Assembly: GCA_017481825.1 (NCBI GenBank) | Contig: JAFUOR010000005.1 | Coordinates: 1 to 42,558, forward strand | Source of the DNA: Clostridia bacterium | GTDB lineage: Bacteria > Bacillota > Clostridia > Christensenellales > Aristaeellaceae | Direction of reading: 5' to 3' | Length of the DNA stretch: 42,558 bases | Shown here: piece after piece, positions 1-42,558 of the stretch | Position numbering within the stretch: the first letter of the stretch is position 1 | Layout: each line of letters opens with the position of its first letter | Position numbers and translations under genes: made by a program | The notes under the pieces: generated by a model | What the model saw: only the letters and a program-made list of their open reading frames with translations | Told to the model about the DNA's origin: nothing | Database searches by the model: none

Positions 1-605
1 CCGGGAATAGCCTCAATATCCTCGATCGTTTCAGGGTGCAGCGCAAAGAACTCCGCAGGGGTCAGCGGTACCTTGCCTTCCTCCACGCTGGCGGTAAAGT
101 ACCGCACACGCCACACCTTTTCGTCCGTGCCCAGCAGCAGGATGTCATACACCACGCTGGGATCAGGCGTCTGTGCAGAATCATAGGTGCGGTGGGTCGC
201 ATCGCTCTGCACCAGCTTGCACCGGGGGTGATAGTAGTAGGTAGCGCTGCCGTCCTGGTTCTCGCACCAGTAACCGCAGGCAAATTCCTCCTTCACCGGC
301 AACACGGTGTCATAGCTCACCGCGCCCTTGTTCTTCGCGCCCAGGGCGCGGTCGGTAAACTCACGGGGCAGAGCAACGGCCGTCAGGCCGGCTTTGCTCT
401 CCGCCAGCTGCGTCACGGTGTCATACACCACGCCGCTGGCATAAATGCTGCGGGTGTTCTCATTGGGCTGCACCCGCAGTTCCTTAATCACCGGCATCTG
501 CATGTCGGTCTCAATGCCGCCATCCTCATTGGCCTTGAAGTGCACAAAGAAATCGCGCACCGTCAATTCCCACGTAGGCTTCACATTGTTCACAGTATCT
601 GCCAT
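1..605 (-). CDS. Major tail protein, phi13 family (left copy, 3' end cut by window edge)
   Basis: Builds the tail tube. The complete 210-aa version is at 34554..35186; this copy lacks about the last nine residues because the window starts inside the gene. The start ATG is preceded by AAAGGAGCG at a normal distance. The protein opens MADTVNNVKPTWELTVRDFF and has the mixed beta character and length of phi13-type major tail proteins. It follows the gp10-like gene by 18 bases, the usual order for the end of a head-to-tail module. Family assignment is from overall resemblance and position. Confidence 0.85.
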   Translation of the reverse strand, partial: MADTVNNVKPTWELTVRDFFVHFKANEDGGIETDMQMPVIKELRVQPNENTRSIYASGVVYDTVTQLAESKAGLTAVALPREFTDRALGAKNKGAVSYDTVLPVKEEFACGYWCENQDGSATYYYHPRCKLVQSDATHRTYDSAQTPDPSVVYDILLLGTDEKVWRVRYFTASVEEGKVPLTPAEFFALHPETIEDIEAIP

Positions 606-623
606 TTTGTTTCGCTCCTTTCA

Positions 624-1076
624 TTACAGCCCCGCGTCCCTGGCCATCTTGGCCAGCAGCGCATCAGCCGCTTCTTCCATGCGCTTTTCTGCAATGTCGC
701 TCACCGCGTCATAGCCCACTTCCATGTGGCGCAGCTGCCGCCGTTCGCTATATTCCAGTATGCGCGCATAATCGTCAACCGTGTCCACCTTGCGCGCCCG
801 GCCTCGTCCGTCAACGTACCCTCGTTTCCGGTTCTGCGGGATCGGCGCTTCATCCCAGCCCATCACAGCCTTGCCGCCGCTTACGCGGGGGTAGATCTGC
901 GCCGTGATGCTCTTTTCCAGTTGGCCGGTGGGGTTCTCGGCAGTCGTTCGCACCACGCTCTGCACGCCATCGATCACAGCATCCACGCCGGCCTGCAACA
1001 CCGTTGCGATGTCGGCAGGTGTCAGCACAGCGCCATCAGTCGCCGCACCGAATCCCCTGTCCCAATCTTTAGGCAT
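624..1076 (-). CDS. HK97 gp10-like tail completion / head-tail joining protein
   Basis: About 150 aa. The chosen ATG overlaps the stop of the upstream gene, with a GAGG ribosome site 7 bases away; a GTG 15 bases further upstream is a weaker alternative. The residues ending SITAQIYPRVSGGKAVMGWD and a C-terminal stretch ending AADALLAKMARDAGL fit the HK97-gp10 family, which takes part in head-tail joining in siphophages. It sits between the putative tail terminator (overlapping by 8 bases) and the major tail protein, where gp10 proteins are normally found. Confidence 0.75.
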   Translation of the reverse strand: MPKDWDRGFGAATDGAVLTPADIATVLQAGVDAVIDGVQSVVRTTAENPTGQLEKSITAQIYPRVSGGKAVMGWDEAPIPQNRKRGYVDGRGRARKVDTVDDYARILEYSERRQLRHMEVGYDAVSDIAEKRMEEAADALLAKMARDAGL

Positions 1077-1449
1077 CGTCAGGCACCTCACGCACGGTGA
1101 TCATCATCTGCGCCCTGCGGCGGTTAATGGCCGGCACATCCAGCGCACCGCTCAGCCCATAGGCTGCGCTCACCATCTGCGGCGCATATTGGCGGAAGTT
1201 GTTCACACACCAGGCCACATGCTCCTGCAGCTGCCGCCATCCATGCATTTCAGGCGGGAAATACACATTCAGCACCAGCAGACGCTGGCGCATGTAGACC
1301 TCACCGCTGGCATACATATCCGTCCGGTTTCGCTGCTCCCAGGTGATATACGGGCCAGGTTCGTCACCTCGCATGGGCGATTCGCAGGCCGGGCATTCAA
1401 TGCCGCCAGCCTCCAATGCTTCAGCCAGGTATACGTTCACATCAACCAT
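1069..1449 (-). CDS. Putative tail terminator / tail completion protein
   Basis: 126 aa, starting ATG at 1449 and overlapping the upstream head-closure gene's stop. I assign it by position: in HK97-like modules the gene between the head-closure protein and gp10 usually encodes the tail terminator or a minor head-tail component. Visible traits are a CxxC pair near residues 19-22 (ECPACE), a YITWEQRNRTD stretch and a beta-rich C-terminus. The operon is tightly coupled on both sides. The family is not recognised with certainty. Confidence 0.55.
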   Translation of the reverse strand: MVDVNVYLAEALEAGGIECPACESPMRGDEPGPYITWEQRNRTDMYASGEVYMRQRLLVLNVYFPPEMHGWRQLQEHVAWCVNNFRQYAPQMVSAAYGLSGALDVPAINRRRAQMMITVREVPDDA

Positions 1450-1798
1450 CGTACATCACCCCCGTGCCCAGCGTCTTAACACTCACACCGCGCAGCTTCA
1501 CCGTTCCACGGAAAACACCCGGCACAACTTCCTTCACCTCGTACAGGGCGCCCTTGTGCTCAAACAGCATACCAGGCGCCAGTTCAAAGGCCACCGGACG
1601 GCGGACGGTGCAGAATTTCACGCTTTCCATGTACCTGGCGTCGCCCGCGGCAAAGGTCTTGTCGTTCTGACTGTACACCTCAGCCCACACCCCACCGGGC
1701 AAAAGCTCCACCAGCTTGTCCACGCTCTGTCCGTCCGCCGTTTCGGTGTCCCGGCGGTAGAGCTTCACCCGGGTGTTAAGGTCGCCCGTGTGTCGCAC
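1442..1798 (-). CDS. Head closure (head-tail adaptor) protein
   Basis: 118 aa if started at the GTG at 1798, which has AAGGAGG eight bases upstream; this start gives (M)RHTGDLNTRVKLYRRD, the classic opening of SPP1-gp16/HK97-type head closure proteins. An ATG at 1831 would add 11 residues but lacks a ribosome site, and the true ribosome site lies inside that extension. The body (VWAEVYSQNDKTF, LFEHKGALYEVKEV) matches the beta-barrel adaptor pattern. It seals the portal channel and connects head to tail. It is coupled by overlap with the following gene. Confidence 0.8.
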   Translation of the reverse strand: MRHTGDLNTRVKLYRRDTETADGQSVDKLVELLPGGVWAEVYSQNDKTFAAGDARYMESVKFCTVRRPVAFELAPGMLFEHKGALYEVKEVVPGVFRGTVKLRGVSVKTLGTGVMYDG

Positions 1799-1799
1799 A

Positions 1800-2099
1800 T
1801 TAGCCGCCTCCTTCACCTTCACTTGTGCCATCGCTGAGCTGCCAGATGATACTCTGCACGCCCATGGCAATATTGCCCTGCACCGTGCCGATCGCCACCA
1901 CACCACGGTTCTCATACCAGTGGTTGGCCAGCATATAGCACGCCAGGTTATACAGCGCACTTCCGCCCGCAGGCTCCCGCACGTCTGCACCCGTCAGGTA
2001 TTCCTTCGCAGCATCAAGGCACATTTGAGCAACTTCCGGCTGAAAGTTGCCGTCATCAAAATAGCCATACTGCTTCATCAGTCCAGGCAAATCAGCCAT
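1800..2099 (-). CDS. gp6-like head-tail connector protein
   Basis: 99 aa, mostly helical, opening MADLPGLMKQYGYFDDGNFQ. Size, helical content (SALYNLACYMLANHWYENRG) and position right after the major capsid gene fit the HK97 gp6 / phage connector family, which forms a ring under the portal. The C-terminal tail is glycine-rich (SEGEGGG). The ribosome site is weak (GGGTGAG), and there are 17 bases after the capsid stop. The next gene's ribosome site lies inside this gene's last codons. Confidence 0.75.
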   Translation of the reverse strand: MADLPGLMKQYGYFDDGNFQPEVAQMCLDAAKEYLTGADVREPAGGSALYNLACYMLANHWYENRGVVAIGTVQGNIAMGVQSIIWQLSDGTSEGEGGG

Positions 2100-2116
2100 G
2101 CTTGCTCACCCGCCCC

Positions 2117-3307
2117 TTACTCCGCGTCAGCAGCGTCAGCAGCGCCCTCGGTCACCTTCACCAGGCGGAAGGCGCTGGCCATCTTCACCTGGATGTCGTA
2201 CAGGCTGTTCAGGTAGAAGCGGCGCAGGCCCTTGTCGTGCACCTTCTCCACGTCATACCAGGGAGCGCAGGCGAAGTTCAGGTGCAGCATCTTGAAGTCA
2301 CCCACCACAGGCATGGCAGCACGCTCGGTAAACTTCACCTTCATGCCCAGCACCTTCTCAGGGGCGGCGTCGAACAGGTTGGCGTTGGGGGCAATGGCAC
2401 GCAGCATCTTCAGGTAATCGCTGAAGCGCAGCACACCGGCAGCACGCTCACGGTACTCATCTTCCAGATCGCCGAAGGCAGCGCACCAGGCAGTATACAG
2501 GTCGCCACCTTCCTTAGCAGCGATCACATACTCGCCGTCAGCACCCTTCTGGTACAGGCTCATGTGCTTCACATTGGCAGCCAGATCTTCACCGAAGATC
2601 ATCTTCAGTTCTTTGCGGGCAGCACTGCTGGCCAGGCCAGCGTCCACCGCAGACTGGATGTTCAGGGGCGTGGTGCGGATGATGCTCTCAGAAACAGAAG
2701 CACGAACGCGGTACGCATGATTGCCGAAACCCACAAGGTCGCCCTTCAGGGCCAGTTCCTTGGCGCTGGCGCCGTCCTTGTCCAGGAAGCCATCATCATC
2801 CTGTTCAAAGCCCAGGCGGGGGATTTCAAGGTTGGGCACCATGGTCACAGTCATCAGCTCACGCAGGGGGTTGGTCACCTGGGGAGCCAGCAGCAGCTCA
2901 TTGGCCATGGTCTCAGGCACCAGCAGGCTGCCGTGGCCCTGATCGGCATTGTCAGCAGGGATCAGGCCCAGCTGTTCATAGGCCATCTTGGGCATCTTGG
3001 TGGTGTCGCCGCCGTTGAAGGCCATCTGGTAGAACAGGCCGCGGGCCTCGTTCTTACTCATAGCAGCGCCGCCGGGCTTCTTACGCAGGCGGAAGGTGGC
3101 CTCATCTTCCATGCGTTCCTTTTCCTCGTTCAGCATGGACAGGCGGGTGTTGGCGTCCTCATAGGCCGCCTTGGCCTTGCGGACAGCCGCCATGTCGGCG
3201 TTCTTATCCTTGGCCAGGTTCAGCGCGTTGTCGCGCAGGGTGGGAATGTCGCGCTGGATCTCGTTGATCGCTTCCATCAGCGCAGTCATGTTGGCAAATG
3301 CGGGCAT
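2117..3307 (-). CDS. HK97-fold major capsid protein
   Basis: 396 aa. Residues 1 to about 85 form a charged, helical scaffold-like delta domain (NEIQRDIPTLRDNALNLAKD, then DANTRLSMLNEEKERMEDEA). The linker near residues 95-105 (RLRKKPGGAA) is a plausible protease cleavage region. The mature part has typical capsid phrases (GHGSLLVPETMANELL, NPLRELMTVTMVPNLEIPRL). It follows a ClpP-type protease gene, which presumably removes the delta domain during prohead maturation. The start ATG has GAGAGGA upstream. Confidence 0.92.
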   Translation of the reverse strand: MPAFANMTALMEAINEIQRDIPTLRDNALNLAKDKNADMAAVRKAKAAYEDANTRLSMLNEEKERMEDEATFRLRKKPGGAAMSKNEARGLFYQMAFNGGDTTKMPKMAYEQLGLIPADNADQGHGSLLVPETMANELLLAPQVTNPLRELMTVTMVPNLEIPRLGFEQDDDGFLDKDGASAKELALKGDLVGFGNHAYRVRASVSESIIRTTPLNIQSAVDAGLASSAARKELKMIFGEDLAANVKHMSLYQKGADGEYVIAAKEGGDLYTAWCAAFGDLEDEYRERAAGVLRFSDYLKMLRAIAPNANLFDAAPEKVLGMKVKFTERAAMPVVGDFKMLHLNFACAPWYDVEKVHDKGLRRFYLNSLYDIQVKMASAFRLVKVTEGAADAADAE

Positions 3308-3339
3308 TTTCTCGTCCTCTCTTTCTTAGGTCGTTGGGT

Positions 3340-4047
3340 TTACTTGCCGTCCAGCTGGCGGATGATCTCCGCCCGCTCTTTATCCTCATCAGCACGTTCC
3401 AGCGCTGCGCGGATCATGTTTTCCGTGGCTGCCATACTCACAGCCATGCTGGCCTTCAGCTTGCGCTTGTTCTCAGCGTGGGCCTCCTCATCGCCGATCA
3501 GGCTTCCAGCCCAGCCGGCGTCCACCGCGGCCTGGCCGCTCCACACGGTTTCCCTGTCCATCAGGTCGATCACCGCGTCCTCCGTCACGCCCAGGCGTTC
3601 GGTGTAGATGCCCACCGCCGCGTCACGGATGGATTTCAGGAAAGCCGCAGCGCTCTCCATATCACGCCAATCCCCTTCCGCTTTCGCGCCGGGGTTATGG
3701 ATCAGCACGCTACCGCCGGCGGAAATGCTGCGCTTGTCCCTGTCAACACCCAGGCAGATCAGGCTGGCGCAGCTATACGCACGGTAGATCTTCACCTGCA
3801 CATCGCCCTTATGGGCACGCAGGCTCTCATACATGGCCACACCTGCAGCCACGTCGCCGCCCTCGCTGTCAATCACCACCGTCAGCTGCTTGCCCTCGCA
3901 TTCCTTCAGCGCGTCCCTGAAGCTGCTCGGACTGCAAAAGCAGCGCAAATCCGCATCCCACCACGGCTCACCGGGCGAAATGTAGCCTTCGATATACAGC
4001 GTCGGGTGATCGCCTTCAAGATCGGCGAAATGGTAAAAATCATTCAT
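3340..4047 (-). CDS. ClpP-type prohead maturation protease
   Basis: 235 aa, the phage ClpP/S49-like serine protease that processes capsid protein. Visible elements: the strand VVIDSEGGDVAAGVAMYESL (residues 57-76); the likely catalytic serine Ser95 in SCASL; His117 in VLIHNPG; and a later acidic residue around DRETVWSGQAAVDAGWAG (164-181). The ATG at 4047 overlaps the portal stop (ATGAATGA) and has AAGGAGG eight bases upstream, so it is translationally coupled to the portal. The last 50 residues are helical and charged and may contact the capsid. Confidence 0.9.
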   Translation of the reverse strand: MNDFYHFADLEGDHPTLYIEGYISPGEPWWDADLRCFCSPSSFRDALKECEGKQLTVVIDSEGGDVAAGVAMYESLRAHKGDVQVKIYRAYSCASLICLGVDRDKRSISAGGSVLIHNPGAKAEGDWRDMESAAAFLKSIRDAAVGIYTERLGVTEDAVIDLMDRETVWSGQAAVDAGWAGSLIGDEEAHAENKRKLKASMAVSMAATENMIRAALERADEDKERAEIIRQLDGK

Positions 4048-5245
4048 TGGTCACGCCTCCTTTGCTCAGCTGTTCCAGCTTGTCCAACGGATACAGGTCA
4101 CGGCTGCAATACACACGATCGCCGCCAGCCACAGGGCCGAAGCCATCTCTGGCGCGCACCTCGTTCGGCTTGCGCAGCCCGCTGCGCACCTGAATCTGCT
4201 GCACCTGCGCACGGGTCAGACTGTCCGCCAGCACCAGATCCTCCACATCAAAGGCCCAGTGCCAGCCCTCCTGCATATCCCTGTAGCTCAGCAGCTCCGT
4301 GTTCAGTTCACTCTCATACATGGCCTTGATCGGCATCATCGTCCGCTCCAGGAATTCCAGCTGCTGCTGCTCCTGGCTGTTATAGGCCGCCTTGCTGTAA
4401 TCACCAAGCAGCGCCGGCGGGATGGTGTACACGCGGGCAGCCTTGCCCACCGTGATCCTGTCCACGTCCAACACTTTGGCGTCCACCGTGCTGCGGGCAA
4501 TGCTGGTCACCTTTGCGCCGCCGCTGGCCACCAGCAGCGAGGAATGGCTGCGCTGGTACTGCGCCATAAAGGCGTCAACAATCTTCTTCGACCGTTCGCT
4601 ACCCACATCCGACGGGATTTCCAGCACCACCGCGCCGCTGATGCCCTTGACCTGTGAAAGCGAAAACTGGCGGATCTGCTCATCATACTTCAGCGTGGAC
4701 TTCAGCACGTCCATGGGCGATATGCCCGCATCGCCGCTGGTGGAAACATGCCGGCAATGCAGCATACTGCTGCGAGGCACATACAAGCAGCCGCCTTCCT
4801 GCGGCCGCAGTTCATACCACATGTCACCGGTTTCCACGTCCCGGCAAGGCGTCACCCTCTGCGGATCCAGCACATCCAGGGCAACAGGGAAACCGTCATA
4901 GCCAGGAACCTTCAGCGCGTAGCAGTTGCCGTTTGTCGATCGGCAGGCCTCCATCGTCCGCCAGAATTCAAATGGCGTCATCCGCGGATTCGGCCGGTAG
5001 CACAGCAACTTGTGCAACGGGTGATCCGTGCACTCATCCCATCCTTTGTACAACCTCAGCCGCATACTGGCCAGCGTATTGCTCAGCAGAGTCACCGCCG
5101 AAAACACCGGCTCACTATTTTCCAGCTGCACATCCCCCAGCTGCGGGAATATGCCCACACCAGCGTCCAATCTATGCACCTGCACACTGGCGTCAGGTTT
5201 CTTCACCTTGTTAAATGGCCACAATCTCAGTCCCCCCAGTTCCAC
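4040..5245 (-). CDS. Portal protein, HK97 family
   Basis: About 401 aa. It forms the dodecameric DNA gate at one capsid vertex. Recognised from PVFSAVTLLSNTLASMRLRL, the segment before HPLHKLLCYRPNPRMTPFEF, and LLGDYSKAAYNSQEQQQLEF, all characteristic of HK97 portals, and from its place between terminase and protease. Start choice is uncertain: GTG at 5245 has no clear ribosome site, whereas TTG at 5224 sits 7 bases after a G-run and would give the portal-like opening MWPFNKVKK. The gene overlaps the terminase 3' end. Confidence 0.93.
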   Translation of the reverse strand: MELGGLRLWPFNKVKKPDASVQVHRLDAGVGIFPQLGDVQLENSEPVFSAVTLLSNTLASMRLRLYKGWDECTDHPLHKLLCYRPNPRMTPFEFWRTMEACRSTNGNCYALKVPGYDGFPVALDVLDPQRVTPCRDVETGDMWYELRPQEGGCLYVPRSSMLHCRHVSTSGDAGISPMDVLKSTLKYDEQIRQFSLSQVKGISGAVVLEIPSDVGSERSKKIVDAFMAQYQRSHSSLLVASGGAKVTSIARSTVDAKVLDVDRITVGKAARVYTIPPALLGDYSKAAYNSQEQQQLEFLERTMMPIKAMYESELNTELLSYRDMQEGWHWAFDVEDLVLADSLTRAQVQQIQVRSGLRKPNEVRARDGFGPVAGGDRVYCSRDLYPLDKLEQLSKGGVTNE

Positions 5246-7107
5246 AGGTCATCGTTCACGGGTGTTTCTTGTGCATAGTCACTTCCAGCCAGGTAGCCAG
5301 GCAAGTCTTCCAGGTCATATACGGCCACCGCGCTTTCCTGCACCTCCGCGCCAGGCGGCGGGCAGCGTCGCATCCATGTCGTATGCGCATCCAGCGCCGC
5401 CATGAAGACGTCGATCTTGCTATACTTGTCCAACTTCACCGGCACCCAGTTTTCATTGTCCCTGGTAGCAAAATCCTTGCGCAACTTCACATTGTTCAAG
5501 TACCATTCAAACAACGTCGATCGGTTATACACGATCTTGCCGTCCGAAAACTGTTCCTTCAGGTGTTTCATAGGTGCGTTCAGCGTCAGCGCACCCTGGC
5601 GCACCGGGTCGCATACAAACACCGGCTTGTCTTCCCCTCGCCAGCTGCTCAGGCTTTGCACCAGCAGCGTTGCGTTCGCCGGATCGTAGCCGATCGCACG
5701 GATGTCAAACACCTTCGCCCACTTCTCAAACCACGCCAGCACATAGCTCTGGTGTACATAGTCACCATCAATAATGGTCAGCTCGCCCGCCATGGCGTGG
5801 GCATAATAGTCCAGGTTTTCCCGGTTCGCATCCGCCACCCGCCGCGGCACAAAGCAGTGGAACAGGAACAGGAATCGCCCGTCATCCAGCGGTATCTCCA
5901 ACGCTACGCCCGTATGGTCGTAGCTGGTAGAGATGTCAAACCCACCAAAAGCCTCACGCCCCAGCACACCCTCCAGCGGCACCACATCCTGGTTGCGCTG
6001 GATCAGCTCATAATCCAGGTAGCTCAGGCTCGAAACCTTCGTGAACAGGTTCAGCGTCTTCGTGTAGAAGTCCAGCAGCAGGTCAGGCGCCAGCTGAGCT
6101 TCAGCATATCGCAGCCGCATACTTTCCAGCGAGAGCAGCACCCCCAGCGAGGGGTTCGCCTGCCCCCAGTGCTGATAGTCGTCCGGGCTTAGGTGTTCAT
6201 CCAGTTCGTAAATGATCGCCAGCCTGCGTTCATTCACCTGCTTGTTACCATTGCCCTTCAGCAGCTGCTTCGCGCTGCGGTATTCGCTGATCAGCGGGCC
6301 ATCCAGCACAAAGCCCATTGTGGAAAAAATGATCAGCAGCGGTTCACCCGCAGCAGCCTTCTTATCCAGCGATCGGCGCATCTGCCTTATCTGATCATAG
6401 GTCTTCATTTCGTGCGCTTCGTCAAAGGCCGCCGTGGTCGGTCGCAGGCCGTCCAGGCTTCGGGCATTGCTGCTCAGCGTCCGTATCACAGCATCAGGCA
6501 CCGCGCTGCGGCTCTGGCCCTTCACGCCATCGGCAAAGTACTCCACCCGGTTCTGCAGCGGTTTGAATCTCCGCTTCAGTGCCGGATTGCTTTCCACCAT
6601 GCCGCGGCAGTCGTTCAGCAGCGTTCCAGCCTGATCCTTGCTGTTCGCCAGGATGTCAAACTCAGCGTTTCGCACACCTTCCTGGCTCACTTGATACAGC
6701 GCCATGGAAGCAACCAGCGGCGTCTTACCGTTACCGCTGCCCACCAGCAGCAGCACCTGCAAGTACTTGCGGCGGCCGTCATGCCTGTCCACAAAGCCGA
6801 AAATGCTGGCGTATACCCAGCATTGCCATGGCAGCAGCTCCATGCGGTCATAGTCACCCGAAGGCCTCATGAACTTCTCTGCAAAGCGTATCGGGCGGCA
6901 GGCTTTTTCCGTGTCGAACGTCCACCGGCAGGCAGGATCCAGCCCGTCAGCCAAATCTTGCATCGTCCGGTTACACGCCAGGCGGATAGCCTCACATGCA
7001 TCGATCTTCCCGCTCAGCACACCCTCCACATACTCAAACACCCGGCTGTCACACCCAGGGTACTGATCGAAGATCTCCTTGCGCCCCTGCGCATCAATAA
7101 TCGTCAA
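5227..7107 (-). CDS. terL: Terminase large subunit
   Basis: 626 aa ATPase-nuclease that packages DNA into proheads. The Walker A motif is VGSGNGKT (residues 122-129) and the Walker B motif is AAFDEAHE (226-233). The nuclease domain begins at GGFDISTSYDHTG, where Asp391 is the likely first metal ligand, with a later acidic site at IGYDPANA. There is no in-frame ATG near the N-terminus. The TTG at 7107, overlapping the end of the small terminase gene, is the best start. Length and layout fit the Terminase_1 type. Confidence 0.95.
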   Translation of the reverse strand: MTIIDAQGRKEIFDQYPGCDSRVFEYVEGVLSGKIDACEAIRLACNRTMQDLADGLDPACRWTFDTEKACRPIRFAEKFMRPSGDYDRMELLPWQCWVYASIFGFVDRHDGRRKYLQVLLLVGSGNGKTPLVASMALYQVSQEGVRNAEFDILANSKDQAGTLLNDCRGMVESNPALKRRFKPLQNRVEYFADGVKGQSRSAVPDAVIRTLSSNARSLDGLRPTTAAFDEAHEMKTYDQIRQMRRSLDKKAAAGEPLLIIFSTMGFVLDGPLISEYRSAKQLLKGNGNKQVNERRLAIIYELDEHLSPDDYQHWGQANPSLGVLLSLESMRLRYAEAQLAPDLLLDFYTKTLNLFTKVSSLSYLDYELIQRNQDVVPLEGVLGREAFGGFDISTSYDHTGVALEIPLDDGRFLFLFHCFVPRRVADANRENLDYYAHAMAGELTIIDGDYVHQSYVLAWFEKWAKVFDIRAIGYDPANATLLVQSLSSWRGEDKPVFVCDPVRQGALTLNAPMKHLKEQFSDGKIVYNRSTLFEWYLNNVKLRKDFATRDNENWVPVKLDKYSKIDVFMAALDAHTTWMRRCPPPGAEVQESAVAVYDLEDLPGYLAGSDYAQETPVNDDLWNWGD

Positions 7108-7495
7108 GGTCGCTCACATCATCCTCAGGCAGCGGATCGTCCAGCTCCGCATCGGCCTTCCCGGGCCGCTTGCGTCGGTTCAATCCCAGCGCGCTTATCA
7201 GTTTCGCCTCCGTTGCACTGGCCCGCAGCATGGTGTCCACAGCCGGGTTTTTGCGTTCCAGCGTTTGCTTGCCATTGGAATATCGTTCTTTCTGGCCTTT
7301 TTCAGCCACGCATTCAGCAGCTTCCAGGCGCATGATCTCCACATCCAGCAGCGCATCCAGCAGCGCCGCATGTGCCGGCAAGATCGCACCATAGCTTTCC
7401 ATCAGCTGGTTCTCGATCTCCGCCTTCTTCAGCGCGGCTTCCCGGGTGATTCGCTGAATACGCTCATCCCGCAGCTGCCGTTCACTGATCATCAT
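7094..7495 (-). CDS. terS: Terminase small subunit (P27-like)
   Basis: 133 aa, highly charged and helical. It begins MMISERQLRDERIQRITREA with AGGAG eight bases upstream, and its ATG overlaps the HNH stop. The phrase RKNPAVDTMLRASATEAKL is typical of P27-type small terminases, which recognise packaging sites and stimulate the large subunit. The acidic C-terminus (DDPLPEDDVSDLDDY) overlaps the large-subunit start. HNH-terS-terL is a common packaging arrangement. Confidence 0.82.
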   Translation of the reverse strand: MMISERQLRDERIQRITREAALKKAEIENQLMESYGAILPAHAALLDALLDVEIMRLEAAECVAEKGQKERYSNGKQTLERKNPAVDTMLRASATEAKLISALGLNRRKRPGKADAELDDPLPEDDVSDLDDY

Positions 7496-7812
7496 GTCCC
7501 CTTCTCCTTTCTCCGGGCGTTCAGGTCAATAATGCGCACATCCCCGGGCAGATCATCCCTCACAGCCACTGCCCTACCCTTTTCCGGGTGCAGCAGGTTG
7601 TGGCACATGGCACACACGCTTTCCAGGTTGCTCAGGTCACGCATTTTCTCAGGACACTCCTTCACGGGTACGATATGGTGTACCACCACCGCCACCCGGC
7701 GCCGGCATCGTTGACACAGGTAATGATCACGTTCCAGCGCCATCTTACGCAAGCGTTTCCAGTTCGCACTCAGGTAAAAAGGATCTGCCTTTTTTCCCGT
7801 ATACCGCCCCAT
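7492..7812 (-). CDS. HNH endonuclease (packaging-associated)
   Basis: 106 aa from the ATG at 7812, which has GGAGG six bases upstream; longer in-frame extensions cross a palindrome and a hairpin and are rejected. It shows the full HNH layout: CQRC zinc pair, VHHIVPV with the catalytic histidine, NLESVCAMCHNLLHP with the second zinc pair and the final N/H. Such proteins next to terminase are often needed for specific cleavage during packaging in HK97-like phages. It is the first gene of the late operon. Confidence 0.9.
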   Translation of the reverse strand: MGRYTGKKADPFYLSANWKRLRKMALERDHYLCQRCRRRVAVVVHHIVPVKECPEKMRDLSNLESVCAMCHNLLHPEKGRAVAVRDDLPGDVRIIDLNARRKEKGT

Positions 7813-7824
7813 GCTTGCCTCCAA

Positions 7825-7846
7825 TTTCCGCGACGTCGCGGATTTT
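7825..7846. repeat. Dispersed palindrome, copy 1
   Basis: A 22-bp sequence with a perfect 16-bp palindromic core, TCCGCGACGTCGCGGA, preceded by TT and followed by TTTT. Identical copies lie at 15739..15760 and 27683..27704, and again in the right terminal repeat at 42406..42427. This copy sits between the leader hairpin and the HNH ribosome site. Flanks differ between copies, so only the 22-23 bp are conserved. Confidence 0.85.
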
Positions 7847-7972
7847 TGAAAAACCGGGATCCGTCCGCCTCTCTGCAAACGACCGGATCCCGGCGAGAAA
7901 GGAGTGTTGCTTCCCCGGCACGCGGCCGGATCGGCAGGTTAGGAGGTGTCCCCATGCCCCTCGTACCATTGA
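7847..7972 (-). promoter_or_regulatory. Late-operon leader with terminator-like hairpin
   Basis: Between the putative late promoter (7973..8007) and the HNH gene is a leader of about 160 nt. It contains a perfect 10-bp stem, CCGGGATCCG (7854-7863) with CGGATCCCGG (7884-7893), with a 20-nt loop. On the minus strand the stem is followed by TTTTTC, so it resembles an intrinsic terminator placed in front of the late genes. A second possible stem (CCGGC/GCCGG) precedes it. An attenuation or antitermination role is inference. Confidence 0.45.
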
Positions 7973-8007
7973 TACCACCGCCATATCGCATGGCAGCAAG
8001 ATGGCAA
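7973..8007 (-). promoter_or_regulatory. 35-bp boundary element A, candidate late promoter
   Basis: On the minus strand this reads TTGCCA, 16 bases, TATGGC, which could be -35 and -10 boxes; it contains the inverted repeat GCCAT-N5-ATGGC. A close relative (3 mismatches in 35) is at 27619..27653 and a more distant one at 28280..28314. In all three cases it directly follows an intrinsic terminator and precedes a gene block. Promoter function is inferred. Confidence 0.5.
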
Positions 8008-8008
8008 T

Positions 8009-8041
8009 AAAAAAAGGCGGGCGTACTCACGCGCCCGCCTT
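8009..8041 (-). terminator. Intrinsic terminator of the early operon
   Basis: A perfect 10-bp stem (AAGGCGGGCG 8014-8023 with CGCCCGCCTT 8032-8041), loop of 8, followed on the minus strand by a run of T. It starts three bases after the SSB stop codon. Confidence 0.85.
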
Positions 8042-8044
8042 CCG

Positions 8045-8434
8045 TCAATACGGACAATCCTCATCATCCACCCTGGTCATACCGCTCTGCGCATCCACCT
8101 GCTCATCCGGCGCAGGTTCACCTTGCCCCCTGGGCGTCAAGAACTCCACTTCGTCCCCCCTCATTTCCAGGTTGGCCCGCGCCTTCCCGTTCGGATCCGA
8201 ATACACACTGGCCTTCACCGGGCCGATCACACAAACCTTTTTGCCTTTACCCAGATACTTCATGCAGTTGTCGCCCAACGCATTCCACACACTCACCCGG
8301 AAGTAATCAGCTTCAGGATGGTCGCTGCGGGTGCGCCGGTTCACCGCAACCGTAAAATTACACACCCGGCTATCACCAAAGTCACGGATTTCAGGGTCTC
8401 TTGTCAGATTACCGATAATCGTCAGCTTGTTCAT
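8045..8434 (-). CDS. ssb: Single-stranded DNA-binding protein
   Basis: 129 aa with the OB-fold opening MNKLTIIGNLTRDPEIRDFG and the typical segment VCNFTVAVNRR, followed by ADYFRVSVWNALGDNCMKYL. The C-terminus ends in acidic DDEDCPY, resembling the DDDIPF-type tip by which SSBs recruit replication proteins. It coats single-stranded DNA during phage replication or recombination. ATG preceded by AAGGAGG. It overlaps the upstream sigma-like gene and is the last gene before the early terminator. Confidence 0.95.
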   Translation of the reverse strand: MNKLTIIGNLTRDPEIRDFGDSRVCNFTVAVNRRTRSDHPEADYFRVSVWNALGDNCMKYLGKGKKVCVIGPVKASVYSDPNGKARANLEMRGDEVEFLTPRGQGEPAPDEQVDAQSGMTRVDDEDCPY

Positions 8435-8790
8435 GGTTCTTCCTCCTTATCCAATTCGTCAAGCATTTCCAGCCCACGGGCCTTTGCCCGCGTCACCGTC
8501 CGCAGGTCACAACGCATACCCTTGCGGATCTCATTCACACTCAATCCCAAAAGATAATACTGCCATAGCACCACACATTCCCGGCCAGGAGGTATTCGCC
8601 GCAGCACCTGCACAGCAGCTTCTCCCCACTTGTCAGCACAGGCGGCCAGCTCATCCAGCAGCACCCTGGCGTCGCTCAGCGCATCCGGCCGGTCTCGACT
8701 TAATTCAGCCATCCACGCATTGGCCTCCACCTGCCTCTTGTGCAGTTCCAGCGCCCTGCGGCTGGCCTCCACGATCGCCCTACTTGTCAC
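8431..8790 (-). CDS. Sigma-70 region-4-like regulator, candidate late activator
   Basis: 119 aa. The C-terminal half (CVVLWQYYLLGLSVNEIRKG, then RTVTRAKARGLEML) looks like the helix-turn-helix of sigma region 4 / DUF1492 / ArpU-type proteins that Gram-positive phages use for late transcription. The N-terminal half is helical. GTG start overlaps the primase stop (GTGA) with AAGGAGG seven bases upstream. It is the second-last gene before the late region, a sensible place for a late-gene activator. That role is inference. Confidence 0.65.
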   Translation of the reverse strand: MTSRAIVEASRRALELHKRQVEANAWMAELSRDRPDALSDARVLLDELAACADKWGEAAVQVLRRIPPGRECVVLWQYYLLGLSVNEIRKGMRCDLRTVTRAKARGLEMLDELDKEEEP

Positions 8791-11642
8791 TGTCCGCCCT
8801 CCTTCCCAAATGGGTCGTCCTTATCATCCACCATCAGGAAATTTCCTTGCGATGTACGTACCACCGGCTCAGTCTCATCCAGCACCCAGCGCGGCATCAC
8901 CATATACCGCCCATGGATGCCGCCTCGCTTAATCTGCTGACACGTGGATCCATCCTTGCTGGGCAGTATCTTTTTTTCGTCCTTCAGCGCCCCCATCAGG
9001 CTGTTCTTGCCAATGGCCAGCCCACTGCCCTGGGCAGCAAGGCTCTTTTGCACCGCACCAAATGCCTCACCGGGTATCAAGTAATAATAATTATCATCCT
9101 TGTAGCCGATCACGTCCCGCGGCACAACACCCGAAACATGCCCCAGCGTTTCAATGACATAGCGCCCGCTGGCCAACACTTCCCGCAGTGTTGTCAGGAA
9201 CACCGCCGTGGGTTTCTCTCTGCGCATTTCGGCTTCCTGACGGTCGCTGTTGTCCACCATGGCAGCCCAGCAGCGTTCCATCATCTGCGACTTATAATCC
9301 GCATCCCCCGCCATCAGGCCACCCTCTGCCGTCACATAGTCAAGCAGGGTCGATATACCCAGCATCAGATACGCCACAGCCGAAGGCATACGCGCATGGT
9401 CACCCTTCACCCGCTTCACAGCTTCCATCCGCAGCGCATCCAGTTCCGCTTCCAAGGCTTCCGGCAGTTCATCAGCCCTTTGCTGCAGGTATTCAATATA
9501 CCCCCGCATACTTTCGTTTAGCACTCCCTCCCTGGCCATCCGCCACAGCTTGGCCATCTCATCCACCCGCTTCTCCTGCACAGCGCCTTGATTGCGCCCA
9601 GGCACAGGCACCTCCCCCTGGCGCAGCTCTATCACATACAGGCGGGCCAAGCTGCTCAGCGTCACGTCGGGCAGTTCCTCACCCGTCTGTATGCACAGTC
9701 CTCGGGCATATCGGTCGTGCTGGGCGTCCATTTCGCCGTTCATTCGGCTGCGCCGCATACCATCGGCAATCATACGGATCACAATCTCTTCCAGGCTTTT
9801 GCGCGCCCGCTGCCGGGCAGGATCGCTCTCACGCTTGTAATCATCCACAAATAGCGGCATATCCTTCAGCTCATACAGCTTCTGCGCCATAGCTGCCGCA
9901 CTATCGTCGAACGAGCCAGGCTGCATCCCCTCGAAATGGAAGTCATAACCATAGTGGTTCATCGCCAGGCTCATGAAGGTTGTTTTGCCCATGCCCGTCC
10001 CGCCTACCAGATACGGGATAAAGCTGGGCCTGTGGCCACGCTGTTCCAGGAAGTACCGCAGCGGTGCCAGGAACAGGAAGCCCACCACCGGCACGCCGAT
10101 CCGCAGGCCAGCCACGTGCATCACACTCAGCGTAGCCCCTTGGCAGGCAGGCAACGCTGCTTCACGCGGCATCTCCGCAAACGGGCCACTGCGCAGGCCT
10201 TCCAGGCTGTATCGTTCCAGGCCGAAGTCCAGCTTCACCTGCACATCTTCCGCGCCGATCGCGCCGCTGCCATGCAAATAGCATAGCTTTCCGTCGATCT
10301 TGCGCCAACCTGTATGGCAATACAGCGTCCGGTGCACCGCTGCTCGCAGGCCAGCTTCCTGAATGATCCTGCGCAGCTTTGCCGTCACACCGTTGCCGTC
10401 GGTCACATTGGCACAAATTCCCCACCGTGCCAGCGGCCAGCGCATAGTGTCGAATTCGCTCATTGGCAGGCTCAGCGTCTTCAGCCGCGCCCCCGTTGCG
10501 CTCCATCCCTCCACCGTCAGCTGATACCGCGGCTGGCCGCTGCCGTCATCCACCAGCACCTGTTCCACCGGCAAGGCCACAAAGTTGCTCAGCTGGCGCT
10601 GGCCGCCGTCAGCAGCCACACTGCAGATACACGCACTGCGCACTACACAACCAGGGATTCCTTCAAACCAGTCAGCATATTCACCGTCGCCCACCACACG
10701 GCTCAGCACAGGCGACTGGGCCACCAGTTCACCCAGCAGCCGGCGCGCCTGCGCAGTTCCTGCAGCGGCGATCAGGTCGCTCACATCCCCTTTATCCGGC
10801 AATGTGTATTCATCCTGACGCCTCAGGTTTACGATCCTGACTTCCGCAGCCACATCCCGCAGCGCCTTTGAAACAATCCGAGCATGTTTCCGGCCAGCTT
10901 CATCCAGATCCGGCACAATGTATACCACTGCACCCTTGAAATGATCGCTGATGCTCTCATGCCATTTTCCCGCGCCGCCCTTGTTCGTTGTGGCCGCAAA
11001 ACCCAGGCTGCGAAGGTTTTCAACGTCCTTCTCACCTTCCACCAGGAAGATCGGCTTGCCCTTCTTAATCGCTGCCAACATCTCCGGCAGCATATACAAG
11101 CAGTTTGTGTGTCCACCATCGCCCCAATACCAGCGGCCATCGGCTTGGTGAATCGTGGGGAAACTCTTGCCATCTGTCCGGAAAACCCGCATCAGTGCAT
11201 TGCCTGCTTTGTCACGATACTCATAGCAGGCAGTGATTGTTTCTTCCACCCAAGCCTCTGTGCCGTCCGGCTGCTTCTCACGCCGCCGATAAGGCTTGCC
11301 CACCGCCAGCTTGTCCAGGTCAACCGGCTTTTTTTCTTTCGGGTTTTCACACCCTGCCCCAGCTGCTGCCTTTTTCGGCTTGCTGCGGGCTTTGCCCCGG
11401 GTGCCGCTCTGGATCTCCGCCAGCTTCTCAGGCACCAACAGATCCTTCCAGTCAACACCCAGGGCGTGAAGGATATCCTCATACTGACAGCCCGCCAGGC
11501 ATTGCAAAATGATCTTGTCTTCTCCCATCCGCACGCTCAGGCTGGCCTTTTTATCGTTATGGCAGGGGCACCGTGCCATATATTGGCCGCCGCCCGTCTC
11601 CCTCACGCCTTCAAGTCTGGCAAGAAACTCCTGCAATGTCAT
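8787..11642 (-). CDS. Fused primase-helicase (CHC2-like zinc finger, Toprim, DUF927 ATPase)
   Basis: 951 aa. N-terminal zinc finger with Cys25, His28, Cys48 and Cys52 (CPCH ... CLAGC). A Toprim region around residues 196-260 has FLVEGEKD (Glu202/Glu204) and PDLDEAG (Asp245/Asp247). The C-terminal helicase-like ATPase has Walker A GGTGMGKTT (547-555) and Walker B PLFVDD (596-601). It would prime and unwind the phage DNA at the fork. ATG preceded by GGAGG nine bases upstream. The following regulator gene overlaps its stop codon. No separate helicase loader or polymerase is seen, so the phage probably borrows the host replisome. Confidence 0.93.
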   Translation of the reverse strand: MTLQEFLARLEGVRETGGGQYMARCPCHNDKKASLSVRMGEDKIILQCLAGCQYEDILHALGVDWKDLLVPEKLAEIQSGTRGKARSKPKKAAAGAGCENPKEKKPVDLDKLAVGKPYRRREKQPDGTEAWVEETITACYEYRDKAGNALMRVFRTDGKSFPTIHQADGRWYWGDGGHTNCLYMLPEMLAAIKKGKPIFLVEGEKDVENLRSLGFAATTNKGGAGKWHESISDHFKGAVVYIVPDLDEAGRKHARIVSKALRDVAAEVRIVNLRRQDEYTLPDKGDVSDLIAAAGTAQARRLLGELVAQSPVLSRVVGDGEYADWFEGIPGCVVRSACICSVAADGGQRQLSNFVALPVEQVLVDDGSGQPRYQLTVEGWSATGARLKTLSLPMSEFDTMRWPLARWGICANVTDGNGVTAKLRRIIQEAGLRAAVHRTLYCHTGWRKIDGKLCYLHGSGAIGAEDVQVKLDFGLERYSLEGLRSGPFAEMPREAALPACQGATLSVMHVAGLRIGVPVVGFLFLAPLRYFLEQRGHRPSFIPYLVGGTGMGKTTFMSLAMNHYGYDFHFEGMQPGSFDDSAAAMAQKLYELKDMPLFVDDYKRESDPARQRARKSLEEIVIRMIADGMRRSRMNGEMDAQHDRYARGLCIQTGEELPDVTLSSLARLYVIELRQGEVPVPGRNQGAVQEKRVDEMAKLWRMAREGVLNESMRGYIEYLQQRADELPEALEAELDALRMEAVKRVKGDHARMPSAVAYLMLGISTLLDYVTAEGGLMAGDADYKSQMMERCWAAMVDNSDRQEAEMRREKPTAVFLTTLREVLASGRYVIETLGHVSGVVPRDVIGYKDDNYYYLIPGEAFGAVQKSLAAQGSGLAIGKNSLMGALKDEKKILPSKDGSTCQQIKRGGIHGRYMVMPRWVLDETEPVVRTSQGNFLMVDDKDDPFGKEGGQ

Positions 11643-11661
11643 CGGTAAATTCCTCCGTTAC

Positions 11662-12198
11662 TCATTCGGGCCACACATCCGCATACGGGCATTCAGCACT
11701 CCGCCCGGTCTTAATCGCCATACTGGGCACTTGCTCTAATGCCCGGCGCACAGCGCATTGCTGCATCTCTTTCGGCGTTTTCGTGCAACCCAGGCCACAC
11801 GTCTCAACAGCCTGATTGGCAATCGCAACCAGGTGATCCATGTCAATGTTAACCTTGCACGGTACCCGCGCACTACTCACCGTTATAGAAACCCGGTGGG
11901 TATTCGCCTGCATAGTCTTGACCTGGCCACAGCTCACCTTTTCCATCATGTCGCATATCTCTTTGCCAATCCCCGCCACATGCGCCTTCAGCATCTTGCC
12001 TCGCCCCACCTTCGCCTGAAAAGAGGCCAGCCGATTAACAGCCTGTTTCTGCAGCTGCTGACAAGCATCAATGATAATCAGCGCTTCCAGCGCGTCATTT
12101 GTCAGCCGCTCCCGTCCTTCATCCCGGTCAAGCTGCGCCCGACCCTGCTTAGTATCCAGGTAAACCTTTCCGGTAGAATCACTTGTCAGGGTATACAT
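11662..12198 (-). CDS. Early protein of unknown function
   Basis: 178 aa from the ATG at 12198 (MYTLTSDSTGKVYLDTK), with AGGAGG ten bases upstream inside the previous gene. The first half is helical (ALEALIIIDACQQLQKQAVN). The C-terminal part carries spaced cysteines (TCGLGCTKTPKEMQQCAVRR, then AECPYADVWPE) that could bind a metal. It lies directly before the primase-helicase (19-base gap), so a role in replication or its regulation is plausible. I do not recognise the family with confidence. Confidence 0.65.
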   Translation of the reverse strand: MYTLTSDSTGKVYLDTKQGRAQLDRDEGRERLTNDALEALIIIDACQQLQKQAVNRLASFQAKVGRGKMLKAHVAGIGKEICDMMEKVSCGQVKTMQANTHRVSITVSSARVPCKVNIDMDHLVAIANQAVETCGLGCTKTPKEMQQCAVRRALEQVPSMAIKTGRSAECPYADVWPE

Positions 12199-12395
12199 TG
12201 CATTTTTGCCTCCTGCCGTTTGGCCCGCTTCCGCGCAAGAATCTCTTCTCGATGCCCCCAATAGTACCTCTGCCGGATCTCCCGCGCCTTTTCAGGGTTC
12301 TCCCTCCGCCATTGCCGCGCACGCAGCCGCCCATAATCGGGGTGAGCCTCGTTCCACAGCTTGGAGCGCAGGCGATTGTACTCCTTATCGGTCAC
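12186..12395 (-). CDS. Small basic early protein
   Basis: 69 aa from the GTG at 12395, which overlaps the end of the upstream gene. An upstream start at 12440 would overlap much more. The protein is strongly basic and tryptophan/arginine-rich (YGRLRARQWRRENPEKAREI), a pattern also seen in NUMOD-like or HNH-adjacent phage proteins that bind nucleic acid. No catalytic motif is visible. Function unknown. Confidence 0.5.
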   Translation of the reverse strand: MTDKEYNRLRSKLWNEAHPDYGRLRARQWRRENPEKAREIRQRYYWGHREEILARKRAKRQEAKMQCIP

Positions 12396-12675
12396 GCTGC
12401 GCACCCCCACCCACAGCCGGCTGCCCTTGGAGGCAAGCACGCAGCAAACTCACAACGGTCACACCCAGGCTGTCCGGCGTGTACGCCAGTTCCCTCGCAT
12501 ACACACACTCCCGCCAACCTGGGCCGTCGCACCGGTGATGCACATGGTCGGTTATGTCACCAGTACATTCACCATTCACCAGCTGGGCAGCCATCCGCTT
12601 CCCATCACAGCACATAATCGCGTGAACACCTGCAGCATTCACTGCCGTCACAAAGTACGGGCAACGTTCACTCAT
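12385..12675 (-). CDS. Small cysteine-rich early protein
   Basis: 96 aa from the ATG at 12675, overlapping the DUF3102-like gene's end. It has Cys/His-rich spacing (ERCPYF, IMCCDGKRM, GECTGD, HHRCDGPGWRECVYA), suggesting a structural zinc site. Similar short proteins are common in early regions of Firmicutes phages, without known function. The ribosome site is weak because the AAGGTG is too close to the start. Confidence 0.55.
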   Translation of the reverse strand: MSERCPYFVTAVNAAGVHAIMCCDGKRMAAQLVNGECTGDITDHVHHRCDGPGWRECVYARELAYTPDSLGVTVVSLLRACLQGQPAVGGGAQRDR

Positions 12676-14017
12676 CACCTTCGCCCGCCTCCTTCCGCGC
12701 TTCCTCCATCAGCACCGTGTGTTCAAGGTCGATGTTGCCGGCATAGCTGACAATGTTGCCCACCAGCCGCTTCATCGTATGAAGCAACTGAAGATCTTCC
12801 CGCGCCCGCATCCGCAGCGCTGCAAAGCTCTGCACAATGGCGTCCAGCGTTTCATCCATCTTCTCACAGGCTTCCTGTAGATCTTCCATCACCAGCTCAT
12901 CAGCCTTGTCGAAGGGGTCATATTTCTGCGCCTGCAGCTGCTCCCGCATGGATTCGTTTTCAGCCTTTAGTGCTTCATAGTCATCCGGCGGTACAACCTT
13001 TTCCACCTCAACCGTCACAGTTTCAGGTCGCATAGCCCGGGCAGCATTCAGCTTCTCCCGCAGGTCGGCGTTTTCGCCACGCAGCGCCGCTTGCATATCA
13101 TACACACGCTCACGCGAGGCCTCGGCGCCAGCAGCGCGCGCCTTCGCGTCTCTGGCATCCGCTCTCAGCTGCACAGCTTCGCTGCTCAGCTGCATGGTGC
13201 GTTGCTTCTCCGCCGCAAGCTCCGCCCGCAGCTGCCGCACCGTCATGTTTTCCACATCATGGTTTTCCACAAAGGCGGCACGCTCCGCTTCAGGCAACGA
13301 AAGCAGCTCATACACCTTGCTCACGCTCAGCCCAACAGGCAGCGTCTCTTCCGTGTACTGTTCCGCCACCTTCATAAACCGGTTCGCCACATCATGGCTA
13401 TATCCACAGTTTTCCTTCACATAGGATCCGAATTGACCATGCCCCACCAGCTGCTTGATCTCAATCAGCCTCTTACCGATCTGAAGGATGTTCCGCAGCA
13501 CCTCACTGCTCAGCAACTGCACCTCAGCCGTTACCACCGCCAGCCGCTCAGGATCGGCGATCGCCGGCGCGTTCTCCGCCTGGGCAGCTGCCAGGGCCTC
13601 CCTGGCCTCATCCTCGATCATCGGGATCCCCACATCTTCACAAGAATCAAAATCATCAAAATCTGATTCCAACACAGCATCCAGGTCGTCACCGGCACCG
13701 CCCGTCGCATACATGCTGCAACCAGGCAGCGCCGCGTCCGTCCCCACATACACACGGGTGGGGATCACTTCCCGGGCGATCTCCACCAGCTTCCCGCAGC
13801 GGATACCCCCATCGCAGTAATGGCAATCCCCGCAGCACCCCGGGGCGCCGTCCACGGGTGCCAAATGGTCAGGCCGCCAGGAATTGCACCACCCTGGCCG
13901 ATCGGCGTGGTTCCTCTCAGAAAGATCCGTTAATGTTCCCTGCCGCATACAGGGGCAGCAGGTCAACAGTCCGCAGTTCTTGCAGCTTTGTTCCGTCAGT
14001 TCCAGCCACATAGCCAT
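12668..14017 (-). CDS. DUF3102-like protein with cysteine-rich N-terminus
   Basis: 449 aa. Residues 12-75 hold many cysteines (SCKNCGLLTCCPCMRQG, then PGCCGDCHYCDGGIRCGK), a probable zinc-binding region. Residues about 160-255 (EVLRNILQIGKRLIEIKQLV, HGQFGSYVKENCGYSHDVAN) match the DUF3102 pattern seen in phages and conjugative elements. Residues about 265-350 form a coiled coil, and the C-terminus is helical. ATG at 14017 with AAGGAGG nine bases upstream. DUF3102 proteins have no firmly established role; DNA partition or regulation has been speculated. It is the largest gene of the early unknown block. Confidence 0.72.
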   Translation of the reverse strand: MAMWLELTEQSCKNCGLLTCCPCMRQGTLTDLSERNHADRPGWCNSWRPDHLAPVDGAPGCCGDCHYCDGGIRCGKLVEIAREVIPTRVYVGTDAALPGCSMYATGGAGDDLDAVLESDFDDFDSCEDVGIPMIEDEAREALAAAQAENAPAIADPERLAVVTAEVQLLSSEVLRNILQIGKRLIEIKQLVGHGQFGSYVKENCGYSHDVANRFMKVAEQYTEETLPVGLSVSKVYELLSLPEAERAAFVENHDVENMTVRQLRAELAAEKQRTMQLSSEAVQLRADARDAKARAAGAEASRERVYDMQAALRGENADLREKLNAARAMRPETVTVEVEKVVPPDDYEALKAENESMREQLQAQKYDPFDKADELVMEDLQEACEKMDETLDAIVQSFAALRMRAREDLQLLHTMKRLVGNIVSYAGNIDLEHTVLMEEARKEAGEGDE

Positions 14018-14018
14018 A

Positions 14019-14303
14019 TCACTGCACCTCCTTGCGGATCATTGCCCGCCGCCCGCGGTTCAGCAGCATCTTCAGCAGCGCCCATTTCTGATGGCGATTC
14101 AAACCCAGCACCGCACTGCTCACACAAAACAGCAGGTCATTCGCATCGCCGATCAGGTGCACCTGCACCTGGCGCTTGTCACCGTCAGCCCACACAGCGC
14201 TCACCAGCACCGTATCAGCCTCCATGTCTACCGATTCGCGGATCTTCCATTGCGCCCAGGTACTCACAGGATCCGCTTTAACTCTCAAAGCTCTGTCTGC
14301 CAT
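14019..14303 (-). CDS. Early protein of unknown function
   Basis: 94 aa, MADRALRVKADPVSTWAQWK, with AAGGGAG upstream. A beta-rich first half (ADTVLVSAVWADGDKRQVQV) is followed by a basic helical C-terminus (RHQKWALLKMLLNRGRRAMI). It overlaps the preceding gene by 19 bases and ends with AAGGAGG, which serves the next gene. No family recognised. Confidence 0.6.
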   Translation of the reverse strand: MADRALRVKADPVSTWAQWKIRESVDMEADTVLVSAVWADGDKRQVQVHLIGDANDLLFCVSSAVLGLNRHQKWALLKMLLNRGRRAMIRKEVQ

Positions 14304-14527
14304 TGTTTTTTGTTCTCCCTTGTGTTATAATCAGGTCGGTTATTTTTCTCTGTTGCCGGGTCGCAGTTGCAGCTGCGCCCGGTTTTTTCGTATGCCAGCA
14401 CCATCTCTCCCGCACGGATCAACAGCTGCACCACCCGTTGCAGATCGGCATCGCTGCCCTCTGCCCATTGGATCTGTGCGCTGCCGTCCTTGCGGGAAAC
14501 GGTCACACTCACGGGAATCTCAGCCAC
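14285..14527 (-). CDS. Small early protein of unknown function
   Basis: About 80 aa if started at the GTG at 14527 (overlap of 8 bases with the upstream stop); an ATG at 14560 is possible but gives a 41-base overlap. The first half is beta-like (EIPVSVTVSRKDGSAQIQW), then a helix (DLQRVVQLLIRAGEMVLAYE) and a polar tail with a CNC pair. Start and function are both uncertain. Confidence 0.45.
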   Translation of the reverse strand: MAEIPVSVTVSRKDGSAQIQWAEGSDADLQRVVQLLIRAGEMVLAYEKTGRSCNCDPATEKNNRPDYNTRENKKQWQTEL

Positions 14528-14744
14528 AGGCACCCCGCCAGTCTGCCACTTGCCAGTCATCGGCCATCACGTCCGCCATTGTGGGCGACCAGGGCGCCGC
14601 AGCGCCCGGCGTCACCATGAAGGCGTTCAGTCCGCCCCGGCCCTCCACACTCACCGGCACCAGCACCACACCCTCAGGCATCCCAGGGCGGCGCACGCCC
14701 ATCTGCCGGGCATGGGCGTAAACCATCGCATCCATCGCGTCCAT
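14520..14744 (-). CDS. DUF2829 / Tad2-like small protein, candidate anti-Thoeris factor
   Basis: 74 aa from the ATG at 14744 (AAGGAGG eight bases upstream). The C-terminal part, PWSPTMADVMADDWQVADW (residues 51-69), closely follows the ending typical of DUF2829 proteins (W-P-x-x-x-D-x-x-A-x-D-W). The GVRRPGMPEGVVLVPV segment resembles the preceding family strand. DUF2829 is the Tad2 family; characterised members sequester the signalling nucleotide of Thoeris defence. This version is shorter than usual. Assignment rests on motif resemblance only. It sits in the early operon, where counter-defence genes are common. Confidence 0.5.
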   Translation of the reverse strand: MDAMDAMVYAHARQMGVRRPGMPEGVVLVPVSVEGRGGLNAFMVTPGAAAPWSPTMADVMADDWQVADWRGACG

Positions 14745-14757
14745 CCTCAGTACCTCC

Positions 14758-14910
14758 TTACACAGCCTTCGGCGCCAGCTTGCCCAGGGTGTAGCCCAGC
14801 TGCAGCGCCCTGGCCACAGCCTCAGCAACTTCAACATCGGCGTCGTCCAGCAGCTCCACCAGGCCAGCAGCTTCGCTTAGCTTATCCATGCGAGGATCCT
14901 GCTTGTCCAT
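14758..14910 (-). CDS. Small early protein of unknown function
   Basis: About 50 aa from the ATG at 14910, served by AGGAGGTGA eight bases upstream; an ATG at 14934 overlaps the previous stop but has no ribosome site. Acidic and helical (LVELLDDADVEVAEAVARAL), ending LGKLAPKAV. Function unknown. The next gene begins 13 bases after its stop. Confidence 0.5.
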   Translation of the reverse strand: MDKQDPRMDKLSEAAGLVELLDDADVEVAEAVARALQLGYTLGKLAPKAV

Positions 14911-14926
14911 TCTTTTGTTCACCTCC

Positions 14927-15193
14927 TCAAACATGCCGGGCGACGTCCAAAATGATCGCCAAGCAACTGTCCATTTCAACATCCACGATCTTTTTCGCGC
15001 CATTGGAGTAAGTAACTTGTACCTTCTCACCGGGCAGCAGTTCGCAGCCAGCCACGTCTACCATGGTCTGCCTCAGCAGCACACCCAAGTTGTGAACAAA
15101 AACTGCCTTGTGCTGCTCTATGCCGGCTGGATCTCGCAAGCTCAGGGCGCGCTCACTCCCCTGATCGATGAATACCGAAACCGCCGCTTTCAC
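14927..15193 (-). CDS. First gene of the early operon, unknown function
   Basis: 88 aa from a GTG start with AAGGAGG seven to eight bases upstream. It mixes helix and strand (VQVTYSNGAKKIVDVEMDSC). It is the first gene behind the strongest early promoter (15264..15292), the place where cro-like or anti-repressor genes often sit. No helix-turn-helix is visible, so no such role is claimed. Confidence 0.6.
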   Translation of the reverse strand: MKAAVSVFIDQGSERALSLRDPAGIEQHKAVFVHNLGVLLRQTMVDVAGCELLPGEKVQVTYSNGAKKIVDVEMDSCLAIILDVARHV

Positions 15194-15248
15194 ATCCTCA
15201 CCTCCTTATCCACGTTTTCAGCACATTTTGCGAAATGTTCCATTTCCG

Positions 15249-15315
15249 TTCTACTCAGTCATCATTATATTCTACTCATTCAGTTTTGTCAACTGCAATT
15301 CTTGACTGAGTAGAA
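15249..15315. promoter_or_regulatory. Operator cluster of the lysis-lysogeny switch
   Basis: Three related 13-bp sites: TTCTACTCAGTCA at 15249-15261, TTCTACTCATTCA at 15270-15282, and the inverted TGACTGAGTAGAA at 15303-15315. The first lies just downstream of the early -10, the second fills the early promoter spacer, and the third overlaps the -35 box of the repressor promoter. This is the layout expected for a repressor that shuts the early promoter and tunes its own. Confidence 0.75.
15264..15292 (-). promoter_or_regulatory. Early promoter, perfect sigma-A consensus
   Basis: On the minus strand TTGACA (15292-15287), 17-base spacer, TATAAT (15269-15264). It drives the early operon beginning at 15193. 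One operator copy lies in the spacer. Confidence 0.88.
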
Positions 15316-15330
15316 TTTTTGTGCTATATT
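15302..15330 (+). promoter_or_regulatory. Repressor promoter
   Basis: TTGACT (15302-15307), 17-base spacer, TATATT (15325-15330). The transcript would start near 15337, leaving a short leader with AAAGGAGG before the repressor. Confidence 0.8.
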
Positions 15331-15353
15331 CTCATTGAAAGGAGGTGAACATT

Positions 15354-15734
15354 TTGGACACATTTGGAAAACGGCTGCGACATCTTCGGAAAAATGTTCT
15401 CAAAACTACGCAAGATGAAATGGCTGAAAAAATTGGTTTTTCCGATGGCTACATTTCAAAGATCGAAAAGGATAAAAGCAACAACCCTACCGACAGATTC
15501 TTAAACGCCCTGTGTCACGCATACGCCATCAACAAAGAATGGTTGCTTACAGGGGAAGGCCCGATTTTTGCTGAGGCTCAACCCACCGACATGGAGAAGC
15601 TGGAAGCCATCATGTCCGGCAAGAGCGAAGTAAAAAAGAACTTCATCCGCGCCCTGGCCGACATGCCCGAGGCGCTGCTGGATGAAATGCTGCCATACCT
15701 GCGCAAGGCCGTCGCCGAGCTGGATCGCCGGTGA
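15354..15734 (+). CDS. CI-like phage repressor (XRE helix-turn-helix)
   Basis: 126 aa. The TTG at 15354 is chosen because GGAGG is eight bases upstream; the GTG at 15345 overlaps that ribosome site. The N-terminal HTH_XRE domain (residues about 5-65) contains TTQDEMAEKIGFSDGYISKI and is followed by NKEWLLTGEGPIF, a phrase typical of short CI-type repressors. The C-terminal 50 residues are helical and probably dimerise. No LexA-like protease domain is present, so induction is unlikely to be by simple RecA-driven self-cleavage. It faces the early promoter across the operators. Confidence 0.88.
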   Translation: MDTFGKRLRHLRKNVLKTTQDEMAEKIGFSDGYISKIEKDKSNNPTDRFLNALCHAYAINKEWLLTGEGPIFAEAQPTDMEKLEAIMSGKSEVKKNFIRALADMPEALLDEMLPYLRKAVAELDRR

Positions 15735-15738
15735 CCAT

Positions 15739-15760
15739 TTTCCGCGACGTCGCGGATTTT
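15739..15760. repeat. Dispersed palindrome, copy 2
   Basis: Same 22-bp element with the TCCGCGACGTCGCGGA core. It lies four bases after the repressor stop codon, between it and the ribosome site of the membrane-protein gene. Confidence 0.85.
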
Positions 15761-15800
15761 CACACCCTGGAACACCCTTCAACACACAAGGAGGTACACC

Positions 15801-16175
15801 ATGAGAGACTATAGTAACACCAAAAACACCGTCTTCAGCATTATCATCCTCATTCTGCTCGTATTCGGCATCGGCCTCGTCATCAACGCCACACAGGAGA
15901 ATGATGCACAACAAATGGAAAGAGTTCTTGGAAACCTGGGAGGCAATACGACCAAAGAATCCAACCAGAAAGTATCCGAAGGCATTGAAAAGGGCAAGGC
16001 CGCAGCCAATTACGACTTTGCCATGGAATACTACCCCAATGACCCCGTTAAACGCCTCACCTTCCTCACTGAACAATACCTGGAAGATGGGATGATCAGC
16101 GACGCCGAAGAGCCCTACCTCCAGAAAGCGACCAAACAAGCGCAGGACTACGTCGAAAGCCTTTCCGGCGATTGA
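15801..16175 (+). CDS. Membrane-anchored lysogeny-block protein of unknown function
   Basis: 124 aa with AAGGAGG before the ATG. Residues 11-29 (VFSIIILILLVFGIGLVIN) form one membrane segment or uncleaved signal anchor. The rest is soluble, charged and helical and would face outward or inward depending on topology. It lies between repressor and integrase on the same strand, so it is probably expressed in the lysogen. Superinfection exclusion or lysogenic conversion is a reasonable guess from place and topology only. Confidence 0.65.
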   Translation: MRDYSNTKNTVFSIIILILLVFGIGLVINATQENDAQQMERVLGNLGGNTTKESNQKVSEGIEKGKAAANYDFAMEYYPNDPVKRLTFLTEQYLEDGMISDAEEPYLQKATKQAQDYVESLSGD

Positions 16176-16361
16176 TGTCTACCCGGTAACACTTTTGTTT
16201 TGCTACCGGTCACACTTTCCCGTGGCACTCTCTGCACCCGCAAAGCCTTGATTTTTCAAGCGTTTCCCGGCACAAGGTTAGCAAAGTAGCAAAAGTAACA
16301 CCAAAAATGCAAGGGGTGTGGACAAGTATCCACACCCCAGCGGCAAAAGGAGGTATCTGTC
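16176..16361 (+). other. Non-coding, hairpin-rich region before the serine recombinase; possible attP
   Basis: Holds a hairpin CCGGTA/TACCGG (16183-16188, 16204-16209), an A-rich stretch with repeated GCAAA and AGTAGC words (about 16279-16306), and a perfect 10-bp stem GGGGTGTGGA/TCCACACCCC (16313-16322, 16329-16338) just before the recombinase ribosome site. Large serine integrases usually have attP beside their gene, so attP may lie here or at 18026..18186. No core can be identified without the host junctions. Confidence 0.3.
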
Positions 16362-17957
16362 ATGGTCATCCGCGGCTACGCCCGCGTGTCAACCGATGAA
16401 CAGGCAAAAAACGGGCAATCCATCCCAGCGCAGCAGAAGATCCTCGAAGCGCAAGCCACCATCAAAGGCTACGACGATTTCACCTGCTACGTGGACGATG
16501 GCTATTCCGGCAAGTCCCTCAACCGCCCCGCCATCCAGCAGCTGCTGCAGGAGTGCCGCGAGGGTACGGTGGATGTGGTCATGGTCTGGAAGCTGGATCG
16601 TCTTTCCAGATCTCTGCGCGACATTCTCACCATCATCGAGGACATTTTCAACCCCAACGGTGTCACCCTGATCTCCGCCACCGAATCCATCGACACGTCC
16701 ACCCCAGGCGGCCGCGCCATGCTCTCCGTGCTGGGTACCTTTGCCCAGTTTGAACGTGAGCAGGATTCCGAGCGGGTCGCCATGGTGCACCAGTCCCTGG
16801 CCAAAGATTGCCGATTCCTGGGCGGGCCGGTTCCCCTGGGCTACCGCATCGTGGATGGACACTACCACATCGACGAGGCCACCGCCCCCATCGTCCGCAA
16901 GCTGTTCGACATGTATATTTCCCGCATCGGCTACACCCCCATGCTGGAATATCTCAACGGCACAGGCTTGCGCACCATCAAGGGGAATCCCTACGGCAAA
17001 AACTCCCTGAACTACATTCTCTCTAACGAGCGCTATGTGGGTACCTACATCCACAACCGTCTCGCCGCAGCGGATGCCCGCGGCCACCGCTCATCCTCCC
17101 GCCTGAAGGATCCATCTCAGGTCATCCGGATCCCCGGCGGCATTCCGGCCATCATCACCCAGGATGTATGGGAAGCTGCCTGCGCCATCCGCGCAGAGAA
17201 CCGGATCTATTCCGGTCGGCAGTCCACCCGCGCCCGTTTCCTGCTTTCCGGCCTATGCCGGTGCGCAGTCTGCGGCACACCGCTGATTGTCAACTGCGGC
17301 GGCACCGATCGCAACGGAACCCGGCAGCGGTACTACACCTGTAAACACGGATGTGTCCCGCCCGCCAGAAAAGAGAAGATCGAGGAAGCAGCCTTTTCCG
17401 TCCTGGATGAGCTGGCCCGCTCCCCCGAGCTGATCGAGCGCGCCTGCGAGGTCGCCAACCAGCTCTCCACCACTCAGGATGAACAGCAGTCGCCGGAGAT
17501 CTCACGCCTCAATCAGATCCTCACCACACTCTCCACCCAGATCGGCAATCTCACCAACGCGCTCAGCAGCACCAGCGCCCCGGCGCCCGCTGCCGTCCTC
17601 ACCGAGATCAACCGCTTGGAGCAGGAGCAGAACACCATTCGGCAGCGGATGCGCGCCCTGGAGCCGAAACGGCCGTATTCTTCCCGGACAATTCTCCAAG
17701 CCGCCAATGCTCTCCAACGGGCAAAAGAAATGCCGCCCACAGAAGTGCAAACCCTTCTGCAAGCGGCATTCGGGACAATCGCAGTCAGTTCCACCGAATA
17801 CAGTTTTTCCCTGACTGGCGATTGTAATGTGGAGATGAGGACTACACACATAATTGCCATAGTCCAACGGCGAATACGAAAAAAAGAAAAACCACCCTGC
17901 TATTTATCTGTTACTTCTGATACTTTTGATTCATCAAAAAAGTGGTTACAAATTTAA
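16362..17957 (+). CDS. int: Large serine recombinase (integrase)
   Basis: 531 aa. The catalytic resolvase domain (1-145) has the nucleophile Ser10 in RGYARVSTDEQ, with Arg8, and Arg80/Arg83 in KLDRLSRSLRD. The recombinase domain spans about 155-290 (LGGPVPLGYRI, NPYGKNSLNYILSNERYVG). A zinc ribbon follows with Cys301/Cys304 and Cys327/Cys331, then a coiled coil from about 375 to 435. This is the large serine integrase layout: it joins attP and attB, and excision needs a recombination directionality factor, which I cannot identify here. ATG with GGAGG eight bases upstream. A strong terminator follows. Confidence 0.94.
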   Translation: MVIRGYARVSTDEQAKNGQSIPAQQKILEAQATIKGYDDFTCYVDDGYSGKSLNRPAIQQLLQECREGTVDVVMVWKLDRLSRSLRDILTIIEDIFNPNGVTLISATESIDTSTPGGRAMLSVLGTFAQFEREQDSERVAMVHQSLAKDCRFLGGPVPLGYRIVDGHYHIDEATAPIVRKLFDMYISRIGYTPMLEYLNGTGLRTIKGNPYGKNSLNYILSNERYVGTYIHNRLAAADARGHRSSSRLKDPSQVIRIPGGIPAIITQDVWEAACAIRAENRIYSGRQSTRARFLLSGLCRCAVCGTPLIVNCGGTDRNGTRQRYYTCKHGCVPPARKEKIEEAAFSVLDELARSPELIERACEVANQLSTTQDEQQSPEISRLNQILTTLSTQIGNLTNALSSTSAPAPAAVLTEINRLEQEQNTIRQRMRALEPKRPYSSRTILQAANALQRAKEMPPTEVQTLLQAAFGTIAVSSTEYSFSLTGDCNVEMRTTHIIAIVQRRIRKKEKPPCYLSVTSDTFDSSKKWLQI

Positions 17958-17984
17958 TAGCAAAAAATAACCCGTCCCATTTTA

Positions 17985-18025
17985 GGTATCACTTTTTCTA
18001 AAAACAAAAAAGTGATACCTTTTTT
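17985..18025 (+). terminator. Intrinsic terminator of the lysogeny operon
   Basis: Perfect 13-bp stem GGTATCACTTTTT (17985-17997) with AAAAAGTGATACC (18007-18019), then six T. It closes the plus-strand repressor-integrase block. Confidence 0.9.
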
Positions 18026-18186
18026 GACCCCCCAGTTTTTTCGTGCATTCCCCCGGGGCCATTATTTGGATTGAGGAGTGCCGGTTTTTCACCCTCCCCA
18101 AGTCAAACTTTTTTCACCCGGGGGATCACTATATTCCCACAATTTCAAACTGCTGCGTCAAAATGAGAACCGCAACGCATAGAAAT
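18026..18186. other. Intergenic gap with GC-rich inverted repeat
   Basis: Between the two convergent terminators. Contains the inverted pair CCCCCGGG (18050-18057) and CCCGGGGG (18117-18124), with T-rich tracts between. No gene seen. This is the second candidate place for an attachment site, since it lies between the two recombinase genes. Confidence 0.25.
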
Positions 18187-18212
18187 ACGCTGATCGGCAT
18201 TCCGATCAGCGT
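18187..18212 (-). terminator. Terminator after the tyrosine recombinase
   Basis: Perfect 11-bp stem ACGCTGATCGG (18187-18197) with CCGATCAGCGT (18202-18212), four-base loop, five bases after the recombinase stop. The following T tract is short, so efficiency is uncertain. Confidence 0.65.
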
Positions 18213-18217
18213 TGTCA

Positions 18218-19234
18218 TTATACCACGCAGCGCAGGTGCTCCGTCTGCACCCGGTTCGTGGCTACCTTTGCATAGATCAACGTTGTATTCAGCGACGAAT
18301 GTCCCAGCAGCTTCGACACGTCCTCGATGGGCATTCCGGCGTTTACAGCCGTTGTCGCCGTTGTGTGACGCAACACATGCGGCGTCACATGTTTGGTCAC
18401 CTTCGACCGCTCTGCCAGCAGTCGCACGACCTTCTCCACCGCACACTTGGTTAGCTTGCGATACGGCTTGCGCTGCGTTACAAACAGATATTCACAATCA
18501 TCATCCCGCGTTTTCAGGTACTCTTTCAGAGCCACTTCACACTTTGCATTCACGAACGACGTGCGATGCTTCTTCCCCTTACCGAACAGATGCACTGTGC
18601 CCTTGCGCCAGTCTATGTCGTCCAGCTTAACAGTCGTCAGCTCTGTCACACGGCAGCCAGTCGAATACATGAATTCAAGCATTGCCCGTTCCCGTTTTGT
18701 TTCACAGGCCATGCGCAGATATTCCAGTTCAACCTGGCTCAGAGGTTGACGCTCCCGCACTTCGTGCTTGATAGGTTTGATCGCACGCCCAGGGTTATGC
18801 TGCAAATATTCCTCCATATGCGCCCAGCTGAAGAACCAGCAAATAATCTCACGGTATTTGTCCAGCGTCCTGTCGCTGATCCCATGCTGCAGCTGGTATT
18901 CATAGATAAACATGCGAATGTCATTCGATACCACTTCAGCCGGCTGCTTGCGAACCCACAGGAAGAACCGCGTCAGGATCCTCTTGTAGTTTTCCAGCGT
19001 GCCAGCCGCAAGCCCCTCCGTTTTCTTCACTGCCAGATAGACCTTCAGCAGCTGCGGCACAGGATCCACATAGGCCGTCAACGCAACCTCCTTCAGCTGC
19101 ACCTCATACGGAAAAGCAGCCCGCTCCAATGCGCCCAGGATGCACGCCACATCACTGCCATCCAGCCCAGGCATACACCGCTCCAACTCCACCAGGAATC
19201 CATTCTTCATTTGTTCAAAAGCGTTACCATTCAC
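18218..19234 (-). CDS. Tyrosine recombinase (XerC/D-like)
   Basis: 338 aa from the GTG at 19234, seven bases after AAGGAGG; the ATG at 19240 is too close to that site. N-terminal SAM-like core-binding domain (about 60-150), C-terminal catalytic domain with Arg195 (GCRVTEL), a likely Lys in FGKGKKHRT, His286 and Arg289 (HVLRHTTAT), His312 (LLGHSSLNTT) and the nucleophile Tyr321 (LIYAKV). All catalytic residues are present. It is the second site-specific recombinase of this genome, with its own regulator upstream and a terminator on either side of the unit. Integration, excision, dimer resolution or DNA inversion are possible roles; the sequence does not decide. Confidence 0.92.
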   Translation of the reverse strand: MNGNAFEQMKNGFLVELERCMPGLDGSDVACILGALERAAFPYEVQLKEVALTAYVDPVPQLLKVYLAVKKTEGLAAGTLENYKRILTRFFLWVRKQPAEVVSNDIRMFIYEYQLQHGISDRTLDKYREIICWFFSWAHMEEYLQHNPGRAIKPIKHEVRERQPLSQVELEYLRMACETKRERAMLEFMYSTGCRVTELTTVKLDDIDWRKGTVHLFGKGKKHRTSFVNAKCEVALKEYLKTRDDDCEYLFVTQRKPYRKLTKCAVEKVVRLLAERSKVTKHVTPHVLRHTTATTAVNAGMPIEDVSKLLGHSSLNTTLIYAKVATNRVQTEHLRCVV

Positions 19235-19254
19235 ATACATTCCTCCTTTTTGTC

Positions 19255-19283
19255 TTGCCAGAAGGAAACCTGTATGCTAAAAT
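19255..19283 (+). promoter_or_regulatory. Plus-strand promoter in front of a candidate small RNA
   Basis: TTGCCA (19255-19260), 17-base spacer ending in the extended -10 TGC, TAAAAT (19278-19283). It points away from the recombinase gene, into the 3' end of the RHH gene. Confidence 0.55.
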
Positions 19284-19289
19284 AACAGT

Positions 19290-19361
19290 GTACATCGGAG
19301 GCTCATCTGATGCACGATACGACTGATGCTATCCGCCAAGATCATCATCAGTCGTATTTTT
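19290..19361 (+). ncRNA. Candidate small RNA antisense to the RHH gene end
   Basis: From the predicted start near 19290 to a terminator made of a perfect 12-bp stem (19317-19328 with 19346-19357) followed on the plus strand by TTTTTCTTTT. About 70 nt. It includes CGGAGG spaced eight bases from an ATG at 19310, but that frame has no stop before the terminator. It overlaps the RHH stop codon in antisense. No plus-strand gene precedes this terminator, so it either serves this RNA or simply insulates. Confidence 0.4.
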
Positions 19362-19551
19362 CTTTTAGCACTTCCGTTCTCTCCAGCGATTCCTTGACCA
19401 ACACGATACCTTCCCGCACGATCTCCGCACGGGTCGCTTGCTTTCGCTCCACGCACTCATCCAGCAGTTGCATCATCCTTTCATCCATGCGCACTTGTAG
19501 CAGTTTGCTTTTCGGCTCAGCAATTTTCGGCCGACCTCTCACGCCCTTCAC
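19348..19551 (-). CDS. Ribbon-helix-helix (CopG/Arc-type) regulator
   Basis: 67 aa from a GTG with GGAGG seven bases upstream. After a basic arm (VRGRPKIAEPKSK) comes a strand, LLQVRMDERM, and two helices (MMQLLDECVERKQATRAEIV), the RHH fold that binds DNA as a dimer. It has its own consensus promoter (19583..19611) with an inverted repeat overlapping the -10, so it is probably autoregulated and controls the tyrosine recombinase downstream. The stop codon is inside an inverted repeat. Confidence 0.82.
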   Translation of the reverse strand: MKGVRGRPKIAEPKSKLLQVRMDERMMQLLDECVERKQATRAEIVREGIVLVKESLERTEVLKEKYD

Positions 19552-19571
19552 GCTTCCCCCTCCTTTGATTA

Positions 19572-19611
19572 TGTGTAATTACATTATATACACACAACGA
19601 AATATTGTCAA
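19572..19611 (-). promoter_or_regulatory. Consensus promoter and operator of the RHH-recombinase operon
   Basis: On the minus strand TTGACA (19611-19606), 17-base spacer, TATAAT (19588-19583). An inverted repeat TGTGTA-N11-TACACA (19572-19577, 19589-19594) brackets the -10, and a smaller palindrome TGTAATTACA lies at 19574-19583. Binding by the RHH protein is inferred. Confidence 0.75.
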
Positions 19612-19613
19612 GA

Positions 19614-19650
19614 CAAAAAAAGAGGAGCCCTTTCAGCAGGGCTCCTCTTT
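19614..19650 (-). terminator. Terminator after the lysis genes
   Basis: Perfect 13-bp stem (19619-19631 with 19638-19650), loop of six, then a run of T on the minus strand. It separates the late transcript from the RHH-recombinase operon. Confidence 0.9.
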
Positions 19651-19653
19651 CCG

Positions 19654-19845
19654 TCAAAAAGTCTTTTTGCTGGTAGGATTGTTCAGCACACCGAAGGTCG
19701 TCAGCAGCTCCAACACTGCCACAACAACAGCCTCGATGGCCTCACTCACGCCGGTGTCGATCACACCGGCCAGCACCAGGATGCTCAGCACCTGCGCGGC
19801 GATCGCCGCCAGCGTCACCGGGGAAAGCAAACGATTCTGCTCCAT
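19654..19845 (-). CDS. Phage holin
   Basis: 63 aa from the ATG at 19845 (GGAGG nine bases upstream). It has two hydrophobic stretches (VTLAAIAAQVLSILVLAGVI, then AVVVAVLELLTTFGVL) joined by a short acidic turn and a basic tail (NPTSKKTF), as in small holins of Gram-positive phages. It would open the cytoplasmic membrane for the endolysin encoded just upstream. Last gene before the terminator. Confidence 0.78.
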   Translation of the reverse strand: MEQNRLLSPVTLAAIAAQVLSILVLAGVIDTGVSEAIEAVVVAVLELLTTFGVLNNPTSKKTF

Positions 19846-19861
19846 GTCCTTCTTCCTCCTT

Positions 19862-20143
19862 TCAGGAAACAACTTCCCATTCCTGCACTTCAGCCCAGAT
19901 CTTGTCGATAAAGGAATTACCCTTCAGAGCCTTGTAAGCCTCATACAGCAGAATGAAATTTTCATACTCATACTGGCGTATGACCCGCCTCTCACGATTG
20001 TGGTAGTAGATCCGCAGCATCTCGCTGCGCAGTTGGCATTTCGTGCCTTCTTTGATCCTGCGCATCGTAGCCCAAACCGGCGCAATGGCGCCGATCAGAA
20101 TGGTCACTTCACCGATAAATGTTGCAATTTCCGTCAACCCCAC
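19862..20143 (-). CDS. Small membrane protein of the lysis module (holin-like)
   Basis: 93 aa from the GTG at 20143, which has the near-perfect ribosome site GGGGGTGAT; an earlier GTG at 20158 overlaps the endolysin stop. One N-terminal hydrophobic segment (ATFIGEVTILIGAIAPVWAT) and a charged C-terminus with EMLRIYYHNRERRVIRQYEY. Proteins of this design often accompany endolysin and holin in Firmicutes phages and may be a second holin or spanin-like helper. Exact function unknown. Confidence 0.6.
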   Translation of the reverse strand: MGLTEIATFIGEVTILIGAIAPVWATMRRIKEGTKCQLRSEMLRIYYHNRERRVIRQYEYENFILLYEAYKALKGNSFIDKIWAEVQEWEVVS

Positions 20144-20148
20144 TGGTA

Positions 20149-20928
20149 TCACCCCCACCCAACGCCATCGGCCAGCAGATCCCGCAGCTGTTCGGCCATT
20201 TCCCTGGGCATGGTAACGGTCACCATGTCGCCGGCGGGCTTGTCCGCCGCAGCGGGTTCGCCCTCCATCTGCAGGAAGCGGCTCATCATCCAGCCGGTCA
20301 GGCCGTCATGGTGCACGCGGCTCCACCCATCCTGCTGGGCTGCCACCGTGACCGTGACGCCCACCGGCACGCGATCCAGCAGCGCACCGCCAGGCGTTTG
20401 GCGCAGGTTCACGGTGCTGCCCTCCATGGCGGCCACCGTGGCCGTACGGATCTCACTCACAGTTTCTTCTCCTTCCTGGCTGACTTTGCGCAGCCATCCG
20501 CGGTAGTTCCACTTGCCCAGTTTGGTATCGACCACGATGCCTGGACCGGTACAATGGACGATCCGCAGTGGATCCACACTGCGCACCACACCGATGTGGA
20601 AATAGTCCCGCTTGTCAGGATCCTTATCGTAACGGTCGGGCAGGTTGTAGTTGGTTTGCCCGGGCATGGCGGCCTTGTACACCACCTCGCCCACGTTAAG
20701 GTCGTCGGGATCGGTCGCCGGCAGCAGATAGTCCATCTCATTCCGGGCGGCGTAGTTGCTGCCATGAATGCCGTCCCAGCTGCCACCGCTGCGCCGGATC
20801 GCGCCGATGATGAGGCCGATGCAGTCGCATTTGCCGTCGCTGCCATCATGCCCCAGCTGATACTCAGGCCGCTCATCGGCGATGGCGTCAACGCTCCGAA
20901 GGAATGTATCCATCAGGATCCTGCTCAC
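20149..20928 (-). CDS. Endolysin: NlpC/P60 peptidase with SH3 domain
   Basis: 259 aa from the GTG at 20928 (GGAGG eight bases upstream); the longer reading upstream is a shadow of a small zinc-ribbon gene. The catalytic domain (about 1-150) has CDCIGLIIGA, with Cys36 as likely nucleophile, and a histidine in DYFHIGVVRS. An SH3-type wall-binding domain follows (about 160-225: GSTVNLRQTPGGALLDRVPV, later GLTGWMMSRFLQ). NlpC/P60 enzymes cut peptide bonds in peptidoglycan stems. No signal peptide, so export depends on the holin. Confidence 0.88.
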   Translation of the reverse strand: MSRILMDTFLRSVDAIADERPEYQLGHDGSDGKCDCIGLIIGAIRRSGGSWDGIHGSNYAARNEMDYLLPATDPDDLNVGEVVYKAAMPGQTNYNLPDRYDKDPDKRDYFHIGVVRSVDPLRIVHCTGPGIVVDTKLGKWNYRGWLRKVSQEGEETVSEIRTATVAAMEGSTVNLRQTPGGALLDRVPVGVTVTVAAQQDGWSRVHHDGLTGWMMSRFLQMEGEPAAADKPAGDMVTVTMPREMAEQLRDLLADGVGWG

Positions 20929-21016
20929 ACACCGCACCTCCCTCACACTCCGGGCAGACCTGGCGCCCCTCCGGGATCGGGGCGCCGCAGCAGATACAAC
21001 GGTTATCATTGCACAT
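20888..21016 (-). CDS. Small zinc-ribbon protein overlapping the endolysin start
   Basis: 42 aa, MCNDNRCICCGAPIPEGRQV then CPECEGG. ATG at 21016 with AAGGAGG seven bases upstream. Two CxxC pairs (Cys7/Cys10, Cys21/Cys24) form a rubredoxin-like zinc ribbon. It overlaps the endolysin start by 41 bases in another frame and carries that gene's ribosome site. Tiny zinc-ribbon genes like this are frequent near phage lysis genes; no function is known. Confidence 0.7.
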   Translation of the reverse strand: MCNDNRCICCGAPIPEGRQVCPECEGGAVCEQDPDGYIPSER

Positions 21017-21030
21017 GGTCATGCCTCCTT

Positions 21031-21047
21031 AGTCACCAATCTGGGTT
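21031..21047. repeat. Direct repeat, left flank of inserted cassette
   Basis: AGTCACCAATCTGGGTT here; the same word minus one T is at 21632-21647. Read on the minus strand it ends in TGACTAAGGAGG, which supplies the zinc-ribbon gene's ribosome site. Confidence 0.75.
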
Positions 21048-21088
21048 ATTAGATTTTCGATTTATTTCCAATTTTTTTGAAAATACTG

Positions 21089-21117
21089 TTGATAAACCAC
21101 GCAATGCGTGGTATTAT
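21089..21117 (+). promoter_or_regulatory. Promoter of the inserted cassette with built-in operator
   Basis: TTGATA (21089-21094), 17-base spacer, TATTAT (21112-21117). The spacer holds an inverted repeat, ACCACGCA-A-TGCGTGGT (21096-21112), a likely binding site for the HTH protein of the cassette. Confidence 0.75.
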
Positions 21118-21170
21118 ATAGTCAAGAGATAGCCGCAGGCAGGAAACGCTGCCGGGTATGGAGGTACACC

Positions 21171-21431
21171 ATGAAGCTTTACAACGTTTCCCTGTCCAAT
21201 GATAGCTGCATCTTTGATAGCCACAATGGATTTGCTACGGCTGCCGAAGCCGCTGATTTTGCAGCAGGCCGTGGTGGCAAGTATCGCGTGTACGTTGACG
21301 CAGACAATGCCGAGAATACGATCATGGCAACGTACTACACCGACAAAGATTCTTTCGCCGTCGATGAGGGCTTTGACTATACCTTTATGACCCGCGCCCA
21401 TTTCGCACGATACTTGGAGATTTCCCTGTAA
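21171..21431 (+). CDS. First gene of inserted cassette, unknown function
   Basis: 86 aa from the ATG at 21171 with GGAGG upstream. Begins MKLYNVSLSNDSCIFDSHNG and mixes strands and helices (GGKYRVYVDADNAENTIMAT). It is translationally coupled to the HTH gene (TAATG overlap). By layout it could be the effector of a regulator-effector or toxin-antitoxin-like pair, but no toxin fold is recognised. Confidence 0.6.
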   Translation: MKLYNVSLSNDSCIFDSHNGFATAAEAADFAAGRGGKYRVYVDADNAENTIMATYYTDKDSFAVDEGFDYTFMTRAHFARYLEISL

Positions 21432-21613
21432 TGACCATCGCCGAAATCAAAGCCGCATCCGGCTTTACCCAACGCCAGTTATCTGACCATCTTGGTGTCC
21501 CCTTGCGCACCCTCGAAGATTGGCTGTCCGGCAAACGTAGCTGCCCACCCTATGTACTATCCCTCATTGAGTTTAGACTCAGAGCAGAGGGGATTATCGG
21601 AGTCATGGACTAA
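21431..21613 (+). CDS. Small helix-turn-helix protein of inserted cassette
   Basis: 60 aa, nearly all one XRE/HigA-type helix-turn-helix (FTQRQLSDHLGVPLRTLEDW) followed by CPPYVLSLIEFRLRAE, a common phrase in short Clostridia XRE proteins. Its ATG overlaps the previous stop. It probably represses its own promoter through the palindrome at 21096..21112. Its stop codon lies in the terminator loop. Confidence 0.78.
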   Translation: MTIAEIKAASGFTQRQLSDHLGVPLRTLEDWLSGKRSCPPYVLSLIEFRLRAEGIIGVMD

Positions 21614-21630
21614 CCATGGCTCCGATTTTT
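21599..21630 (+). terminator. Terminator of the inserted cassette
   Basis: Stem GGAGTCATGG (21599-21608) with CCATGGCTCC (21614-21623), one wobble pair, loop ACTAA, then GATTTTT. Confidence 0.75.
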
Positions 21631-21785
21631 GAGTCACCAATCGGGTTGGAAAGCATCCTTGCCCTTGCCCTCTCCAGCTCCCCATCCTCCGTCTGGATCC
21701 CGTGCATTGCCAGCAACTCCGCTTGCTTGCGGATGATGTGGGCGCACTCTTCCAGCAGGCGGCACAGCTCCTCCATCATGCTCAT
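21603..21785 (-). CDS. Small helical late protein, 3' end altered by insertion
   Basis: 60 aa, MSMMEELCRLLEECAHIIRK, strongly helical. ATG overlaps the XkdX-like stop and has GAGG eight bases upstream. After NPIGD, where the flanking repeat lies, nine extra residues are read from the inserted cassette. The intact side suggests the original gene ended NPIGD-stop followed by the zinc-ribbon gene's ribosome site. Function unknown. Confidence 0.6.
   Translation of the reverse strand: MSMMEELCRLLEECAHIIRKQAELLAMHGIQTEDGELERARARMLSNPIGDSKIGAMVSP
21632..21647. repeat. Direct repeat, right flank of inserted cassette
   Basis: AGTCACCAATCGGGTT, matching 21031-21047 with a one-base difference in length. 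It is inside the 3' part of the 60-aa minus-strand gene. Confidence 0.75.
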
Positions 21786-21913
21786 TCCACCGGCCTCGGG
21801 CCGCAGATGCTCACAGCCTGGGCGGCGGTAATCATGCGGTCATCCACAAACGCCCACACCTGGGCGGCGGTGAGCTGGCGCATACGATACTTAAGCTTGA
21901 TGAGTGCAAACAT
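21782..21913 (-). CDS. XkdX-like small protein
   Basis: 43 aa from the ATG at 21913 (GGAGG nine bases upstream), overlapping the previous stop as TGATG. Residues LKYRMRQLTAAQVWAFVDDR and MITAAQAVSI fit the XkdX family of very short proteins encoded after tail fibre genes in Bacillus and Clostridia phages. Role unknown. Confidence 0.65.
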   Translation of the reverse strand: MFALIKLKYRMRQLTAAQVWAFVDDRMITAAQAVSICGPRPVE

Positions 21914-22227
21914 CACACAGCACCTCCAATCAGATCCATCAGGACGCTTTCGACGATCTCCAGGCGTTCCTCGGTGGTGGGTTCGGCCTCCTCCGGTGCG
22001 GAGCCATACGCCCACCAGGCGGCAAACTCGGCCTCGATGTCAGCGGCGGTTTCTTTGCGGTCGGCGGTCAGGGTGAAAACCACCTCATCGTAGACGATGA
22101 CCTTCTCACCCTCACGTGCCTCCTCGCGGATGTTGTCGGCAAGACGCACATTGGCACTTCCGTCACCCAGCCGCTCCAGCAACACGGCAGAGGGCTTCAC
22201 GGTGGATTCGGTGTTGATTAACAGCAT
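21913..22227 (-). CDS. Late protein downstream of the reverse transcriptase, unknown function
   Basis: 104 aa, MLLINTESTVKPSAVLLERL, beta-rich first half and acidic helical C-terminus (EEAEPTTEERLEIVESVLMD). ATG preceded by AAGGAG. Its first 65 bases overlap the 3' end of the reverse transcriptase in another frame. Such genes often sit between tail fibres and lysis genes. It is not a convincing Avd: Avd proteins are basic four-helix bundles, whereas this one is acidic and largely beta in its first half. Confidence 0.6.
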   Translation of the reverse strand: MLLINTESTVKPSAVLLERLGDGSANVRLADNIREEAREGEKVIVYDEVVFTLTADRKETAADIEAEFAAWWAYGSAPEEAEPTTEERLEIVESVLMDLIGGAV

Positions 22228-23470
22228 TATTCAATCTCTCCTTCCTATTTCGGTCGGCCACGCGGAGCCAATAGGCTTGCACGCGCTTGGCGACCTTAAG
22301 TAACTCGTATACATGGTATTGATGGCATAGCCTGTAAGCATCGGTGTTGCTCACCATGCCGTTGCGGCTGATGATCTGCATAGCCCTCTGGCGTTTGATG
22401 GTGCCGGTGGCTTGCAGCTCCGTCCAGGCACGGGTGAAGCAGCGCAGTATGCGCTTGACATTGCGTCTGCGGATGGTGATATGGCTGCGGTGGATGCGGT
22501 AGCCGCCCATGTCGATGCTTGGGCAGCCCCTCGCCGCCGGCCTCGCTCTGCGCTTATGTTCCTTCTCTTCCTCCACGGTGTAGAGCCGGATGATGGCCGT
22601 GGTGGTGCGCATGGTCATGTGGAATGTTCGTTGCAGCCAGTCGGTCAGGCTTTTCACCGCCTGCCGCAAAGCTGTTTCCGACCGTCCCATCAGCACCATA
22701 TCGTCCATGAAGGTACCAGCGCGGATCACCAGAGGGTATTTGTTATCCCTGCGGCTCTTACTGAGGCTGAGGACATACCGCAGCGCATAGCTCATTACAA
22801 AGTTGAACAGCCATGCGTCCAGATAACCACCGATGATGAGGTGGCCGTCGGGCGCATAGCGTTCCAGCACTCGCAGACAAGCGAGGATCCATTTCGCCCG
22901 TGGGATCTCTTTCTTGATGAGGTCGATGCAAAGGCTGTACATCACCGACGCATAGGCCGATGTGCAATCTGTTTTCACATACATTTTGATGCCCAGCTTG
23001 CGGTTAAGCATCCGTTCGACTTGCCTTGCAAGGCCCGTCTGGCCTTTGCTTGGTATGCTGGCGTGTTGCGTGGGCAGCAGCCGCGCATTCAGCAGCGGCT
23101 CGATCCCCAATTTGACCAAATGCCCTAATACCTGATGCCGCATACACAGATATGCAATGCGGCGTATTTTACCAGTAGCACCATCAGGTTTTTCGCGGAC
23201 GGATACGGGGTCGAGATCTGGGTCGATGCCGTGCATGATCCCGTCCACCATATCCTCCGCAGCGCAGGCAAGCTCACAGATGATGTTGTACTTCATGCCG
23301 ACGGACAGTCCTTTGTGGGCGATCTCATCTGCGTACAGCTCTTTTCTGGAATACCCCGTCCATTCCTCGATATAGGTCTGGACATCGTTCCTGCGCCATT
23401 TATGCTCCAGGCATTTCGATACAGCGCAGTAGGCCAGATCGCTTGTAAGGTGATTGTATAACCGCGCCAT
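22163..23470 (-). CDS. Reverse transcriptase of a diversity-generating retroelement
   Basis: 435 aa with GGAGG nine bases before the ATG. A helical N-terminal extension (1 to about 100) precedes the polymerase. Key parts: PSKGQTGLARQVERML (140-155), first catalytic aspartate Asp168 in VKTDCTSAYASV, the catalytic box FMDD (254-257), and MGGYRIHRSHITIRRRNVKR (321-340), a segment typical of DGR RTs. The usual SQ motif is replaced by IGGYLDAWLFN (213-223). It would copy the TR RNA with errors at adenines and send the cDNA to the VR of the upstream tail gene. The TR-VR pattern next to it is strong independent support. Confidence 0.93.
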   Translation of the reverse strand: MARLYNHLTSDLAYCAVSKCLEHKWRRNDVQTYIEEWTGYSRKELYADEIAHKGLSVGMKYNIICELACAAEDMVDGIMHGIDPDLDPVSVREKPDGATGKIRRIAYLCMRHQVLGHLVKLGIEPLLNARLLPTQHASIPSKGQTGLARQVERMLNRKLGIKMYVKTDCTSAYASVMYSLCIDLIKKEIPRAKWILACLRVLERYAPDGHLIIGGYLDAWLFNFVMSYALRYVLSLSKSRRDNKYPLVIRAGTFMDDMVLMGRSETALRQAVKSLTDWLQRTFHMTMRTTTAIIRLYTVEEEKEHKRRARPAARGCPSIDMGGYRIHRSHITIRRRNVKRILRCFTRAWTELQATGTIKRQRAMQIISRNGMVSNTDAYRLCHQYHVYELLKVAKRVQAYWLRVADRNRKERLNNAVNQHRIHREALCRVAGAAG

Positions 23471-23668
23471 CTCGATACACCTCCTGATGTTTTCTTTTGG
23501 ACTCAGGGGCTTTCGGTTAGATCACGCCTTACGAATCAGGCAGACCTCTCTACTACTCACCCCACGCGGTCGCCGATGCGCCGCGCCTGACCTTTCGGCC
23601 GTGCTGGTATTAGTCGATTTTCACGCGGAGGACTTTATGGCATATTAGACAGGACTTCCTGCCTTGCG

Positions 23669-23690
23669 TTACCAACCCAAAGGCTGGTAA
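23669..23690 (-). other. Hairpin immediately downstream of the TR
   Basis: Minus-strand stem TTACCAGCC with GGTTGGTAA (one wobble), loop TTTG, about ten bases past the TR core. In studied DGRs the RNA just 3' of the TR is structured and needed for priming; that role is inferred here. Confidence 0.5.
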
Positions 23691-23700
23691 TGCCAAAGAT

Positions 23701-23844
23701 AGCCGAGGCCGCTCGTTCCAGTTCGCATTGCCAGGACTGTTGTTGCCATTCGCGTAGGCAACGCCGCCATTGCCGCCATTGTTCAAATTGCCGAAGCACC
23801 ACAGGCAGCGAACGCCGGAGGACGTGTTGAAGTTGAAAGCAGAC
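23701..23844 (-). repeat. DGR template repeat (TR)
   Basis: 144-bp core aligned without gaps to the VR at 23977..24120. There are 15 mismatches, and all fall on bases that are A in the TR sense strand (T as printed); 13 other A positions are unchanged, and none of the 116 non-A bases differ. AAC codons predominate at the variable positions, the usual design for maximal amino-acid diversity. Read in the VR frame it gives FNFNTSSGVRCLWCFGNLNN, but there is no ribosome site, so it is not a gene. Confidence 0.95.
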
Positions 23845-23929
23845 CATGCCATAAAACCCCGAACCCTTTCGGGTTCCTTTTCATTCACAGGTAGGAGATT
23901 CAGTCAATATAGGGGCCCTTCGCCCCTCT

Positions 23930-23947
23930 GGGCGGCTTACGCCGCCC
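23930..23947 (-). other. Hairpin just after the VR, target gene stop codon in its loop
   Basis: Perfect 7-bp stem GGGCGGC/GCCGCCC with the four-base loop GTAA on the sense strand; TAA in the loop is the stop codon of the tail gene. It lies 29 bases beyond the VR core. Characterised DGRs have a comparable short hairpin/cruciform downstream of the VR that improves retrohoming. Confidence 0.7.
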
Positions 23948-25619
23948 ATTCACCCCGCTTTTTCCCAGCACCAGAAAGCCGAGGCCGCCCGTACCAGGAC
24001 GCAGTGCCAGGACTGTAGCTGCCATACGCGTAGGCAACGCCGCCATTGCCGCCAAAGTTCAAAGCGCCGAAGCACCACAGGCAGCGAACGCCGGAGGACG
24101 CGTTGAAGCGGAAAGCAGACTTCATGCCCGTGGTGCTGGAGCCGCCCAGGGCTTCCGGCAGCAGCATTCCGTCTTTGCGGATGGCAAAACGCTTGACGTA
24201 GTGCCAGCCAGCGGTCGCGCTCTGGAAGGTGCCGACCTCCTCATAGTTGGTAGTCGAGGAGGACTGCTTTTCACTATCACGGCACTGGTATACGGTGTAG
24301 ATGCTCTGGGGCGTACGGCTTTCGTCGTAGTCGCTCATCCACAGGGGATCCAGGCCGACCGCATAGGCACCGTCCAGCACCTCAATGCCAGCGATACGGG
24401 CAGGCGTTTTGCCGTTGGTGCAGCTATACAAGCTGCCATCCTTGCGCCCAGGCAGTCGCTCGGTGCTGCCAGGTTCCCACGGCATACTGGACAGCAGCGC
24501 GGTGGCAGGAATGTCCACCGGCTCCACAATGCCCAGATGCACACGGGCGTACTCCGCGCCGTCGATGGTCACGGTTTCGATGCGTTCCACCTTGGCGTAG
24601 GCGATCAGGTCACGGTTTGCGGCGGTGTTACGGTCGCTGTCCGTACCATCGGGATGGCTGCCCAGCTCCACAGAGCTGCCAATGAGGATGGAGGCCGCCT
24701 GCGCCGTAGTCACCAATACGCTGGTCACACCATCCTCGGCCATGGCCACGGTATACTGCCAGGTGTAACTCAGGCAGCCCTCCAGCTCGCCGGAGTTCTC
24801 CAGGCTAAAGTGCCGGAGCTGCCACATATTCAGCAGATGATCGCGGTCGGTATCGGAGTAGGTGCCCTCATAAGCGTTCCACTTACGGGCGGCGGTCAGG
24901 CCAGCGGTGGCACTCACGCGGAAAGCGGGCTGATTGCCCACGCCGGAGGTCAGCTTGCCGTCGGCGGTCATGCTGCCGCCAAAGGAAGCGTGCCAGGTCA
25001 TGATGCGCTTGCTGTTGTCGGGAGCCACGTCGCAGGCCATGGGGCGCATACCGCCCTGCTGGGTGGTCGCCCAGGTCTTGTACTCATGGGTGCCGTCGGT
25101 GTAGTGCGCCATCCACAGCGCAAGGCTAAAGGTGTACACAGGGGCGATGTTGCCGCTGACATCAAAGCCAGGATCGACACCTTCCACCGCCAGAATGTGC
25201 ATGGTGCCATCTGCCAAGCTGATGGCATTGGCTCGGACGTACCAGGTCATGGGATCCTCGTCGCACCATTCGGGGGTGTTGGCATCGGTTTCCGTGTAGC
25301 ACCCAGCCGGAGCCTTGTCGGCCAGGTCGGCCAGGGGCGTACCCTTGGGGTCGTTGCTCACACGCCAGTCATTCCAGCGCACGGTGTAGGTCTTGCCAGC
25401 CCAGCACCGCGCCAGCATGGAAAACCAGCGTTCCAGGCGGGTGTAGCGGCTATCCGTTCCCTCGCCGCTGATCGGCCACCATTGGCCGAAGATCTTGCTG
25501 GTGTTGGTGCCGTCCAGCAGGGCCTCAAAGGTCTGGTCGATACGAGAGTTACCAGCCAGACGCTCCAGGGCTTTAGCAACACGCTCGGCTTTGTTCCCCT
25601 CGAAAATAGATACAGGCAT
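23937..25619 (-). CDS. DGR target: receptor-binding-type tail protein with variable C-type-lectin-like end
   Basis: 560 aa. It begins MPVSIFEGNKAERVAKALER and is rich in Trp, Asp and Gly throughout, as in phage tip proteins. Residues 500-548 are the VR (FNASSGVRCLWCFGALNFGG, then a stretch ending YGRPRLSG). The conserved CLWCFG and NGGVAYA framework resembles the lectin-like fold used by DGR targets. Relative to the TR, 11 amino acids differ (for example N to R, A, F, Y, S, T and E to G). As the last structural tail gene it is the likely host-binding tip. The upstream gene ends 24 bases before its start. Confidence 0.88.
   Translation of the reverse strand: MPVSIFEGNKAERVAKALERLAGNSRIDQTFEALLDGTNTSKIFGQWWPISGEGTDSRYTRLERWFSMLARCWAGKTYTVRWNDWRVSNDPKGTPLADLADKAPAGCYTETDANTPEWCDEDPMTWYVRANAISLADGTMHILAVEGVDPGFDVSGNIAPVYTFSLALWMAHYTDGTHEYKTWATTQQGGMRPMACDVAPDNSKRIMTWHASFGGSMTADGKLTSGVGNQPAFRVSATAGLTAARKWNAYEGTYSDTDRDHLLNMWQLRHFSLENSGELEGCLSYTWQYTVAMAEDGVTSVLVTTAQAASILIGSSVELGSHPDGTDSDRNTAANRDLIAYAKVERIETVTIDGAEYARVHLGIVEPVDIPATALLSSMPWEPGSTERLPGRKDGSLYSCTNGKTPARIAGIEVLDGAYAVGLDPLWMSDYDESRTPQSIYTVYQCRDSEKQSSSTTNYEEVGTFQSATAGWHYVKRFAIRKDGMLLPEALGGSSTTGMKSAFRFNASSGVRCLWCFGALNFGGNGGVAYAYGSYSPGTASWYGRPRLSGAGKKRGEWAA
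23977..24120 (-). repeat. DGR variable repeat (VR)
   Basis: Last part of the target gene. The 144-bp match to the TR ends on the sense strand with GCGGCCTCGGCT, the likely IMH-type boundary; beyond it VR reads TTCTGG and TR reads ATCTTT. At the other end similarity stops abruptly after AGAC as printed. The 15 substitutions relative to TR are all at TR adenines. Confidence 0.95.
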
Positions 25620-25643
25620 TGTTATTCTCCTTTCCGTATCGGC

Positions 25644-26528
25644 TTACGCCGCATACTCCACAGTCGTTTCCAGGGTGTCCAGGTTGGTGGTGATGGTCAG
25701 CGTTTCCCCGGTTGCCAGGGTACGGGTTTCCACGATCTCCGCATCCCCAAAGGCAAACGCATCCGTCCGCACCGGTTCACCGTCCTGCATATGCTGGATG
25801 GCGGTCAGGGTGCCGGAAGCGTTGTAGGTGTACTGCTGCACCGTATCGGGGATGGTGTCGTACTGGAGGAGCTGCTGGGCGGTGATAGAATCCGCAAAGC
25901 CTTGCAGTTCGCCTGTCGCCTTGTCGGCCCTGGCTGCTGCTGCGTCTGCGGTGGCCTTTGCTGCCTGGGCGGCATCGGCTGCGGTCTTTTGGGCAGCGGT
26001 GGCAGCATCCGAAGCCGTTTTCTGTGCGGCCCGGGCAGCGGCGTTGGCGGTGGTGACGGCATCCTGTGCCGCCTGGTTGGCGTTGTTGGTAGCAATCTCC
26101 ATGGCGGCGATCTGCGCCAGCAGCTCATCCAGTGTGGGTACAACCTCGCCAGGGTCGATGATGGCGCCGGTGTGGCTCACACTGACAGCGCCTTCCACCC
26201 ACAGGATGGTGTGGATTACGTCACCCAGGCTGGCCTTGATCACCAGGCCGAATCGGCCCTGCTTAGCATAGCAGGCGGCAGGCAGCGTCAACACGGCGCA
26301 GTTGTCTTCCACCTTGCCGTCAATGACAACGGTGGATTGATCAGCACGGATGAAGTAGCCGGTCACGCCTGCGCCGGTCAGGTCAACAGGCTGACGGGAG
26401 GTGTTGCGGAAGCAGCTCACGATGAAGCGGTGAGCGTCCTGGTCGCCTACAAATAAGGCGTTCCGCAACATCGTCATCCGCACACCCCGATCCAAGTCGG
26501 TAATAAATTTCAGGTTTGCAACAATCAT
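25644..26528 (-). CDS. BppU-like upper baseplate protein with coiled-coil
   Basis: 294 aa from the ATG at 26528 (GAGGAG eight bases upstream). Residues 1 to about 140 resemble the BppU N-terminal domain (NLKFITDLDRGVRMTML, then PVDLTGAGVTGYFIRADQST). Residues about 150-205 are an alanine-rich coiled coil (NAAARAAQKTASDAATAAQK), then a small beta domain ends the protein. It probably links the distal tail to the variable tip protein encoded next. Confidence 0.78.
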   Translation of the reverse strand: MIVANLKFITDLDRGVRMTMLRNALFVGDQDAHRFIVSCFRNTSRQPVDLTGAGVTGYFIRADQSTVVIDGKVEDNCAVLTLPAACYAKQGRFGLVIKASLGDVIHTILWVEGAVSVSHTGAIIDPGEVVPTLDELLAQIAAMEIATNNANQAAQDAVTTANAAARAAQKTASDAATAAQKTAADAAQAAKATADAAAARADKATGELQGFADSITAQQLLQYDTIPDTVQQYTYNASGTLTAIQHMQDGEPVRTDAFAFGDAEIVETRTLATGETLTITTNLDTLETTVEYAA

Positions 26529-26659
26529 TTTCTTCACTCCTCTTCTCATATGGCCATTTCCGGCACTATCCTTTTACAACGTTTTGAATGGACAAGCAAC
26601 GACACTCAAAGTCATTTCGGACGTATTTTTCATGCGTCATTGACACGGCATTTTGCCTT

Positions 26660-27367
26660 TTATACCCTCCTGTAACGGTGTTCCAACGTCACACTTGCAA
26701 CTTCCCCGTTCGTCACACTAACCTCAGCCGTCCAGTCACCCGGCGGCAGTTGCACAAATTCGCCACCTGTAGTGGCGCCCACGGCTGTTTCCAGATCGCA
26801 ATCGATCACCGCGCTGCTGGCGGTCAACCGCACATCCAGCGTCATGGCGCCCACCGTCACACTCAGCACCGCGCCCTCAGTCCCTTCTACCCGCAGCAGC
26901 GGCAGCGAAGGGAAGCCAAAGGGATTGCACCCAGCAGCCCCACCCAGCAGCTGCACCGCAGCCCGCGGGAAAAGTTCATACCTCCACGGGCTGCACACAA
27001 AGGTGGGTGCCAACTGCAGATAGCTGCCTGGGTGCCCGGGTGCAATCTCATTGCTGGGCGTCTCCGCCTCGATCCGGGCGTGGAACGCGCTGTCCGGCAC
27101 GCTGCCCAACACCAGCTCCCCGTCGCCGCTGAGCCATTCCAACACCCGCACGCGGTCGTACCCAGGCTTCACCGCCAGGTTCAGCGTGTACTGCACATCC
27201 TCCCACACATCACAGCCAAACAAGTCCTGCACCACTTCGCCGCTGCGGCCGGGGATGCTCACCTTGTCCAACCGCCGCGCCGGGCGCTTGTAGCCAGGCA
27301 TTTCCTGCACCACCACACCCATGTCCCGCGAAGGCACGCCCCGCCACATAAATTCATTTTCCAGCAT
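26660..27367 (-). CDS. Distal tail protein (Dit)
   Basis: 235 aa from the ATG at 27367 (a GTG at 27376 is possible). The N-terminal half has the Sipho_tail signature: FMWRGVPSRDMGVVVQEMPG, later VSIPGRSGEVVQDLFG. It also has YTLNLAVK and FHARIEAETPSNEIAPGHPG. Dit forms the hub ring at the tail tip. Its gene overlaps the end of the preceding 79-aa gene. About 130 bases follow without a gene, holding no clear signal. Confidence 0.85.
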   Translation of the reverse strand: MLENEFMWRGVPSRDMGVVVQEMPGYKRPARRLDKVSIPGRSGEVVQDLFGCDVWEDVQYTLNLAVKPGYDRVRVLEWLSGDGELVLGSVPDSAFHARIEAETPSNEIAPGHPGSYLQLAPTFVCSPWRYELFPRAAVQLLGGAAGCNPFGFPSLPLLRVEGTEGAVLSVTVGAMTLDVRLTASSAVIDCDLETAVGATTGGEFVQLPPGDWTAEVSVTNGEVASVTLEHRYRRV

Positions 27368-27593
27368 TATCTTCACCGCCCGTTACAGTCGCTTTACGTC
27401 TCAGCCATTCACGGCCATATCCACACTGATCCTCGCACTTTTTACACTTTGCCCGGGGACACAGCATCCTTTTTAATCGCCTGGTGCTCAACCTTGCCGG
27501 ATCATACGGATCCCGCCCCAGCGCCCTTTCTGCAAACCGCGCCATGCCCACTGCGCGCACATATCCCTCCCGGCCGATCTGCCGCCGCCACAT
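27354..27593 (-). CDS. Small basic cysteine-containing tail-region protein
   Basis: 79 aa, MWRRQIGREGYVRAVGMARF, with AAAGGGAGG before the ATG. A cysteine cluster (LCPRAKCKKCEDQCGYG) may bind zinc. It is the first gene after boundary element B, about 26 bases downstream of the predicted transcription start, and overlaps Dit. It is not a recognised tail component. Confidence 0.6.
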   Translation of the reverse strand: MWRRQIGREGYVRAVGMARFAERALGRDPYDPARLSTRRLKRMLCPRAKCKKCEDQCGYGREWLRRKATVTGGEDNAGK

Positions 27594-27618
27594 AGCGCCG
27601 CCTCCCTTTGCCTCAATC

Positions 27619-27653
27619 TACCACCACCATAACGCATGGCAGCAAGGTGGCAA
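27619..27653 (-). promoter_or_regulatory. 35-bp boundary element B, candidate promoter
   Basis: Minus-strand TTGCCA (27653-27648), 16-base spacer, TATGGT (27631-27626). 32 of 35 bases match element A. It follows terminator 27654..27680 without a gap and precedes the 79-aa/Dit block. Confidence 0.55.
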
Positions 27654-27680
27654 ACAAAAAGCCCTCCACATTTGGAGAGC
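27654..27680 (-). terminator. Terminator after gpGT
   Basis: Stem GCTCTCCA with TGGAGGGC on the minus strand (one wobble), loop AATG, then TTTTTG. Confidence 0.78.
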
Positions 27681-27682
27681 AT

Positions 27683-27704
27683 TTTCCGCGACGTCGCGGA
27701 TTTT
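27683..27704. repeat. Dispersed palindrome, copy 3
   Basis: Same TCCGCGACGTCGCGGA core; it touches the stop codon of the frameshifted gpGT and lies directly before the terminator. Confidence 0.85.
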
Positions 27705-28250
27705 ACCATCCCGCCACATCGGCATATTTGGTTTTCTTCACCAGCGGTGCGCTTGGCTGCGTTGCAGCCTTCAGCAGATCGTGCAGGGCAGCTGGCGTAG
27801 TCTGCCAGAATTCCTCCACGCTCAGGCTCAGCACCTTCCGGGCGGTCAGCAGCCATTGCGCCCAGTTCCAGGGTGTACCGTCATCTTCCGTCAGGCTTTT
27901 TTTTTACTGCCCCGGGGCTGCTTCATCAGCATTTCAGCCTGGGCAGCTCTGGCCAGGGCGGCGAAGTCCATCATGCGCATGGCCATCAGCTCCGCCATGG
28001 GCACCGGCGTGCCGCCTTCTTCCAGCAGCACCTTCACGATGGTCGCCTGCCGCTCCACGCTCATCGCCGGGGCCAGGCCGTCACCATCCGGCGCCACCTG
28101 CAACATTTCCAGCACAATCGCGTCGTAACGCTTGCCCAGCAAGCTTTCCAGCTTCGCCGCAGCCCTCAACGAGAAGAACATTTTGTAGGTTTTCCCGCCC
28201 ACTTCCCATTCACTGGGCGCAGCCTTGTCGTAGAAAGTCGTTTCTTGCAT
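27703..28250 (-). CDS. Tail assembly chaperone gpGT, made by -1 frameshift
   Basis: 182 aa if the ribosome slips back one base on the run of nine A (27905-27897 on the minus strand). The first 118 residues are shared with the short product; the extension starts SLTEDDGTPWNWAQWLLTAR, contains SVEEFWQTTPAALHDLL, a phrase typical of tail chaperone T domains, and ends KYADVAGW-stop. The lambda gpG/gpGT pair works this way to fold tape measure protein. Frame and length agree; slippage itself is inferred. Confidence 0.78.
27891..28250 (-). CDS. Tail assembly chaperone gpG (unshifted product)
   Basis: 119 aa, MQETTFYDKAAPSEWEVGGK, with GGAGG before the ATG. Contains KTYKMFFSLRAAAKLESLLG, as in Firmicutes tail chaperones, and ends RGSKKKA-stop inside the slippery A run. 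It would guide tail tube assembly round the tape measure. Its place after the tape measure gene, not before it, is unusual. Confidence 0.85.
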   Translation of the reverse strand: MQETTFYDKAAPSEWEVGGKTYKMFFSLRAAAKLESLLGKRYDAIVLEMLQVAPDGDGLAPAMSVERQATIVKVLLEEGGTPVPMAELMAMRMMDFAALARAAQAEMLMKQPRGSKKKA

Positions 28251-28279
28251 GGGGTCATCCTCCCTTCATGCCATTACAA

Positions 28280-28314
28280 TAGCCCCGCCATGCGCTATGG
28301 TGGCAAGATGGCAA
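28280..28314 (-). promoter_or_regulatory. 35-bp boundary element C, divergent copy
   Basis: Keeps TTGCCA, the spacing and the CCAT-N5-ATGG inverted repeat, but the inner loop is close to the reverse complement of that in elements A and B (9 mismatches to A). Possible -10 is CATGGC. It directly follows terminator 28315..28345 and precedes gpG. Confidence 0.45.
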
Positions 28315-28345
28315 AAGAAAAAGAGGGCAGCTTTCACCACCCTCT
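28315..28345 (-). terminator. Second terminator after the tape measure gene
   Basis: Stem AGAGGG with CCCTCT (28322-28327, 28340-28345), then TTTTTCTTTT on the minus strand. Confidence 0.65.
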
Positions 28346-28418
28346 CCATCACACGACAACCGCTATCCTGGTGATTCTGTCGTTTTCTCCCCACAAGAAA
28401 GAAATACTGACAAACACA

Positions 28419-28446
28419 CAGCCCAGCGGCACAAACCGCTGGGCTG
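28419..28446 (-). terminator. First terminator after the tape measure gene
   Basis: Perfect 11-bp stem CAGCCCAGCGG with CCGCTGGGCTG, loop of six, followed on the minus strand by TGTGTTTG. It begins 17 bases after the tape measure stop. Confidence 0.7.
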
Positions 28447-28462
28447 TTCCTATGGCAAGGCG

Positions 28463-31400
28463 TCAGCCGTTCAGCCCCACGCCTGCATTCTTCATCCGGC
28501 CATAGGCGGCCAGCCGATCAGCCAGGTTATTCGCCTGCTGCGTGCTGCCCATGGTCGCACTCTGAATGGTCACGTTCACGCTGTTGTCGGTGCTGTTGTT
28601 GTTCGTCACAGCCCCGGCCGCCAGCGTTCCGACACCAGTCTCGATCCCGGCGCCCGGCATCACAAATTGCAGCGCAGCGCTCACCGCGCCGGCCAACCTT
28701 GCAGCAGCTGCAGCGGCTGCAGGCGTACCGGCGGCCAGGCCTTGCGCCAGGTTGTCAGCTGCGCCCTGTCCGGCGCCCCTGGCCACCTTTGCAGGCGCTG
28801 CGAGGCTGCTTTCAACCCCATCGCCGATCTCATCAGCCGTTTCTTCCACACCTTCAGCGCCTTCCTTCATGCCGGCGCTCAGGCTCTCCATGGCCTCGGT
28901 GCCAATGTTGTCCTTGTCCTGCATGGCCATCACCAATCGCAGCACATCCGCCATGTCCTGGCTCAAGGCACCCGTGTCCAGGCTTGCAGGATCCACGCCC
29001 TGGTCAATCATCGCCTGCATCCACTCAATAAGCGGATTGTGGTTTGCATCCACCCCCGCAGCCGCTTCATCCATCTGCGTCATCATCGCATCATACAGCA
29101 TAGTGAGGCCGCCACTCTGATTAACCATATACACATCCATCAGGCCATTTTCATCCTGCAGCCAGTCGTAGCCCAGTGACCCCAACAGGCCCGCCGGAAT
29201 GCGCTGCACAGCATCGCTGGCGGGCCTGTTGCTGTCCATCGATGCACCCAGGGCGCTCAGCACGTCCAGCATCTGCGCTATTGGCTGCAGCTGCGCCCAG
29301 GCTTCCGGGTGCTGCTGCACCAGGCCTGCCCATTGCGCCGCATAGCTACCCGTAGCAGAAGCAGTCACATTCTCACGAGCAGCTTCATGGGCAGCAGTCA
29401 CAGCTGCCAATTCATCCTTCGCCGCCTGGATCTGTTCTTCATTCTCAGCAGCAAGTACCGCTGCCGTGTAGATCTCTTCCGCCTCTTTCTGCTCCGCTTC
29501 GATCGCCTCCTGCAGCTTGGTAGACTTTTCGGAAGTATAGCCCACAGCCTCAGCTGCTTGGCCTGCCAAACTCAGACCCATAGCCACAACCTCACCTGCA
29601 TCGCCCTGAGTGTCAACGTTCGCAGCTTCACCGGCTTCGATCTCAGCCCGCAGCGCATCCATTTCCTCATGCAACGAACGCACCTTTTCAATGGCCGTCT
29701 GAAGATCAGCAATCTCCTGCGCCGTAGCCGTATTGCCGGCACGGTACACCACTTCCAGCAGCTTGTTCATGTCGCCGATCGCAGCGGTCAACTCTGCAGC
29801 AATGTCCGCCGTAGCTTCACTCTTCAATCCAGCAGCCGCATCCGGCGTGAGCTTGCCTTCCACATAGGCTTGCCAGCTGCTGTATTCGCCAAAGCTCAGC
29901 TCCCCATCATCCAGGGTATCATTCACCAGCCCCTGCAGTTCCGCGCGCATGGCTTCACCGTCCATCGTCACCTTGGCCTTCGCTTCGATCTCAAAGTCTT
30001 TCCTGGCCGCCTCAATGCCAGCGTTGATCCCATTCGTGATGTTCTGCTGCGCTTCGGGCGACAGGTTCGCATTCAGGCTTCCCAACACCCTTTCCAGCTG
30101 TTCCGCATCCGTTTCGACGCTGGAAAGCGCCCACGCGATTGCTCCGATCCCCACCGCACCCAATACCCAGGGATTCGACGCCAGGGAAGCAATGGTTTTG
30201 ATATTCTTCATCAGCGCGCCTACTGCCCGGGTGGCAGGGCCGGCCGCAGCCGTTACAAGCCCCAGCCCGATCACCGTTTTCTGTGCGCCTTCGTCCATAC
30301 CGCTGATGGCATCCGCAGCACCGCCCAGCACATCCGCAGCCATGTCCACCGCAGGCAGGAAGGCTTCGCCCAACTCCGCCCCAGCGTTCTTCAGCCGATT
30401 CAACGATCCACTCAGCCTCTCCGCCCGGCTGCTCACACGGGTCTCGAAAGCCTCATCCAGCACACCGCTGGCAGCCCGCATTTGCCCCAGTACATCCGCA
30501 TAGGCGCCTGCCTGGCTGGTTCCAAGCGCCAGCACCTGATTCAAGCCCTCCACAGAGCCAAACAGCTTACCCAGGCTATCAACGTTCATGCCGGTTTTCT
30601 CCGCAACATCAGCCAAAAAGCCGGTCAATCCCTTGCTTCGCATTGCGGTAGTATTAAACTCCAAGCCAAGCCTCTTTGCCTCTTCTCTGGCCTCTGCCGT
30701 CGGCTTGATCACGCTGCTCATCACGGCCTTCAGGCCGGTCACGCTGCCGCTGGTACTCATACCGCCCAGCGTCATGGCAGCGATGGAAGCAAACACTTCT
30801 TCCATGCCCACGCCCACCTGAGGCGCCATGCCCGTCACCTGGCCCACCTGGCTGGCCAGCTGACCCACGTCAGTTTTGCCAAAGTTTTGTGCAATCAGCA
30901 TCACATCCAGCACATGATCCAGCCCGCCAGAAGCCTCCTTCCAGGCGTTCACCACACTACTGGCGCCATCCACCACCGTCAGGGCGTCACTCTTGCCCGC
31001 CTTGGCAGCCATGGCAGCCCGCTCCGCCCAGTAGGCGCTATCCTCCGGAGTAACGCCCGCACTGATCGCCTGATACTGTGCGCTGGCCAACTGATTCACA
31101 TCCGTATGGCTGTGGTTGCTGCCTGCCAGCAGCGCCGCACGGTACGCATCCAGCTGCTCCTGCTTTTGCTCTGCCGTTCCGCTCAAAAAGCCCGGCAGCG
31201 TAGCCGTCTCATACAGCGCATCTTCCAACTGCACCGCATATGTACCGCTGGCCACGCCCATTCCCAGGATTGGAATGGTCAAAGCCTTCGTCATGGCCTT
31301 GCCAACCTTCTCGACCTTGGCGCCGCGCTTCTCCAGCGTGTCCATAAAGCTGTTCCACTTTGCCCGAGCATTGTCTGCATCGTTTCCCGCGGCCTTGGCA

Positions 31401-31861
31401 GCCTCTCCCAGCGTTTTTTGACCTTGAGCAGCCACCTGGGCAGTCTTCCCCAGCTTCTCCTGCGCCTGAGACGCCTGCGCAGCCGCAGCGCGCTGCTTGT
31501 TCAGCTCACCCTCGCACTCTCTGATCTGGCGCCCCAGCCGAGCCTCGGAGGTTTCCGCCTGCAAGATCTGCTTGTCCAGCTTGTCCAGCTGATCCTGATT
31601 CGCCTTGCCGGTCGCGAGGTACTTCTCTCGGGTCTCCCGCAGGGCTGCCGTAGCCTTTTCCTGCTCCTGCAAACGGGTCTTCAGCAGGTCGCTGCGCTGG
31701 GCAAGGTAGTCCATATCCTTGCTGCTATGGCCATAGGCCGCTTCCAGTTTCTTCAGCTCCATCTGGTTCAGGCTCATCGCGCGACTCACGTCATTCAGCG
31801 TCTTCTGCGCTTTATCGCCGCCATCCACCCTCAGCACAATATTAGAAAGTCTTACGCCCAT
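28463..31861 (-). CDS. Tail tape measure protein
   Basis: 1,132 aa, the longest gene. The N-terminal 150 residues are coiled coil (LKKLEAAYGHSSKDMDYLAQ). The phage tail minor protein/TP901 core follows from about 185 to 500, with hydrophobic helices (ALTIPILGMGVASGTYAV) and MEEVFASIAAMTLGGMSTSG. More helices and an Ala/Gly-rich C-terminus complete it. It sets tail length; 1,132 residues at about 0.15 nm each suggests a tail of roughly 170 nm. ATG with AAGGGAG upstream. Confidence 0.93.
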   Translation of the reverse strand: MGVRLSNIVLRVDGGDKAQKTLNDVSRAMSLNQMELKKLEAAYGHSSKDMDYLAQRSDLLKTRLQEQEKATAALRETREKYLATGKANQDQLDKLDKQILQAETSEARLGRQIRECEGELNKQRAAAAQASQAQEKLGKTAQVAAQGQKTLGEAAKAAGNDADNARAKWNSFMDTLEKRGAKVEKVGKAMTKALTIPILGMGVASGTYAVQLEDALYETATLPGFLSGTAEQKQEQLDAYRAALLAGSNHSHTDVNQLASAQYQAISAGVTPEDSAYWAERAAMAAKAGKSDALTVVDGASSVVNAWKEASGGLDHVLDVMLIAQNFGKTDVGQLASQVGQVTGMAPQVGVGMEEVFASIAAMTLGGMSTSGSVTGLKAVMSSVIKPTAEAREEAKRLGLEFNTTAMRSKGLTGFLADVAEKTGMNVDSLGKLFGSVEGLNQVLALGTSQAGAYADVLGQMRAASGVLDEAFETRVSSRAERLSGSLNRLKNAGAELGEAFLPAVDMAADVLGGAADAISGMDEGAQKTVIGLGLVTAAAGPATRAVGALMKNIKTIASLASNPWVLGAVGIGAIAWALSSVETDAEQLERVLGSLNANLSPEAQQNITNGINAGIEAARKDFEIEAKAKVTMDGEAMRAELQGLVNDTLDDGELSFGEYSSWQAYVEGKLTPDAAAGLKSEATADIAAELTAAIGDMNKLLEVVYRAGNTATAQEIADLQTAIEKVRSLHEEMDALRAEIEAGEAANVDTQGDAGEVVAMGLSLAGQAAEAVGYTSEKSTKLQEAIEAEQKEAEEIYTAAVLAAENEEQIQAAKDELAAVTAAHEAARENVTASATGSYAAQWAGLVQQHPEAWAQLQPIAQMLDVLSALGASMDSNRPASDAVQRIPAGLLGSLGYDWLQDENGLMDVYMVNQSGGLTMLYDAMMTQMDEAAAGVDANHNPLIEWMQAMIDQGVDPASLDTGALSQDMADVLRLVMAMQDKDNIGTEAMESLSAGMKEGAEGVEETADEIGDGVESSLAAPAKVARGAGQGAADNLAQGLAAGTPAAAAAAARLAGAVSAALQFVMPGAGIETGVGTLAAGAVTNNNSTDNSVNVTIQSATMGSTQQANNLADRLAAYGRMKNAGVGLNG

Positions 31862-31883
31862 TCTCTCACTCCCTTACACAAAA

Positions 31884-31917
31884 GAAGAGCGGAGCGCACC
31901 GTCACACCCCGCTCCGC
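31884..31917 (-). terminator. Terminator before the tape measure gene
   Basis: Perfect 8-bp stem GCGGAGCG (31889-31896) with CGCTCCGC (31910-31917), then TCTTCTTTT on the minus strand. Confidence 0.6.
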
Positions 31918-31921
31918 AGTC

Positions 31922-32167
31922 TCACACCGGCAAGCCAGCTTCCGCAGCCTTCGCGCGCAGATCATTCCACATTTCATCCAACGCAGTGGCAATCTCAGCC
32001 TGATACTTCCCCGCCAGCTCAGCGTTAGCGACCATCAGAGAAAGGTTCATAGATACACCAGGCGCCACACGCCCGATCATGGTGGCCACGCGCTGCGGGC
32101 GACCGTTTTCAGTCGGAACGGTAATATACTTGGAAAGATGCTGATCGTTCGTAACATTGATACCCAT
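31922..32167 (-). CDS. Small tail-region protein, unknown function
   Basis: 81 aa from the second of two close ATGs (AGGAGG seven bases upstream). It begins MGINVTNDQHLSKYITVPTE; the second half is helical (ANAELAGKYQAEIATALDEM). No family recognised. It overlaps nothing downstream; a terminator follows. Confidence 0.6.
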   Translation of the reverse strand: MGINVTNDQHLSKYITVPTENGRPQRVATMIGRVAPGVSMNLSLMVANAELAGKYQAEIATALDEMWNDLRAKAAEAGLPV

Positions 32168-32169
32168 GG

Positions 32170-32343
32170 TCATTCCTCCTCATTCTCATTAACAGGCCGC
32201 GCTGCATCGTTCGCACTTACAAGCTGCGCCGTCTGCAAGGGCTTCAGCTCGCGTATGGCAGTGACAAGCAGCACACAGTTGCGCTCGCCGTGGACTTCCA
32301 GCTCGTTCAGGCAGCCAAGGGCTTTCATAATGGCTTCGTTCAT
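32170..32343 (-). CDS. Very small tail-region protein, unknown function
   Basis: 57 aa from the ATG at 32343 (AAGGAGG five bases upstream), giving MNEAIMKALGCLNELEVHGE. A longer reading from 32361 includes the ribosome site and is rejected. Helical, acidic C-terminus (ENEEE). Similar mini-proteins often follow tail fibre genes. Confidence 0.6.
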   Translation of the reverse strand: MNEAIMKALGCLNELEVHGERNCVLLVTAIRELKPLQTAQLVSANDAARPVNENEEE

Positions 32344-32353
32344 AGGCGCCTCC

Positions 32354-34474
32354 TTATGCATAGACCAAATAGGTCAGTTCGGTAGTGTTATAAGTAACGC
32401 TTTTGACGTAGGTGATGCCGCCGGACACCTGGGTGCCGTTGGCGTTGAAGAAGGGCGGCGTGGTGGCGGTGGTGTATTGGGTGCCGGTGCAGACCTTGGT
32501 GGTGGCGGTGGTCAGGCCGCTCTTGGGCATATAGTCTTGCGCGTTGACCCAGATTTTCGTGGGGTAGTTTTCAAGCACCCAATTGCTGAGGCTGTTGACC
32601 TTGGTATTCACGCTTCCTACTGTGTCGAATTGCTGGCTATTAACCCAGCTTTGCGTGGCGTAGCCTTTGCCATTCACCCAGGCCTGGGTGGCATAGCCCA
32701 AGCCCGAAACAATCTCACCCACCCACACATCAGAGCTTTCGCCATTGATTGCACCGAATACAAGATTATCAAAATCACCATATCCGGCTACGACACTTTC
32801 AGCGCCGACATAAAGCGTTTTGAGTTCATCTGCCCACAGATCCGAAACACTGCCCTCAAAGGATTCAAATTCCTCCATGGTCACAAAACCCTGCAAGTCG
32901 ATCTTGTCAGCCTTCAGCGCTATGGCAGCCGCATTGGCAGAGATCAGGTCGCTTTGCACCTTAAACTCCGCCTCCACGTCATCCTTCAGCGCCCTCAGTA
33001 CCACCTCAGCTTCCACAGCATCCAGTGAGATCTCCGCACTACTAACCCGAGTTGCCAGCGCATCCAGCTCCGTCCGCTCCGCCTTCAGCAGAATATCCGC
33101 TTCCGCTGCATTAAGATCCAGCAACACCTGACTGATCACATCGCCCTGGTCGCTTATATCCGTACCCAAAGCCGTGATCTGCCCATCCATGCCATCCAGT
33201 CGGAGTTCAGCTGAACTTGTACGGCTATCCAGGTCTTTCACGTCATAAGCGATCAGCTCGATATCCCGCGCTTGCAAACGAATCTTTTCTGCTTCCACAT
33301 CGATCAGATCTTCCACCCGAAGACTGTTTTTCCTCGCAGCCGCAACCTCTTTCCTCAGCTGCGGCGCAGTCACAATCACCGTGTCCGTCCGGTCGCGGAA
33401 GGCATCACCCACCTCCAACTGCGTATACGTCTGCCGCAGCACGTCCCAGCTATACCCGGTCACCTGCACTTGTTCACGCACATCAGCCGGCCCGTGGACG
33501 ATCGTCAACCAGTCATACAAGCACACATGCGCCGCTGCCCATGCAGCATCCGCAGCGCCGATCCGGTTCATATCCACATACGCCAGCGATGTTTTTTCCT
33601 TAGGCAGGTCACATCCACTCTGCAGGCGCTCCTGGGCAGCCTTGCGCAGCATGTTGTGCACATCTTCCAGCGTCATTTCCGCCGTGTTGCCGTCCGCATC
33701 GTGCGTCCGCTGGCCAACCTTCGCGCCGGATACACGCCACACACTCACCAGCGGCCGCCAATATTCGCCAATACGCGGGCTGTCAACGTACTTTTCAGGC
33801 AGGTATACCGGATTGCCCTCAGCATCTTCGCCCACCGGCTGCAGGCGCGTCACGACCTGATCGATCATCGTGCTGCGGGTCAGCCCGGCCATGTTTCGCC
33901 CCCAGCGTACCGTCAGCCTGCTGTCGTCGCCACCTTCAGGCCGCAAGCGCACCGTCAGGCAGTCTCTTTCCAGCCGCAACCGCGCCTGAGCAACGATACC
34001 CGCGTCCGGATCCAGCAGCGCATTCACCCAGTTCACCAGGTCAATGCTCCCCGTATAGGTCGCATCCCCCGTCTGCACATCCAGGGCATACGGCACACCT
34101 TCGCCTGCCGCACCCATGGCTTCCAGCACAGCCGGTACACCAGCGGCGTCAAACTCCACCGGCGCCTGCACAAAGGCATTTGCCGCATCATAAAAAACGT
34201 GCCTGGCCTGCACCCGGATGGATCGCCCATCCTCCGCCAGCTCCACCCCATAGATGCGGAAGTCCTGCACCTGTCCGCTCAGCCGGTGCGGCGCGCCCGG
34301 CGCACGGACCACATTGCCCCGCTCCATCAGCAGCCATTCACCACCCAGGGGCAGCGTCGCACTCAGCTCATAGCTGCCGCCGGTCTCCTCCGTAATGATA
34401 CATTCGCTCGGATGGATCACTCCCAGGCCATGCCCGCCGCGCTCTGCGTCCCGCCCGTCATAAACGCATATCAC
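32354..34474 (-). CDS. Tal-like tail tip / endopeptidase-tail protein with fibre end
   Basis: 706 aa from the GTG at 34474, which has AAAGGAGGT six bases upstream; a GTG at 34492 would include that site. Residues 1 to about 380 match the prophage tail/Tal hub pattern (GSYELSATLPLGGEWLLMER, VNALLDPDAGIVAQARLRLE). Residues about 385-560 are a long coiled coil. The C-terminal part has repeats of the YATQAWVNGKGYATQSWVN type seen in fibres. It normally lies after Dit; here it directly follows the major tail protein. Confidence 0.82.
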   Translation of the reverse strand: MICVYDGRDAERGGHGLGVIHPSECIITEETGGSYELSATLPLGGEWLLMERGNVVRAPGAPHRLSGQVQDFRIYGVELAEDGRSIRVQARHVFYDAANAFVQAPVEFDAAGVPAVLEAMGAAGEGVPYALDVQTGDATYTGSIDLVNWVNALLDPDAGIVAQARLRLERDCLTVRLRPEGGDDSRLTVRWGRNMAGLTRSTMIDQVVTRLQPVGEDAEGNPVYLPEKYVDSPRIGEYWRPLVSVWRVSGAKVGQRTHDADGNTAEMTLEDVHNMLRKAAQERLQSGCDLPKEKTSLAYVDMNRIGAADAAWAAAHVCLYDWLTIVHGPADVREQVQVTGYSWDVLRQTYTQLEVGDAFRDRTDTVIVTAPQLRKEVAAARKNSLRVEDLIDVEAEKIRLQARDIELIAYDVKDLDSRTSSAELRLDGMDGQITALGTDISDQGDVISQVLLDLNAAEADILLKAERTELDALATRVSSAEISLDAVEAEVVLRALKDDVEAEFKVQSDLISANAAAIALKADKIDLQGFVTMEEFESFEGSVSDLWADELKTLYVGAESVVAGYGDFDNLVFGAINGESSDVWVGEIVSGLGYATQAWVNGKGYATQSWVNSQQFDTVGSVNTKVNSLSNWVLENYPTKIWVNAQDYMPKSGLTTATTKVCTGTQYTTATTPPFFNANGTQVSGGITYVKSVTYNTTELTYLVYA

Positions 34475-34503
34475 TCCGCCACCTCCTTTCACCTCTCATA
34501 TTG

Positions 34504-34540
34504 CAAAATGAGGCCCGCGGCACCCCGCCACAGGCCTCAT
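34504..34540 (-). terminator. Terminator after the major tail protein
   Basis: Stem ATGAGGCC (34508-34515) with GGCCTCAT (34533-34540), long loop, then TTTT on the minus strand, 14 bases after the stop codon. Confidence 0.75.
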
Positions 34541-34553
34541 CATTGTTCTCGGT

Positions 34554-35186
34554 TTACTGGGCAGCCGCGGCCTTTTCAGTGCCGGGAATAGCCTCAATAT
34601 CCTCGATCGTTTCAGGGTGCAGCGCAAAGAACTCCGCAGGGGTCAGCGGTACCTTGCCTTCCTCCACGCTGGCGGTAAAGTACCGCACACGCCACACCTT
34701 TTCGTCCGTGCCCAGCAGCAGGATGTCATACACCACGCTGGGATCAGGCGTCTGTGCAGAATCATAGGTGCGGTGGGTCGCATCGCTCTGCACCAGCTTG
34801 CACCGGGGGTGATAGTAGTAGGTAGCGCTGCCGTCCTGGTTCTCGCACCAGTAACCGCAGGCAAATTCCTCCTTCACCGGCAACACGGTGTCATAGCTCA
34901 CCGCGCCCTTGTTCTTCGCGCCCAGGGCGCGGTCGGTAAACTCACGGGGCAGAGCAACGGCCGTCAGGCCGGCTTTGCTCTCCGCCAGCTGCGTCACGGT
35001 GTCATACACCACGCCGCTGGCATAAATGCTGCGGGTGTTCTCATTGGGCTGCACCCGCAGTTCCTTAATCACCGGCATCTGCATGTCGGTCTCAATGCCG
35101 CCATCCTCATTGGCCTTGAAGTGCACAAAGAAATCGCGCACCGTCAATTCCCACGTAGGCTTCACATTGTTCACAGTATCTGCCAT
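34554..35186 (-). CDS. Major tail protein, phi13 family (complete copy)
   Basis: 210 aa, the full version of the gene cut at the left window edge. Contains the conserved ELTVRDFFVHFKAN opening, ASGVVYDTVTQLAESKAG, and a C-terminal domain running through VWRVRYFTASVEEGKVPLTP to an alanine-rich tail (GTEKAAAAQ). It forms the tail tube. A terminator follows, so it ends the head-and-tail-tube transcript that begins at the HNH gene. Confidence 0.88.
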   Translation of the reverse strand: MADTVNNVKPTWELTVRDFFVHFKANEDGGIETDMQMPVIKELRVQPNENTRSIYASGVVYDTVTQLAESKAGLTAVALPREFTDRALGAKNKGAVSYDTVLPVKEEFACGYWCENQDGSATYYYHPRCKLVQSDATHRTYDSAQTPDPSVVYDILLLGTDEKVWRVRYFTASVEEGKVPLTPAEFFALHPETIEDIEAIPGTEKAAAAQ

Positions 35187-35204
35187 TTTGTTTCGCTCCT
35201 TTCA

Positions 35205-35657
35205 TTACAGCCCCGCGTCCCTGGCCATCTTGGCCAGCAGCGCATCAGCCGCTTCTTCCATGCGCTTTTCTGCAATGTCGCTCACCGCGTCATAGCCCAC
35301 TTCCATGTGGCGCAGCTGCCGCCGTTCGCTATATTCCAGTATGCGCGCATAATCGTCAACCGTGTCCACCTTGCGCGCCCGGCCTCGTCCGTCAACGTAC
35401 CCTCGTTTCCGGTTCTGCGGGATCGGCGCTTCATCCCAGCCCATCACAGCCTTGCCGCCGCTTACGCGGGGGTAGATCTGCGCCGTGATGCTCTTTTCCA
35501 GTTGGCCGGTGGGGTTCTCGGCAGTCGTTCGCACCACGCTCTGCACGCCATCGATCACAGCATCCACGCCGGCCTGCAACACCGTTGCGATGTCGGCAGG
35601 TGTCAGCACAGCGCCATCAGTCGCCGCACCGAATCCCCTGTCCCAATCTTTAGGCAT
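35205..35657 (-). CDS. HK97 gp10-like protein (second copy)
   Basis: Identical to 624..1076: 150-aa head-tail joining or tail completion protein, ATG overlapping the upstream stop. Confidence 0.75.
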   Translation of the reverse strand: MPKDWDRGFGAATDGAVLTPADIATVLQAGVDAVIDGVQSVVRTTAENPTGQLEKSITAQIYPRVSGGKAVMGWDEAPIPQNRKRGYVDGRGRARKVDTVDDYARILEYSERRQLRHMEVGYDAVSDIAEKRMEEAADALLAKMARDAGL

Positions 35658-36030
35658 CGTCAGGCACCTCACGCACGGTGATCATCATCTGCGCCCTGCG
35701 GCGGTTAATGGCCGGCACATCCAGCGCACCGCTCAGCCCATAGGCTGCGCTCACCATCTGCGGCGCATATTGGCGGAAGTTGTTCACACACCAGGCCACA
35801 TGCTCCTGCAGCTGCCGCCATCCATGCATTTCAGGCGGGAAATACACATTCAGCACCAGCAGACGCTGGCGCATGTAGACCTCACCGCTGGCATACATAT
35901 CCGTCCGGTTTCGCTGCTCCCAGGTGATATACGGGCCAGGTTCGTCACCTCGCATGGGCGATTCGCAGGCCGGGCATTCAATGCCGCCAGCCTCCAATGC
36001 TTCAGCCAGGTATACGTTCACATCAACCAT
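35650..36030 (-). CDS. Putative tail terminator (second copy)
   Basis: Identical to 1069..1449: 126 aa, assigned by position between head closure and gp10. Confidence 0.55.
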   Translation of the reverse strand: MVDVNVYLAEALEAGGIECPACESPMRGDEPGPYITWEQRNRTDMYASGEVYMRQRLLVLNVYFPPEMHGWRQLQEHVAWCVNNFRQYAPQMVSAAYGLSGALDVPAINRRRAQMMITVREVPDDA

Positions 36031-36379
36031 CGTACATCACCCCCGTGCCCAGCGTCTTAACACTCACACCGCGCAGCTTCACCGTTCCACGGAAAACACC
36101 CGGCACAACTTCCTTCACCTCGTACAGGGCGCCCTTGTGCTCAAACAGCATACCAGGCGCCAGTTCAAAGGCCACCGGACGGCGGACGGTGCAGAATTTC
36201 ACGCTTTCCATGTACCTGGCGTCGCCCGCGGCAAAGGTCTTGTCGTTCTGACTGTACACCTCAGCCCACACCCCACCGGGCAAAAGCTCCACCAGCTTGT
36301 CCACGCTCTGTCCGTCCGCCGTTTCGGTGTCCCGGCGGTAGAGCTTCACCCGGGTGTTAAGGTCGCCCGTGTGTCGCAC
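36023..36379 (-). CDS. Head closure protein (second copy)
   Basis: Identical to 1442..1798, GTG start with AAGGAGG upstream, opening RHTGDLNTRVKLYRRD after the initiator. Confidence 0.8.
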   Translation of the reverse strand: MRHTGDLNTRVKLYRRDTETADGQSVDKLVELLPGGVWAEVYSQNDKTFAAGDARYMESVKFCTVRRPVAFELAPGMLFEHKGALYEVKEVVPGVFRGTVKLRGVSVKTLGTGVMYDG

Positions 36380-36380
36380 A

Positions 36381-36680
36381 TTAGCCGCCTCCTTCACCTT
36401 CACTTGTGCCATCGCTGAGCTGCCAGATGATACTCTGCACGCCCATGGCAATATTGCCCTGCACCGTGCCGATCGCCACCACACCACGGTTCTCATACCA
36501 GTGGTTGGCCAGCATATAGCACGCCAGGTTATACAGCGCACTTCCGCCCGCAGGCTCCCGCACGTCTGCACCCGTCAGGTATTCCTTCGCAGCATCAAGG
36601 CACATTTGAGCAACTTCCGGCTGAAAGTTGCCGTCATCAAAATAGCCATACTGCTTCATCAGTCCAGGCAAATCAGCCAT
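36381..36680 (-). CDS. gp6-like head-tail connector (second copy)
   Basis: Identical to 1800..2099: 99-aa helical connector following the capsid gene. Confidence 0.75.
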   Translation of the reverse strand: MADLPGLMKQYGYFDDGNFQPEVAQMCLDAAKEYLTGADVREPAGGSALYNLACYMLANHWYENRGVVAIGTVQGNIAMGVQSIIWQLSDGTSEGEGGG

Positions 36681-36697
36681 GCTTGCTCACCCGCCCC

Positions 36698-37888
36698 TTA
36701 CTCCGCGTCAGCAGCGTCAGCAGCGCCCTCGGTCACCTTCACCAGGCGGAAGGCGCTGGCCATCTTCACCTGGATGTCGTACAGGCTGTTCAGGTAGAAG
36801 CGGCGCAGGCCCTTGTCGTGCACCTTCTCCACGTCATACCAGGGAGCGCAGGCGAAGTTCAGGTGCAGCATCTTGAAGTCACCCACCACAGGCATGGCAG
36901 CACGCTCGGTAAACTTCACCTTCATGCCCAGCACCTTCTCAGGGGCGGCGTCGAACAGGTTGGCGTTGGGGGCAATGGCACGCAGCATCTTCAGGTAATC
37001 GCTGAAGCGCAGCACACCGGCAGCACGCTCACGGTACTCATCTTCCAGATCGCCGAAGGCAGCGCACCAGGCAGTATACAGGTCGCCACCTTCCTTAGCA
37101 GCGATCACATACTCGCCGTCAGCACCCTTCTGGTACAGGCTCATGTGCTTCACATTGGCAGCCAGATCTTCACCGAAGATCATCTTCAGTTCTTTGCGGG
37201 CAGCACTGCTGGCCAGGCCAGCGTCCACCGCAGACTGGATGTTCAGGGGCGTGGTGCGGATGATGCTCTCAGAAACAGAAGCACGAACGCGGTACGCATG
37301 ATTGCCGAAACCCACAAGGTCGCCCTTCAGGGCCAGTTCCTTGGCGCTGGCGCCGTCCTTGTCCAGGAAGCCATCATCATCCTGTTCAAAGCCCAGGCGG
37401 GGGATTTCAAGGTTGGGCACCATGGTCACAGTCATCAGCTCACGCAGGGGGTTGGTCACCTGGGGAGCCAGCAGCAGCTCATTGGCCATGGTCTCAGGCA
37501 CCAGCAGGCTGCCGTGGCCCTGATCGGCATTGTCAGCAGGGATCAGGCCCAGCTGTTCATAGGCCATCTTGGGCATCTTGGTGGTGTCGCCGCCGTTGAA
37601 GGCCATCTGGTAGAACAGGCCGCGGGCCTCGTTCTTACTCATAGCAGCGCCGCCGGGCTTCTTACGCAGGCGGAAGGTGGCCTCATCTTCCATGCGTTCC
37701 TTTTCCTCGTTCAGCATGGACAGGCGGGTGTTGGCGTCCTCATAGGCCGCCTTGGCCTTGCGGACAGCCGCCATGTCGGCGTTCTTATCCTTGGCCAGGT
37801 TCAGCGCGTTGTCGCGCAGGGTGGGAATGTCGCGCTGGATCTCGTTGATCGCTTCCATCAGCGCAGTCATGTTGGCAAATGCGGGCAT
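36698..37888 (-). CDS. Major capsid protein (second copy)
   Basis: Identical to 2117..3307: 396-aa HK97-fold capsid protein with N-terminal delta domain. Confidence 0.92.
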   Translation of the reverse strand: MPAFANMTALMEAINEIQRDIPTLRDNALNLAKDKNADMAAVRKAKAAYEDANTRLSMLNEEKERMEDEATFRLRKKPGGAAMSKNEARGLFYQMAFNGGDTTKMPKMAYEQLGLIPADNADQGHGSLLVPETMANELLLAPQVTNPLRELMTVTMVPNLEIPRLGFEQDDDGFLDKDGASAKELALKGDLVGFGNHAYRVRASVSESIIRTTPLNIQSAVDAGLASSAARKELKMIFGEDLAANVKHMSLYQKGADGEYVIAAKEGGDLYTAWCAAFGDLEDEYRERAAGVLRFSDYLKMLRAIAPNANLFDAAPEKVLGMKVKFTERAAMPVVGDFKMLHLNFACAPWYDVEKVHDKGLRRFYLNSLYDIQVKMASAFRLVKVTEGAADAADAE

Positions 37889-37920
37889 TTTCTCGTCCTC
37901 TCTTTCTTAGGTCGTTGGGT

Positions 37921-38628
37921 TTACTTGCCGTCCAGCTGGCGGATGATCTCCGCCCGCTCTTTATCCTCATCAGCACGTTCCAGCGCTGCGCGGATCATGT
38001 TTTCCGTGGCTGCCATACTCACAGCCATGCTGGCCTTCAGCTTGCGCTTGTTCTCAGCGTGGGCCTCCTCATCGCCGATCAGGCTTCCAGCCCAGCCGGC
38101 GTCCACCGCGGCCTGGCCGCTCCACACGGTTTCCCTGTCCATCAGGTCGATCACCGCGTCCTCCGTCACGCCCAGGCGTTCGGTGTAGATGCCCACCGCC
38201 GCGTCACGGATGGATTTCAGGAAAGCCGCAGCGCTCTCCATATCACGCCAATCCCCTTCCGCTTTCGCGCCGGGGTTATGGATCAGCACGCTACCGCCGG
38301 CGGAAATGCTGCGCTTGTCCCTGTCAACACCCAGGCAGATCAGGCTGGCGCAGCTATACGCACGGTAGATCTTCACCTGCACATCGCCCTTATGGGCACG
38401 CAGGCTCTCATACATGGCCACACCTGCAGCCACGTCGCCGCCCTCGCTGTCAATCACCACCGTCAGCTGCTTGCCCTCGCATTCCTTCAGCGCGTCCCTG
38501 AAGCTGCTCGGACTGCAAAAGCAGCGCAAATCCGCATCCCACCACGGCTCACCGGGCGAAATGTAGCCTTCGATATACAGCGTCGGGTGATCGCCTTCAA
38601 GATCGGCGAAATGGTAAAAATCATTCAT
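37921..38628 (-). CDS. ClpP-type prohead protease (second copy)
   Basis: Identical to 3340..4047: 235 aa, likely catalytic Ser95 and His117. Confidence 0.9.
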   Translation of the reverse strand: MNDFYHFADLEGDHPTLYIEGYISPGEPWWDADLRCFCSPSSFRDALKECEGKQLTVVIDSEGGDVAAGVAMYESLRAHKGDVQVKIYRAYSCASLICLGVDRDKRSISAGGSVLIHNPGAKAEGDWRDMESAAAFLKSIRDAAVGIYTERLGVTEDAVIDLMDRETVWSGQAAVDAGWAGSLIGDEEAHAENKRKLKASMAVSMAATENMIRAALERADEDKERAEIIRQLDGK

Positions 38629-39826
38629 TGGTCACGCCTCCTTTGCTCAGCTGTTCCAGCTTGTCCAACGGATACAGGTCACGGCTGCAATACACACGAT
38701 CGCCGCCAGCCACAGGGCCGAAGCCATCTCTGGCGCGCACCTCGTTCGGCTTGCGCAGCCCGCTGCGCACCTGAATCTGCTGCACCTGCGCACGGGTCAG
38801 ACTGTCCGCCAGCACCAGATCCTCCACATCAAAGGCCCAGTGCCAGCCCTCCTGCATATCCCTGTAGCTCAGCAGCTCCGTGTTCAGTTCACTCTCATAC
38901 ATGGCCTTGATCGGCATCATCGTCCGCTCCAGGAATTCCAGCTGCTGCTGCTCCTGGCTGTTATAGGCCGCCTTGCTGTAATCACCAAGCAGCGCCGGCG
39001 GGATGGTGTACACGCGGGCAGCCTTGCCCACCGTGATCCTGTCCACGTCCAACACTTTGGCGTCCACCGTGCTGCGGGCAATGCTGGTCACCTTTGCGCC
39101 GCCGCTGGCCACCAGCAGCGAGGAATGGCTGCGCTGGTACTGCGCCATAAAGGCGTCAACAATCTTCTTCGACCGTTCGCTACCCACATCCGACGGGATT
39201 TCCAGCACCACCGCGCCGCTGATGCCCTTGACCTGTGAAAGCGAAAACTGGCGGATCTGCTCATCATACTTCAGCGTGGACTTCAGCACGTCCATGGGCG
39301 ATATGCCCGCATCGCCGCTGGTGGAAACATGCCGGCAATGCAGCATACTGCTGCGAGGCACATACAAGCAGCCGCCTTCCTGCGGCCGCAGTTCATACCA
39401 CATGTCACCGGTTTCCACGTCCCGGCAAGGCGTCACCCTCTGCGGATCCAGCACATCCAGGGCAACAGGGAAACCGTCATAGCCAGGAACCTTCAGCGCG
39501 TAGCAGTTGCCGTTTGTCGATCGGCAGGCCTCCATCGTCCGCCAGAATTCAAATGGCGTCATCCGCGGATTCGGCCGGTAGCACAGCAACTTGTGCAACG
39601 GGTGATCCGTGCACTCATCCCATCCTTTGTACAACCTCAGCCGCATACTGGCCAGCGTATTGCTCAGCAGAGTCACCGCCGAAAACACCGGCTCACTATT
39701 TTCCAGCTGCACATCCCCCAGCTGCGGGAATATGCCCACACCAGCGTCCAATCTATGCACCTGCACACTGGCGTCAGGTTTCTTCACCTTGTTAAATGGC
39801 CACAATCTCAGTCCCCCCAGTTCCAC
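38621..39826 (-). CDS. Portal protein (second copy)
   Basis: Identical to 4040..5245; the TTG alternative start here would be at 39805. Confidence 0.93.
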   Translation of the reverse strand: MELGGLRLWPFNKVKKPDASVQVHRLDAGVGIFPQLGDVQLENSEPVFSAVTLLSNTLASMRLRLYKGWDECTDHPLHKLLCYRPNPRMTPFEFWRTMEACRSTNGNCYALKVPGYDGFPVALDVLDPQRVTPCRDVETGDMWYELRPQEGGCLYVPRSSMLHCRHVSTSGDAGISPMDVLKSTLKYDEQIRQFSLSQVKGISGAVVLEIPSDVGSERSKKIVDAFMAQYQRSHSSLLVASGGAKVTSIARSTVDAKVLDVDRITVGKAARVYTIPPALLGDYSKAAYNSQEQQQLEFLERTMMPIKAMYESELNTELLSYRDMQEGWHWAFDVEDLVLADSLTRAQVQQIQVRSGLRKPNEVRARDGFGPVAGGDRVYCSRDLYPLDKLEQLSKGGVTNE

Positions 39827-41688
39827 AGGTCATCGTTCACGGGTGTTTCTTGTGCATAGTCACTTCCAGCCAGGTAGCCAGGCAAGTCTTCCAGGTCATA
39901 TACGGCCACCGCGCTTTCCTGCACCTCCGCGCCAGGCGGCGGGCAGCGTCGCATCCATGTCGTATGCGCATCCAGCGCCGCCATGAAGACGTCGATCTTG
40001 CTATACTTGTCCAACTTCACCGGCACCCAGTTTTCATTGTCCCTGGTAGCAAAATCCTTGCGCAACTTCACATTGTTCAAGTACCATTCAAACAACGTCG
40101 ATCGGTTATACACGATCTTGCCGTCCGAAAACTGTTCCTTCAGGTGTTTCATAGGTGCGTTCAGCGTCAGCGCACCCTGGCGCACCGGGTCGCATACAAA
40201 CACCGGCTTGTCTTCCCCTCGCCAGCTGCTCAGGCTTTGCACCAGCAGCGTTGCGTTCGCCGGATCGTAGCCGATCGCACGGATGTCAAACACCTTCGCC
40301 CACTTCTCAAACCACGCCAGCACATAGCTCTGGTGTACATAGTCACCATCAATAATGGTCAGCTCGCCCGCCATGGCGTGGGCATAATAGTCCAGGTTTT
40401 CCCGGTTCGCATCCGCCACCCGCCGCGGCACAAAGCAGTGGAACAGGAACAGGAATCGCCCGTCATCCAGCGGTATCTCCAACGCTACGCCCGTATGGTC
40501 GTAGCTGGTAGAGATGTCAAACCCACCAAAAGCCTCACGCCCCAGCACACCCTCCAGCGGCACCACATCCTGGTTGCGCTGGATCAGCTCATAATCCAGG
40601 TAGCTCAGGCTCGAAACCTTCGTGAACAGGTTCAGCGTCTTCGTGTAGAAGTCCAGCAGCAGGTCAGGCGCCAGCTGAGCTTCAGCATATCGCAGCCGCA
40701 TACTTTCCAGCGAGAGCAGCACCCCCAGCGAGGGGTTCGCCTGCCCCCAGTGCTGATAGTCGTCCGGGCTTAGGTGTTCATCCAGTTCGTAAATGATCGC
40801 CAGCCTGCGTTCATTCACCTGCTTGTTACCATTGCCCTTCAGCAGCTGCTTCGCGCTGCGGTATTCGCTGATCAGCGGGCCATCCAGCACAAAGCCCATT
40901 GTGGAAAAAATGATCAGCAGCGGTTCACCCGCAGCAGCCTTCTTATCCAGCGATCGGCGCATCTGCCTTATCTGATCATAGGTCTTCATTTCGTGCGCTT
41001 CGTCAAAGGCCGCCGTGGTCGGTCGCAGGCCGTCCAGGCTTCGGGCATTGCTGCTCAGCGTCCGTATCACAGCATCAGGCACCGCGCTGCGGCTCTGGCC
41101 CTTCACGCCATCGGCAAAGTACTCCACCCGGTTCTGCAGCGGTTTGAATCTCCGCTTCAGTGCCGGATTGCTTTCCACCATGCCGCGGCAGTCGTTCAGC
41201 AGCGTTCCAGCCTGATCCTTGCTGTTCGCCAGGATGTCAAACTCAGCGTTTCGCACACCTTCCTGGCTCACTTGATACAGCGCCATGGAAGCAACCAGCG
41301 GCGTCTTACCGTTACCGCTGCCCACCAGCAGCAGCACCTGCAAGTACTTGCGGCGGCCGTCATGCCTGTCCACAAAGCCGAAAATGCTGGCGTATACCCA
41401 GCATTGCCATGGCAGCAGCTCCATGCGGTCATAGTCACCCGAAGGCCTCATGAACTTCTCTGCAAAGCGTATCGGGCGGCAGGCTTTTTCCGTGTCGAAC
41501 GTCCACCGGCAGGCAGGATCCAGCCCGTCAGCCAAATCTTGCATCGTCCGGTTACACGCCAGGCGGATAGCCTCACATGCATCGATCTTCCCGCTCAGCA
41601 CACCCTCCACATACTCAAACACCCGGCTGTCACACCCAGGGTACTGATCGAAGATCTCCTTGCGCCCCTGCGCATCAATAATCGTCAA
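39808..41688 (-). CDS. terL: Terminase large subunit (second copy)
   Basis: Identical to 5227..7107: 626 aa with Walker A VGSGNGKT and Walker B FDE. Confidence 0.95.
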   Translation of the reverse strand: MTIIDAQGRKEIFDQYPGCDSRVFEYVEGVLSGKIDACEAIRLACNRTMQDLADGLDPACRWTFDTEKACRPIRFAEKFMRPSGDYDRMELLPWQCWVYASIFGFVDRHDGRRKYLQVLLLVGSGNGKTPLVASMALYQVSQEGVRNAEFDILANSKDQAGTLLNDCRGMVESNPALKRRFKPLQNRVEYFADGVKGQSRSAVPDAVIRTLSSNARSLDGLRPTTAAFDEAHEMKTYDQIRQMRRSLDKKAAAGEPLLIIFSTMGFVLDGPLISEYRSAKQLLKGNGNKQVNERRLAIIYELDEHLSPDDYQHWGQANPSLGVLLSLESMRLRYAEAQLAPDLLLDFYTKTLNLFTKVSSLSYLDYELIQRNQDVVPLEGVLGREAFGGFDISTSYDHTGVALEIPLDDGRFLFLFHCFVPRRVADANRENLDYYAHAMAGELTIIDGDYVHQSYVLAWFEKWAKVFDIRAIGYDPANATLLVQSLSSWRGEDKPVFVCDPVRQGALTLNAPMKHLKEQFSDGKIVYNRSTLFEWYLNNVKLRKDFATRDNENWVPVKLDKYSKIDVFMAALDAHTTWMRRCPPPGAEVQESAVAVYDLEDLPGYLAGSDYAQETPVNDDLWNWGD

Positions 41689-42076
41689 GGTCGCTCACAT
41701 CATCCTCAGGCAGCGGATCGTCCAGCTCCGCATCGGCCTTCCCGGGCCGCTTGCGTCGGTTCAATCCCAGCGCGCTTATCAGTTTCGCCTCCGTTGCACT
41801 GGCCCGCAGCATGGTGTCCACAGCCGGGTTTTTGCGTTCCAGCGTTTGCTTGCCATTGGAATATCGTTCTTTCTGGCCTTTTTCAGCCACGCATTCAGCA
41901 GCTTCCAGGCGCATGATCTCCACATCCAGCAGCGCATCCAGCAGCGCCGCATGTGCCGGCAAGATCGCACCATAGCTTTCCATCAGCTGGTTCTCGATCT
42001 CCGCCTTCTTCAGCGCGGCTTCCCGGGTGATTCGCTGAATACGCTCATCCCGCAGCTGCCGTTCACTGATCATCAT
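41675..42076 (-). CDS. terS: Terminase small subunit (second copy)
   Basis: Identical to 7094..7495: 133-aa P27-like protein. Confidence 0.82.
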   Translation of the reverse strand: MMISERQLRDERIQRITREAALKKAEIENQLMESYGAILPAHAALLDALLDVEIMRLEAAECVAEKGQKERYSNGKQTLERKNPAVDTMLRASATEAKLISALGLNRRKRPGKADAELDDPLPEDDVSDLDDY

Positions 42077-42393
42077 GTCCCCTTCTCCTTTCTCCGGGCG
42101 TTCAGGTCAATAATGCGCACATCCCCGGGCAGATCATCCCTCACAGCCACTGCCCTACCCTTTTCCGGGTGCAGCAGGTTGTGGCACATGGCACACACGC
42201 TTTCCAGGTTGCTCAGGTCACGCATTTTCTCAGGACACTCCTTCACGGGTACGATATGGTGTACCACCACCGCCACCCGGCGCCGGCATCGTTGACACAG
42301 GTAATGATCACGTTCCAGCGCCATCTTACGCAAGCGTTTCCAGTTCGCACTCAGGTAAAAAGGATCTGCCTTTTTTCCCGTATACCGCCCCAT
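42073..42393 (-). CDS. HNH endonuclease (second copy)
   Basis: Identical to 7492..7812: 106 aa with CQRC, HHIVP and CAMCHNLLHP motifs. The leader hairpin (42435-42474) and most of the leader are present too, but the promoter-like element upstream is cut by the window end. Confidence 0.9.
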   Translation of the reverse strand: MGRYTGKKADPFYLSANWKRLRKMALERDHYLCQRCRRRVAVVVHHIVPVKECPEKMRDLSNLESVCAMCHNLLHPEKGRAVAVRDDLPGDVRIIDLNARRKEKGT

Positions 42394-42405
42394 GCTTGCC
42401 TCCAA

Positions 42406-42427
42406 TTTCCGCGACGTCGCGGATTTT
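42406..42427. repeat. Dispersed palindrome, repeat-copy of copy 1
   Basis: Same as 7825..7846, present again because of the terminal repeat. Confidence 0.85.
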
Positions 42428-42558
42428 TGAAAAACCGGGATCCGTCCGCCTCTCTGCAAACGACCGGATCCCGGCGAGAAAGGAGTGTTGCTTCCCCGGC
42501 ACGCGGCCGGATCGGCAGGTTAGGAGGTGTCCCCATGCCCCTCGTACCATTGATACCA

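Follow-up and report, generated by a model that had tools for sequence, protein, structure and literature searches.

A tailed phage in a Clostridia assembly carries a diversity-generating retroelement whose reverse transcriptase lacks the motif 4 SQ

In the assembly of a Clostridia bacterium (GCA_017481825.1, contig JAFUOR010000005.1), a reverse transcriptase (RT) gene lies beside a template repeat (TR), a variable repeat (VR) and a phage tail gene, and the question raised by this locus is whether such a cassette is still rewriting its target. The SQ dipeptide and Avd are both usual in diversity-generating retroelements (DGRs); here the RT lacks SQ and no Avd was found, and both points were counted against an active element. 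The cassette is a complete DGR, and the element that hosts it within the window (the whole stretch of 42,558 nucleotides that was analysed) is a circular tailed gut phage of about 34.6 kb, with a unit size of 34,581 bp. DGR cassettes of this general kind are already known, and judged by the original prediction alone, this locus would be a further phage DGR of a common type. The original prediction did not contain the odd motif 4 of the RT, the missing recognisable Avd, the hairpin after the VR or the structured spacer RNA.

All parts of the cassette are encoded on the minus strand, and the RT (22163..23470, 435 aa), the TR (23697..23844) and the VR (23973..24120) lie where they had been placed before. 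The target gene (23937..25619), whose first base is position 25619 and which ends at 23937, carries the VR and codes for a 560-aa predicted tail adhesion protein. The two repeats align over 148 bp at an offset of 276, slightly beyond the 144 bp first described, with 89% identity; all 16 mismatches fall at TR-sense adenines, of which the TR has 29 (hypergeometric P = 6e-14). Restricting the comparison to 23977..24120 reproduces the 15 mismatches and 28 TR adenines of the original prediction, and reading the VR against the TR frame gives the same eleven changed residues. When the TR was compared with the 34,581-bp unit by blastn, it matched itself and a single VR, the remaining matches being 12-27 nt long with E values of at least 0.16.

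Direct evidence for recent DGR activity comes from natural alleles. A second copy of the phage, found as a contig in another genome of the same genus and as a 5,995-bp fragment in this assembly (contigs G006:C59 and G000:C149), differs from the window at 3 of 34,581 sites, and all three (23998, 23999 and 24014) are TR-adenine positions in the VR, a coincidence with a chance of 5e-10. They hit two codons, changing Ser to His and Ser to Gly, and the TR is constant between the two alleles. VR variation at TR adenines beside an invariant TR, the pattern that the original prediction had proposed to look for, is thus present in assembled contigs, where the VR is not invariant and its variation is not spread over non-adenine positions. 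Counted against this reading, the two alleles differ inside 17 nt only and have their other substitutions in common, which is not expected from a full-length rewrite.

Relatives of the cassette extend this picture. The RT query alone recovered 0 relatives among viral contigs and a two-row alignment recovered 15 loci, with a bias toward GGYLDAW, as this motif was one of the two patterns searched; a pattern search of genome contigs, an HMM search of 308 genomes and a query with the target protein were free of this bias. In a sister phage group of 8 loci, the TR is identical in 28 of 28 pairs, while in 27 pairs the VRs differ at 10-21 TR adenines, with one non-adenine VR site in the L054/L055 pair. 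Two members of the set, L056 and L058, are identical over the 1,500 bases before the VR and differ at 29 of 1,301 positions on the RT side. Pooled over the clade of DA-type RTs described below, 424 of 434 mismatches are at TR adenines; L037 was left out of this count, as selection by identity alone had picked a different repeat there; all 19 mismatches in its TR-VR pair are at A. Counted against an active element were the 10 of 434 clade mismatches off adenines, L039, where a TR-VR pair was sought and none was found, and the broken RTs of L042 and L059. In an SQ-less sister group of 9 loci, 87 of 101 mismatches are at adenines, the non-adenine ones including 8 of 23 in L070 and 6 of 14 in L072, and the repeat search was empty in 2 of the 9.

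Motif 4 of the window RT reads IGGYLDAW, with DA in place of SQ, and the catalytic DD is intact (FMDD). According to PMC3521204, (I/V/L)GxxxSQ is present in motif 4 of 90% of 155 elements, and the motif has been used for the recognition of DGR RTs and proposed as the cause of adenine-specific errors (PMC3521204, PMC4244168). Motif 4 SQ is treated here as characteristic and not as defining, because the former survey itself names functional-looking exceptions. The RTs of this DA type, 23 among the 50 compared, form a well-supported clade with changes almost exclusively at adenines, and the DA motif is kept through this deep clade together with the catalytic DD. The automatic motif labels IV (L022), CA (L024) and SM (L097) are wrong matches; the alignment gives SQ for L022 and L024. 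Among solved structures, the best match to the predicted RT model is the BPP-1 DGR RT. The alignment takes in 320 of the 328 BPP-1 residues and starts at model residue 1, and a fusion of Avd to the RT, prompted by four N-terminal helices in the model, was rejected on that ground. On the window RT, PADLOC reported generic RT models only, and the group II intron RT/maturase model TIGR04416 (NCBIfam) scored 24.6 bits, below its cut-off of 300.

The SQ-to-DA change could have inactivated the RT, leaving the VR as a relic of past activity. In two surveys, a missing SQ was suspected to reflect a sequencing error or an inactivated RT (PMC3521204, PMC4244168), and relatives with broken RTs (L042 and L059) do exist. 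Such a dead or dying element would, however, have to produce two VR alleles in genomes that are otherwise identical, and a DA-bearing sister group with diversified VRs and identical TRs, as well as a DA motif maintained over a deep clade with its catalytic DD intact; it is therefore regarded as very improbable. Rewriting in trans by the SQ-type RT of a co-resident DGR, with the local RT dispensable, is given just as little credence. The genome (G000) is incomplete (90.9%), one further RVT_1 match is present in the assembly (a 682-aa frame on contig C136), and other genomes of the family carry DGRs of the SQ type; against this, the C136 RT is only a candidate DGR enzyme, and across the deep clade 23 DA-type RTs are conserved, each beside its own TR and spacer RNA. 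The element is thus very probably a recently active phage-borne DGR of a divergent lineage, whose RT clade lost the SQ of motif 4 and is without a recognisable Avd.

Avd or another accessory protein accompanies the majority of known DGRs, as stated in PMC10053308. The search with the Avd model NF033474 was negative for G000, for G006 and for all 11 virus records, a search that very divergent Avd, HRDC or MSL proteins could escape; among 19 searched, G074 alone matched, below the cut-off and on a different contig. A 104-aa ORF (21913..22227, minus strand) overlaps the 3' end of the RT gene; by BLAST, 11 of 19 loci, the window among them, have a homolog of it after the RT. Its product might be an accessory replacing Avd: hmmsearch found the protein at most of the clade's loci, with weak matches at several SQ-type loci, the gene lies between VR and TR in L043, which is the avd position in BPP-1, and 2 of 18 genomes of the genus have it, both carrying this phage. 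Among 50,697 phage records, it matched MT836832.1 only, which has a DGR of the same clade. This role is considered unlikely, because L059, a single case, retains the gene although the TR, the spacer RNA and the greater part of the RT are gone. The protein is also acidic, with 9 K+R vs 23 D+E, and such a composition is atypical of most nucleic-acid binders. The 104-aa ORF is probably an ordinary phage gene.

Between TR and RT, a conserved spacer RNA (23499..23625, minus strand) has a 23-pair structure in 14 relatives, with a covariation of 0.634 vs 0.270 after shuffling (0 of 500 shuffles reached this value) and no more than 0.163 after sliding. The spacer model R1 scores 88.9 bits in the window, which is one of its building rows; it gave weak matches only (16.2 bits) in L032, whose spacer has a long insertion, nothing convincing in L059 (best 4.1 bits), and in 34 of 75 sources no match that reached E 1. 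In Rfam, the window had zero matches at the gathering score and a weak one to BM-sr0117 (19 bits vs a cut-off of 112), and the 14 relatives had a single match, to the DUF3800-VIII RNA, at a site in L030 apart from its DGR. The VR 3' end (putative IMH) is G+C-rich and is followed, 24 nt downstream, by a hairpin (23929..23948, minus strand) with an 8-bp stem and a GTAA loop in which the target gene has its TAA stop codon; its covariation over 19 relatives is 0.261 vs 0.109 shuffled. A second G+C-rich inverted repeat (23911..23927, minus strand; 6-bp stem, 5-nt loop) has similar counterparts in many relatives.

The target gene belongs to the tail module, adjoins the RT and lies downstream of tape-measure and Dit-like genes, a position that suggests a protein at the tail tip. 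The predicted structure of its product matches TaqVP (5vf4), a DGR variable protein, with a C-type-lectin fold and the VR at the C-terminus, in agreement with the fold that had been anticipated for this end of the protein. Such a target is usual for DGRs, although it does not strictly define them. By analogy with BPP-1, the TR and the structured spacer after it would be transcribed as one RNA and bound by the RT, which would copy the TR into cDNA with misincorporation opposite template adenines, the priming also being modelled on that phage. The cDNA would then take the place of the 3'-terminal VR in the target gene by retrohoming, aimed by the G+C-rich VR end and the hairpin with the stop codon. 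The altered residues of the C-terminal variable region may change receptor binding and, with it, host binding. Adenine-specific mutagenic retrohoming, as originally proposed, is supported by the TR-VR pair, the two natural alleles, the relatives and the folds predicted for the RT and the target protein.

On balance, it seems somewhat probable that this whole phage DGR lineage works with neither SQ residue in motif 4 nor Avd, and is built around a spacer RNA of conserved structure, and that adenine-specific infidelity is thus independent of the SQ dipeptide. An SQ-less clade that still rewrites adenines is a natural experiment on what sets enzyme fidelity, and the covarying spacer RNA offers a testable binding element for a DGR without recognised Avd. 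Screens that rely on SQ can miss genuine DGRs.

Among known systems, the cassette resembles that of Bordetella phage BPP-1 (mtd-avd-TR-brt, NC_005357.1) in its tail gene with a C-terminal VR, its TR upstream of the RT, its adenine-specific change and its RT, for which BPP-1 is the closest structural match, as well as in a post-VR hairpin containing the stop codon (PMC3240598). It differs in that no avd separates the target gene from the TR, in DA instead of SQ, in a GTAA loop that does not fit the published GRNA, and in a spacer for which R1 finds nothing convincing in BPP-1 (best 2.8 bits). TaqVP of Thermus aquaticus shares the C-type-lectin fold with a C-terminal VR (PMC6328139), but it has 381 residues instead of 560, is 15% identical and lacks the extra N-terminal helices of the window protein. 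The Faecalibacterium prophage DGRs described in PMC11792537 likewise belong to clostridial gut phages and have DGR-type TR-VR pairs. Butyrivibrio phage Arawn (NC_048848.1), also a clostridial gut phage, has its TR between tail gene and RT and 9 of 9 mismatches at adenines, whereas its RT has SQ in motif 4 and is 23% identical to that of the window. Hominifimenecus microfluidus CLA-AA-H215 (L082) and the human-gut phage contig MT836832.1 (L021) belong to the same RT clade and, at about 46% RT identity and with other letters in the hairpin stem, have IGGYLDAW, FMDD, a TR-VR pair with adenine-only changes, the spacer RNA and the GTAA hairpin.

The window carries a real, recently active diversity-generating retroelement (DGR) of a known kind and of a variant lineage. 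All its parts lie on the minus strand; in that order, the target gene (25619..23937), which encodes a predicted tail adhesion protein of 560 residues, comes first and contains the variable repeat (VR; 24120..23973), followed by the template repeat (TR; 23844..23697) and finally the reverse transcriptase (RT) gene (23470..22163). The gapless alignment of TR and VR spans 148 bases with 16 mismatches, all of which fall on the 29 adenines of the TR sense strand (P = 6e-14), comprising seven A to T, five A to G, and four A to C substitutions. The original prediction of 15 changed adenines out of 28 over 144 bases counted correctly, on a slightly shorter span. In the target frame, the TR contains twelve AAC/AAT codons, and 11 residues are changed between the TR frame and the VR.

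The window contig, C36, is one of 163 contigs in the assembly. Positions 1-7977 and 34582-42558 are exactly identical, and because these last 7,977 bases repeat the first, the contig most plausibly represents a 34,581-bp circle read past its own start; the phage copy in G006, another genome of the genus, closes a circle via a 141-base overlap. Judged by its gene content, the element is a temperate tailed phage, encoding terminase, portal, Clp-type protease, capsid, major tail protein, tape measure, a Dit-like protein, the target protein, an SH3-domain protein, and a serine and a tyrosine recombinase, with no bacterial flanking DNA in the contig. The two recombinases, both of integrase kinds, are neighbours (16362-17957, plus strand, and 18218-19240, minus strand). 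A 712-residue protein (32354-34492, minus strand) has tail-spike and endopeptidase-tail matches, and in transcriptional order its gene precedes that of the tape measure, which is not the usual arrangement in most siphophages. A 99-base tRNA-Met called by ARAGORN opposite the capsid gene (3123-3221 and 37704-37802) is probably a false positive.

Natural alleles of this phage differ only within the VR. Contig C149 of the same assembly (5,995 bp) differs from window positions 18220-24214 at 23998, 23999, and 24014, and contig C59 of G006 (34,722 bp) shows the same three differences, and none besides, over the entire 34,581-bp unit. JAFTPN010000075.1, from a roe deer cecum metagenome-assembled genome, is identical to the G006 contig over the 9,754 bases compared. 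All three sites are TR-adenine positions, which three random differences would hit with a probability of 5e-10, and they alter two residues (Ser to Gly, Ser to His). The proposed population test of VR variation, run here on contigs instead of reads, bore out the expected concentration at TR adenines. The sites are clustered in a 17-nt stretch, and the alleles have their remaining substitutions in common; partial rewriting or patching could account for this. Natural DGR activity is common: PMC8144416, covering 6,901 DGRs, reports single-nucleotide variants in 70.1% of their VR loci.

The same pattern of a constant TR and a variable VR is found among relatives. In a sister phage group of eight loci, the TR is identical in 28 of 28 pairs, and the VRs differ at 10-21 TR adenines in 27. 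Two copies on a single contig, L054 and L055, have the same VR, and one non-adenine VR site separates them from the rest of the group. L056 and L058 differ at 10 VR positions; the 1,500 bases preceding the VR are identical in the two, though on the RT side 29 of 1,301 bases differ. The L056 VR (from 6486) is three bases, one codon, short of those in the rest of the group of eight. Across the RT clade of the window, a repeat pair is present in 28 of 29 loci. With pairs picked by identity alone and L037, where another repeat won, left out, 424 of 434 pooled mismatches fall at TR adenines, a substitution rate of 58% against 0.3% for other bases; these 28 loci are not all independent species, because seven are near-identical members of the sister group. 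The competing repeat in L037 (353-670) is a second near-identical 150-nt pair at or upstream of the target gene start, distinct from the TR-VR pair of that locus. L042 (5001-5666) has a disrupted RT frame of 222 aa, yet 16 of 16 TR-VR mismatches are at A. In L039 (4819-4968), the spacer RNA and RT follow almost directly after the target gene; a search of this locus found no TR, which may reflect either a deletion between the repeats or an assembly collapse.

The interest of the element lies in its RT clade and the associated spacer RNA. Motif 4 of the RT reads IGGYLDAW instead of (I/V/L)GxxxSQ, which is conserved in 90% of elements and has been tied to adenine mutagenesis (PMC3521204). Other dipeptides (SP, SH, NQ, PA, AQ, VQ) occur in 15 of 155 elements, which still show adenine exchanges, though sequencing error or recent inactivation may explain them (PMC3521204); five further variants (AQ, AN, or lost) were considered probable inactivations or sequencing errors (PMC4244168). 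DA appears in neither of these lists. A tree of 50 RTs places the 23 that carry DA in a single clade (support 100/100), whose sister comprises eight RTs with PT, ST, or SC (100/99); these 31 unite at 100/98 and are placed among mostly SQ RTs. Adenine-directed change persists in this clade lacking SQ, which did not turn up in the literature searched. The RT-based scan of viral contigs used a pattern containing GGYLDAW; loci recovered via the target protein carry the same motif.

No match to the Avd model NF033474 was detected in the window's own assembly, G006, or 11 virus records, and among 19 searched only G074 matched, below the cut-off and on a contig other than that of its DGR RTs. VR and TR are separated by 148 nt or less in 18 of the 22 loci. 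A 104-residue ORF beside the RT (21913-22227, minus strand) is conserved in relatives, and is taken for a phage gene because it is retained in L059 (6480-7150), a fossil DGR that also keeps the target gene and hairpin but lacks the TR, the spacer RNA, and most of the RT. In L043 (4023-4603), the homologue of this ORF sits between VR and TR and not behind the RT, which suggests that TR and RT travel together as one cassette.

The TR-RT spacer is a conserved folded RNA, with 23 pairs in 14 sequences, 84.1% of cells paired, 19 pairs changed on both sides, and a covariation of 0.634, compared with 0.270 in shuffled controls and no more than 0.163 in slid ones. A model built from this alignment, R1, matched nine further clade loci, none among its building sequences, at E 3e-5 or better (L083, L087, L060, L044, L088, L043, L103, L042, L039). 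Since it also matches weakly in PT/ST/SC loci (L072, L078, L066, L068, L074; E 0.007 to 0.3) and, at E 0.02 to 0.3, in the spacer of SQ-type L024, L089, and L090 and directly before the RT of L029, the architecture may be wider than the DA clade; 41 of 75 sources match at E 1 or better. No Rfam family reaches its gathering score in the window; L030 (8525-8588) carries the Rfam DUF3800-VIII RNA (59 bits).

Past the VR by 24 nt lies an 8-bp hairpin, whose GTAA loop contains the stop codon of the target gene. Among 19 relatives, 86.8% of its cells are paired, and its covariation (0.261) exceeds the shuffled value of 0.109, with 0 of 500 shuffles as high; for several loci no perfect hairpin of this kind is listed. 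The steps that reach past the sequence evidence are modelled on the DGR of Bordetella phage BPP-1 and would hold by analogy. The spacer of BPP-1, a structured RNA to which RT-Avd is recruited (PMC12875486), goes unrecognised by R1. Efficient homing of BPP-1 needs a hairpin at the same place, its stem acting through structure and its loop as GRNA (PMC3240598).
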